This document shows positions 1 to 64,000 of a stretch of 64,000 nucleotides of DNA, piece after piece. The notes beneath the pieces were generated by a model. The model did not search any database, was not told where the DNA came from, and saw nothing but the letters and a program-made list of their open reading frames with translations. Source of the stretch: Selaginella tamariscina (lineage: Eukaryota; Streptophyta; Lycopodiopsida; Selaginellales; Selaginellaceae); contig PUQB01000279.1 in assembly GCA_003024785.1 (NCBI GenBank), positions 257,827-321,826 on the forward strand, written 5' to 3'. The position numbers were made by a program, and so were the translations under genes. The number at the start of each line of letters is the position of its first letter. Position 1 is the first letter of the stretch.

Positions 1-418
1 GCTTCAAAGGCAGCCGAAACCTTCAAAGTCTTCCATCAATGGGTCGTCACGCTCCAGCAAGGGGCAACCCAAGCCCGTGGAGATCCACTTAGTAAGGATG
101 CCAAAGGCCAACCTTTGTGCATCAGTCGAGTAGCGGCGTGGTTGCATGCGGATCAAGAGCCGGATCTGATTCAGGAAACCTTGAAATCGCGATTGCCACT
201 GAACTTTTCTGGCATGCTGATCTTCGGCTCCAAGAAAAGTTCGATGAAGAGGAACCACCGATGCTTGAGAGAGAGCTTGCGCAGCAGCCTTGGAGGATGC
301 ATCAGCAGCTGCATGCGCCGTGTTGGTGGAACCTTGCAGATCGTGACCACTTGGCGCAAAGTGGCCAGCTCATGAAGCAACATTTGGTGCTCGCGTTGAA
401 AGTGCTCAAATCGGCCAT
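1..418 (-). pseudogene. gag fragment of element A
   Basis: The start codon is at 418 on the minus strand and the reading begins MADL, matching the MADF start of the element C gag at 36819. The frame shifts within the first 150 bases, so it is either a broken copy or carries sequence errors. The rest of gag and all of pol lie outside the window. Identification rests only on similarity to the second copy in this window. Confidence 0.7.
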
Positions 419-516
419 GATCTATGAAAGAAAACAAAAGAGGAAAACGAAGGAGAAAAACCAAGGAAAAAAAAGTAACTGGAATCGGAGAGCTATGAAA
501 GGAGTTACTATTAAAT

Positions 517-1060
517 TGTCAAGCCACGATCAAGGAACAAGGAAGAGAGCAGGATTCCGAGAACAAGAAAGCTTGACTCAGGAGCGACAGGAACTAGGAA
601 CTCAGGAGTCAGGATAGGACAAGGAGCAGGATAGGACTAGGAACTTAGGAGCAGGGTGCAGGAGCCAGGAACTCAAGAGTCAGGAGTAAGACAACATCCA
701 GGAGCAAGATAGGACAGGATAGGATCCAGGAGCGAGACAAGGGAGAATAGGAAGCAAGGAGCAAGACAAGAATAAGACAAGACAAGATTAATCGTAGAAA
801 GACTTGTGTTGATAGTAACTAATTGTACATAATTAGGTCGAAGCTTTTATGTTCACAACTCCAAGAACTAATCTAGGCATGAGTGCTAAAAGTGGTTGTA
901 TGCATCTAAAAGTGGTTATATGCATGTAGAGGCTAAAATAAGTCCACATGTCCCTTATCCTCTAGGCATATCCTAGCATATCCTGTAGGAATATCCTATA
1001 GGTATATCCTGTAAGCATATCCTGTATCCCGTATTCTGTATCCTGTATCGGGTCGTGACA
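517..1060 (-). repeat. 5' LTR of element A
   Basis: About 544 bp, beginning TGTCACGACC at 1060 and ending TTGACA at 517 when read on the minus strand, which are normal TG...CA LTR ends. Inside, positions 809-820 carry the complement of AGTTACTATCAA. This is nearly complementary to the leader just inside the LTR (503-514, one mismatch), the same arrangement seen in element C. Confidence 0.85.
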
Positions 1061-2605
1061 ACTCCCGCCTTTGAAAATGTCAACATCCTTGTTGATGTCT
1101 AACTCCAAGACTAGATAATGTTAGAAAAAAATTAACCAAAATTAACATATCACTCTATGTGGAGTTAGCCAAAAGTTCACATAAGTTTTATTACTCCCCT
1201 TGCTTTATGCGAAACCAAGTACTTTAGAACCCTTGTTTATTGAGTTGTAAACCTAGCTGCTGGAGGCACCACCTGCGACATGAAGTCACTTGGAGACCTT
1301 TTGCACATCTGCAAAGTCTGTCACCCATTAATTTATTTACTGGTTAATTTATTTACTTAACTAGAATTTATATTGGAGGCCTCTAGTTAGTGTTGCTACC
1401 GGCCCCCCCTGGTTAACAAAAAATAAAGGCTTGCTTTATTCCTTATTATCAAAATGCTGTTGATGACCCTGTCATCTTAGCACACAACAAGACTTTGACG
1501 TCCATCTTAAGTGCTTAACCAAACACCTTCTTGTTTCTTTGATTTCCTAATGGTTTCACATTTCCATATGTTACAATATTATAACTTCACATTTTTGCAT
1601 CCCTTAGTGTTTCTCATTACCCTTTACATAAGGGTCTACTACTATACCTATCCCCATTAGTATATAATTACGTCAAACTAGGTATGAGACTTTATTGGAA
1701 TCAAGCTTTTTTCCGATACTAGAGTACTATTCCCAAAACCCTATTCTTTGTAAACATGTCAATATGGCCAGAGGCGATCACAGAGGCGCATAGCTATACA
1801 CATGTATACAACAAGGTCATGCCAACTTGCCAAATGCCATTCACTTGGTGTGTCATTAACATATTTATTCTCAATAGGAATCAAATTTAGTTAAATTTAC
1901 AACCAAGTGTGATAGCTTTACCATTCGTCTTTCGCAACCTAGCTTGTACTTCATAACACCGACTAGTTCAGGGACCAAATAAGCTAACATACCTTTCTTA
2001 CAAATTAATGTGGAAACTAGGAAATTCAACTCACCTCTAGTGCCTCAATCGATGACCTTTAGATAACACGTCTCTTAATTGTTATTCTTATTGTACTCAT
2101 TCCCCAAAGAGCACATTATACTAGATGCTGTTCAATACTTTCTAACTCTTTATTTCACTAAGTTTAAAAATACCAAATTTTAAAACTTAATTTCCACGAT
2201 AAGAGTTTCAATGAACTCGTAATACTTCATGCTGCTGTAACATTATATCTATTTCAACTCTCAAACTAATTAAATAAATGTTCCTAAACACTATACCGAA
2301 GTATAGCATTTCCACTAATTCAAGCAATTAGTGTTTTTTGATAAGCAAGTTCAACCTAATTCTTAATCCATAAATAGTTGCAATTTTGATATTGATACAT
2401 TTGAATTGATAACGATTGCTTTAACGTTAGTTCCTATTAGTTGTTACATTAGCGAATATGATTTTTCAAATGTATCAATTTATCGAAATGCAAGAAATGT
2501 AATATGGACTTTGGATTTAGTTGATATGAACCAAAACATTAGCTTTAAGACGGAAATATAATGTTACAACAGTATTCCGAGGAACTTGTTCAGAAATTAA
2601 GAGGA
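1061..2605. other. AT-rich noncoding stretch with small hairpins
   Basis: No coding region is supported. The sequence is AT-rich and holds many short imperfect inverted repeats, for example CACTAATT/AATTAGTG near 2313-2333, CTATAC/GTATAG near 2291-2306, and a pair around 2393-2406 and 2464-2477 (TTGATACATTTGAA and its complement). The texture resembles 17441-19385, so it could be an outward extension of the inverted repeat at 2606-2890, but I could not align the two. Confidence 0.4.
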
Positions 2606-2890
2606 ATCATGAACTAGTGTCTAGTTCATCTAACTGATTTTAGTAAGATATTATTTTCCACATTAATGTTATCATGACACCAAAATGCACGTTGTAACTA
2701 AGTGGGCATGATACGTGAAAATGGGAATATAAAATAAATTACTAATTAATACTTAAGTTTTAATTTTTTAATTAAATATGTAATTAAGCCTTAAATATTA
2801 ATTAATTAATTAATTAATCCTTCAATAACCTTACTTAGTAAGGAATATTCCTAAAATATCTTTAGAATATTCATATTATTCTAAAAATAG
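2606..2890. repeat. Left inverted-repeat arm of the large DNA element
   Basis: This block matches 17215-17440 in inverted orientation with conserved order and spacing. Shared pieces are GAACTAG (2611; complement 17423-17429), AGTAAGATAT (2642-2651; complement 17383-17392), GTTGTAACTAA (2691-2701; complement 17335-17345), TGGGCATG (complement 17325-17332) and an AAGGAATATTC/TTTAGAATAT section further in. The distance between the second and third pieces is 49 versus 47 bases. The arms are clearly diverged. No target duplication was identified, so the true outer ends are uncertain. Confidence 0.65.
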
Positions 2891-3202
2891 TTTACAATAA
2901 TGAAGAAATACTATCAAACATAATTACAAATGAAATCATTTCTTATCAACATGTTAATTTTTTATAAATACTTTCTTTCTATCATACAAAGAAATCTTTT
3001 CATTTTGTCTAAATCATCACTCTCCGGATTTTTTTTTGGTCAATATCTTGATGTTGTTGCCACCACTTAACACTCTCACGAATGCAATGGGAGTTGCCAT
3101 CTTGTTAATTAAGAGTGATAGAGAAGTCTGTATAAAGGCTCATCTAAAAACTGACGTTCCTTAAGAATAATATTATAAAGCGCCCGGTTGCTATCCTTCA
3201 TT

Positions 3203-4026
3203 TTATAAATTCAATATCACGAGAAAAAAAAGCTTCAGAAATGTATGATACGGTGGATACTGCTCACAAAAATTTTCGAGATTCTTCTCTCTGAGGCACG
3301 TATCCAAGTAGTTCACTAGCTCATCCATGATATCGGTATCAGAATATGGATCGAAAGTGATTGGATGAATACAAGCAATGTTTTGGTTGAGCATAGCCTT
3401 CTGAGGAGAGTCGTCTACTACTAAGATATGTGCATTCTTCGTTATCCTTAAGCGCTGATCTCCCCATGAGTCCCAATTATTCTTTCATTCTTGAAGAAGT
3501 ATGGCTTGCTTTCCTTTCTTATATTGTGAATTCGAGAGGTTTATGACACATTCGCTGGTCAAAAATCCAATCTTTACGAATCACCTCTTCTGCAACACTA
3601 CAATGTTTCTTAAGTAAACTCAACAGCGGTGTTAAGTTATGAATCTGCATACATGACCAAATCCCACAAGCGCACCCATCTCCTTAAGCTTTTGAAAGAG
3701 ACGATCCAACCCTGGACGAAAAATAATATCATATCGAAATTTACCATGACAAGGAATGAAATCTCCTTGTTTGATTTCTGTTTTTCTATCCTGGGGCCTT
3801 TGTCGATGAAGCAGAACACCATTGACATCCAACAACACAATATGGCCATGAGTAACATGAGATGCGTTGCCTCTTGAATACTTTGCAAATCACTTGTTTG
3901 CTCCCTTTCAAGTTTATCCGTTGCCACTATTTCGTTGCCTATCCCTTCATCATTTAATTGTACATCATCCTTACAAGATTCAGATATTGCATGTGCTGAA
4001 GAAATTGATTTCGGAACTGAAGCCAA
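3203..4026 (-). CDS. FCP1/NIF-like HAD phosphatase, frameshifted
   Basis: This reads as a HAD-superfamily phosphatase of the FCP1/NLI-interacting-factor type. Motif I is LLDVNGVLL (about 3838-3810); the usual second Asp is Asn, as is common in plant members. Next come an RPGL segment and a VGLWT-like segment around 3660-3640, KPYFFK near 3510, WDSWGDQRL near 3465, motif IV ILVVDDSPQKAMLN (about 3430-3390), and a tail containing IHPITFDPYS and LENFCEQYPP. The family dephosphorylates Ser/Thr or acts as a regulator. Frames change at least twice, so the copy is broken or carries sequencing indels. The true start is unclear and may lie upstream of 4026. It sits between the left inverted arm and the methyltransferase-like gene on the same strand, so it may be cargo captured from a host gene. 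Confidence 0.7.
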
Positions 4027-4397
4027 TAAAAATGATGATGCAAAAACTGAAGTGGCCCCATGGTAACGATGTTTTGAGCTGCATTATTATCCATTTCCTG
4101 CATGAACTCTGTCATTCTGACATGTGGCACAAGAAATTGTCGCCAAACCCTCTCTTACCTCATGGCAATGCTGAAAATCCATGTTCTCAATTATTTCATT
4201 ACATTTGCAAAATGATAATTAACTGACCTTAAAATTATCAAGGTATATTATTTACCTTGTTAATGTGTGACCCATGTTTGAACTAAAAGCTTCATTAATC
4301 CTTGAGAATTTATTTTCTGTACAAATATAAAAGAAATATACAAAAATGCCTTATGTTACACTCATTTACAACTATTCATCACTCTATCAATTCATTA

Positions 4398-7300
4398 TCA
4401 ATACTTTTTGCTATTACCTTCTGAATGAGGCGAAGAAGGTCTAAGCCGCTTGTGAGATGGTTCAAGATCTTCTGCATCTTCTATTGATGTTTCCATGGGT
4501 CCTGGAGTGTGCGAATGTTCTGTACTCCTCGAGATAACTTCCGGTCTAATATCTGATTGATGTTCGTTCTCAGACTCCGAGATTGAACCAGATTCACCTT
4601 CAGAGCTATCGCACTTATCTGGAGGGAACTTTCTCAAATACGCCTTTATGGATTCGTTGGGGTACTCAGTTGAGACCCAATCTATCCACTTGTTCAGGTC
4701 CTCAACCATGGTCTTATCCTTCTCAACGGCAAACACACATGTATGCCGAAGGTAAACTCCTTCAAGACGGACCCCCTAGTGCAGTAGTCAAAAACCCACG
4801 CATCACTGTGAGGACCCCTGATCAAGTTGACGATGCTCCGTGCCGCTTGACTTGTAATGTTTGGATAACGTACATTGCCGAATACGTCACTCATACCTAT
4901 CGGTGTATCGGATGGAGGTTCAGGGCCGTTGGAGTGCAAACAGATGCCTGGCCAGTCATTTGGAAGCTTGAAATTGTTTGGCGCATTCCTAACAACCAAG
5001 TGAACAACAGTATCAATGCACTTGGGATTAGCATCGTTCATATAAAATCCTGTCCAACGATGTCTATTCTTCTTGGCGAAGGCGAAGGCAAAAGTATCGG
5101 TGACATGAGCAAGAATCAAGAAATAAATACCTGAAAAAGTAGGTATCAGTGAAGAGCGCAAGCATGAATTCAATAATAAATACCTTCTATGTATATGCTT
5201 GCACGGCTAAGTTTCTCCACCAGATCCTCTAGTGCCCTATCTGTCGAAAGATTTTTTGACACCCGCCGATCCATCACGAACAATTGAAACGGTTTCCTAC
5301 AAGCAGTGATGTTACCCCATAAAGTCTCCGAATCTAACAACAAACATCTGTAGGGCTTGTCGTGATTCGTAGCATCCTCCTTTATAAGGTTCAATTCGGT
5401 TCTCCGCTGCTGAAGGACTGCCATAAGAGAAGGCGTCATCCCAATGTTCTCCTTTTTGGCGTTGGCGTGCAATAGATTCTTGCCTAGATCTTCCGATTGG
5501 TTCACCCATTCGACAAGCATATCATCGTTCGTCACATGCAAATATTTGCTAACCTCTTCATATGTTGAAGTCGAGGTCCAACCCAGTTTGTGGCAGTGTA
5601 TTCCCAACCACTCCTTGAAATGCCTGACCGTCTTCAACTCCATTGCCTTGAGATGAAAAGGAGAGGTTGGGCTGCTGTTATTAATTTGTAGTTTGCCATC
5701 GATCACCAAATCAGCCAAGACTTCCATCTCCTCCATCGTTGTTCCATTTAAAGGCTTCAACCATGTGAGCTTGAAATCGTTGTCTACATCCTTTGTAGAT
5801 TGAACAGACTTAGCCTTCGGCGTCTTACTGGGTTTCTTTGCAGACTTTTCTGAGGGCTCCCCTTCACTTGTCTGCTTCTTCTTCAGTGTTCCTTTTGAAA
5901 AGGATTCCATAATCCCCAACCATTTGGCAAAGATCCTATCTTCGGGGCAAGAAATCAACATCATCAGAAATGATGTTTCCTTCCCGCCCACCTGGGCAAA
6001 ATCAACTGCTGCAATTTCTTCAACTCTCTGAGGAAAAAGACAGATTAATATACCGGCGAGATAAAGCCCAAACAATTTGCTTACCCGGTATTCCGCAGAT
6101 TGTGTATTCCCTGCGGTAGCTCTTTGTGGTCGCTGAAGAGATTCCCACACGGCTCGCGTGTGTTTAAACTTCTCCCATATTTTGCTGTTGTAGTGGTTGG
6201 TGTCGGCAGCGTCCCATTCCGCCGATAACTTATGGTACTGCTCGATTGTGAGATTCGGCTTAGCTAAAAACGCCGATCTTTTTGTCAGCTTCTCACGGGT
6301 ATGCTCGGAAAGTTTTGTTGCCATCGTTCCTTTGTTGTGTTCCGAGAAGTCGTTGGGCTGCCGTTATTGTGTGCTGGCCACTAATGATGTAGTACTTGAT
6401 AGATCTTTTATTCTCCGTCTGAATCTTCATGAGTTGTTCTGGTGTTGTGATCCAGACTTTGTCAGCACCCTTCCTTCTTTCATAGTATGGACACAAAACA
6501 GCATTATGTGGAACGGTATAAGAATTGTCGTCCTTCATCTTCTCCATGAGCTCAGCTACACGTTCCTGGTTGAGTGGCCTGTAATTGAAGTTTGGGTTGA
6601 CGCTGCAATATTTAACCCTACAAGGATAAATCTTATCATCCAACATCATTTCCTTGTGACTTATTGCAGCATGAGATGCCACAGGTGCAGCTGACAAAAC
6701 GATTGATGATTTTCTTTTGCGATCCGAATCAACATGTGTGATCCCCGACTGCAGCTGTTCTAGTGTTCTCGGCACACTCTCCAGCTCCCGAAGCTTCCTA
6801 AGCAAATTGAACGTGATCTGTAGAGAACCTGAGACCGAGCCACCTTCTCAATCTCCCTTATGATGTCGCTGTGTTCTTCTTCAATGTGAAGAGGGAAGAT
6901 TGCTCCACTTGCTGATTTTCTGTATTGTGAAGCAATATCTCCTGACAATACACCTACTCGATGAGTCTGAAGATCTTCGAAGTAGACATCCAGATGGATC
7001 CCCTCCATAGATGGGCTTTCGTTGAGTTGAAGAAGAACTCCAAGGTCAACATCATTAGTGAACACGTGAACGTCATTATCCACAAGTCGACAAAACCACC
7101 CGAGATTAATGTTGTAACTGACGACCTCTGGATCCGAGAACGTGACATTGGATGGAACAAGGCATATCTGTCGAGCATCGTCCAATCTGGGTTCGCAGCC
7201 TGCTTTCGGGTGCTTGACTAGCGAATCTACTTTCCATTGTTTTGCTTGTCCATGAGATGTGACAGAGGTTAATTTGACAGCAACCATGGTTGCTCCAATG

Positions 7301-7520
7301 CGCTTCCCATTTATCTTAAAATATGGCCAAGTTGATTCCAGAATCCCCCTGCCCATCTCTTCTCCTGCTCTTGTCTTTAATGTCACTCAATTCCACATCT
7401 GAATACAAAAATGATTAGTTCAAGTATCCGAGTATAACAGATTTTATTTTAATTCTTACCCAGAATTTGACGACGACTCCATACTAATGACTCGATCTCC
7501 TTGTTTGATCAAATCGTCCT
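4398..7520 (-). CDS. ParB-like / N4-N6 DNA methyltransferase-like fusion protein
   Basis: A long minus-strand gene read through several frames. A short first exon (about 7520-7459) is followed by a 60-bp-class intron and a module containing GRGILEST (7386-6830). Next is a ParB/Srx-like domain (about 6640-6350): RPLNQERVAELMEKM corresponds to the ParB N-terminal helix and IISGQHTITAAQRL to the GERRxRAA box. A Lys-rich linker follows (5900-5800). A beta-class methyltransferase-like order comes next: FQLFVMD (about 5285; the expected DPPY reads DRRV), a 53-bp intron (5131-5183), then VFDYCTRGSVLK (about 4815) resembling the FxGxG AdoMet motif and FAVEKDK resembling the acidic motif II. The tail is acidic with HKRLR as possible nuclear signal. 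Frameshifts lie near 7385, 6830, 6310 and 4745. Known: bacterial and phage proteins combine ParB and methylase domains. Inferred: DNA binding and possibly modification of element DNA; activity is doubtful if DRRV is real. Confidence 0.6.
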
Positions 7521-7623
7521 TCTGCAAAATAATACACTATAAATAAAATTATATAAAAACGCACACACACTTGTATAAACCCGAATATACAAAAATAATA
7601 CACAGAGAGAAGTAGACGTAATT

Positions 7624-7710
7624 AACTGTCCGAAGCTCACATTTGTGTTAGTGCAAAAGAAAGATAACATTTCGTTTTAGAACCACCACAAATGTGAGCT
7701 CTGGACAGTT
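7624..7710. promoter_or_regulatory. 24-bp stem hairpin upstream of the ParB-methyltransferase gene
   Basis: The arms 7624-7647 and 7687-7710 pair at 22 of 24 positions around a 39-base loop. The shared core is GCTCACATTTGTG. It lies just upstream of the first exon of the ParB-methyltransferase-like gene, between that gene and palindrome array 1. It could be a binding site, a small inverted-repeat element, or a hairpin RNA source. The sequence alone does not decide. Confidence 0.55.
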
Positions 7711-7819
7711 TTACATAGATTCCTAGCTTTTACTCGAAATATTGATAAGATGATAAAAGTAAATAAAATGAGATATGCAACTTATATATACTAATACACA
7801 TATATATTCACATGGAAAT

Positions 7820-9660
7820 TAATCTCGCCACCCCTTCAATGCCTCCTGAAAGAGTGGGCGGGATTAATCTCGCCACCTTTCTGGAGGCCTTGAACGGGAG
7901 TGCGGAATTAATCTTGCCACCCTTCTCGGTCTCAGAGAGAACTGGGCAGGATTTATTTCTCACACCCCTTCAGTGACTCCAGAAAGGAGGCGGGATTAAT
8001 CTCGCCCACCATGTAAGGGATGGTTAAATGAATCTCGCCACCCTTCCCAGTCCCCTCCATTGGTATGTTGTAAACCTTCTACGTCTTAGACAGAAACGTT
8101 TGGGATTGGTCCAACTCACCAATGGAGAAAAAGGGAAGGGTGGCGATTCATTCCCAACAGGCATTGAAGACTCGGCGGGATTAATCCCGCCGCCCAGGGC
8201 CTTCACTCGATCCCTATGCGGCGGGATTAATCCCGCCGGACGCCAATTCCCTGCGCGATTTATTTCTCACACCCTTCAGTGACTCCAGAAAGGAGGCGGG
8301 ATTAATCTCGCCCACCATGTAAGTGATGGTTAAATGAATTTCCCCACTCTTCCCAATTCTCTCCATTGGTATGTTGAAAACCTTCTACGTCTCAGACAGA
8401 AACGTTTGAGATTGGTCCGACTCACCAATGGAGAAAACAAAGGAAGGGTGGCGGGATTCATTCCTCCAACAGGCATTGAAGACTCGGCGGGATTAATCCG
8501 CCGCCCAGGGCCTTCACTCGGTCCCTATGCGGCGGGATTAATCCCGCCAGACGCCAATTCCCTGCGCGGAATCGGGCGGGATTTCCCGCCGCCATTGGCC
8601 TGCCTGAAGGGCCTGGCGGCGGGATTAATCCCGCCCGATTCCGAGCAGGGCAATTGGCGTCCGGCGGATTAATCCCGCCGCATAGGGACCGAGTGAAGGC
8701 CTGGGCGGGATTAATCCCGCCGAACGCCAATGCCCTGTGCGAAATCTTGCGGGATTACCCGCCGCCTAGGCCCTTCAGGCAGGCCAATGGCGGCGGGATA
8801 AATCCGCCCGATTCCGCGCAGGGCATGCGTACGCGGCGGGATTAATCCCGCCCACCATGTAAGGGATGGTGAAATTAATCCCACCACCCTTCTCAGTTCC
8901 CTCCATTGGTATTTTGTAAACCTTCTCCGTCTCAGACAGAGTTAGTCGGGATTGATTCAACATACCAATGGGGTAATGAAGGTTCGGAGATTAATCTCGC
9001 CACCGGGTAATGAAGGTTCGGAGGCTAATCCCGCCGCCCTCTCGTAAATCATGCGCTCACACATATATATTGGCTGCGGCATTTTTGAACAGGGATGGGT
9101 GGGGGCGGGATTAATCCCGCCGCTTATATCCTGCGGAAGTGCCTGAGCGGCGGGATTAATCCCGCCGCCCTCCGCGAAGGGCATGAGCGTGGGGACGGAT
9201 TAATCCCGCCGTTCATGTCCTGCGTGAATTCCCTGGGCGGCGGGATTAATCCCGCCGCTCTACGACAAACCGAAGAGCGGCGGGATTAATCCCGCCGCCC
9301 ATCCCCTGTAAATGCCCTGCGCGGAATCCGGCGGGATTAATCCCGCCCATTAGAACCTTCACACAGGCCATTGCCGGCGAGATAAATCCCGCCGCATTCC
9401 GCGCAGGGCATGGGTGAGCGGCGGGATTAATCCGCCGAGGCCCCTCACGCAGGTTATGGGCGGCGGGATGAATCCCGCCGCTCTTCGGTTTGTCGTAGAG
9501 CGGCGGGATTAATCCCGCCGCCCATAACCTGCGTGAGGGGCCTCGGCGGCGGGATTAATCCCGCCGCCATGGCCCCAACCATATAGCGGCGGGATTAATC
9601 CCGCCGTCGAGGCTATAAACCTATAGCGGCGGGATTAATCCCGCCGCTCGAGGGGCTTAG
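7820..9660. repeat. Palindrome array 1 (GGCGGGATTAATCCCGCC)
   Basis: I count 15 perfect copies of the 18-bp palindrome GGCGGGATTAATCCCGCC, at 8174, 8220, 8531, 8618, 8704, 8835, 9104, 9149, 9239, 9279, 9330, 9502, 9548, 9588 and 9628. There are roughly a dozen one- or two-base variants, and degraded forms (GATTAATCTCGCC) dominate 7820-8040 and 8290-8330. Spacers are GC-rich, mostly 22-70 bases, and recur in both orientations. The block contrasts sharply with its AT-rich surroundings. Because the unit is palindromic, it creates mirrored short open frames (GGINPA, AGLIPP) on both strands; these are not genes. Confidence 0.95.
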
Positions 9661-9695
9661 CGAGATAAAAACACACACATATATATGTGTGTGTG

Positions 9696-9726
<31 letters not shown>

Positions 9727-10373
9727 GTATGTATAGGAGTGTACGTGTGTGTGCAAGAGATAGATAAATAAATAAAATTATACAGTACTGGTACACCTAA
9801 TATATGTGTGTACATAAGTATATATATGTGTGTATATGTATATCGTGTGTATGCGTGTGAGCGAAACAAATAAAATCATACAGATAAACAAACACACACA
9901 CACACATATTATACACAGGAGTGTGCGTGTGTGTGCGAAAGATAAAACTAATAAATAAATAAAATTATACAGATAAACACACACATATATATGTGTGTAT
10001 ATAGATATATAATCTATAGAGAAAGAGAGAGAGTCTGTGAATATATAAGCATATATATAAACTAGTGTTGTATGTATGTATATATGTATATAGGTATATA
10101 TATATGTGTATATGTATATTGTGTGTATGCGTGTGTGAGCGAAACAAATAAAATCATACAGATAAACAAACACACACACACACATATACATACACAGGAG
10201 TGTGCGTGTGTGTGCGAGAGATAAAACTAATAAATAAATAAAATTATACAGATAAACACACACATATATATATGTGTGTATATAGATATATAACCCATAT
10301 GAATATATAAGCATATATATAAACTAGTGTTGTATACTATTTGTTAATATGCATTGATTATATATATATATAT

Positions 10374-10409
<36 letters not shown>

Positions 10410-10715
10410 GCAGTGTGCGTGTGTGTGGGAGAGATAGATCAATAAAAAAAATTTACAGATACTGGTACACATAATATATGTATGTATATATGTATATAGG
10501 TATATATATATATGTGTATATGTATATCGTGTGTATGCGTGTGTGAGCGAAACAAATAAAATCATACAGATAAACAAACACACACCCACACACACATATA
10601 CATACACAGGAGTGTGCGTGTGTGTGCGAGAGATAAAACTAATAAATAAATTTATACGCACACTCCTATACATATATACATACATACACACACACACACA
10701 CACAGATCTCACCTG
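9661..10715. repeat. TG/CA and TA microsatellite block with higher-order repeat
   Basis: Long runs of TG, CA and TATG are organised into a larger unit of roughly 270-410 bp seen about three times (near 9829, 10095 and 10505). Each contains GTGTATGCGTGTGAGCGAAA or close variants, then AAAATCATACAGATAAACAA, then AGGAGTGTGCGTGTGTGTGC. Open frames here are low-complexity artefacts. Confidence 0.9.
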
Positions 10716-11312
10716 TGTGCACAGCCGCCGCCGCCGATTTCACAGCCGCCGCCTCTTGAAACCCTAAGAATATACCTAAACCCTAAAGGAATTAAATATA
10801 TATATTAACCCTAATAGAATATTCCTTCTGAGAATATACTTAAACCCTAAAAAGAATAAAATATAGATTCGCCCTAAACGAATATTCTTTCATTATATTA
10901 TTAGCGCGTGCGTGTGCGTGGGTGTATCACATACACCTCAAAAATATAAATCATGCAGGGATTTAACATGTGTGTGTCCATGAGAGTGTTAAAGTTTCAT
11001 GTGTATCAATACATACATACACATTGCATATATTAATACACATAATATACATACACACGTGTATACACACAGACATACACACATATTAGTACATAATATT
11101 AGAGAGACCGAGTACATATTATAGATCATGCATGGTGTATATGTTTGAGAGAAGAGAGACAGTACATATTAACATGGATCATGCATGATGTGTATGTATG
11201 AGAGAAGACAGAAAGTACACATATATACATACAGAGTACACATATATACATGCACACGTGTATACACACAGACATACATACATATTACATGAGTAAATTC
11301 ATTGTGTTACAT

Positions 11313-11343
11313 ATTAGGGTTTAGGGTTTAGGGTTTAGGGTTT
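11313..11343. repeat. Interstitial telomere-like TTTAGGG repeats
   Basis: Four consecutive TTTAGGG units with a partial fifth, the common plant telomere repeat. The run lies between the two palindrome arrays. It may be a repair scar, a microsatellite, or a functional motif of the element. Confidence 0.85.
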
Positions 11344-11599
11344 GCTCCCAACAAGCTTAATATAAATATTACACATGTAAATTCAATGTGTTACATACAG
11401 TCACACAGATTGAGTACATATATCATACATGCGTTGAACATGATGTTTTCAATAAAGAAGCAACCTATTTCTTTAGTTTGGTTTAGGGTTGTGCATGTGT
11501 GTGCATATGTGTTTTTGTAAGTTCTTGTAATGCGTGTGTAAATTTATGATTGTGTTTATATATGTGTGCAAAACAAACATCGAATAATTAAGAAAATAA

Positions 11600-12040
11600 T
11601 ATTAATAAACACACTAGGAACATATTTTAAATTATACATAATAATATATGATTTTATCTAATATATAGCCATATATAGTTTTAATAATAATATATTAATA
11701 ATATTGATAAAAAGGTTTAACATTGAAATATTCTTGAAATAATAAGAAATTAATTGAGAAAATCCCATTAATATATACAAATGTAAATTAAGTACTCAAA
11801 TAATTAACTAAATTAATTATCATAATCATGTTTAATATTGGAATATTGTTGGAATAATAAGAAAATAATAAAGAATATCCCATTAATATAAAGAAGATTA
11901 ATTACTCAAGTAATTAAGGAAATGATATTAATATATATATTAAAAACTATATATGACTATATATTAGATAAAATGATGTATTATTATGTATAATTTAAAA
12001 TATGTTCATAGTGTGTATTAATTTAATATTGATAATAAGG
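11600..12040. repeat. Inverted repeat in AT-rich core
   Basis: About 80-90 bases at 11605-11695 (containing AACATATTTTAAATTATACA) recur as the reverse complement at 11935-12015, with a third, direct-orientation relative near 12270-12320. The AT-rich arms can fold back. It could be a small MITE copy or part of the element's own structure. Confidence 0.6.
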
Positions 12041-12934
12041 TTTAACACATGAATATTCTTGAAATAATAACAAATTAATTGAGAAAATCCCATTAATATA
12101 TACAAATGTAGAATAATTACTGCAATAATTAAGAACAAGACTAATTTAATTATGATAATCAGGTTTAATATTAGAATATTCTTCAAATATTAATAAAATA
12201 TTAAAGAATATCCCATTGATACTAGGAAATGAAAACTAAATACTCGAGTAATTAAGAAAATAATAATAATAAACAGACTATGAATATATTTTAAATGATA
12301 CATAATAATATATCAATTTATTTATTGTATAAGTATATATTTATATATATATATATAATAAATATACTTGAATACTAAGAATGTAGAATATAGTCTAAAA
12401 TTTCGTAATATTAAACAGCTTGAATCACTTGAATAACATTAAATGCAATTTTAAAATACTCATTGGAACTGGAGAGTATATATGTCAGAGTGTCGGATAT
12501 TTGTGTCAACTCATCTTAAATTTTATTTTCTGTTCTTTTTAAAAAATTTGAATTTCTGACATATGTATTGTCGGTCTGACATGTAAATTTGAAAATGCAT
12601 TTAATTTCCCACTCAAATTCAGATCTGGTTCTTTCTCCGACAAGGGTTTCTTCATTTCTGTATTTTTCACTCTTTAGATCTTCTTTTTTCTTCATAGTGA
12701 TCATCTCAGGGCGAGATTAAATTGGGTGCTATTCTTTATAGAAAGCACGGCGCCTTCAGTGCTGTTTACAAGTAAGTATTATAAACAAATTTAAAAATAC
12801 TTATAAAGATTCACTCTCTTACATTTCTCTTAAAATTACAATTTAGGGTTTAGGAATGCATTAGGATTATAATATATTCCATTAGGGATTTATCCCGTTT
12901 AAATATCCTTTTAACTTAATATTCTAGGTTAACC

Positions 12935-13595
12935 GGGCCGGCGGGATTAATCCGGCCATTTCTTTTGGCCTCTTCGAAGAGGTGGCGGGATTAATCCCGC
13001 CACCATCTCCCGGGCAATGCTTCTCCGCCACTGAAAAAGAGTGGCAGGATTAATCCCGTCGATAACCTTCTCAACTGATGAAGAGTTACCAGAATTTATT
13101 AAAAAGAGTTGTCGGCGGGATTAATCCCGCCAACCATTTTAGGAGGCAGGGAAGGGGTGGCGGGATTAATCTCGCCACCACTTCCCTGTTTTAAAGATTT
13201 GGGGACAGGATTTATCCCGAGATCTCTTTGAAATCATAGTTTTGGAGAGAGTTATGTGCGGGTTTAATCCCGCCACCCATTCCCCGTCGTAAGAATTGTG
13301 GGCGGGATTAATCCCGCCGACTCTCTCCGAAGGGGTTGAGTCGGCGGCGGGATTAATCCCGCCGGACTCCCTTCCTCGTCGGAGAGAGTCGGCGGGATTA
13401 ATCCCGCCGGACTCCCCCCGAGGAGGAAGAGGCGGCGGGATTAATCCCGCCGGCTCTTCCTTGTCGGAGGGAGTCCAAGGCGGGATTAATCCCGCCGACT
13501 CTCTCCGAAGGGGTTGAGTCGGCGGCGGGATTAATCCCGCCGACCGTTCCTCGTCGGAGGGATTCGTGGGCGGGATTAATCCCGCCCATCAGTTG
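12935..13595. repeat. Palindrome array 2, 45-bp period
   Basis: Nine perfect copies of GGCGGGATTAATCCCGCC start at 12984, 13114, 13301, 13346, 13391, 13434, 13479, 13524 and 13569, with several decayed copies at 12935-13265. From 13301 the spacing is 45, 45, 43, 45, 45, 45 bases. Spacers alternate in orientation: the one at 13409-13433 is close to the reverse complement of that at 13452-13478, and the one at 13319-13345 recurs at 13497-13523. The array ends about 140 bases before the start of the DUF7869-type gene. Confidence 0.95.
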
Positions 13596-13728
13596 TATTA
13601 ATCAAACATGAGATATTATCTCTAAACATAATTATGTATTATTGCATATGCATATTATTAAGTAACCGTAATTCAGATTTCTTAGAAATATTGCATAAAC
13701 AGATATCATAAATAATACAATTATTTAT

Positions 13729-16700
13729 GTGCAGGACAATATGTTTAATACTGGAGATAAAGTATGTCTTCTTCGGAACAACGAGATAGTTGGCACTGGA
13801 ACTGTGGAAGTTCGAGATAATAATGCATCATGTCACAATATTGCCCAAGGATCTTGTGTGTACGTATGGGTGAACACCATTTACAAGCATGTTGAGGTTC
13901 TGGGAATGGAATTTGAGGAGGGTTCTCCTGTATTGTGGAATTTGGATGAAGTCAAGGCTGACACAGAATATGCAGAGTCACAAACAAATAGTAGCACGAG
14001 TTTACCAGATGATGGCTTGCCTGCTGTAATGGATGAGGTGATTCTCTTTCTTCGTGAGATTGAAGTCGGAAGAGGCATCATCACAGCTATAAATCCAATG
14101 GAAGCAGTGTCAGAAGAGAAACTAGGGTCCGACTTCGTGGGTGTAGTTGTGACAGAGGTTTCACCTAATGGCACATTGTATCCTGGATCCCTCGTGAGGT
14201 GGCGAACATCTGAATTAAGACGCAAGATGGTTCAACATATTCTGGGTTGGATTTCAATAATAACAACCCGGAAGAACAACTCATATTTGAAGAGGTTCCT
14301 TGCATTGGTCCTATTGTAAGAAAAAGGCGATTCATGGGTTGTAGATCTTCCCCTGCAAGTTTCAGCAAGAGGGTAAAGATGGATCCTACATCTTCCGAAA
14401 GTGTTACGAGCATTTCCACGATTGACTGTTGCAAGAAGAAGTGTTGTCAGATGGCAGACCGGAATGAAATTACCCAATGTAGACATGTCTTTCGTATGTC
14501 ACCCAAAAGCAAAGGCATGAGTTTGTATATGCTGCACTAACTGGGTGTATTGATGGAATGGCCTCGGACACAGGTTATCAGAGTACATCCATGGTATTTA
14601 ATAAGGTGGCCATCTGCTTCAAAGCTTGGTACAGTATATACGGGATCCCAAAGACCACGTTCTACCGTCGGAGGGATGAGTGGCTAGATGGAGCGCGAAC
14701 CTCAGTTCATGGGAACACTGGCTTGGTCAAAACCCGCTCTCACATCATGGCAGCCATAGAGATACTCAAGGCTTTTGTGGAAGCAAATGCAGACAGGATG
14801 CCTCACAAATGCCGAACCACAAATGCAGGGGTCAGGGAAAATCTCAAGGTTTTACCTTCAATCTACACTCAATTGAAACTGTGTGAACATGTGAACAAGT
14901 GCCTCAGTTTGATGGGGCTCCAAGCAATCTGCACTGGTACCTTCAACAACATATGGAATACTCATTTTAAGGATGTGGAGATTGCAAAACACTCTAGCTT
15001 TTCTAAGTGTGACACTTGTACATCATTGAAGGCTGCAGAGGCTTGTGCAAAAACCTTGGTGGAGATCACTACCATTCAAAGGAAGATGGAGGCCCACATG
15101 ATTGCACAACAAACTTGCCGGTCTCAGTACTATGCACACCGCATGCTTTCTGTGTCACGCCCATCAGAGTACCTGTGCTTGATCCATGACAAGATGGATC
15201 ATTCAAAGACCAGCATTCCAAAGCTCTTTGCAACACCAAAGTGCCTTGGAAATGTCATGAAACTTCCGATTTCATTGACAGGTGTGCTAACACATGGACA
15301 CGGTTGTGAGTCATATGGACACTTTTCACTTCCACATTGGTCTAGCGACTCCAATTTCACTATTGGGTCATTAGCCATGTGTTTCAGAAACCTTGAAGCC
15401 CACTCACAGACAAGTCCTATCAGTGATCTCAAAGTGAAGAAACAACACCTTCAACCTTTACATAATGCTCTCATGAACACGTCTGCACTTGAGGCTACTT
15501 GGGAATATGAGAGGCATTGTCAGCAACCTGCACAAACAGATGGCCCTGTTGAGAGTTCAGGTTCAGTGGAGGGATCTAGCTCAAATAGTGTACATGTGTC
15601 CTCAACATCAAATAAGCTTCCTCGTCATTTGCTTTTACAGATGGATAATTGTGCAGGCGAGAACAAAAATAGGTAAATCATTTTACTTAAGGGTTTCTCA
15701 AGCTCATACTTACTTTTATTTTCTAGATATGTGCTAGCATACTTGTCAATGCTTGTTGCCAAAGGTGTGTTTGAAACAATCACGCTCAGTTTCCTTATGG
15801 TTGGTCACACTCATGAAGATATTGATGCATTCTTCAGCAAGGTCTCCAACTCTACAAAAAGGACAAGTGCACTTACCTTACCGCATATGATGAATCTTTT
15901 TGAAAATTGCATCTCTAAAAAAAGTTGTGCTTTGCTTGTGACTGAGGTGCCAGACTTCAAAAAATTTCTCAAGGAGTATATAAAAGAAGGGAGTGATTCT
16001 TTAGTTGGTCACCTTGTGCCGCTACAATTCTTTTTCTCCATACGAGATGGTATACCTATTATGCAGTACAAGTTACGGCTATCAGAGCAGGAGTGGTTAC
16101 CGAAAGAGGGCTTAATGCTCTTCAAAAGTGGAGAGGATGGAAAGCCACTTCTCCCAAAAGGACAACCAGACCCTATTCCATTGAGTGCCCAGCTCAAGGA
16201 ACAAGAGGTTATTATTGATGGCATCAAAAAATATGTGGCATGGGTTCAAAAATCGATGCCAAAGAATTTTGATAAGGCAACTGGTTACTCAGAACTATAT
16301 AAGCATGTGGTCAACTATTGGGAGACTGTTGTTCGAGAGTTGGAAGGGCCTACTGTCACAAGTACAGAATTGTAACACCCTTTTGGCCTAAAACAAGGTG
16401 GCGAGAGGAGATTGAAATGACATCACTGAGCACAGACGACATAGAAGCCAGTAGTGATGTGGAAGTGCAAACCCCACATTTTGTTGGACAAAGGAACCAA
16501 AAACCTAAAGCATACTTTGATTGCTGCAAGGATCTTCAAAAACTAATGATGGTTCTCATTACTCCAGATGCGTCATATAATCAGCCTATTTGGATGGGTC
16601 AAATTATCGACACACCTGAAGTAATCACAAAAAATAGTATTGTTAAGGTTGCATGGTTCAAATCACAAAAAAGGCACACGAGAAGGAGAGCGAAAGATAT

Positions 16701-16852
16701 AATGGATGCCTAGAGAAAACATGGTCTCCCAATCAAAAAGACCCAGCATGTTTTATAAATGTTAAATCCATTCGATATGGGTGGATGTCAAGAAGCGTTG
16801 ATAAAGTCACGATTAACAAAACTGCAAGGGAATGTATGTTTTCTGAAGCTTA
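13729..16852 (+). CDS. DUF7869-type transposase-like protein, frameshifted
   Basis: An N-terminal module (13741-14240: TGDKVCLLRN, then VGRGIITAINP and GSDFVGVVVTEV) resembles the N-terminus of the divergent ParB-methyltransferase-like protein. A Cys cluster CCKKKCC follows (about 14428), then TGCIDGMASD and GIPKTTFYRRR (14640-14675, helix-turn-helix-like), CDTC (about 15008), and a core with QMDNCAGENKNR (about 15640-15672). A 54-bp intron (15673-15726, GT...AG) joins in frame to YVLAYL and FLMVGHTHEDIDAFF (about 15790-15835). The tail includes PIWMGQIIDTPEV (about 16590) and VDKVTINK. The D...HTHED arrangement recalls RNase H-like nucleases. I believe the family is the uncharacterised DUF7869, seen in plant and animal repeats. 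Frameshifts occur near 14240, 14515, 16370 and 16700. Inferred role: transposase of the surrounding element. Confidence 0.65.
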
Positions 16853-17214
16853 AAGCAATTACAAAAATAAAATATCATATATTAATATTCATAATTATTA
16901 TAAACTCTTTAATAATAGTACCAAATTGTATACTTAACTATATAAATTTAAAAAATGATATGGAAGATTGACTATATTATTAGGATTTTATATATATATT
17001 ATTACTATTACAAATTTTTAAAAATGTTATATTTAAATATTAATATCTTAATAACAACATCAATATTTATATAATGTACCTCTTATGCTCTTCCTTAATT
17101 GTTATATTAGGCAATATATTATATAATTTAATACATTCTACTTTTATAATGTTATTAATTTTTGTTCAATGAATGCTATAATTTATTAAAGGGTAGAATA
17201 CAAAATAGAATATT
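16853..17214. other. AT-rich tail of the DUF7869-type gene
   Basis: Very AT-rich with TATATAT runs and no coding signal. It probably holds the 3' end of the preceding gene and the inner part of the right inverted arm. Confidence 0.5.
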
Positions 17215-17440
17215 CTAAAGAATATTCTCTTTTCAAACATATATTCTAAAGAATATTCCTTTAATATTAGAAAATGCTAATTAAATAGCTAAAATTGCTA
17301 ATTATTAGGAAATGGGACTATAGCCATGCCCATTTTAGTTACAACTTGCATCAAAGTGCCACAATAACTTCATATTTTAATTATATCTTACTAGCAGATC
17401 TCCCCAAACATGAATAAGATATCTAGTTCAGTACATTGAA
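17215..17440. repeat. Right inverted-repeat arm of the large DNA element
   Basis: Reverse complement of the left arm at 2606-2890, with the same motifs in the same order. The best stretch is 17325-17392, where TGGGCATG, GTTGTAACTAA and AGTAAGATAT are kept at nearly the same spacing. Divergence suggests an old insertion or arms that evolve fast. Confidence 0.65.
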
Positions 17441-19385
17441 CTAAGATACATTATCCATTTAAACACCTAGCAATTCACATTGCTCGTTAAGCACCGTATT
17501 AAGAAATGCCTCATTTTTTAACTAACTTGAAAACACGTTTCAAGTTATAACACTAAGGTAGTGCCTTACCAAAGTGTTGAACTCAAGTCCGCTTGACTCT
17601 TTATATTATATGATTATGGCCATCACATGTGATCATAACCAAGTTTTGATATTGAGCGTTTCAAACTTAATATTGAAGAGATGTCATACCATACTTTGAC
17701 AAGTCATTTATAATTAATCTTGAAAAGATAGTTACATATTCTGCCAAAGTCTAACGTATGAATATCTCAATGATGAGGTGACAAGAAACCTCATATTCTC
17801 AAACAAGATATGGATCATACGTTAAGAACCTTGAACTATGATTACCAAGAAGGGACACCAACTTTTTGAGCTATTCACAAAACTCGATATCGTACTTTCA
17901 CGAATGTTAAAGTAAACTCAAGGAACACCACCAGACCTTGAGATAGAACTGACAACTAACTCAAGGAATATAATCAAACCTTGAGTCAAGAATAGTTTCA
18001 TTTTTTAATATTCCGAAGGATTGAAGATACATACTCTATTTTGTTCTTTATGTGCCCACATTTGCGACCATGATGCAAAGTCAAGAAATCATTATTGAAT
18101 AACTGTATTCGATTCTAAAATGAAATCGATATTGAAAACCAATATCAACTTCTAATTCTCATTGAATATTGACTCTTTGAGGAGGTACATGCACTTAAAC
18201 CTCCAAAATGTAAATCCAAATAACTTCCAGCTTATTTGACACCACCAAATATAACTTATTAAACTTAGCAAGTTTTCTTACTTAGTCAATAAGTAGAGTG
18301 GAGAATCCCAAATCATGCTCTTCTTAAGCAAGGAATCACCCTTGTTCAAGAGCTTATCCCCACATTACAAACAATATTACAGATTTCAAGATTAAAGAGT
18401 TAACAATGAAAATGCACAAGTGTGCGCTGAACGCCTTCACTATGCAAGTCCTTCATTATCAGTAAATTGAAAATGTAAACGTATGTTTCCAACATTACTC
18501 TTTTTGGTAGATCACGCCATCTACCTTGAAACTGTACTATAAGAAGCGGAATCCTTAAACTGTTATCCCAACTCTCTCATGATCCCATATGAGATACACT
18601 TTAAATAAGTTAGCAGAGTTAGCTAACTTGAATACAGAGTGCACGCTTACAACTAACTAAGATTTCATGTTATACTTTGTTCAAATCAAAAAACTTGAAT
18701 TTAGTAAACTATTCCACCTAATGTTACTTGTAGCTAGCGTCATTAAAATATTGCAAACATCGGACAATACTTTAATTACATTGGATCTTCAAACCCACTA
18801 CTTAACATATTCATCATATGTTAAATCCAACTTTTATCATTCCATAAGTTCATCACCATAGTTTGCTTTTGGAGTTACACTCTTAAAAACATGCACTATA
18901 ATGAGAGCTTATTTTACACCTTTTGTTAAAATGTAGTGTTCACTCTTATGTTTAAATATGCCCCTTCTTCCAAAATCAAAGGCACACATTTAACGTAAGC
19001 CTTTCCCCACTGAACACTATTGCCGAAACCAATATTGAATCTTGAAATAAGTCAAAACTCAAAAGACGTTGTCACATTCTCAATAAGTGTAAGCTTAGCA
19101 TATTACATGATCCACTTCACAAGACTTAGTTTGTAAGCCAGAATAAACTAATACGCCAGTCTTGTAGAAGTATATGGTAAAGTAACATGAACATTTATAA
19201 GGTAAAATAACCTGGCATACAACTGGAAGTTGACTTTCAAGTGTTACCTTTGACATTCGAGTCCATAACCCACACCCACTTACCAAGCGGATGTTCTTTG
19301 ATATTTACATATATATACCTTTAAAAATTTTAAATTCTCTTATGAAAAGTTTTAAAGTTTTTAAAGTCTCTTATGAAAGTTTAAA
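17441..19385. other. AT-rich noncoding stretch with degenerate hairpins
   Basis: No gene supported. Many short inverted repeats, such as AACTTGAAA/TTTCAAGTT near 17526-17548, GCAAT/ATTGC near 17470, ATCACATGTGAT near 17622, and AGTTAGC/GCTAACT near 18609. The texture is like 1061-2605. It may be an outer part of the element's ends. Confidence 0.35.
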
Positions 19386-19388
19386 ATT

Positions 19389-19450
19389 TACTATAACCTT
19401 TATGCTAACACACATATGTGTTAGCCAACTTGTCCATATAAAGGAATGTT
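19389..19450 (-). repeat. Fragment of LTR-B
   Basis: Contains CTAACACACATATGTGTTAG and AACTTGTCC, which is the reverse complement of the block found in the LTRs of element B (29165-29542, 34484-34862). Only a small piece remains. Confidence 0.55.
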
Positions 19451-19559
19451 AAAAATTTATTCATGGGCAAATACAACAAACAATTCTCGGTTTCTCCTCT
19501 ACATTCTACACTGCCTAGCTACCTCTCTAACTACATCAAAACACTATATACACCTTAGC

Positions 19560-19840
19560 TGTCATCACACACGTCAACAGCCACGTATCACACACGTCAA
19601 CAGCCACGTCATCACACACGTCAACAGCAACAGCCACGTCATCACACACATCAGCAGCCACATCATCACACACGCCAGCAACCACATCGTCACACATGCC
19701 AGTAGTCAACATCATCACACATGCCAGTAGTCAACGTCATCACACATGCCAGTAGTCAATGTCATCACACACGTCATCACCACGTCAGCAGCCACATTAG
19801 CGCATACGTAAGCAGCCATGTCATCCCATGCGTCAGCAAC
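19560..19840. repeat. Minisatellite (CATCACACACGTCAGCAGCCA-like unit)
   Basis: About a dozen degenerate tandem units of roughly 18-24 bases built on GTCATCACACACGTCAACAG and variants. Frames through it give low-complexity Thr/His/Val peptides and are not genes. Confidence 0.85.
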
Positions 19841-19913
19841 CACGTCAACACAAACCCAGAAACTATGTAAGCAATCCCACCAGCACGCACAATTACCATC
19901 ATCTGGTACCTCC

Positions 19914-20808
19914 TCAATGAGGGTTTACTAACCACCGGGCGCGACTCCATCTCCACTTCACCGATTTTGCAGTTTCACACCTAACAATGGAAGCCGCAGT
20001 CTCTCCAGCAAATCCCTCTCCTCCAGATCCCCTCGTTCCCCTGCACCTCATGATGTGAGGCAACTGCTGACACAAGTGTTGTCCAGAAGAAACAACAACA
20101 CGTTGAGTTGGCCACCTCTGCCCCTTGAACACGCATGCATTTTGTGAGCGCCAAATTGCCCACATGGTGCAACCTCGTATGAAGTACCACTGGTTCGACG
20201 ACATCCCTAACGGTTCTTCCACCGTATCTAAGGCAAGGCTCGGACTAAAGCTTGGAGGTACATCCCTATTCACCTTCACAACCCACACGCCAGCCGACTT
20301 TGGGATGTAGATTGCATGCTCTCCAAGACAAGCTATCTCCCAACTCACCAGGGCGTCCTGCCAACTCACCTGTTTCACCACACGCATAGCTCGGGCCCAG
20401 ATTTCATGTGCACACACACACTCCCAAAAGTAGTGTTGCTCCGATTCCAGCGTCCCGCAAGCATCACACCCTTGAAACGGGAGTCTCCAGATATTGCCAT
20501 GCATAGCCAAACTATTTTGAAGGAGCATCCATCATCGCCTTGATTGCTAACAGCCACAGACCCGACCATAACTCACAACCAAAGTCTTTTCTCAACCCCT
20601 GCGGGAGCCCAGTTGCGTGTAGGTGATCTGCTAACTTGGATACTGGGTGCCGTCCCAGTAAGAGTTTTCTTCCCATGCATGGCTGATAATTGAAGAAACT
20701 GCACCTTGATTCTCCTGTTGTCCACCTCCACGCCTTGGGATCAAAGTCAGCTCCTCCATAACCCCCTTCGAAAGAGTTATAGCACTTGCCAGTCACCGTG
20801 GCGGACAC
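19914..20808 (-). pseudogene. LINE reverse-transcriptase C-terminal remnant (zf-RVT)
   Basis: Minus-strand frames read like the zinc-binding region after the reverse transcriptase of plant non-LTR elements: LPFQGCDACGTLESEQHYFW, then an ECVCAHEIWARA stretch at about 20470-20380, preceded by SGLWLLAIKA near 20540. The pattern C-x2-CG...E..H.FW.C is typical of zf-RVT. There is a frame change near 20530 and no upstream RT core is visible in the window. The downstream part up to 19914 is Trp-rich and compatible with the same region. Confidence 0.65.
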
Positions 20809-21235
20809 ACGGATCTACACAAGGGTACTTCTTTGCCATATCCACCACCTGTGCTAGTCATGCCGCTGACAAATCTGGTAGCAGGATGATCTCTACCTCA
20901 TTATTCTTAATTTTTTAAATTTACCCATGCCTAGAGTTAACTATTTAATAACCTTTAATCTTCTTAGTCTAGTGAGTTTCTTCTTGAGTTCGTGGCTACA
21001 ATAGCCCGTCATTTCTTGACACCTGAAATCTCGCCCTTCCCTACCTGCGAAATCATACACAACCACACCGTGGACCCCCATGCTCCTCAAGAATCAGCCA
21101 ATCTCCTGTCTGGAACTCCTGTGCCTGCCAATCTCCCATTCCTCGCAGTAGATCCCGTGCGTATTCGAGGGTTTAATTGCGCGCTGCGTCGTGTGTCTGT
21201 TACCACATGTACAGGGTGATCCTCCACCATTGGAT
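20809..21235. other. Noncoding stretch, nothing recognised
   Basis: No supported gene, tandem array or element end. It may be further decayed LINE sequence between the zf-RVT remnant and the LTR-A fragment. Confidence 0.3.
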
Positions 21236-21722
21236 CCACTTAGGGAGTTTAGTTAGTAAAACACTTATGTCTACCTATGATGCACACTCATGTTCTCATT
21301 AAGTATTAGCCCTAGGTCTAAGGTATGACTTGGCCACTCAAGCCCTTAGGGGTTAGTCATAGGTAAGGGTACTGCATAAAGGGGTCGTATTCCCGGATGA
21401 GAGTGATTTTTCAAGGGGTAAGTCATGATGATGCCTTAGCTCTATCATGAGGGTATGTGCAAGGCATGTCTCTTTGGTGAAGTTAGGGCATGAACCTGTC
21501 TAGGTCTTTTAGGGCAAATCCTAAAGTCTTCTTGGGTTATTCTCTAGGGTTTTGAGGTCATTCTAGGGGACTTATGGTAGACCTTAAGTCTCGTGTCTAC
21601 TAAACATCTGAGTTAGACTCTTGGGGTCATCTTGGAAGATTTAGAGTTGTTTACACAAAGTGTTGACGCCAAAATGGCCACTTGGCAGTCACGTGTTAGC
21701 CCTTTGAGTTAAAACTTTGACA
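21236..21722 (-). repeat. LTR-A fragment, antisense
   Basis: Reverse complement of the first roughly 490 bases of the LTR-A family. Its 5' end TGTCAAAGTTTTAACTC is at 21722. Compare the solo LTR-A at 40297-42054, which starts TGTCAGAGTTTTAACCC. The rest of the LTR is missing. Confidence 0.75.
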
Positions 21723-21759
21723 AAGTTTGAGCCAATCAAGCCTTCATATTTTGTGGGTT

Positions 21760-22183
21760 CAAAAAACTTCAAAGTTTTGGATGACTAGTTATATGATATT
21801 GAAAATTACTTTAAGGTTGCTTCTATAAGAAAGGCAAAAAAGGTTGCATGCACCAAGTAGTTTCTTAAGGAGGAAGCTAAAACTTGGTAGTATATTGTTG
21901 AAGTGAATATGGATACCGAAACAGTTAAAGTTGCATGAAAAGAAGATCAAAAGCAGTATATGTTGGTGACCTTGGATTACGATTGCGTGTTAATTTAACA
22001 ACATGTAAACAAGGAAACTTAATAAACTATGTTTGATGATGAAGCTCAAAGTTGTTTCATGGCTAACTTAAATGATAAGACTCTAAGGGAGATCCTTAAG
22101 TACAAGCCAATAAAATATCGGGATTGTCAGGCAATTTCACCCTCATTTTTAGTCATAACCTTGAAACGATCCGACTTTGTGAT
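21760..22183 (+). pseudogene. Retrotransposon gag remnant
   Basis: Short frames read DYFKVASIRKAKKVA then FLKEEAKTWWY and VKVAWKEDQKQ, the usual style of a retrotransposon gag segment (hydrophobic-EEAKTWW). Stops interrupt it and a solo LTR-B is inserted at its end. The parent element is not identified. Confidence 0.5.
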
Positions 22184-22524
22184 TGTCACAACCTTGTGCA
22201 AAGGGCAAAACCTTTTAGAACAAGGGTGGAACCTTTGAACTGAAAGGAGGAGATGTATTCAAGAGAGAAATGAATACAAAATGAAATACAAAGCCGAAGA
22301 CTAATGTTGAATGATTATGAGAAACCTGGATTAGAACCCATTTATATATCTAAGGTCCTGAGGATTGTGTGGTTCAACTGGTCTAGAACATACATATGAA
22401 TATACGCCTTGTTGTTGATGGTGTAAATTTATCATATGGACAAGTTGGTTAACACATATGTGTGTTAGTGAAAAAGGTTTTGGGTTCAAGTCTTGTAAAA
22501 GGCAAAATAACCATAATCTTTAGA
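22184..22524. mobile_element. Solo LTR-B with 5-bp target duplication
   Basis: About 341 bp starting TGTCACAACCTTGTGCAAAG and ending in a decayed ATCTTTAGA. It is related along its length to the LTRs of element B. It is flanked by the direct repeat GTGAT at 22179-22183 and 22525-22529, so it is a solo LTR left by recombination. Confidence 0.85.
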
Positions 22525-23288
22525 GTGATGGTGCCTAACAATTTATATCAACTAGTTTAGCTCACCAACTAAATTTAAATGTCAATTTTGGCAAAGGTTC
22601 TCAAAATACTAATGATATAAGGGCAAATCAAGGGTTTAAAGACTAAGCTAGATTTAATTGTTTTGAATACAACAGGGTTCAAATTTGTACTGGGGATGAT
22701 TGATTCCACAAGTATGTGATCCTCACGGAGTACCTAAAAGAGGGGAAACAATACGTGAGCAAGGTAGGATTGAAGCTCTCTAATCCTTGGAGGAGACGAG
22801 ATGAGGGGATTATGACAATTAAATTATACTCAAAACAAAGAAGGTTGTCAAAGGTTTTATTTGAAGGGCCAAGACGTGGCAACACATGGTTGCCAAGTGG
22901 CCATCTGGTGTCAACACTATGTGTGAACAACGTTAAGTCTTTCAAGACAACCCCAAGAGCCTAACTCAGATGTGCAAATAGGCACAAGACTTAGGATTCT
23001 ACCCTAAGTCCTTTAGAATGATTATTCCCCAAACTTTAAAAGATAATCCAAGTAGATTTTAGGATCATGCCTCAAAAGACCTAGACAGGCCTTGTATGAT
23101 AAAACTAAGGCATTATGACTTACCTTTTAAGAAATCACCCTCATCTAAGAGTACAACCCCTTTAGGGCGACAAGGGGCAGCTTACCAAACTAACCCCTAA
23201 AAGTTCAAGTGGCAAGTCATACCTTAAACCTAGGGTTAGTACTTAATAAAGACACAAGTGTGCACTATAGGTAGATATGAGTGTTCTA

Positions 23289-25806
23289 CACCGGAAAATG
23301 TAAAATAAACAAAGCAAAAAAACTATGCCTAATTTATAAATACTAGGGTAAAAAAATTTTGACTAACATACTAGGGGAAGTACTACGGGTCCAAGAACAA
23401 AGGTTGGTTTTGGGTTTGTAACATGTATAAAATTATGTTATAATTCATTAAATACAGTGAAAAAATATTTTATTTACTTCTTATTTAGATTATGTTTTTA
23501 TTTCACCATGGCATATGTAGTTTGATAGTAAGTTATACTCTGTAACTAAATTAAGGATAGTTTTCTACTTTGTAAATAAGGATAAAAAGAAAAAAATTTT
23601 TTAATTTAATATATCACAATAAAATTTATTTTAATTTTGATTATATCAGGAACGCACACCTATATATTATACTATACACACACACATACATCCTCCATGC
23701 AAACTCGATAATTATGGCTTAACAAAAGATATTTCATTTGAATTACATAATGTTTAACTTATGTGGTGTGTGTGTGTGAGAGAGAGACAAAAGAGGAGAG
23801 ATGCATTATAAATTTTGCGATCTGTTGAAATGATGTGCCTATGAATGTTTAATTCCATATATGTGCTTGTGTGTGTCTGTGGATGTGCATATGATGTGCC
23901 CATGTTGGTTTTTTTGTCTCTGAGTTTTATAATGTGGTTTAATGGTATATAACAAGCATGTGTGCATGCATAATTCATCTCTCTTTGTCCCTCTCTACAC
24001 ACATATATATAAATAATGTTTGTAAGATGTATAGACTCACATATTTAAATTAATAAGATATAATAGATATTTATGAAACTCTTAGTATATATATACATTA
24101 TACAGTTATTGTTCTTCGCTACTTATTTATAGATATTATATAAAATATTACATGTAATACACGTAAGCTAACCTAAATAGGGATCCTAGAATATGCTTTA
24201 GGGTTCTTTCTGTGAAGCGGCGGAGCGTGCTCCGCAGATCCGGCGGCATGGGTTTAGCTCTCCAAGATATGGCGCTGTGCAATATCAACGGTGGCCACTC
24301 AATCTGGTGAGTGGATTCATAGTTATACACTACCCCAAGAATATGCACTGATCATCATCCCAGCGAATACTACACTCGTAATGAAGCTCTCTTGTTTAGC
24401 GGACAGTTTCCACACCATCTGAACAGCAGGACCAACAAATGAAAGGAGCATCATCTCCATGGCCTCAGCCATCCATGACATGCCTGTGTACAGATTTCTA
24501 TGCAATGCCAACAAGGATAAGCTGTGCAATGGGTGGTCCGAGGTCCATGGACAGGCCCCGGAGAAGACCCAATTTGATCCTCCAGTGGGGAGAAACCGAC
24601 CCCTCCCCACCTCAGTGGTCAAGTACAAGCTGTCCGAGTCCAGCACTCTTGTTATCTGGAAAGGGGTATAGGACTCTAGTTCATCGATGTACAAACAGAT
24701 GCAGTCGTAAGTTTTTTGTTCTTCACACACACACCCACACACACTGTATGTATGGATAGTTCAGACAGTTATAATTCCTGTCTATACATATAAGCAAATT
24801 ATCATCTAAGTCTATATATGCATTTATACACGCAAACACAAACAGACATACACGTTATAAGTCTAAAAAATTAGAAAAAAAAGACAGGATGAATATGGTA
24901 TCTAATGACATGCATATATACTTGTTTTTTGTGTTTTGCACATCTGTATGTAATACACAACAGCTTTTAGAGAGAGAGAGAGCATACGGATGTACACGTG
25001 CATGTGCACTTGTACACTTGTGTGTGTGTGTGTGTGGCTTTGTATCACTTTATTGTTGTTCTACATGCTATTGATTTGTCATATGCAGGTGCTCCAGCAA
25101 ATAAAAGATGCAATGCAGGCTATGCTGTTGATGGAAGTAAGTTTTTTTATTTAAAAGTAAGTTTTATTTATTAAAGATTATGTAAGTCATCCTCGTAAAT
25201 ATTTGATTAAATTTTTGTAGCTATTCATCATTTGCCGGTCCTAGATTACTTGATACTTGTCAAAACTGCCTGATGTAGCTCCTCAAGGTATCAAATGTGA
25301 GGTTGGGCAAGTTGTCATCACAAGGTAAACAATGTCTGTTTGTTTATTGATTCATTAATTATTATTATATTATTACATACACACACATACTTAATTTGAA
25401 AGTTTACGTTTCTATTTAGATTGTAGGTCTTATGTTTATTAATTTTACTTAATATATTTTTCTTTGCAGAGGTTTAATCTACAGGCCTCGCGTGTGATTC
25501 ATGTGGTCGGCCCTGTTTACAAAGAGAAGAACAGAGAGGAGTCCGAGAAGATGTTAACCAAAGCCTATGTGTAAGTATTGCATTTCTTATTTCATTATGT
25601 ATTTATTCTTAAGTATGTACGTGTATATACTTATATACACAAATGTACATGCTTGATACGTCTTACTTGATTGTTTATTTGCTCACTATTTGGATGATGT
25701 TTCACTCACAGGGCCGCTTTGAATCTGGCAACATCAGAAGGCATTAAGTACATTGCCTTCCCGGCATTGTCTTGCGAGCTTTATGGGTAAAGCTCGCAAC
25801 TCTCTG

Positions 25807-25841
<35 letters not shown>

Positions 25842-26533
25842 TGTACAATGGCTTTCTTTTATCTAATATGTTTTGGTCAGTTATCACACACACACAGAGA
25901 GGAAGAACACAAGACATGTAGCTTAAAAGAACAACAGTTTTCAGCCGAGTTTATTATATATATTCCTATATAGCATACATACATGTATTCTAGATGTGTA
26001 TGCATTCATATATATCAGGATTGACAATATACGTATAGGCCTGTGCTTACTGCAATAATATTATAATAGCATATCTATCTATCTAGCTATACACACACAG
26101 TATAACTGTGTGAATCCTGTTTAGATTAGTTTCTTTTCTTGCAGAGGCCTCGTTGATGCAGAACCTCATGCATGAAGAAACGCTTCCGAAAGGTGGACTG
26201 GTGTGTGTGTGAGAGAGAGGGGGATCACCAGAAATCAATAATGTTTATTATTTTTAATTTAATTAATGAAAGTTAAAGAGTTTTTATTAAGTACAATTAA
26301 AATCAATAAATTTAAAATTAAATAAAATAAATTATATAGAAACAAATAGAAATTATTACTGTATAAACAGGGTAAAAACAAAATAATATTATAACGTATA
26401 TTAACTATGTAAAAAAACAAACCAATGTTCGACCCCTAGTATGTTAACTGTTTTTACAAAAACAAAGGTTTGTTTTCTAAAGATGTTTTTACCCTAAAAA
26501 TAACAAAAACTAGGGGTTTACATTTTTCCGGTG
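23289..26533. mobile_element. 3.2-kb terminal-inverted-repeat DNA element with captured macrodomain gene
   Basis: Ends are CACCGGAAAATGTAAA at 23289 and TTTACATTTTTCCGGTG at 26533, inverted with one indel. Both are flanked by CTA (23286-23288 and 26534-26536), and the split LTR-A reads through when the insert is removed. A 3-bp duplication fits CACTA/EnSpm-like or PIF/Harbinger-like elements; the CACCG end does not settle which. No transposase is seen inside, so it is non-autonomous. It contains microsatellites and a macrodomain gene with introns. Confidence 0.85.
24459..26175 (+). pseudogene. Macrodomain (ADP-ribose-binding) gene captured in the DNA element
   Basis: Exons on the plus strand spell a plant-type macrodomain. 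Exon 1 (24459-24710) has KYKLSESSTLVIWKG and then DVQTDAV in another frame. Later come ANKRCNAGYAVDG (25090-25133), AIHHLPGP-like then KCEVGQVVITR (25220-25324), VIHVVGPVYK (about 25496-25570), ALNLATSEGIKYIAFPALSC (25712-25789) and a last short exon near 26145. The family binds or hydrolyses ADP-ribose derivatives. Order and exon borders with GT/AG match a normal intron-containing gene, so it was picked up as genomic DNA. Frameshifts (for example one extra T near 25496) and a partial 3' end suggest a non-functional copy, unless the indels are sequencing errors. Confidence 0.8.
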
Positions 26534-28252
26534 CTACTAACAAACTCCTTAAGGCTAAGTTTGAATAATCCTAAGTACAAGACCTTGTGAATGCTTCATA
26601 AAAGGGCTCTTGCTAATGAGCTTAGGTTGTTCAACCCCTGGATCCCAAAGAGAACACCCCCTAGCCAAGTGCATTAATATCACACCCAATACCTAACCTC
26701 CCTTGAGTTAAAGGCTTAGCATCATGATGCAAGCACAAGCACACCTACTTGCTAGAGTATCCAATCCCTCAATGTTAAGCATGTGAGACAATCCTAAAGG
26801 GTGTGCCTCAAGTGTTGTACCATGTGCCATTTAGTCTAGTGTGACATTATCATAATTTTTATTATGACTTCTCCTTCTTTGGACATTGAATGTTTACTTA
26901 CTGTACTATGTTGATGAATCTTAGATGTAGTAGGAAATAGGCCTGCTTAATGCACTTGGGTATTTGGTTGATGGTCCAATCAGGTGTCATTAGGTATTTG
27001 TAGAAAAATCTAGGCAAAGTTAGAACTTGCCATATAAAAAACTCTCCCTCAATTTTGACATCCCAATTAAGTTTATAAGTTAATGCAGATGAGTTTGACA
27101 TGTTAAATAGAGTTAGGAACACCCTTAGGGTTGACCTAACCCTAGTTTTTCCTAACTCACATCTAAAATCCCACCCCTTGAGTAGGATTAGGGGTAGAAG
27201 TTAGGTTAGTTGAAAACTTGTCACAACCTTTCCCTCTCCCCTTAAGCCAACTAGGCAAAGGCCAATTGGTGTTTTAAAAGGGCCAATTAGTGTCAGAGTT
27301 TTTACCTGGTGCCACAAAGGCGGCTTGTTATGTGCCAACCTTAGAATCTCTCTCTTGGAAACCCCACGAAATCTGGTAAAGTAACTCGTGTTAAGAACCC
27401 GACCCTTAGGAACTTAAGCCCCTAGCTAACCAAGTGCACGAACGAGGCTCACTTGTGAATTAGGACACGCGGACTAGCCGAGCTAATGGGTATCGTTCCT
27501 AGCTTGGCGTGGTTGAGGCAGCCGGAGCAAGGCCTCAACCACTAGTTTTGCGGAACGTGAACTCGGGCAACGCCTTTGAGCTTGCGAGCATGTTTTTGGG
27601 CCAAGGAATCTGACTAACTCCTTAGAAGTACTCTCATCACAAAGGCGCGATCCTGTCAACGATAAGGATAGTTTAACCCAAAGGTGAGACGTACTCTTAT
27701 TGTATGGTATTTAAGGCAGCACAAAGAGGTTACGCCTTGACGACACAAGCTTAGCTTGCACCGGTAGGAGGTTAACGAGCTCTCTTTTGAACCCAGGAAG
27801 CCTCACTACATATACTCTACCCTTATTTATGTGATGGACCCCCCCTTGTTTACCTAAGTGAGTAAGTGGGCTGGCACGGAAATGTTAGCCCTTAGAGAAA
27901 ATGGTTGTCCTAACCTAACCCTAAACTAACCACTAGGGGGAGGTTAGGGCGTGGGTTAGGGCAACCCTAGGTTAGCTCAACCCTAGGGTGTCCCTACCCT
28001 TATTTAACAAGCTATACTTTTTAACAGAACACCTACTTTGGAATGTCAAATCGGGGGAGAGTTTTCTAGAAGGAAGTACTACCTTCGCCTAGAGTTTCTC
28101 GAGGTACTTAGTGACAGCCGGCCGGACTACCCCTAAACACCTAAGTGCACTAAGCGGGGTTGTTTCTCACTACAACTAGGGTTCGTCACACAACTTGGTA
28201 GTACAACAGTCAAACCCAAAGTAAAGGGCGAGTCATAGTAAAAACTATGACA

Positions 28253-28566
28253 CCCTTAGTCATGATGACCCAGTTACGCTTGAGTCTTTTTATCCACATA
28301 TCCCACATTCCATAATCTTTACCCGAGTAATCAACCCACCATGTTAAAATTATGACACTGTCCACCCATTTGAGAAAGTGGATGCCTTCATCCACAGACT
28401 CAAGGGTTGCTACTATGCCTTCCTCCAAAAGGTGCAGCTTAAAGGTGGTCCCAGAGATGCTAAGCTTAGTTTGCACCTGCTCAGAGGCGATTCTCACATT
28501 GTGTTGCTGAGTCTTTTGCCCACATATCCCACATATCCCACAATCTTTACCCAAGTAGTCAACCCA
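28253..28566. other. Short internal segment between two LTR-A copies
   Basis: About 314 bp between the end of one LTR-A (28252) and a 5'-truncated second LTR-A (28567). It contains a partly duplicated unit (CCACATATCCCACA... with ACCCAAGTAGTCAACCCACC, seen at both ends). It may be the deleted interior of an LTR-A element. No primer-binding site or gene is recognised. Confidence 0.45.
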
Positions 28567-29164
28567 CCAGGTGAGCAACACTAAGTCTTTTAAGATGACC
28601 CAAGAGTTTGACTTAGATGCCCTAATTAGGTGGAAGGCTCAAAGTCCTATTCTAAATCCCTTAAACTGACTATCCCTCCAACCCTAGAGGATAACTTAAG
28701 TAGACTTTAGGATCCTTTCCAGTAAACCTACACATGCTCATGCCCTACCTCACCAAGGAGATGATGTGCATACCCTCGTGACATAACTAAGGCATCGTCA
28801 CTTACCCTTGAGGAATCACCCATCCAGGCATACAACCCTTTAGGGCGATAGGTACCCTGAACTGTGACTAACCCTTGAGGCTAGACTTAAGGTTAGTACT
28901 TAGTGAGGACTCGAGTGTTCTGTTAAGTAAACTCTCAAGGCTAGTTTGGATAACCCTAAGTACATGACCTTGTGAGTGCCTCATGAAAAGGGCTTTTACT
29001 AATGAGCTTATAGGTTGTTCAACCCTTAGATCCTCCTAGCCATGTGTGCCAAGCACACCTAGTTTACAAATCCTAACCTGCCTTGAGCTCATGCCCAAGG
29101 CTTAGCACTAGTGCGAGCACGAGCATGCATGTTTGCTAGAGCATCAATCTCTTGGTGACAAACT

Positions 29165-29542
29165 TGTCACGACCTTGTGCAAAGGGCGAAACCTTTAGAA
29201 CAAGGACGGACCTTTAAGCTGAAAGAAGGAGATTATATTCAAGAGAGAAATGAATACAAAATGAAACACAAGGTCGAAGACTAGTGTTGAATGATTATGA
29301 GAAATCTAGAACTAGAACCTATTTATATTCTGAAGTTCTGAGGATTGTGTGGTCCACAACTGGTCTGGAATGTATGGTCCACAACTGGTCTGGAACATGC
29401 GTATGAATATACGCCTTGCTGTTGATGGTTGTAATTCAACATCTAGGATCAATATGACAAGTTGGCTAACACATATGTATGTTAGCGGAAAGGTCTTGGG
29501 TTCAAGTTCTGTGAAAGGTAAAAATAACTCATAATCCTTACA
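29165..29542 (-). repeat. LTR of element B (3' LTR in element sense)
   Basis: Direct repeat partner of 34484-34862. Contains ACACATATGTATGTTAGCGG and GTATGAATATACGCCTTGCT blocks shared with the other LTR-B copies in the window. Confidence 0.85.
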
Positions 29543-29559
29543 CTATCCTCCTATCACGT

Positions 29560-30900
29560 CAATAGTCCAGGTTTTAGGAGCATGAACAAGCTTGGAGTCA
29601 AGAATTGTAGGATATCGATGATAGAACTTCGACAACAAGATTAGGAGCATGAACAAGCTTGGAGTCAAGAATTGCAGTAAGCGTCACTAGTCCAGGTTTT
29701 GCATATCACGTCAATAGTCCAGGTTTTAGGAGCATGAACAAGCTTGGAGTCAGAATTGCAGGGATTCGATGATAGAACTTGAACAACAAGATTAGGAGCA
29801 TGAACAAAGCTTGGAGTCAAGAATTGCAGTAAGCGTCACTAGTCCAGCTTTTGCAGGATATCGATGATGGAACTCGATAGAAATCAGGAACTTGACAACA
29901 AGATCAAGAGCATGAAACAAGCTTGGAGTCAAGAATTGCAGCAAGCGTCACTAGTCCAGGTTTTGCAGGATATCGATTGATGGAACTCGATAAGAAGATC
30001 AGGAACTTGACAACAAGATCAGGAGCATGAACAAGCTTGGAGTCAAGAATTGCAGCAAGTGTCACTAGTCCAGGTTTTGCGGGATATCGATGATGGAACT
30101 CGACAACAAGATCAGGAGCATGAACAAGCTTAGAATCAAGAATTGCAGTAAACCTCAAACTCAGCAACAAGATCAGGAGCATGAACAAACTTGGAGTCAA
30201 GAATTGCAGCAACCTCAACCCAGTAATTGTAACCAAAGGAGGTGGTGGAAGAAGTCGGCCGGGTTTAGAAGGAACATGATAAGCTCCAACAAAGGAACAT
30301 TGATAAGGCTCCAACAAAGAAACATGAAACTCGGCAACAAGATCAGGAGCATGAACAAACTTGCAGCGGATGTTGGTGGAAGCTTGAGACAAAACGTCAC
30401 ATCAGAGAGTCTCTCGATGATGCGAAATGGACCCAAGCGTTGATAATCCAGCTTGTCACAAGACGTGTGGTTGGCCAGCAACTGTAACTGGAGGAGGTGG
30501 TGGAAGAAGTTAGACGGGTTCAAAAGGAGCATGATAAGGCTCCAACAAAGAAACATGGAACACGGGATGGATCCGGATGGTTGGTGGAAGCTCGAGACAA
30601 AACGTCACATCAGAGAGTCTCTTGATGATGCGAAATGGGCCCAAGCGTTGATAGTATAGCTTGTCACAGGGACGTGTGGTTGGCCAACAACTATAACTGG
30701 AGGAGGTGGTGGAAGAAGTCGGACGGGTTCAGAAGAAGCATGATAAGGCTTCAACAAAGAAACATGGAACACAGGATGGATCCGGATAGTTGGTGGAAGC
30801 TTGAGATGAAATGTCACATCAGAGAGTCTCTTGATGATGCGAAATGGGCCCAAGCGTTGATAATCCAATTTGTCACAGGGATGTGTGGTTGGCCAATGAC
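29560..30900. repeat. Local tandem expansions at the integrase/chromodomain end of element B
   Basis: From about 29560 to 30190 a unit of roughly 70-140 bases is repeated several times; it contains GGAGCATGAACAAGCTTGGA, GTCAAGAATTGCAG and GTCACTAGTCCAGGTTTTGC. From about 30160 to 30900 a unit of about 205 bases is repeated three to four times; it contains ACATCAGAGAGTCTCTTGAT and GGAGGAGGTGGTGGAAGAAG. Both derive from the 3' part of pol: minus-strand frames repeat ILDSKL and AKPGLVTLA. Confidence 0.8.
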
Positions 30901-33900
30901 GCCGGAGGAGCCACACTTGGTCACCAATTGTGAATGCTGGAGGAGAGGAACGGGAATGATCAGTAGATTGTTGTTGCAAATCCTGAGCATGTTGAAAATG
31001 ATGCTGCACTTCTTCATGGACCTGTTGGAGATGCTCAACACAATCATCGGCAGCAGTGGTAAAACCAAGAACCACGGGCAAGCTGTAGGACCAGTGAGGA
31101 TGAACACCAGAGAACGCGAAAAATGGAGACACACCTATGGATGAGTGTGCTATGTTGTTGTACGCGAACTCGGTAGCAAGAAGGAGACCGACCTAATCAT
31201 CTTGCAGATGAGAAATGAAACACTGGAGATATTATTCTAGAGTCTGAATCGTGCGCTTCGTTGGCCATCTATTTCAGGATGATGTGCAGTAGACAGCTCC
31301 TGGTGATATGTAACCGATTTAGGAATCTCTGCCAAAATGCCAAAGTGAACTGGGGACCTCGATCAGTGACAAGTTCATCAGGAAAACCATGAAGACGGAA
31401 CACCTCCCGGTACACTAGATCTGCAGCATCAGGACCCGAACATGTCTTGTTGCAAGGAACAAAGTGCCCCGTCTTAGAGAATCAATCAACAATGACTAGG
31501 ACAGCATCAAACCCTCTAGAAGGCAGTAAATCAATGAGGAAATCCATGGTGATGGATGACCATGGCCGCTGAGCAATAGGAAGAGGCTGTAGTAGTCCAA
31601 CCGGTCGATGACGAGGAAGCTTTGTACGCTGGCACGTGTCACAAGATGCACAAATCTCTCAACATACACGCGAAGCCGAGGCCACCAGAACCCGTTGTAC
31701 CAGCTCGATCGTCTTTCGAATGCCAAAATGTCCTGCAGCTGTGTTGTCATGGCATGTTGGACAGCTCGCAACCTCAGTTCTCCGTCGGAACATAGATTTG
31801 GATGTGGTGGTACAGCAACCCATTATGAAGATGGAAAGCAGCATAATCTCGTAGTTGTGACCCTGAAGACAATGGCTGAACTCGTCGAACATGTGCAAGG
31901 ACATCACGAGCAAACTCGTCTTGAGGGAGATTTTCTCGGATTAGATAAAAAAAAGTGTCAACTGGAGCAGAAGAACGGGAAAGTGCTTTACCAACAACTG
32001 GTCGGAGCTCAGGATGACTTGTTCTTGTTGATCAAATCGGATTTCACCTAGTACTGGAGCTAGGTAACTGCGACAAGATAAGCATCTGCTTTGCCATTTA
32101 GACGACCGACGATGAATAATCACGTATCGGAACCGGGACAAAGACTGTGCCCATCGCCTGACGCGATTGAGAACTCGTGTTGTTGCCAGTACTGGAGGTT
32201 CTTGTGATCACAATACACCTTAACCACATGTGGGAACCTTCAAGGAATCTGCGCCACTCCTCAAAGGCATGACGATCGCCAGCAGCTCCTTGTTGTAGAC
32301 ATCGTAGTTGATCTCAGGTGCAGTGAACTTGCGAATGGAAAGCAATGGGATGGAGAAGATGATCTGGACCTTCCTGGGACAACACTCCACCAATGGCGAA
32401 GTAGAGGCATCAGCTTCCACGAAATATGGCTTCGCAGGGTCAGGATGGATAAGAACAGGTGCCGAGGTGAACGCCTTCTTTAGGAACTCAAACGCCTCCT
32501 CAGCCTCAGAGGACCAGACAAATGGAACATCCTTGCCAGTCAACTTCGTCAATGGCAATGCAATTTGGAGAAATCCCGAACGAAACGTCGATAGAAGTTC
32601 GCAAACCCGAGGAAACATGAACATCAAACATTTGATGGTTCTCCCACTCCAATACAGTCCGGACTTTTGCAGGATCCATGTGAACACCTTCAGCTGAAAT
32701 GATGTACCCCAGGAACTCGACAGACTGCTGACTAAAAGAGCACTTCTCCAACTTGGCAAACAAGTGGTGCTTGAAGCCTCTCCAAGACTAACCGTACATG
32801 CCGTTTGTTCTTCTCGAGTCTTGGAAAATATCAGGATGTCGTCTAGGTACATGATGACAAACAAATCCAAGAAGTCCCGGAAAATATCGTTAGCCATGTT
32901 GGAACAAGCAGGTGCATTTGTCAGCCGAATGCATTACTACGTACTCGAAATGTCCGTAGCGTGTAGGAAGCTATTTTCCACTCATCCCTTCTCGAATTCG
33001 GATGAGATTGTACGCTCCTCTTAAATCGATCTTTGTGAAATACCAAGCACCAGAAAGACACTCGAGCATGTTGGAGACGAGTGGGAGAGGATACTTGTTT
33101 GGAATGGTGACCTTGTTCAGATCCTGGCAGTCCACCACGAGCCGAAGACTTCCATCCTTCTTGAAAACAAAGAATACTGGAGCACGAGCCGATGATCGCG
33201 AATGACGGATAAACCGGTGACAAGATTCTCCTCAATGTATTTCCTCAATGTCTCCAACTTTGTCGGTGAAAGACCATAGGCAGAAGCTTTCCTTTTGTCG
33301 AAGACGTCTGCGAAATCGACATACTGCTTTGGTAAGGTAGGAGGAACAAGAACAGAAACATTCTTAGTAGAGCAGGGATAGACTTTGATTGTGAACACAG
33401 ACGCTGGGTCATGTCGGCTATCTTTCTTGAACTGCTTCAAGGTAATATGCGAGACTTGAAGCGGAGGAGGAAATTGGAACAGGATTGGAATCAAAGAGTG
33501 TGGCCGGAGTTGAAACAGTTAGGAAACTGTTCATGAAACGTTCTCTCCAACCAGGATCCACCAACTCGATCCACGGCAAACCAAGGATAATCGTAGAGTC
33601 CAGAATAAAAACAACACTATAGGAGATGTTGCACACATCACCGCAAGCAACGACCTATACGGGTTGTTGATGAACGAGATATCAAATCTGGAGCGGTAAT
33701 AAATGAACTAGGTCTTCAACGGATGTAGACGAATCCCGTGCTTGATAACAAAATTCTTGTCAATGAAATTTGTGTTCACTCCGCTATCCATCAAAGCTTT
33801 ACCAGAGAACTCTACCTCTTGCTCTTCAGTTGCACCAGAACATGGAACGGCTTGCACACCTTTGTGGATGGAATGGATCTAACATGTCTTTGATCTCGTC

Positions 33901-34477
33901 CTGCAACCCCAACCGGAAAAACCTCCTTGAGAGCACGATCTCCCCAGGTGACATCACAAGCAAAGAGTTGGAACTTTGACGTGTACTCTACTACCGACAT
34001 ACCCCCTTAGTGAAGCTGGCAGAGTTTGGTGATGGTAGCACTCTCATGATCCACGTCACTGAACATCGTCGTGAACCATTCCACAAACTCCTCAAAATTC
34101 TCCAACAAGGCTGAGAATCACGAAAGAGCAGAATCGGAAAGCAGCGACCCGATCAATCCAACCTTAATAGGTTCTGTGTTGTAGCACCTCGGCTGCATCA
34201 CGATTCGCAGACGAACTTGATTGAGAAAACCTCAGAACTTTGATTGGGTACCATCGAACTTTTCGGGCATGTTTAATCTTCGGCTCTAGAGAATTTGCAC
34301 GTTGTCAGAGCTGATCTCTCTCCAAGTGTAGTTGTTCAATATGCTGCTAGAGGACAGCAACTTGCTCACGAAGAGCATGCTCGGACATGATGAATCAAAG
34401 AAAAAAATTGAAGAAAGAAGAAAGAAAATGGGATCAATGACAAGCGGGAGCAGAAGCTTGTCACTACCTGAGAACAT
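30200..34477 (-). pseudogene. gag-pol of element B, degraded
   Basis: In minus-strand order: a gag-like segment with VVEYTSKFQLFA (about 34000-33960), a protease-end motif TIILGLPW (about 33580), reverse transcriptase with MANDIFRDFLDLF and YLDDILIFSK (about 32897-32820), an FLGY block and an RNase H start with FVEADAS (about 32430), integrase pieces (31771-31496) and a GVHPHW segment (about 31115). At least eight frame changes separate these. Beyond about 30900 the C-terminal part becomes tandemly repeated. Confidence 0.8.
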
Positions 34478-34483
34478 TCAAAC

Positions 34484-34862
34484 TGTCACGACCTTGGTGC
34501 AAAGGGCAAAACCTTTAGAACAAGGGTGGAACCTTTGAGCTGAAAGAGGAGATTGTATTCAAGAGAAATGAATACAAAATGAAACACAAAGCCAAAGATT
34601 AGTGTTGAATAATTCTGAAAAACCTAGAACTAGAACCCTGTTTATATATCTAAGGTCATGAGGATTGTGTGGTCCATAACTGGTCTGGAATGTGTGGTCC
34701 ACAACTAGTCTGGAACATGCGTATGAATACACGCCTTGCTGTTGATGGTGTAATTCAGCATCCAGGATCATACGGACAAGTTGGTTAATACATATGTGTG
34801 TTAGTGGAAAGGTCTCAGGTTTCAAGTCCTGTGAAAGGCAAAAAATAACCCTGATCCTTACA
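34484..34862 (-). repeat. LTR of element B (5' LTR in element sense)
   Basis: Direct repeat partner of 29165-29542. The element interior begins just below 34484 on the minus strand. I found no clear tRNA-type primer-binding site there. Confidence 0.85.
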
Positions 34863-36257
34863 AACACATGTCCAACCCTAAAGGGTGTGCCTCGGGCATT
34901 GTATCGTGTGACTTTCAGCCTAGTGTCACATCTTCATGTGACACTACTTTTTATGATGTGGGCTATCATGTCATAGCCCTTAAATTTAAAAGTTGCACCA
35001 AGTGCCACAAACGTGGCTCCTATGCCAACTCTAAAACCCCTTCATGAACCCTCAAGAATTGGGTAAATGAACCTGTCAAACAAGATCCCAACACCCTTTA
35101 GGGCATTGTATCGTGTGACTTTCAGCCTAGTGTCACATCTTCATGTGACACTACTTTTTACGATGTGGGCTATCATGTCATAGCCCCTTAAATTTAAAAG
35201 TTGCACCAAGTGCCACAAACGTGGCTCCTATGCCAACTCTAAAACCCCTTCATGAACCCTCAGGAATTGGTAACATGAACCTGTCAAACAAGATCCCAAC
35301 TCTAGAACCCCTTCCTAAACCCTCAGGAACTGGGTAAATGAACCTGTCAAACAAGATCCCAACTCTAGAATCCCTTTCTGAACCCTCAGGAACTGGGTAA
35401 CATGAACCTGTCAACAAGATCCCACGCCCATAGTTGGACAAGGACATGTGTGTGTCTTGCTTGGCCATGTGACATTATTTCCACGATGTGGGCTATCATG
35501 TCATAGCCCCTTAAATTCAAAAGTTGCACCAAGTGCCACAAACGTGGCTCCTATGCCAACTCTAGAACCCCTTCCTGAACCTCAGGAACTGGGTAACATG
35601 AACCTGTCAAACAAGATCCCAACTCTAGAACCCCTTCTTGATGAACCTATTAAACAAGATCCCAACTCTAGAACCCCTTCCTGAACCCTGAGGAACTGGG
35701 TAACATGAACCTGTCAAACAAGATCCTAGTTCCTCAGGTAACATGAACCTGTCAAACAAGATCCCAGTTCCTCAGGTAACATGAACCTGTCAAACAAGAT
35801 CCCACACCCATAGTTGGACAAGGACATGTGTGTGTCTTGCTTAGCCATGTGACACTATTTTCCACGATGTGAACTATCATGTCATAACCCCTTAAATTCA
35901 AAAGTTGCACCAAGTGTCACAAACGTGGCTATGCCAACTCTAGAACCCCTTCCTGAACCTCAGGAACTAGGTAACATGAACATGTCAAACAAGATCCCAC
36001 GCACATAGTTGGACAAGGACACGTTGTGTCTTGCTTGGCTATGTGACACTATCCACGATGTGTGCTATCATGTCATAACCCCTTAAATTCAAAAGTTGCA
36101 CCAAGTGCCACAAACGTGGCTCCTATGCCAACTCTAGAACCCCTTCCTGAATCCTTAGGAACTAGGTAACATGAACCTGTAAAACAAGATCTTATGCCCA
36201 TAGTTGGCAAGGAGACATAGTTGGACAAGGAGACATAGTTGGACATAGGGTTGTACC
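34863..36257 (+). repeat. Tandemly duplicated LTR-A segment
   Basis: LTR-A sequence in which two modules recur: GTAACATGAACCTGTCAAAC with AAGATCCCAACTCTAGAACC, and the ATAGTTGGACAAGGACA with AAAGTTGCACCAAGTGCCAC block. Several copies are spaced by about 60 or 300-500 bases. Slippage or unequal exchange is the likely cause. No gene. Confidence 0.7.
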
Positions 36258-36721
36258 TGTCACGACCCGATACAGGATGTAGGATACAGGATATGGGTTA
36301 TAGGATATGCTTATAAGATTACTACGATATGCCTGCAGAATATTCTTACAGGATATGCTGCAGGATATTCTTACAGGATATGCCTGTAGGATATTCTACA
36401 TGATATTTATAGGATATTCCTATAGGATATGCCTATAGGATATGCCTATAGGATAAGGGTCACTATTTTTACCTCATGACCAGATTAGCTTGGAGTTGTG
36501 AATATAAAAGCTCTGACCTATTGTTGTACAATTAGTTATTATTAACACCAGTCTTCTACCATCAATCTTGTCTTGTCTTGCTCCTTGCCTCCTGCTCTTG
36601 TCTTATTTCTGGTTCCTAGTTCCTGTCTTACTCCTTGTCCTGCTCCCTGTCCTGCTTCTGAGTCAAGCTTCCTTGTTCTCGAATCCTACTTACTTCCTTG
36701 TTCCTGGTTTGTGGCTTGACA
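36258..36721 (+). repeat. 5' LTR of element C
   Basis: 464 bp. It differs from the 3' LTR by many C-to-T changes and small indels in the AGGATATGCC-type stutter. Its R-region copy reads AGTTATTATTAA where the 3' LTR has AGTTACTATCAA. Confidence 0.9.
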
Positions 36722-36737
36722 ATTTGATAGTAACTGC
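36722..36737 (+). promoter_or_regulatory. Candidate self-priming site
   Basis: Two bases after the 5' LTR, TTGATAGTAACT (36724-36735) is a perfect complement of AGTTACTATCAA at 43752-43763 in the 3' LTR. No tRNA-3'-end complement is seen here. Tf1-type elements prime reverse transcription by folding the mRNA 5' end onto such a site. Confidence 0.55.
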
Positions 36738-36818
36738 TTTCATAACTTTCTAATTTCTAACTACTTTTTTTTCCTTGATTCTTCTCTTTCGTTTTCCTCC
36801 TTTTTTCTTTCATAAATC

Positions 36819-37790
36819 ATGGCCGATTTTGAGCAATTTCAACGCAAGCACCAAATATTACTTCATGAGCTGGCCTTTGCGCAAGTGGTCACAGATCTGC
36901 AAGGTTTCCACCAACATGGCACATGCAGCTGTTAATGCATCCTCCAAGGCTACTGTGCAGGCTCTCTCTCAAGCATCTGTGGTTTCCTTTCCATCGAACA
37001 CTTCTTTGGAGCCGAAGATCAACATACCAAAAAAGTTCAATGACAATCGTGCTGATTTAAGGGTTCCTGAATCAAATCAGGCTTTTGATCCCCATGCAAC
37101 CATGCCGCTACTCGACTGATGCAACAAAAGGTTGGCCTTTTGGCATCCCTACTAGTTGGATCTCCACGGGCTTGGGTTGCCCCTTTGCTGGAGCGTGACG
37201 ACCCATTGATGGAAGACTTTGAAGGTTTCGTGGCTGCCTTTGAAGCTTGCTTTGGAGATCCCGATAAGTACCGTTCCGCATGCACGAAGTTACGAAAGCT
37301 CACACAAGGATCTCGACCAGCTTCCGTCTATGCATCCGAATTTCAGCAACTTTGCACGAACATTCCATGGGACGACTGCATTGATTGAACACTTCCGTTT
37401 TGGGTTGAGGGATGACGTGAAGGACCTTCTCCTTACGTTACCGGATGCCCAAACATTAGCGGAGATCATGCAACATGCAACAGGCCGTTCGCTGCGACAA
37501 CCGCTTGTTCGAGCGTCGTCAGGAAAAATCCCGTCAACAGTTCCTGCAAACCAATCCTGCACTGTGGTACATACTCCTGTGACACCTTCTGGAGTAGTTC
37601 CTATGGAGGTTGAGAAATACAAGCGTGGCTCACTTTTGCTGCTGAGAAGCAACGTGCCGCAGTGAGAATCTATGTTTGTATTGTGGTGAAGCAGGACACA
37701 AGGCGGCGGAATGTCCTATTAAAGCCAGGAAGTTCAAGACGCGTGAAGTTGAAGCTGAAGTTCAGTCGGAAAACTTCAATGTTCACTTCG
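36819..37790 (+). pseudogene. gag of element C
   Basis: Starts MADFEQFQRKHQ at 36819. A retrotransposon-gag core follows at 37119-37390 (LLVGSPRAWVAPLLE, FEGFVAAFEACFGD, LRKLTQGSRPASVYA and FQQL), then LRDDVKDLLLTLPDAQT-like text. A zinc knuckle CLYCGEAGHKAAECP lies at about 37671-37715. Four frame changes interrupt it. Gag packages element RNA. Confidence 0.85.
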
Positions 37791-37806
37791 TCTAGGAGCC
37801 ACGAAG

Positions 37807-38730
37807 TTGGACGTAGGTGCAGGCTCCATTGGTGCTGCTCATACCATTCCATCACTCAAGTTTCCTGTACACATTCATCTCAATAATCGAGAGCTCAAGG
37901 AGTTTGCCCTGTTAGACACTGGTGCAAATGCATGCTTCATGGATGACACTTTTGCAACTCAACATGGCATTCCGGTGGTGAAGTTGAAGCGTGCAGTTCC
38001 TGTAGAGGTGGCCGATGGTCGTCTGATTGCTTCTGGCGCAGTTACCCATGCTACCAAACCTCTCTCTTGCAGTCATGGCGCATTCAACTGTTCGATTTCC
38101 TTCAACTTGATCAAGACTCGGTCGACTCCCATCATTTTGGGCATGCCATGGTTCGTTGTTGCAAATCCTCAGATCGACTGGAGGTCTAGGACGCTCACGT
38201 TTTCTCTCCGGACCAGGATCAATCCTGTACCTTCCTGTGTGCAGGATACATCCTTAGTGTCTGAGGCAGTACAAGCTACAGGATTGACCGTGCCTGTTCC
38301 TGTATCAGTGTTGAAGACTCCTCCTCGACAGGATTCACCTCATGTCAGTTCCTCAGCACATCCGCAGGCTCTCTCCACTCCTGTAAGTTTGCGGATTCCT
38401 GTACAGGGTTCTTCCAATCCTGTATCAGTGTCGAAGGTTCCTCCTCAACAGGATCCACCTCCTATTGGTTCGTCAGCACACTCACAGGCTCTCCTCACTC
38501 CTGTGCATCCACGGACTTCTGTACAGGATTCTTCCAATCCTGTACACTTGTCAACATCCACACATGTTTCTCCCAATCCTGCCTCTTTTCATTACTCTTC
38601 TTTGTTCCCCCCCAAGATCCTTCCTCTTTTTCAATCACAGCTCCCTCCTTCTCCTCTCCGAGTTCTTACCACTACCATGCATGAACTTGCCACTGATCCT
38701 GCTCCTTTTCATCTTTTTGCCTTCAAGTAA
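37807..38730 (+). CDS. Retropepsin-like protease region of element C
   Basis: An open stretch of about 307 codons. The aspartic protease core has the catalytic ALLDTGANACF (about 37900-37935) and the closing IILGMPWF (about 38130). The rest is a Pro/Ser-rich linker with repeated VSVLKTPPRQDSP-like units made of CAGGATTC-rich DNA. It precedes the reverse transcriptase in the usual Ty3/gypsy order. Confidence 0.85.
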   Translation: MDVGAGSIGAAHTIPSLKFPVHIHLNNRELKEFALLDTGANACFMDDTFATQHGIPVVKLKRAVPVEVADGRLIASGAVTHATKPLSCSHGAFNCSISFNLIKTRSTPIILGMPWFVVANPQIDWRSRTLTFSLRTRINPVPSCVQDTSLVSEAVQATGLTVPVPVSVLKTPPRQDSPHVSSSAHPQALSTPVSLRIPVQGSSNPVSVSKVPPQQDPPPIGSSAHSQALLTPVHPRTSVQDSSNPVHLSTSTHVSPNPASFHYSSLFPPKILPLFQSQLPPSPLRVLTTTMHELATDPAPFHLFAFK

Positions 38731-38859
38731 CTCCTACGTCCTCTTCTACCTTTCCTGTATCTGACTCCCTTTTTTCAATCTCCTTCTCCTGTTCCTTTCT
38801 TCTCCTCCTTCTTCCCTACCATCCAAGTATCACTCCTTTCAGGACGTTTTTGACAAGCA

Positions 38860-40290
38860 CAAGGCTGCAGTTCTTCCTGTTCACAGGTCCTACGACTGTC
38901 CTATGATCTTGTAAGGAAAGACTCCACCGTTCGGACCGATTTATGCATTGTCACCTACAGAATTGGAGGTTCTTCGTCAGTACATCGAGGAAAACTTGGC
39001 ATCCGGCTTCATTCGTCACTCAAAGTCCCTGCAGGAGCACCTATCTTCTTTGTCAAGAAGAAAGATGGGAGTTTACGTTTGGTTGTGGACTACAGGTTTG
39101 AATCAAGTCACCATTCGGAATGGTACCCGTTGCCATTGATCCCGGAACTTCTCGATCGGCTGCAAGGAGCAAAGGTGTTCACGAAGATCGACTTACGAGG
39201 GGCTTACAATCTTGTACGGATTCGTCCAGGCGATGAGTGGAAGACTGCCTTTCGTACAAGGTATGGACACTTCGAGTACACGGTGATGCCTTTCGGACTT
39301 ACCAATGCCCCAGCCGTGTTCCAACACATGGTGAACGACATCTTTCGTGACTTCTTGGACCAGTTTGTGGTAATCTACCTCGATGACATTTTGATTTTCT
39401 CCAAGGACCAGGCGGCTCATGACAAGCATGTACGACTAGTCTACAGGCTTCGCGAGCATGGCCTGTATGCGAAGTTGGAGAAGTGTTTTTTCGACAGGGA
39501 TACTGTGGAGTTCTTGGGCTACATCGTCTCTCCTGCTGGCGTTTCCATGGACATGCACAAGGTGAAGACTATCGAGTGGGAGAGGCCCAAGTCTGTACGA
39601 GATGTACAATGTTTCCTTGGCTTTGCAAACTTCTACAGGCGTTTCATACAGGACTTCTCCAAGCGTGTACTTCCACTCACGGAACTCACCAAGCGCACAG
39701 GAGTGTTCTCTTGGTCCGACAAGGCGGAACATGCATTCACAACACTCAAGGACGCCTTCACGACAGCTCCGATTTTAGCACATCCTGATCCTTCTCGTCC
39801 TTCTTCGTTGAAGCAGATGCCTCGGATTTTGCAGTAGGATCTTCTATCACAAGTTGGAGAAGACAAGTTGCTTCATCCTGTAGCTTTTCACTCTCGTAAG
39901 TTCCTTTGTGGAGATCAATTACGAGATTCATGACAAGGAACTCAAGGCCATTGTGGATTCGTTCGAGGAGTGGCGGCATTTCCTGGAAGGTGCTGCGCAT
40001 CCTGTACAAGTTCTTACGGATCACAAGAACTGGAGTATTTTCAAACGGCTCGAGTTCTCATCGTGACAGTTAGGTGGGCGGAGTTCTTATCACATTTTGA
40101 TTTCTCATCATCTACAGGCCTGGTTTTCAAAATGGCAAGGCAGATGCATTGTCTAGGCGCTCTTACCTTGCACCAACCCCGGGCGATCCTGCATATGACT
40201 GTCAAAAGCAAGTGTTGTTGGGTCTTGATCGACTTTCGGCTTGCAGCACTACAAGTTCATCAAGCTCCAGCAGATTCCACACTCCTACAT
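38860..40290 (+). pseudogene. Reverse transcriptase and RNase H of element C
   Basis: The best-preserved part is 39079-39837: [30 protein letters not shown], catalytic YLDDILIF (about 39376-39400), EFLGYIVS and [12 protein letters not shown], then the RNase H start FVEADASDFA in a shifted frame near 39810. RNase H continues with frameshifts to about 40190 (KADALSRR-like). The upstream thumb/finger region 38900-39078 is in other frames. The reading is cut at 40296 by the nested solo LTR. Confidence 0.88.
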
Positions 40291-40296
40291 GACATC

Positions 40297-42054
40297 TGTC
40301 AGAGTTTTAACCCAAAGGGCCAACACGTGGCTGCCAAGTGGCCATTTGGCGTCATCACCCTGTGTGAGCAACGCTAAGTTTCCCATAACAACCCTAACGA
40401 CCCCTAGGGTTAGACTCTAATGCCCAAGTGGACAGGAGACTTAGGGTTAGCCTAAGTCTCCCTAGAATGTCTACCCCCAGAACCCTTGAGGGATAACCCT
40501 AGTTGACTTAGGGTCTTGCCCTAGAAGACCTAGACAGGCTCATGCCTAACCCCCATCAAGGAGACGTGTGTTCCACACATACCCCCGTGACAGAGCTAAG
40601 GCATCGTCACTTACCCCTTGAGGAATCACCCTCATCCGGGAGTACAACCCCTTTAGGGCAACAAGGGGTACCCTGAACCACGACTAACCCCTAAGGGTTT
40701 GAGTGACCAAGTCATATCCTAGACCTAGGGTTAGTACTTAGTGATGACACGAGTGTGCGCCTAGGCGGACATGAGTGTTTTGCTAAGCAACTCCCTAAGG
40801 CTAGGTTTGGGATAACCCTAAGCACATGACCTTGCGAGTGCCTCACGAAAGGGCTCCTGCTAACACGCTTAGGTTGTTCAACCCTTGAATTCCAAGGAGA
40901 ACACTCCCCTAGCCAAGTGTGTCAAAGCACACCTAGTTATGAGACCTAAACCTCCCTTGAGCGGATGCCCAAGGCTTAGCACCCTAGTGCGAGCACAAGC
41001 ATGTCTGTTTGCTAAAGTATCCAACCCCTTGGCGACAAGCCTATGACATAACCCTAAAGGGCGTGCCTCGGGCGTTGTACCATGTGACGTTTAGCCCAGT
41101 GTCACATCTCCATGTGACACTGCCTTTCCCGATATGGGGCTATCATGCCATAGCCCTTAGATTCGAGAGTTGCACCAAGTGCCACAAACGTGGCTCCTAA
41201 ATGCCAACTCTAGAACCCCTCATTTATCCCTCAAGACCCGGTAAGGAACCCTTGTCAATCAAGAACCCACAACCATAGTTGGACAAGGACACGAACGTGC
41301 CTGGTTAGCTATGAGTGTTGCTCCTAGCTTGACGTGGAGGAAGAGGCTGGAGACAAGCCTCAACCTCTACTTCTTGGTACGTGCATCTCGGCAAGACCTC
41401 CCAGGTGTGGATTCACCAACGTTAAGGGTAAGCTACCCCGAAGGTGGGACGTACCCCTGGCATCTGGAAGTTAGGGCGGTACAACAGAGGGTTGTACCTT
41501 AACAACACAAGCTGAAGCTTGCACCGGCAGAAGAGCAACAAACTCAGTCATGAACCCAGGAGCTCTCCTACATATACTCTACCTTATTTATGTGACGGAG
41601 CCCCCCCCCCCTCTTTTCCTATATGTGTTAGTGGGCTGGCACTGAATTCTAGCCCCTTAGACAAATTAGCAATATGAGCTTATAACTCACCCTTACTCCT
41701 ACCCCTAAACCCTACCCAAGGGGGTGGGGGTTTTAGGGCGTGGGTTAGGGCAACCTAGGGTTAGGTCAACCCTAGGGTGTTCCTAACCCTACTTAACACA
41801 CCGAACTCATCTACAAAGACCAATCAGTCTATTCGGGACGTCAAAATTGGGGGTGGGTTTCTAGAAGGTAAGTTCTAGCTTCGCTTAGAGTTTCCTGCAA
41901 ATACCTAATGACACCCGGCCGGACCATCACTAGATACCCAAGTGCACTAAGCGGGCCTGTTTCCTACTACATCTAGGGTTCATCAACATAGTACAGTAGG
42001 TAACAACAGTCAACGTCCAAAGTAAGGGGTCGAGTCATAGTAAAAACTATGACA
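40297..42054 (+). mobile_element. Solo LTR-A nested in element C
   Basis: Begins TGTCAGAGTTTT and ends AAAACTATGACA. The two ends form an 11/12 inverted match. It is flanked by the perfect target duplication ACATC (40292-40296 and 42055-42059). It is 1758 bp long with no coding capacity. It carries a C-homopolymer (about 41600) and TATTTATGTGAC nearby. It is the reference copy for LTR-A in this window and is younger than element C. Confidence 0.93.
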
Positions 42055-42059
42055 ACATC

Positions 42060-43520
42060 CGTTTGCGTTGGCTACAAAAGACTTGGCAAGGAATGTGTTT
42101 TCACACATTAATCCTGACATCACAAGTTCCTCTTCCTTCAGTTCCCATACAGACTACAAGTTGTTTGCCATACAGGACAGACTCCTGTACTGGGAAGGTC
42201 TCCTATACGTTCCTGTTGGTGTTTGTAGGACTTGTGTGGTACAGGATTGTCATGATACCCCGGCTACAGGACATTTTGGTGTGGCCAAGATAGTTGAGTT
42301 GGTGACTTGCAACTATTGGTAGCCTGGGTTGCGAGGTTTTGTGGACAAGTTTGTACGGAGTTGTGACACCTGTAATAGGTCGAAATGCCTCGTCATGCGC
42401 CCTCTGGTCTTCTTTGTCCTTTTCCTGTTCCTTCTACTCCTTGGAGATCCATTTCTATGAATTTCCTCACAGATCTTCCTTCTTCTCGTGGATTTGATGC
42501 AGTTCTTGTGGTGGTTGACCGTTTCACCAAATAGGCTCATTTCCTACCATGTCACAAGACTGCTACAAGCTAGATAACCGCTAAGTTGGTGATCCGCGAA
42601 GTATTTCGACACCATGGTTTTCCTGAGAGCATTGTTTCTGATCGAGGCCCATAATTCATGTCCAAGTTTTGGCGAGAACTTCTTCGGAGTTTACAGGTTA
42701 AAGCGGACCTTTCTTTAAGATACTATCCACAAATTGATGGGCAGTCAGAACGCACAATTCAGACCTTGGAGCAAATATTTTCGCTGCTTCATCAGTTACC
42801 AATAGGACAACTGGTTCCAATAGCGGAGTTTACTTACAACAACTCCGTTCACACATCTACAGGCCAGACACCTTTCTTTGCTCTTACAGGCTACCATCCA
42901 CATTTTGACTTTGCTCCTCCTACTTCTCCTTCTACCGCTCCTGCAATACATGATCATCTCCATCATCTTCGTTAGGTACATGAGGATCTCCGGGTTTATC
43001 TTCAGCAAGCACAGGAACGGTACAAGCGTCATGTTGATGCTCATTATTAATCGGCACCTGCATATAAGATTGATAATCTCGTGTGGCTTCTTCGTTGGCA
43101 TATTCGCACCAACAAGCCTTCTTCTAAATTGGATTTTCAACGATTGGTCCTTTACAGGATTGCGGCTAAGGTCAATTCTGTAGCTTTCCGACTCGAGTTA
43201 CCATCTACGATGAAACTTCATCCTGTGTTTCAAACCTCTTTGTTGGAGCCATATCATCCTTTTCTATTCTTGGTCATGCTTCTTCTCCTCCCCCTCATGT
43301 GGTCATTGACGGTGAACCTGAGTACGAAGTTGCAGCCATCCTTGATTCTCGTCTTCATCACCGCCAACTTCAATACTTGGTGGATTGGAAAGGTTATTTG
43401 CCTCCCGATCGCACTTAAGAACCTGTATCCAACTTACTCCATGCTTCTTTCAAAGTTGCTGCTTTCCATCAGTGTTATCCTGCTAAACTAGGTCCCAAGA
43501 CTCGTGAAACTCGTCCTTAG
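42060..43520 (+). pseudogene. Integrase and chromodomain of element C
   Basis: After the nested LTR, the integrase zinc-binding part (about 42230-42400, with DTPATGHFGVAK and [13 protein letters not shown] text), the catalytic core with VVVDRFTK (about 42515), VSDRGP (about 42640) and GQSERTIQTLEQ (about 42740), a GYHPHFD segment (42890), and a chromodomain with [13 protein letters not shown] (about 43375-43420) follow in several frames. The purine tract GGGAGGAGG precedes the 3' LTR. Chromodomains steer integration toward marked chromatin. Confidence 0.85.
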
Positions 43521-43531
43521 GGAGGAGGTGC

Positions 43532-43958
43532 TGTCACGACCCAATACAGGATGCAGGATATAGGATACAGGTTACAGGATATGCCTATAAGATATACCTA
43601 TAGGATATGCCTGCAGGATATACCTATAGGATATGCCTGCAGGATATTCCTATAGGATATACCTAGAGGATAAGGGTCACTATTTTTACCTCATGACCAG
43701 ATTAGTTTGGAGTTGTGAATATAAAAGCTTCGACCTAATTGTTGTACAATTAGTTACTATCAACACCAGTCTTTCTACGATCAATCTTGTTTTGTCTTGT
43801 TTCTTGTCTTGTCTTGCTCCTTGCCTCCTGCTCTTGTCTTGTTCCTGGTGCCTAGTTCCTGTCCTGCTCCTTGTCTTGCTCCTTGTCCTGCTTCTAAGTC
43901 AAGCTTCCTTGTTTTCGGAATCCTGCTCACTTCCTTGTTCTTGGATCGTGGCTTGATA
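43532..43958 (+). repeat. 3' LTR of element C with TATA box
   Basis: 427 bp. A TATAAAA box at 43720-43726 lies about 32 bases before AGTTACTATCAA (43752-43763), placing the latter at the expected transcript 5' end. It ends TTGATA and is followed by the GTACC target duplication. Confidence 0.88.
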
Positions 43959-44491
43959 GTACCTTAACAACATAAGCTAAAGCTTGCACTGGCAAAAAAG
44001 CAACAAACTCAATCATGAACCCAAGAGCTCTCCTACATGTACTACATGTACTACTTAATATATGTGACAAAGCCCCCCCCCCCCCATTTTCATGTTTACA
44101 TAAGTGGGCTGGCATGAAATCTCATTCCCAAAGGGAATATACTTGGTGAGTTAATTAACCTCTAAACCCTAACCTGAGGGGTTTAAGGTGTGGAGTTAAA
44201 GAAACCCTAGGGTTAGGTCAACCCTAGGATATACGACATGTCGAACTCACTAGAACCACCCAAAAACCTAATCGGGACACAGAAAACTAGAGTAAGAGTT
44301 TTCTAGATGGAAGTGTTAGCTTTGCCTAGAGTTTCTTGCAAATACTTAATAACACCGGCCGGACCATCACTAGATATCCAAGTGCACTAAAAGGTCCTAT
44401 TTCTTCTACACTTAGGGCTTATCAACATAGTTCAGTATGTAACAACAATCAACATCCAAAGTAAAAAAAAGTCATAATAAAAATTATGACA

Positions 44492-47400
44492 TGCATGCTG
44501 GGCCAATAAAAGGACTAGTGGAGCTTCTCCAACACTCGATGACCAAAAAGATCTCCAAAATAGGTAAATCATGATATGCTTGAAGAAGGTGTGAAACATA
44601 TGTAAAGGTACATCCAAACACAGTCTATCTTCTGAATTTGTCCCAATAAAATACAATAAACCATCATGAAGTCAAAACTGAGTATGATATGTCGAAATCG
44701 AGGTTCGAAAGAAGGATTTGCAAATGCATCCTATAATGGTTTATGTTTTTTGGGCATGCCATTGTTCCAAGAATGGTAAGTTGACATCGAATACATGAGG
44801 GGCTTATATCAAACCAAATGCTGCAGCTATTGCATGAACAAGCAAAGTGGAATTAGAAAGGGGTGCTCAAGAAAGTGCATCCGCATTCACCATTGTTTGC
44901 CCAGGCATGTGCACCACTTTAAAGTTATACACATGGAGACAGAATGCCCATCTAGCTACATGACCTACTAAATTTTTCCATTTTAATAAGGAAGTGACAT
45001 CAGCATGATCACACTCCAAAAGTATTTCACTCCCATGTAAGTAGGCATGAAGTCGTTTAAAACCCCAAACAACAGTTAGGCACCGCTTAGCAGGCTTAAG
45101 TACTTGACTAATGTTAGCCACTATTGTTGAGTCGTAGCATTGGTTTGCATCAACACACCACCAATACCAATATTTGACGCATATACTCATAAAATGAATA
45201 AACAAGTAAAATCTGAAGCGTGGAGTTGTTAAGAAACTTTTAATTGGTCAAATGCCTGCTGACACATGCAAATCTACCTGAAAGGTACATGTGGATGAAT
45301 TAATTCTCAAAGAGGGGCAATTCGATTAGCGAAATGATCAATGAATCGACCCAAGTACTGCACCTTACCCAAGAAATTCTAGACTTCTTGTACCATATGG
45401 GGACGAGGGAACTCTCGAATAACTCAAAACTTTATTGGATCCACATGTAAACCCTCTCGAAATATACAATAACTTAAGTAAGTGGTGTCAGTCGAACCAA
45501 ACACACACTTCTCAAGTTTCAACTTCAAGACAACTTCTCAAAATCGATCAAGAAGTCACTGTACATCACAAATGTAATCCTCCTAAGAACCAAACCCATG
45601 AATTAGCACATCATTGATGAAATTGGCAGTGATATCGGGCATATCTGAAAGAAGCTCATCCATCATACGTTAAAAGGTGGCAAGAGCTAAAGTCAATCTA
45701 AATGGCATGACCAAAAACTCGTAAAGATCAAATGGTGTCTAGAAGGCTGTTTTTGGAATATCCTCCTCAGCCATAGGAACCTGCCAGTATCTTAATGCTA
45801 ATTCCAACTTAGTAAACCATCGACTCTAACCCAATCAATTTAATAAATTGGTAGAGTTCGGGGAAGTGGATAAACATCTTTGAGGTGACATTGTTGAGAG
45901 GTCAGTGATCCACACCAGAATCGTAGAGATCATCAAGCTTGGGAATCAATGAGGTTCACATGCCCATGGACTCGTGATGAACGACACACCCGCTTATCGT
46001 TCATATTGGTAATAGCTATTTGCATGACCGATAACTCTTTTAAGACTTTGAAAGGCTTTGCATTGCTAGTGGGTATATAGTGTCTTGTCTTCACACGTGC
46101 ACCTTGGGACAATCAAATTTGAACAAACTTGCATATTGTTGCTTAAGTTGTTCGATGCAGTGTGCTCAATACTCAAGTGACGAATCAAATATATGAACAT
46201 GTTGAGATGAAAACCACCCTAAGACGGAATCAAAGAAGCTGTATGCGTGATACAAATAGCAACAAGCTTCTCTAGACATAAAGGAACAACTACAGAGACC
46301 ATAGTTACGAACATGGTCGAGATCCCGACCGTGTTCACTATGTTTCATGAACATGGCCATGGGTCGTGTTTCCACAGCCGTGTTCATGAATAGTATATAC
46401 TGTTACGAACACAAGCTGTGATCCTGGCTGTGGTTGATGGGATCACGGCCTGTGTTCATAACACCAACTTAGGGCATCAACACCATATCTCGACTCCATC
46501 TCCTCCACGCTCTCGATCTTGCTCGATGCCGCTTCCATTGCCAATTCTGGCAGCGTCGCAGCCGCCTCTGCCGCTCCATTCACCGCATAGGAGAGGCACT
46601 TCGTCTGCCCTACTGCTACCAAGCATGGCGCAGCAATCCAGCATACTGCAGGATGGAGACAATGTCGAAGATTGATGCTCATACAGGATTACATGTACAT
46701 CTAGTATGTATGGGGGTATATAGGCCATCCAATGTTGTGTGTGTGAGTGTGTATTCATATATCTATATGTGATACATGTGTTAAAGGATGTATTTATACA
46801 TCCTCTTCATATCCTTACATTTGTGTAAGTACATACACAACAATACTTGAATGGGATAAGTGGCAATGGGGCAAGCAGTGCTAGAAGCACAAGTGCTGTG
46901 AACAGAATCGGCCATATGAACAGTGAAAATAAACATATTCAAATTTTATGCATATTAATATGATAGTTTATATATAATAAAAAGTAGTATATGCTTAGAA
47001 TTAAAATTAGAATATTCTTAAAATATTCACTAGAATATTGTGAGCCATCGTGAGCCGTGATTATGTTTTGTAGTCGGGTTCTTAAAATCTAAGGCTCGTG
47101 TTCGTGTTTCGTGTTCGTGTTCGTGTTCGTAACTATGACACAGACTCTAAGTGTAATATGGGAGGGAGAGTGAAAAATCACACATACCTTTCAACTACTT
47201 TAACCAATCACATCCCAAAATAATGTCAAAGACCTAGGAAGGGACAACCCTAAGCAACCCAGAGAGAAACTTATGGTTGTCACCCATAACCAGCATAGTC
47301 GAAGTGGTGTACTATAATATTGCACGAGATTGCCATTACCATATAAAATGTGTAAGACCTTATCTGCACATCTTAAGTGTAATGAACATCGATGCACTAG

Positions 47401-48600
47401 AAAAGTAGTTATAGAAGACATACTAGATCCTGTATCCACTAGCATTGTGACTGAAAAATCATTCACCCATGCAGAAAATGTGAAAACTAGATGATTTGGT
47501 GGAACTTGCAATCCTAATGCATCCGAAACATATGGTTGCCAACCTGGATGTGGTGGACTCCAATCAGGATAACATCACATGCCCGTCAAGTATGTCCAAG
47601 TGCTCAACATGCCCAACATGCCCAACAATGAACTTGATTGGGTTGACCCCCATTGTTCTAATTCTTCATGTCATGAATCTGTGAATTTTGACCACCACGG
47701 CAAGAACTAGAGCAAGTGGAGGAGGATTTTGTGGAGGTGGTCCACAAGGTTGGCCTCGAGTTGGCCCATAGGCAAGAGGTCGACCACGAAGGGCTTGTCA
47801 TGCAAGCACATATGTAGCAACATCAACCTCCATTGGATCAGCATGCTAAATAGGAGGAGCAGGTTAACCCGAGGGAATCATAGCCCTCACTAGGCACCAA
47901 CTCAAATAATTGAATTAGTGCAAAAGCCTCCTCTAATGTGGTAGGACAAAGAGCCTGAATGAATCGAATGAGTTTGGGTGGCATAGTCGGCCATAACATA
48001 TCAAGCTTAATGGGCTCATGCATATTAGGATATGCACACCGAGCTAAATCCCCGAACCTAATACTAAATCGCATAACAGACTCACCATGATGTTGTCATA
48101 TCGCATCTAGTTGTTTAAAAGCATCATCTAAGTTCTCAACTTTGCCAAACAGACATTTAAGCATTTTGTTAGCTAGTTATTATTGGCTTGAATTTCTGCA
48201 GCCAATCCATTATACCATTTGAGTGCCAGGCCTTCTAAACATATAAGGAATTCTTTGAGAGTATGAGCCTCATCCCAACCATGATAACGAACAATAACTT
48301 GGAAATGATTAAACCAATAGTATACATCATCTCCTAAATCACCAAAAAGATTAGGATTGAACCCTTAGATTTGTGACATGTGAAGAAGACGAAGGAGTAT
48401 TAGAAGCAGATCCCTCAACAGGAGGCTCAGGCGAGGAAGAAGAGGACGGACCCTCAACAAAGCGCTTCAATAACTTAGTTTGTGCATTAATAGCAGTCAC
48501 AATAATACTAAAAGCCGTCTTTACATTCATTATCGTGAAAACAAGAAAAGTAAGAGGCAGAAGAGAAGGAACACCTAACTTCTCCATTAATAAAAGAACA
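44492..48600 (-). mobile_element. Degraded Ty3/gypsy element (element D)
   Basis: Minus-strand remnants in normal order: gag (about 48590-47700, with FGDLARCAYPNM and LIQLFELVP), protease with MLVDTGSSMSS (about 47460-47430), RT remnants (about 46280-45240) and RNase H (45205-44867, with SQVLKPAKRCLTVVWGFKRL and then VVHMPGQTMVNADALS). It is split by a hAT-like insert at 46300-47137. LTRs were not recognised. Many stops and frame changes. Confidence 0.8.
46300..47137. mobile_element. hAT-like non-autonomous DNA element
   Basis: The ends CATAGTTACGAACA (46300) and TGTTCGTAACTATG (47137) form a perfect 14-bp terminal inverted repeat. The flanks ACAGAGAC (46292-46299) and ACACAGAC (47138-47145) match at 7 of 8 positions, the 8-bp duplication expected of hAT. 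Subterminal GTTCGT/AACACG motifs are abundant. The 838-bp element has no transposase. A GC-rich coding-like piece (46443-46682) sits inside. Confidence 0.85.
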
Positions 48601-48921
48601 AATAAATATACACAAAATGTGATACTTTATTTAGTTCCAAACCCTACTTATACACAAGAGACATGACACATATGTGACACGTGGGCACTGACACATGGGG
48701 CTAAATCACCCCCATGTGTCACTATGCATGTGGGTGTATATACACATGCCTATATACAATATCTCTTATAGTATATGATTGACATGCAATTAAACTTAAT
48801 TTTAAAATTAAAATTACATTTTACTTAAGATTAAAATTAAGGGTTGGTGTGCACTTCAAAAAGGACCGTACATAGCCGAGCTTTTCCACACCCTCATTAT
48901 CTTCATCGTTCATTCAGCTGG
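48601..48921. other. Spacer between repeats and gene-rich part
   Basis: AT-rich, with CACATATGTGACACGTG and CCCCCATGTGTCAC inverted motifs at 48668-48722. No gene supported. The base composition changes at about 48.9 kb from repeat-like to genic. Confidence 0.4.
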
Positions 48922-49215
48922 TTAACTCGTCCAAGAATGTCGACCGTGCAACGATAATACTCTGAATATTGCTGTGAAGCCAAATACATGCCATGCTCCC
49001 AGCTTAACTTTTCGACACGCTTCAAACGACACCAAGCCTTCAATACAGCCGCGAAATCTGGCGGACAACCTCGAGACTGCATGTTGAGGCTTCTCCGTTT
49101 TCAGCATATCCCAGTATGAGCGCAGTACATCGGGGTGAGCGATTCTTACGTGCTTCATCAGTGCTGCCACATTTACGTAGCGTACTCGCGGAAATTCCAA
49201 TGAAAATCTCAACAA
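48922..49215 (-). CDS. Unrecognised open frame, possibly a gene fragment
   Basis: A 97-codon minus-strand frame with balanced composition (VNVAALMKHVRIAHPDVLRS and GCIEGLVSFEACRKVKLG). I do not recognise a family. Splice-like borders and a start codon are unclear. It lies upstream of and divergent from the S-adenosylmethionine synthase gene. It may be an exon of a minus-strand gene or chance. Confidence 0.3.
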   Translation of the reverse strand: MLRFSLEFPRVRYVNVAALMKHVRIAHPDVLRSYWDMLKTEKPQHAVSRLSARFRGCIEGLVSFEACRKVKLGAWHVFGFTAIFRVLSLHGRHSWTS

Positions 49216-49842
49216 GGCAAACCAGAAGGCACTTGCTGCAGCAACAATTCCAAAATAGAACTCGCATTTCTAACGGTGGGAGTCTTCCCGCCGGCACGCA
49301 TTTCCCCTTGCATAACAGGGACTCCGTTACGGGGATCTATGAGTGGCAGGAACTCCTAATGTTACATTGCACTCAATTCCTCGGACAGCAATTCTGCATG
49401 TAGATGAGCTGCTAAATGACCAAGAGATTTATTTACACGAGTATACGATTAAGATCGAGGTTAAAGCAAAAACGAAGCGGCATATCCGGCTTGGCATATG
49501 CGTGGATATACTTGGGACACATGGCTCAAATAATGGTAGTACGGTGAGGTGGGGCTAGAGGGCTCGCGAGAGGGTGGGAAGGAAGGGTTGGTAAGCGGCG
49601 GAGCGACCAGCGCGAGCTTTTGTTGACTTAGTTGCTTTCAAAAGCTCCCCGCACTGTCGATAGCTCTCCCTTGTGCGGCAACAGCGCAGCAGCACAGATC
49701 TGCTCGTATATTCCCAGGTCAGCAGGAGTTTGTATCGAATTACCCAATCTCCTGCTTGTTGGGTTCCCATCGGATCTAGATTCTAGTGGAGTACCAATTA
49801 ATAATGTAGTTAACTGATCCTCTCCTTTTCTGATTTGCACAG
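49216..49842. promoter_or_regulatory. Upstream region of the SAM synthase gene
   Basis: No supported gene. The part from about 49540 to 49842 is probably promoter and 5' leader, because a CAG acceptor directly precedes the ATG at 49843 and a possible donor lies near 49721 (CCCAG|GTCAGC). No clear TATA box identified. Confidence 0.4.
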
Positions 49843-51018
49843 ATGGAGTCGTTCTTGTTCACATCGGAGTCTGTCAATGAGGGGCACCCCGACAAGCTGT
49901 GTGACCAAGTGTCGATGGGTCCTGGACGCATGCTTGGAACAGGATCCGGAGAGCAAAGTCGCTTGCGAGACATGCACGAAGACTAACATGGTAATATGAT
50001 CTTTTGGCGAGATCACCACCAAGGCCAAAGTGGACTACGAGAAGATCGTCCGTGACACATGCCGAGAAATAGGCTTCATTTCGACCAAGTTGGCCTCGAC
50101 GCTGATAAATGCAAAGTCCTCGTCAACATCGAGCAGCAGTCACCGGATATTGCCCAGGGAGTCCACGGTCACCTGACAAGAGGCCGGAAAGAAACTGGAG
50201 CCGGTGACCAGGGCCACATGTTCGGATACGCAACGGATGAGACCGAGGAGCTAATGCCTCTGAGCCACGTTCTGGCGACCAAGCTGGGAGCAAAGCTGAC
50301 CGAGGTACGCAAAAAACGGAACATGCAAGTGGCTGCGACCCGACGGTAAGACTCAAGTCACAGTCGAGTACCGTAATGAAGGCGGTGTTATGGTTCCGAT
50401 TCGCGTCCACACTGTGCTCATCTCCACACAGCACGACGAGACGGACAAACGACCAGATAGCTGCCGACCTCCGCGAATACGATCAAGCCAGTCATCCCGG
50501 AACGGTACCTGGACGAGAAGACCATTTCCATCTCAACCCATCGGGGAGGTTCGTGATCGGAGGGCCGCATGGAGATGCAGGTCTTACCGGGCGGAAGATC
50601 ATTATTGACACCTACGGAGGATGGGGTGCTCACGGAGGGGGTGCATTCTCAGGTAAGGACCCGACCAAGGTAGATCGGAGCGGTGCCTATATTGTCCGGC
50701 AGGCTGCCAAGAGTGTTGTGGCTTCGGAGCTTGCACGGAGATGCATTGTGCAGGTATCATATGCAATTGGTGTCCCAGAGCCACTGTCGGTGTTCGTGGA
50801 CAGCTACGGGACTGGGAAAATCCCAGACGGGGATTCTGAAGCTGATCAAGGAGGAACTTCGACTTCCGGCCCGGGATGATTGCAATCGACCTGGATCTCA
50901 AGCGTGGTGGCAACAAGAGGTACCAGAACGGCTGCTTACGGGCACTTTGGGAGAAACGACCCGGACCTTCAGCTGGGAGATCACCAAGCCGTTGAAGCAT
51001 GACAAGGTTGAAGGATGA
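49843..51018 (+). CDS. SAMS: S-adenosylmethionine synthase
   Basis: Makes S-adenosylmethionine from methionine and ATP in the cytosol. The start at 49843 gives [20 protein letters not shown]. Later hallmarks are [15 protein letters not shown] (about 50200), the [20 protein letters not shown] block (about 50530) and the [16 protein letters not shown] block (about 50635). The tail has [11 protein letters not shown] before the stop at 51018. The span is 1176 nt, exactly 392 sense-plus-stop codons, the usual family size without introns. Yet at least six frame changes occur inside and cancel out. That balance argues for sequence errors rather than a decayed gene. A splice acceptor directly before the ATG suggests an intron in the 5' leader. 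Confidence 0.93.
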
Positions 51019-51148
51019 GCTGCGTATTTTACTCCTAACCGAGGGCATACACTTTTGGAATGTCTTGTTGTTTCTCTCGATTATATAATAATCCAAAAAG
51101 AGTTTGAAAAACTGTAAGTTGCTCTGTTTTAGGGTTGGACTTGTTGCT

Positions 51149-52559
51149 ATGGGGGAGGAACTGCAGCTGGAGAAGCACGCGGAGTTCATCAAATCGCTGG
51201 AGAAGGTGCGCGTTCGCTCTCTTCTTGCTTTGTCTATAACGTAATCTCTGAGGGTATTGCAGAAGAAAGACTTTGATTCCATGGTAATGGAACACCTTCG
51301 GATGAATGGTGCTTATTGGGGCCTGACAGCGCTGGATTTGATGGGCTGCCGAAGCGGAGTAGATGACAGTAAGGTCATCACATGGCTGCTGCAATGCAAG
51401 CACGAGTGTGGTATGTTGTATTTCTTTCAACAACGGGATTACATTTTTTTTTTCAGGTGGATTCAGTGGCAATATAGGCCACGACCCTCACATTCTATAC
51501 ACTCTTAGTGCTGTACAGATTTTGGCATTGTATGATAAGCTCGACCTGCTGGATGCAGATAAAGTAGCTTCATGTATGCACCTTATGTATTGCGCGTGTT
51601 TTAACATTTCCCTCACGCTGTCTAAATAACAGATGTTGCCAGCCTACAACAGGAAGATGGATCATTTGCTGGAGATGAGTGGGGCGAAATCGATACCAGG
51701 TTAGCGTGAAAACGTTGTTTTTATGGCTGGGACATTAACATTGGCTTGGTTAGATTCTCTTATTGTGCACTATGCTGCCTTTCTCTCCTCAAGCGCCTTG
51801 ATAGAATCAATGTCGAGAAGGCGGCAGGCTACATTGCGAGCTGTAAGAATTTCGATGGTGGTTTTGGATGCGCTCCTGGTAGTGAATCGCATGCTGGACA
51901 AAGTAGGAACTCTCTCTGTCAATATTATTGTGTATTAAGTGAACCACCTTGTAGTCTTCTGCTGCGTTGGGGCTCTTACCATTGCTGGTGCCTTGCATCA
52001 CGTGGACAAGGATCTACTTGGCTGGTGGCTGTGTGAACGCCAAGTGAGAGCCGGTGGTCTCAACGGAAGGCCTGAAAAGCAGCCAGACGTAAGGAGATCT
52101 CCATGTTTTTTTTCGTATATTTATCTTTTTACATAGTAGATATGCTTTATTCATCTATAGCTTTTACATTGCGACAGGTGTGCTACTCGTGGTGGGTGCT
52201 GTCAAGCTTAGTCATGCTGGAGCGTGTGCATTGGATAGACCAAGAGAAGCTAAAGGCCTTCATTCTGGATTGCCAGGTTCGTTTCTTAAGTTATATCTCT
52301 TACGAAAGGAATTAAAAGCTTTGGATCGACCCGGACAGGATAAAGAGCAAGGGGGTATCTCGGACAGGCCGAACGATGCCGTGGATGTGTTCCACACATT
52401 CTTTGGGATTGCCGGTAAGTGGACTCCTTAGCTGGTTCCAAATGTTCTGACTCGATAAACAACTTGACAGGCCTTTCATTACTGAATTATCCGGGATTGA
52501 AACGTATAGATGCTATGTACGCACTGCCTGTAGATGTGGTGCAACGTATTTTTAAATAG
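51149..52559 (+). CDS. RGTB: Rab geranylgeranyltransferase beta subunit
   Basis: Catalytic beta subunit that, with the alpha subunit and REP, attaches geranylgeranyl groups to Rab GTPases. Nine exons are readable: 51149-51205, 51263-51410, 51457-51573, 51633-51699, 51754-51902, 51955-52088, 52178-52276, 52339-52414 and 52471-52559, all with introns near 50-70 bp. Prenyltransferase repeats are seen: [89 protein letters not shown] and GGISDRPND, including the Zn-binding D-x-C and the YSWW Cys. It ends [17 protein letters not shown]. One frame slip near 51902/51955. Confidence 0.95.
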
Positions 52560-52600
52560 TCATAAGCTCTTGTATTATTTGTGGAGGAAATTAATCGAAG

Positions 52601-53599
52601 ATGCCGCTAGTCATGGCGATTACTCAGTGTGGTTCACTTGTAGTTGCAGCATGTGCCAATAGACGGACAGATAGATTGAGTCCGTTGACTGGCTTTAGCC
52701 GTGGAATGTCTTGTAGTCATCCCAGGAATGTAAGAGCAACAAGTGGCCTCAGCGACCTTCTTCCCTTTCTGAAGAAGCGGGTGATAGACAGGCGGTGAAG
52801 GAGGAGTTGCTTGTGGCAATTGAGCCCCTGTACAGAGGAGCAGCAGCCGGAGAAGAGGATCGCGTCCGCATTGATAAGGTAACTCACTTCATTATGAAAA
52901 TGTGATCTACAATAAGATACTGTTATGTAGATTGCTAAGAAGCTTGAAGAGTTAAATCCAACCAAGCAGCCGTTCAAGTCTTCCCTTGTCAATGGCAAGT
53001 GGGAGCTCTTGTATACCACATCGCAGTCCATCCTTAAGACGAATGTCAAACAGTCTGCTGATAATTTCCGTTTTGTTTGTGTGTGCCTTGTAACTCTTGG
53101 TGCTTGCAGCGTCCAAAGCTGTTGAGGCCAATTGGACCCATCTACCAAGCAATCAACGTGGACACGCTGAGAGCTCAGAACCTGGAAACTTGGCCTTTTT
53201 TCAACCAGGTAGGCCCTGTTTTACTTCACACTCACAGGTGAACTATCTTATTTGAACTCGCAGGTGACTGGCAACTTAGCGCCTCTAAACTCCAGGAGAG
53301 TTGTTGTGAATTTCGACTATTTTAAAATTGCTGGTTTGGTAAGATTTGGGCTGCTAGACGTACGTAGTTTTCATTACACTTATGTGACTGAAGATAAGGA
53401 TCAAAGCTCCTGGGCGGGCACGAGGGGAACTGGAGATCACATATTTAGACGACGGCTTGCGGTTAGCTTATTCTGTTATCCTCTTATTAAAGCTGTGGTC
53501 ATATTTACAATTTCTTTCAGGGTTTCTCGTGGTGATAGAGGCAACTTGTTTATCCTCAAGATGGTCGATCCCGACTATAGAGTTCCAATATCATCTTAA
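52601..53599 (+). CDS. Plastid-lipid-associated protein (fibrillin/PAP family)
   Basis: A plastid fibrillin, a lipid-binding lipocalin-like protein of thylakoids and plastoglobules. Six exons: 52601-52878, 52931-about 53040, 53111-53208, 53264-53338, 53394-53461, 53521-53599. The Ser/Arg-rich start [11 protein letters not shown]... looks like a transit peptide. Family signatures are [94 protein letters not shown] and [18 protein letters not shown]. It is closest in my judgement to the PAP3/FBN3 type. Frame slips occur near 52785; the donor near 53040 is not clean. Confidence 0.92.
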
Positions 53600-54390
53600 T
53601 AATATATATGATGATCATATTACCTTTTCATTGGATGAATATATTTTCAGTAGGGGATCTTATTATCTTGCACGCATGTATACAAGCGTACTCGTATTTC
53701 ATTTTGGTAGGTTATTGGAAATCTCTTTGTATTCAGTCATGAGATTTAATTAATTATCAACAGTACAGTAGGTAGAGGTTTACTTATAAGAAATCAAAGT
53801 CTAACACCTAAGGGAAAATATTCTACAACTTGTCCATGAGCTTTGGTTTACGGTGATTATACAGGGGCTCCCAATGTGCAAACAATATGTGTTCCACACG
53901 GATTTCCTGGGACTAAAAAATAAACTCAGGAGTAAAGCCAACTACGGTGAAGATATCATTGTCAACAATAGTCTTTAACACTCTTGTGGATTCCCGGCCT
54001 GAATCGGCCAGCTTCTCGGATGACTCCCTCGGGCTTTGACAGGTGTTGTGATTGATAATACGGAGAACCATTGAGGATCCAGAAGTGGAACCAAAGCCAG
54101 CAACACCATTTCACTATGGACGGAATTTCTATAACAGTGGGAGTGTGGGAGAAACTAAGGAGTTCCGTCTTCATTTTATAGTGCAAAAGAGCTCCAGCGT
54201 GTTTGGGAAGCTGGTTAACCACTTCAATAATGGCCATCATCCCAGTATGCATCAGCATGATGCACAATGATATGACTTTGTGCAGCTTATACGAAGGAAC
54301 CCACTATCTTATCCCTAAAACATTGTTGGTGTCCATGAAACTTCCTTTTTGTACACACTAGACTAAACCAGCGATGAAAGTTTGGTATCC
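53600..54390. other. Intergenic region between fibrillin and receptor-kinase genes
   Basis: Mostly AT-rich with no recognised gene. A 72-codon plus frame at 54052-54270 (VEPKPATPFHYGRNFYNSGS) is unassigned and may be chance. Confidence 0.5.
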
Positions 54391-56390
54391 ATGAAGAAGA
54401 AGAGCATTGCATTTTTATTCCTTCTCCACGTGTTGTGGCAGATCGGTGCCAAAGAATGTCCTGAATGTGGCAAATCCGCTGTCCCATATCCTCTACGTAC
54501 GGATCCTTCATGTGGCGAGGCCGGCTACTCCATTTCCTGTCAAGACGGTCAGCTTCGGTTTAACTCTACCGTAAACGGCTTCTCCTATCCCATCCGTCAA
54601 ATAGATTCAGCCAAACGCAAGCTTGTTATCTCCTCCTCTCTGCTCCAATCTGGCACTTGTGCAACTGGAGATTCTGCAGCTGGAGGCCTGCAGCTCGATC
54701 AAACTCAGGCATTCAATGTCACAAGCAGCAATACGGTGATGCTGCTCAACTGCACCTCCATTATTCTCCGGTCACCGCTCAATTGCTCACAGAGCAGCAT
54801 TTGTCACAAACTCAGTGCCGGCTCATGCGCAGGAAATAAAAGTCTTTGTTGCAGTTTCAGGGCGGGTGGATCGAGCACCTCGTACAGGATTCGCACTAGT
54901 GCATGCTCAGCATACGTGAGCGTGGTGGACATGGACCCTAGCTTGGATCCAAGGCAGTGGATTATGGCGTGGAGCTGAGTGGGGTGCCCTAAGGAGCCTT
55001 TGTGTGCTGGGCAAGCCAGTCATGTTGCAATCCAAAACCGCACTGTAAACCGGACAAAACAAACAAGTATAGGTGCATGTGTGATCCTGGGTTCAGGTGG
55101 GATTCCTACACTGGCCTCTGCTCTCCAGGTACCGTTGAAAATTCCATCTAGATTTGTTCTAAACACTCGGTACATGTGACAGTACAATGCACCGGATGTA
55201 AAGCTCGTCGCCGTCGCCTCGTTGCAGGTATGTTTGATTTCTAGTTGCTGTCGGATTCATCCTTGCTTCTAGGCCTTGCATCTGCCCTGCCTGTGATGGC
55301 TGTGATTCTAGTGGCGACACTGTTTCTTCTCCTTCGCAGGCGAAGGATCCGAGTAGAGAGACAAGCCCGAGCTCAAGAGCTCACGCTCATCATGTCAAAT
55401 GCAGGCGGAGAAGTTCAAAAGTTTTTACTCCTGGAGAGATGAGGCGGGCTACAAAGGGATTCTCCAAGGACCGACTCCTTGGTAGTGGTGGATTTGGCGA
55501 GGTTTACAAAGGAATACTAGACAACGGAGTAGTGGTAGCAATCAAAGCTGCCAAGCTTGGGAACACCAAAGGTCGAGATCAAGTGGTAAATGAGGTACGC
55601 ATTCTTTCTCAAGTCAACCATAGGAACCTGGTCAGGATCTGGGGCTGCTGCGTAGACATGGAGGAGCCTTTGGTGTTGTTTACGAATACATTCCTAATGG
55701 AACTCTTTACGAGTGGTTACGTGGGAGAAGAAGCTTTCTTGATTGGCGAACTCGGCTTGGAATCTCCTTACAGACAGCGGAAGGTCTGGCCTACTTGCAC
55801 TCGGCAGCCGTTCCTCCAATTTACCACCGGGATGTCAAGCCAAGCAACATACTCCTGGACGATCTCATGGAGGCTAGGGTGTGCGACTTGGACTGTCAAG
55901 GTTGGTAGAGCCGACATAACACACGTCTCAACTTGTGCACAAGGAACTCTGGGCTATCTGGACCCTGAGTACTACCGGAATACCAACTTACAGACAAGAG
56001 CGACGTATACAGCTTTGGGATGGTCCTTCTTGAGATTGTAACTTCTCAGAAGGCAGTAGATTTCTCAAGGGACCAGGACGAGGTAAACCTGGCTATGTAT
56101 GTGATGGCTAGGGTGGAGAAGGGAAGGTGATGGATGTGGTTTGACAAGGAGTTTTGAAGAACGGGAGAGCTATTGTGACGGGAGAGACAATGGTGGCTGT
56201 TGTAATGCTGGCAATCAACTGTCTGCGAGAGAGCAGAATGGAGAGGCCAACAATGAAGGAAGTGGTGGAGGAGTTGAGCTATATCCTAGATACTTACGAT
56301 GCTGCCGGGAATATCACCAGCAAGTACAGAGTCGATGACACACTCCGATTGTTTGCTTGTGCTGTTGAGCGGCTGTTTATTACTTTCTAA
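54391..56390 (+). CDS. Wall-associated-kinase-like receptor kinase
   Basis: Membrane receptor kinase. The start at 54391 gives a signal peptide (MKKKSIAFLFLLHVLWQIGA) and then a GUB_WAK-type Cys-rich ectodomain (CPECGKSAVPYPLRTDPSCG, YSISCQDGQLRF, INQ-like LNC and CSQSSICH pieces). Introns follow, then a transmembrane stretch (SALPVMAVILVATLFLLL, about 55270-55330) and a basic stop-transfer RRRRIRVER. The kinase has LLGSGGFGEVYKG, VVVAIKAAKLG, VNHRNLVRIWGCC, HRDVKPSNILLDD, DFGLSRL (one base missing near 55892), GTLGYLDPEYY, KSDVYSFGMVLLE-like text and RMERPTMKEVVEEL. Frame changes near 54975, 55690, 55890 and 56125. It is either a decayed copy or affected by sequence indels. Confidence 0.9.
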
Positions 56391-56470
56391 TAGGTAAAAC
56401 AAGTGATGGTTCTTCTATCCATAAAAGTTTCATGTTTTCTGGGTACCTACTTGATAAGTTGATTTAGACA

Positions 56471-57641
56471 TCAGGTAGCTGCCTCCTGCTGCTGGGGCGG
56501 TTGCTGCTGCTCTTCAGCTGGTGCAGTGGAAGTAGTCTGGTCCTGATTGTTGCTGCTTAGGAACGAGGCTCGACAACACTCGCAAAACCAGTCGCCCTAG
56601 GAACTGTAAGCCCCAGACCCACACAAAGTATGTGCTGCCGAATCGCAAAAAATCACACAAGAGCAGTAGCCCTCATCACCAATCTCCTGGCATTCAACAC
56701 ATACTATGTTTGCATACGGGTCGTTCAGGTTCCGTACTTCCTCGTCCGACGGCTCATATATCTGCATCCATCGACTTCACACCCAAGTCATGAATATTGT
56801 GTTACACGCATATTAGTTGCGCGTCAAGATCTTTCATGCTTAATCTAATTGATGCGGGTAACCACTACCATGCAGTAGCTCAAACAAAGCAACGACGGAC
56901 TAACCTGATCTCGCAATGGAACGTGCACTGTCCTGGCCCGGCTGGCCGGTTGATCAGGATGAGTGCATCTCACTATAGTTGTGAATCTCTGCTTGCACAT
57001 TGGACAGCGCGTCTCTACTTTGGACCATTCGAGAATGCAGTGGAAGCAAAAGAAATGGTCGCAACAATCTAACTTCCCTCTTTCCCTCTTCTCGTTGTAG
57101 CATATGCCACATACTGATGTGACTGCAGGTTCTTCATCCTGCTTGTTCTCGGCAGCCTCCACCCGTTTCTTGATTGCCACAAGCTCCTCATCTGTCATTT
57201 TCCCCTTGCCTTCTCACAAAGCCTGCTCTTGATTGCCTTAACATCTTCTATGGTGCTGGAATTGTTCCTGTCCGAGGCAAATATAGGCCCGTTGCTGTTC
57301 TCACCCTCGTGGAACAGCATCCCCACTGCCGGATCGTTATACGTAAGTTCAACAAGTTCCGGGACGATAGCATTTGGCGGTTCGGCTCTCGGCTGCCTGT
57401 TCTTGCTAGTCACCCGTCTCCTGCGCCTGTGCCTCCTCTTTCTCACGCATCCAGAGATGATCCCAGCTGCTGTTGTAGGCCTGGGTATGGAGACGCCTGC
57501 GCCGCCGGCGCTGTTGGAAACGGGGCGTTTCCGGCGGCGCGAGCGACGTACGCTCCTCCGAGTATAGTAGCGCCTGGTGTGCTGGTAGCGATTCCTACCT
57601 CGTTGACAAGACCTTCTTCGCAGCGCAGCTGCATCCACCAT
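56471..57641 (-). CDS. RING + PHD finger nuclear protein
   Basis: Minus strand, start MVDAAALRRR at 57641. An Arg-rich N-terminal part is followed by IVPELVELTYNDPAVGMLFH, a helical TDEELVAIKKRVEAAENKQ segment, a RING finger CGICYNEKRERGKLDCCDHF then FCFHCILEWSKVETRCPMCK (about 57110-56990), an intron near 56890-56780, and a PHD finger CVECQEIGDEGYCS ... HTLCG ... WFCECC (about 56710-56560). The C-terminus is Gln/Pro-rich and stops at 56471. RING plus PHD suggests a ubiquitin ligase acting on chromatin, as in PHRF1-like or plant RING/PHD proteins. One frame slip lies near 57195 and an in-frame stop near 56598. Confidence 0.85.
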
Positions 57642-57955
57642 TCTCCGCTTTTGCCTCGCCAAAGCCGATCATCACAATCTAGGGTTTCGCAAGGGGCGCG
57701 ACCCCCATTTTCAAAATAGTAGAATTCGAAAAATGGAGAATATTTCCCTAAACCACGCTGGCGCTTTTTTGGGCACGTGGCAACAGCGTGTGTCAGGGAA
57801 GAGCATGCAGGTTTGATCCGTAGACCTACTTTCTAGGTATGGTCGGCAAGGGAGGTAAATGCCGCTTGAATGCCGGGCGGTACGTAGCCCAACGGCTGGT
57901 TCACGATCTTCTGGTGGGTTCGCGTGTTAGGGTTGCCCCATTCTGCTTCGTATCC

Positions 57956-60195
57956 ATGGAGATTGTCACAGGCGACCGCTACCGACATGCTAGCGCGATT
58001 CGTGGAGCAGAATGTTGCGGCGCTGCTCGATGGAAGCACACTTCTGAAGCTCAATCCGCTCGGACTCCTATCTGCAGGCACGGCTTGATTCGCTGCAGGA
58101 GCTCGAGCGTTTGCACACGGCGGCTCCTGTCGACTACCTCAGGGCATACATTGCTGACTTAGGTGATCATCGTGCTCTGGAGCTCCTCCGTCGTGTGCTC
58201 CGGTTACTTGGAGCAGTCAAAGTGGTGTCTGTTCTTCAGGCACCTGCTCGGGATCCAACGCCAATCACTCTACTGTCCTTCGAGCATTTACGTTCGCTGG
58301 AGCTCAGGGGGTGCGATTTGTCTACTTCGGCAGCCAGAGGACTGCTTCAGCTGCGTCCCCATCTCGAGAAGCTCATCTGCCATAACTCCACGGTAATTCT
58401 TTCCACCCAGGTTCAGAAATTGTCGTTCTTCCGGTTTTATTTGCATGGTGTTTGATGCTTGTAGGGAATTCACAGGATGCTCTGAGGCATGTGTTTGCGG
58501 AAAGGATGGTGGAGATTCAGAATTTACAAGTCTGGAGCCGACTGGTTACAGTCTCCTGCGCCTGCAATGCTATTCCCGTTATGGACGAATCGTTGCAGTT
58601 GCTACCGGCCGTTGAGGTGCTTGACCTGAGGAGAAAACAGGCTCACACACGTCTCAAATATTGGAAAATGCAATCGGCTTAGATTTCTCGACTTGGGATT
58701 CAACTGGATTCAATCCGTATCGAGGATAAGCCAGGTTCATGTCTCTCTCTGTATAAATGCAAGTCGTTTTAACCGTCACCGTAATTGATAGTGGTCTTTT
58801 ATTTTGGTAGGTGGCTTCTTCTTTGACAACGCTGGTTTTACGATTCAACGCCCTGAGCAGCACCAGAGGAATTGAGCGGCTTTATCTGCTACGTTCGCTA
58901 GATATCTCTCACAATATCATATCCAACTTCCGCGAGCTGGAACGATTGGGTCGGTTACGTTTTCTACTACTTCATTAACTCTTCGGGCCAATCCCATCAC
59001 CTTTGCCTGTGACCATCGTGTTAAGACATTCAGCGTTTTCTGTGAACCTGACAAGGTATATAACTTACATTATACACGTAATTGCTTAGAGCAATTGTTG
59101 TCTTTTAGCTGGGTTTGGATGGGAATATGTCAAGAGTCGAAAAGTGGAAGGTGCAGAAGTTGATAGCTAAGAGATTCAAGAAAGATGGTGGATTTGGCTC
59201 CTATGCTCCGGCTTTGAAAAAGTCGTCGGACGGGAGTCCGGTTCAATCCGATTCGAAGAGCTGGTTGCAAAGGCGAAGGTACGGTTTTCATTATCTTGTT
59301 TGTCATGGTTCAATCATAACTAGTGTAACTAACGGCTTGCAGAAGAAGAATTCGCGCCTTGCAGTGATAGCAAGACGACCGGGAACCTCCAAAGCGTGTT
59401 GATCAGAAAAAGGACCGGTCAACACTGAAGCTGGAAGCAAAAAGCAGTTACTGAAACGAGTGGAGATGCTTAAGAAGGATAAGTCCACACTCTGGCTGAC
59501 GAAAATATCAAGCTGTTCGAAAGCGATGCCGGAACAAGTCAAGAAGAGTCATCATCTAGCGGTGGCAGGCACAAGAGTAGGCAAGGCAGACGAAGGAAAC
59601 GGGAAAGCTTTAGCGGCCCCATAGCACAAGAAAGCTCGTACGTGAAGGAGATTCCAGAGGAGATCATCAGCTCTAATCCGGTGCTAAGCAGCCTCATCGA
59701 GCAACCTGTTTCCTCGGGTACACCGACGTCTCCGCCACATTTCAACAGGAAGTTCTTCAACGACGTCAGGATCTGGAGGAAGAACTCCTCCACGTGAAGA
59801 AATGGGTCTGCAGAATTCAGCAACAGTGATTCATCTACAAGCACAGAAATTGAAGGTCCGAGGGTGGTTTTAGAGGGTTTAGAGGGTGGTGAAGGTGGTA
59901 ATCCAAGTGCGTCCAATCCACTGTTAGTTGAAGACGATAGCTGCTTCTCAAGTCCCATGTGGATCGGCTCAGCTTTAGACGTGGACAAGATTGATCAACC
60001 GCAAAAGGAGCAGATTAATGGTGCGAGGACTCCTGGGGAGCAGAAAGCGAATAAGTCCAGGCTGGATTGGCGTGTTGCTCCGATGAGTGTGATGATGAGC
60101 AGTGGAGTGCTACTAGCAGCGAGGGAAAATCATTGGAGTGAGAAAGGAGAAACAGATCTCTCTCTTACGATCCAAGTAAGTCTCTCTCTCTCCTC
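57956..60195 (+). CDS. STK11IP-like leucine-rich-repeat protein
   Basis: Start MEIVTGDRY at 57956. The N-terminal domain typical of plant STK11-interacting-protein-like proteins follows (LNPLGL, RLDSLQELERLHTAAPVDYL, RAYIADLGDHRALELLRRVL, ARDPTPITLLSFEHLRSLEL, RGCDLSTSAARGLL, PHLEKLICHNST). An intron starts near 58393, then VFAERMVEIQNLQVWSRL, CACNAIPVMDESLQLLPAVE and LRR units (VLDLRRN, FLDLGFNWIQ, VLRFNAL, RSLDISHNIISN). Later exons have LGLDGNMSRVEKWKVQKLIA and a basic, Ser-rich tail with HKSRQGRRRKRE. The exact 3' end is unclear. Several frame slips. The family is a scaffold; the plant role is not established here. Confidence 0.85.
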
Positions 60196-60374
60196 GTGTG
60201 TGCGTCGTTTTACTAGCAAATCCAGACTTGGATGCAGGCCTGATCGAATGGTGTGGTATTATATCTCGAAGGCACTTGCGACATTTTTGCGACTTTTTGT
60301 AATTAATAAGATTTGTATATTTAAGTTTTTTATGAAAGAGTTAATGGTGTTTAGGGTTTAGGGCTTTTTCTGCG

Positions 60375-61613
60375 ATGAGAGTGAAGAGGCAGAAGCGATT
60401 CAGGAAGGCGGTGCGCTTCTACAAGGCGTGCTTCGGATTCCGGGAGCCATTCAAGGTACTCTGCGATGGTAATTTCCAGCACTACATCCACCAGAGAGGA
60501 TTTGACGACCTCAAGAAGCTCCTCTCCCAGGCTCTTGGTGGCGACGCCAAACCCTTCACAACCAGGTTGAATTTTACGCAGTACTCTTCCTGCTCAATGT
60601 TGTAATGTTCCATTATTGTAATGCAGGTGTATAAATGCGGAGCTTAAAAAGCTGGGAGACTCGTTCTCCGGCACGCTGGATGCTGCTCGAAAACTTTATG
60701 TTGCAAAGTTGGCCAACTGTGCTAGCGTCGATTTCTATGACTGCATTTAGTTTGCTTTCATCTTATCTGGTCTTTGTAAAAAGTCTCTGGTTGGGATTTG
60801 TGGACGTGTCCAACCTGCTGCCTTTGAGCCCTATGCTCTTCTGGCCAGGGAACACAGCCAGTGCATGTGCATATATTGCTCTGGCAGTCTCTATAGAGTC
60901 TGTTTTAGAGCACTCGTCTGCATCAGCCCATGTTCACTTCTTGTCCTCCTCCTAATTATCTATCCGCAGATGCGATCACGAGACTCTGAAACCGGGAAGT
61001 GAGTGCTTCGAGTCTATGGTTTCAAACTACAATCCTGATCACTTCTTTGTGGCGTCACAAGACGTGGATTTGCGTAAGAAATTGAGAAAAGTACGTGTTC
61101 CTGTGTGTGTGTGTGTAAACTTAGGTGATACTGCTGGAAACGACCTGACATGGGTATTCAAAATTACAGATGCCTGGTTGTGCACTTATATTTTCGAAGA
61201 AGACCTCTTTGTTTGTGGAGCCACCTTCAGAGTTCCAGCAGCAGTTTGCAAGAGCAGATGAAGAAGAACGGGAACGTCTGAAGGAGCAAGATATTAAAGT
61301 CATGGAGCCTCAGAAGCCTAGCGATGAGGCGGCCCCTAAGAAGCGCCAAAGCCTGCGATTAAAGACCGACCCGCCTTTAAAAGAAAGCGAGCCAAGGTAA
61401 GTTATGATTTGTCTCAGTTATATGTAACTCTGCGAACTTTTAGGGTCCGAATCCGTTGTCCTGTAAGAAGAGCCAGAAGAAAAGCACTGCCGGTTAGTAG
61501 TCTATCCTATTTCTTACTTGCATGGACACTGATGATGGTGGTATAGGAAAAGAAAATCAAGGCACCGTAACCGCAAACGGAAGGAGGAAGCTGAACAAAC
61601 ATCCTCTCTGTAG
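60375..61613 (+). CDS. UTP23: rRNA-processing protein UTP23
   Basis: PIN-domain-related small-subunit processome factor acting in nucleolar 18S rRNA maturation. Exon 1 (60375-60565) gives MRVKRQKRFRKAVRFYKACF, GFREPFKVLCDGNFQHYI and GGDAKPFTTR. Exon 2 (from 60627) has CINAELKKLGDSFSGTLDAA. Exon 3 (60970-61090) begins with the zinc-binding RCDHE and has NPDHFFVASQD. Exon 4 (61171-61396) has IFSKKTSLFVEPPSEFQQQF. Exon 5 (61443-61491) has the C-terminal signature GPNPLSCKKSQKK. A last Lys/Arg-rich exon ends at 61613. The donor after exon 2 (about 60710-60718) is uncertain. About 235 residues are expected, normal for plants. Confidence 0.93.
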
Positions 61614-61767
61614 TTGGGAATCGCGTAACGAGTGAGATTCAAAGTTTGATGTATTATTGTTGGAAAAGCAAATGCCGCAAATGATTAAAAATTCTCAATC
61701 AACCGTCAGGGTGTATATAATAGCCCTAGAACACGCAAAAAAAAAGGGCAAGCAGTAGGAGGAAGCG

Positions 61768-62117
<350 letters not shown>

Positions 62118-62302
62118 CGTTTACGAATTAGCACCTGGATGGACTGAAATTCATTACCTTGTATGTCCCCAGGATTGTAAATTTCCAACGCTCCATATAT
62201 CTAAAAAACTTTTTTTTTTTCCTCCATAAATTTACCTCGTTGGTTGGAATTGAACCGGAAACCTTGTTCCTGGTGGTTCTAGGTCAGCTGTCCAGATATT
62301 AG

Positions 62303-64000
62303 ATGGGAGGCGCTCACGGGGAGGACCAAGCGGCTTTGGATGCCAAGGAAGACGAGCAGCAGCAACCGGGATGGGGATGGGGATCGTGGGGTTTATCCGT
62401 GCTGTCGGATCTGCAGAAAGCGGCTGCGGAAGCTGCAGAAGAGATCTCCAAGAATGTGAGTGAAATTCACCCCGTAAAATCATCCCTTTCCGAAGCGTTG
62501 CAAGCCATTCTCCAAGATGATTCGACTGGTTTTGCACCGAAACCCTCTCTGGAATGCTTGCCTGTGATCCTGTTACTGGATATTCAACATGTTGTCTCTG
62601 TTGTGTGCAGGCTTTGGGGGCTGCAAAGGGGGCTGCCAAAGGAATGGCAGACTTGCAATCTACAGTGGTAGAATCTCTCACTGAAAGTCCTGCTGAGGAA
62701 GGACATGAGACGGAACAGTCTGACTCTCCGAGCGAGAAGCTACGGAAAAATGCCCTCAAGAAATTGGAGGGTGCCAGTAGAGATTCTGCTATTGGTCATG
62801 TACTGAACTGTCTTGTCTTGTGTGTACTTTTCTAACCCCTCAATTTCATGTCAGGGCTTGAAAGTACTGGATACCTCAATGGAAAACCTTGCAGCAGGTG
62901 CGTACCAAGCTCTGGGCACTGCCTGGAAAGGAAGCGTCAACTTGGTCAACAAGTAAGTTTTATCACAAGTATGTACGTGATTTTCTTACACTTGGAAGTT
63001 CAGGTTAGAGAGCTCGGCTGAGCAGTTCACTCAAACTGAGGGGCTAACGGCTAAAGCTGGTGCTCTTGCTCCCAAGCTCATCCAGGTGCATTCTTTTTTA
63101 TTCTTACTTCGCTATATATGTATCGGCTAACCTGTTTTGGGTTTCAGAGTGGTAAAGACTCACTGCAAAGGGCATCAAAGCTTTGGAGTATGTGGGAAAA
63201 GAAACCATGGACATCCTTGCCTTGGATCCTGACTTTGAAAATCAAGATAAGCGAGATGGTGAAAATGCATTGGAAGATGTAACTTTCGACCACTGTTTCT
63301 ACATTTACGGAGGACAGAACAACTAGAGGTATATATAGATATATGTTATCTCTCTCACTGTTGGCTAGGTATATTAGCCTACTTAGATTGTATTCATTTT
63401 TTGTTTTATCTGCATTGGTGCAACGCAGGAACTAGAAGCACTTTCGAACCACTATACCCTACTTTGCAACCGTGCAAAAGCTAAACTATCAGGAGAGCAG
63501 AGGCTACTTTTGACAAACTGGCAAAACAGATTCCTCAGGTGTTGAGCCTTGAAAACGTGGTGACGGCTCGCCAGGAAGTGACAAAGGCAAACAGATTGAA
63601 GCAGGCATTCTCGGAGATGGAAGTGAGATGAAATCACTTCGCGAAGCAAGTGTCAGTAAAGCTGCTGAAATGGCGACCAGGTAAGAAACTTTAATATGTA
63701 CATTATCAACTTACATTTTGTAGCTTCACGGCAACTCTTGGAGGACTAGCTGTTAGGAGATCATGCAGAAGACAACCGATCGTATAGAAGCAATCAAAGT
63801 CGAAGGCGTGCATGTAAGGTTGCTTTCTTAGTCGGTTATATATGTTTATGAACGCCTTTGTTTTGCTTCAGAGGGTCTCGGAGTTATGTGCCGTCTGTAT
63901 GTCGCATCTTGTGTTGCTAGGCAAGTCTCTGCTTGCTACTTCGGACGATTCTTCAACACAAGAGATAAGTGACGGATTCGAAATGGCCTGAGGACTGCCT
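62303..64000 (+). CDS. FAM114-like protein, runs off window end
   Basis: Exons: 62303-62455, 62611-62799, 62855-62952, 63004-63085, 63148-63328, 63429-63680, 63724-63813 and from 63873. The text begins MGGAHGEDQAALDAKEDEQQ with PGWGWGSWGLSVLSDLQKAA, then GAAKGAAKGMADLQ, LDTSMENLAAGAYQALGTAW, TMDILALDPDFENQD, DVTFDHCFYIYGG, ELEALSNHYTLLCNRAKAKL and RVSELCAVCMSHLVLLGKSL. At the edge, a shifted frame gives WPED, the expected continuation, so the TGA at 63989 is probably not the real stop. Family members (FAM114A2/NOXP20-like) are poorly characterised and possibly Golgi-associated. Frame slips near 63160, 63505 and 63630. Confidence 0.85.

Follow-up and report, generated by a model that had tools for sequence, protein, structure and literature searches.

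The segment 2685-17351 of the window, the window being the whole 64,000-nucleotide stretch of Selaginella tamariscina DNA that was analysed, is very likely a giant cut-and-paste plant DNA transposon of Sola-1-like type, with an orphan protein that would bind palindromes and thereby mark the element; taken as a whole, this was the best explanation of our data. The element has moved, with 27-bp ends and a 4-bp target duplication, and the attribution of this movement to its DUF7869 enzyme is inferred but well supported. DUF7869, a domain of unknown function, thereby gains a likely function, that of a transposase, together with termini and a target duplication. An earlier note had described a mobile unit of about 15 kb equipped with DNA-handling genes, and this description is supported: the unit occurs in many copies with defined termini, is flanked by 4-bp target duplications, has empty counterparts of its insertion site and in one case is inserted into another copy. 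Its label of an undescribed composite element was not retained, the unit being rather a DNA transposon with Sola features.

Ends, copies and target sites

2685..17351, no strand assigned: transposon copy of 14,667 bp; all 7 fetched copies, as well as further left ends, show the left terminus, and 13 of the 19 right-half stretches the right one
2685..2710, plus strand: left terminal inverted repeat, matching its right counterpart in 24 of 27 aligned columns
17325..17351, minus strand: right terminal inverted repeat, 24 of 27 aligned columns identical to the left one
2681..2684: left target site duplication CAAA, identical to 17352-17355; a single CAAA in all three empty sites fetched
17352..17355: right target site duplication CAAA, pairing with 2681-2684
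1067..2684: dispersed target repeat, left part; L089 aligns colinearly from 1067 and L090 from 1100, at 79-84%, and L088 aligns over the last 171 bp at 97%
17352..18901: dispersed target repeat, right part; L088 aligns colinearly to 18901 at 91%, L089 and L090 as far as about 18400-18450 at 82-84%

The left arm was searched for in the 300.7-Mb host assembly (1391 contigs), where 40 of 1763 first-look candidates were scored. All 40 matched, which amounts to at least 39 other left-end copies at 93-98% identity; the window matched the query over its full length; in the remaining 39, the match began only at query position 68-80 and extended to 285. Each of the seven left-end loci fetched ran inward to window position ~4376 at 95-97% identity, with outer flanks that differed from locus to locus, except for L054 and L056, which share flanks and are near duplicates of each other. 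For the right ends, 20 predicted stretches were requested and 19 returned, one lying beyond the end of its contig. The six right-half stretches without the terminus comprised two with no match (L059, L066), three holding other parts of copies (L064, L065, L071) and one consisting only of N (L074). In contig C202 (L072:480-5230), one copy sits within the HAD phosphatase-like gene of another, and both of its flanks align to this gene in the window with a 4-base overlap, ATAA.

These copies also bear on the possibility of two unrelated things, namely a transposon ending near the transposase gene, and HAD and orphan genes that would be host sequence caught between chance arms. Nothing beyond the frame breaks described below speaks for it. 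It is refuted, and its probability close to nil, because other copies with the same ends share the different parts of the element: 2685-4376 (7 of 7), the orphan gene (L078, L086, L087) and the part from 13.1 to 17.35 kb.

The terminal inverted repeat is imperfect and 27 bp long, the ends reading ATGCACGTTGTAACT-AAGTGGGCATG and ATGCAAGTTGTAACTAAAATGGGCATG. Inverted arms had previously been placed at 2606-2890 and 17215-17440, with five motifs in common. As an inverted pair they are real, being reciprocal best inverted matches in the window (local score 76, versus 49-50 for the best unrelated places with 135-bp queries; background mean 28.9, SD 7.2 over 1254 comparisons within the window). The inner arms alone scored 71, a value reached by none of 500 mononucleotide shuffles (largest 70), and slightly wider stretches scored 119, reached by none of 500 dinucleotide shuffles (largest 115). 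The ends 2606 and 17440 had to be rejected, since copies and empty sites place the termini at 2685 and 17351; an early search for duplications around these outer ends had found no more than 2-base matches, because the ends were wrong. Accordingly, the inner motifs belong to the 27-bp terminal repeat, while 2606-2684 and 17352-17440 are target sequence. The suspicion that the arms are copies of a small repeat holds for the outer half of each, which is the dispersed target repeat, and fails for the inner half, which is part of the element.

Twelve left/right end pairs were compared for the 4-bp duplication. Six matched exactly (CAAA in the window, ATTA in C837, CAAA in C690, TTAA in C457, ATGT in C455 and TAGA in C14), five did so after a one-base shift at one terminus (C453, C202, C697, C113 and C763), and the flanks of C749 showed no clear match. 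When the flanks were joined with one CAAA, 40 scored places (from 1390 candidates) were found at 89-96% identity, 36 of which span all 199 query bases or all except the first two. In the three empty sites fetched (L088, L089 and L090, not every one of which covers the whole target repeat), left and right flank alignments overlap by exactly 4 bases.

At its centre the target repeat carries an imperfect inverted repeat (score equalled by none of 200 shuffles), found uninterrupted elsewhere in the assembly, which explains why the outer arm motifs resemble each other. No preference for inverted-repeat targets is claimed here: the inverted score of 80-bp flanks exceeded 200 mononucleotide shuffles in four of nine copies (window, C690, C455 and C14) and failed to do so in the other five, and low-complexity flanks make this score unsafe. 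Outside the element, the window encodes domains of Gypsy retrotransposons and of protein-kinase and GUB_WAK type, as fits a plant genome; fragments of Gypsy-type retrotransposons lie on both strands at 30600-40400.

Genes of the element

13741..16850 (end approximate), plus strand: DUF7869 gene, putative transposase (PF25273 E 1.4e-25, homologues, homologue fold, coding constraint)
3230..4026 (approximate), minus strand: NIF/SCP-type HAD phosphatase-like gene, frame-broken here
4398..7482, minus strand: orphan accessory gene, divergent from the transposase gene, frame-broken in this assembly (codon model, third-position excess)
6293-6805, minus strand: ParB-like stretch within the orphan gene, at motif level only

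The layout reported previously, with large genes diverging from a repetitive core and including a DUF7869-type gene, was found again. The DUF7869 gene has an intron at 15673-15726, and alignment with homologues shows that its reading frame, as assembled, is interrupted near 14240, 14500 and 16370; a comparison over 13 copies showed it to be under coding constraint. Aspartates D195, D353 and D395 were present in 65 of 65 aligned homologues and D192 in 64 of 65, and a homologue has a predicted integrase-like fold that carries the invariant aspartates. Three of D192, D195, D353 and D395 would be catalytic, as expected of a DDD transposase, the choice of three being provisional. The protein would pair the 27-bp terminal repeats and insert the element with a 4-bp stagger.

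Among the 120 homologues listed for the DUF7869 protein, those named to species came from the moss Physcomitrium and the liverwort Riccia. No DUF7869 was found in phages, no relative of the transposase in the viral contigs scanned, and no Foldseek match to viral models at E 0.001. DUF7869-like frames occur on short contigs of two Bacteroidetes metagenome bins (L049, L050), where gene neighbours are uninformative, and are probably eukaryote contamination. As to DUF7869 as a transposase, the open literature yielded no mention of DUF7869.

Concerning the frame breaks, near-identical copies (coding parts, L060-L077) differ by indels about as often as by substitutions; in L062, for instance, 1116 bp hold 4 substitutions and three runs of indels. 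As close copies show these near-equal counts, the breaks suggest assembly indels, that is, uncorrected long-read indels, and the explanation of every break by decay of the present copy is weakened.

The HAD phosphatase announced by the earlier note is present. With frame pieces joined, PF03031 (NIF-type) was matched at E 1.1e-7 (32.1 bits versus a cutoff of 21.8), and a single piece reached E 2e-4, just under the cutoff. The region occurs in all seven left-end loci and its third-position excess is weak (17/8/18 over 6 copies). The gene may be a captured or accessory passenger.

The orphan gene is partly under coding constraint. Compared with L078, L086 and L087, changes by codon position were 25/19/56 in the ParB-like stretch 6293-6805 (56 of 100 at the third position) and 17/16/61 in the middle stretch 5170-6324 (61 of 94); these are the two constrained parts. 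Elsewhere, the third position took 33 of 79 changes in the N-terminal part, 14 of 42 between 4694 and 5173 and 13 of 32 in the C-terminal part, the last figures being blurred by frame breaks. With a codon model trained on the transposase gene, six minus-strand frames (five orphan, one HAD) each beat their own two shifted frames. Scores were 0.118, 0.152, 0.101, -0.045 and 0.065 for the orphan frames and 0.098 for the HAD frame, values that are not decisive alone given 500 random frames outside the element with mean -0.214, SD 0.158 and a maximum of 0.181. The C455 copy has a single open frame running through the N-terminal and ParB-like stretches.

Among the candidates scored out of 5.8 billion proteins, no homologue of the orphan protein was found, be it with a read-through of 950 residues (7996 candidates) or with the open frame of 384 residues (2025 candidates), and viral contigs scanned with three stretches of the gene gave no relative. 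The name 'ParB-methyltransferase-like' previously given to it did not withstand profile comparison: every profile test failed, and short motifs alone resemble both domains. Pfam, NCBIfam, PHROG and PDB sequence searches gave no ParB or methyltransferase match, and ParB_N gave none up to E 5. A shallow profile made from phage ParB-methyltransferases left the orphan gene at noise level (11th among 784 frames listed; 5th of 100 window frames, with 6 of 150 shuffles scoring as well). For an N6/N4 methyltransferase domain there was no Pfam match, and 41 of 150 shuffles did as well with the phage profile. With the ParB-like stretch as query, tblastn searches of phages and plasmids returned E values of 3-8 only, and an AlphaFold model of this stretch alone was unusable (pLDDT 36).

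The C-terminal end of the orphan gene holds methyltransferase-like motifs, one of which reads FDYCTRGSVLKECYLRHTCVFAVEKD in the C455 copy. By eye and outside any profile support, it resembles the SAM motif of beta-class methyltransferases, with a ParB-like box further up. ParB-box and SAM-binding-like patterns each occur once in the six frames of the window, both in the orphan gene; they were defined post hoc, and the second was widened to admit the sequence. The DPPY-type catalytic position reads DRRV, so that the methyltransferase, if the resemblance is real, may be inactive.

Palindrome arrays and their possible roles

7857..9645, no strand assigned: palindrome array A, 28 units of GGCGGGATTAATCCCGCC at up to 4 mismatches, 15 exact
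12940..13586, no strand assigned: palindrome array B, 13 units at up to 4 mismatches, 9 exact, inside a putative 5' leader intron 12772-13734
9660..12930, no strand assigned: AT-rich core between the divergent genes, 27% GC, with putative promoters and 5' leader exons

The palindrome arrays already noticed in this DNA were confirmed, with 28 and 13 units. GGCGGGATTAATCCCGCC is an 18-bp palindrome, of which the two arrays hold 41 units at up to 4 mismatches, 24 exact. Outside them, the window contains none at up to 3 mismatches and one 4-mismatch match at 49275, and all 30 window occurrences of GGATTAATCC lie inside the arrays. Exact matches in the viral collection were limited to one place on one contig (L001:146-163), and Rfam gave no match at gathering scores. 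The arrays are present in other copies too and their unit number varies: eight of 19 right-half loci were listed with 8 to 17 units at 0 or 1 mismatch, some arrays being cut by the end of the stretch. Judging from splice consensus only, leader-intron donors would lie near 10714 (minus strand) and 12772 (plus strand), array A being located between the start of the orphan gene and the good minus-strand donor 10714. The AT-rich core also contains about four head-to-tail plant telomere-type repeats (TTTAGGG) at 11314-11343, and CCCTAA boxes are found at ~10757-10880, upstream of the putative leader exon of the orphan gene.

Several roles can be considered for the arrays. By analogy, the palindrome is a natural candidate site for an accessory self-recognition protein. 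The opposite-strand protein would bind the palindromes, which lie in the leader regions of the two genes, and would thereby mark the DNA of its own element; such marking might regulate both genes and guard them against silencing, as VANC does for VANDAL in Arabidopsis. A more specific version, in which a protein descended from ParB, its methyltransferase active site lost or altered, spreads from tens of parS-like palindromes in both leader introns and protects the element, is regarded as a tentative proposal. Equally tentative is the view that, in the same transposon, the palindromes are binding sites of the transposase, with an internal regulatory or synaptic role, and that the orphan gene does something else. 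The arrays lie upstream of both genes and not solely of the orphan gene, which fits this view, and some transposon proteins bind repeated internal motifs, such as TNPA of En/Spm with its internal regulatory or synaptic sites. A role as end-recognition site is argued against by the terminal regions of the element, which hold no palindrome unit.

The arrays might also be structural RNA or DNA hairpins, involved in leader-intron splicing, serving as a replication origin or being recombination-prone junk, with no dedicated protein. Array B folds far better than shuffled sequence (z -18.4, 20 shuffles), and the varying unit number among copies would agree with this. However, sequence is kept as well as pairing (unit columns hold 1.31-2.0 bits, flanks at most 0.60, and spacers drift), and a hairpin does not depend on a particular sequence. 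Similar units could also result from a recent expansion of the array, yet the spacers would then be similar as well. The hairpin explanation was judged improbable.

Comparison with known transposons and ParB-methyltransferases

The assignment to Sola is based on a DUF7869 protein with an integrase-like fold and invariant aspartates, as well as on the 4-bp duplications. These duplications were seen exactly in 6 of 12 end pairs and with a one-base offset in five, and also in 3 of 3 empty sites and the nested insertion; the invariant aspartates and predicted integrase-like fold agree with a DDD transposase; and the 27-bp repeat and 14,667-bp size fall within the limits given for the superfamily in the accessible text of PMC10741241 (terminal inverted repeats of 11-1124 bp, sizes from 2 to >15 kb). 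Plant members of the Sola superfamily, among them Physcomitrella Sola1 (PMC10741241 and PMC9033089), likewise have 4-bp duplications, invariant aspartates, and repeats and sizes in this range, the comparison being one of features.

For Ectocarpus, a giant Sola-1 element whose accessory gene lies on the opposite strand has already been published (PMC12477816). Sola1-1_Ec32 resembles the present element in being a giant DNA transposon in which another gene is encoded opposite to the transposase, a gene described there as ParB plus N4C/N6A methyltransferase. The Ectocarpus element differs by its size and host (21.5 kb in a brown alga, 14.7 kb in a plant here), and the accessory gene here is not recognisable by profile as ParB or methyltransferase. 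Palindrome arrays and a HAD gene are found here, whereas the word 'palindrom-' does not occur in the Ectocarpus main text. This published parallel makes a ParB-methyltransferase reading of the orphan gene plausible, and its product is probably related, in a derived form, to the ParB-methyltransferase accessory proteins of algal transposons. Phage and plasmid ParB-methyltransferases (L002-L048) share with it, by eye, the order ParB-like, DPPY-like position and FxGxG-like position, but show no significant profile similarity to it.

The Ectocarpus authors suggest that ParB-methyltransferase proteins bind and modify their own transposon (PMC12477816). The arrays provide a concrete candidate site for such proteins, and the idea of accessory proteins acting on their own transposon becomes testable through a binding assay. 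Searches of open-literature listings turned up no palindrome arrays in such elements.

A further parallel is offered by the VANC proteins of Arabidopsis, which attach to arrays of short motifs, located within introns and upstream of the genes in the elements that encode them, and bring about methylation loss (PMC5735166). VANDALs are MuDR elements (PMC12730594), their motifs lie in one orientation whereas the unit here is palindromic, and binding was shown there whereas it is inferred here. Like the units here, the VANDAL motifs (PMC5735166 and PMC10398659) form short-motif arrays that are placed in introns (putative ones here) as well as upstream and that vary in copy number; their density is high in the element alone, and the palindrome arrays of the Selaginella element are, within the window, likewise found in it alone.
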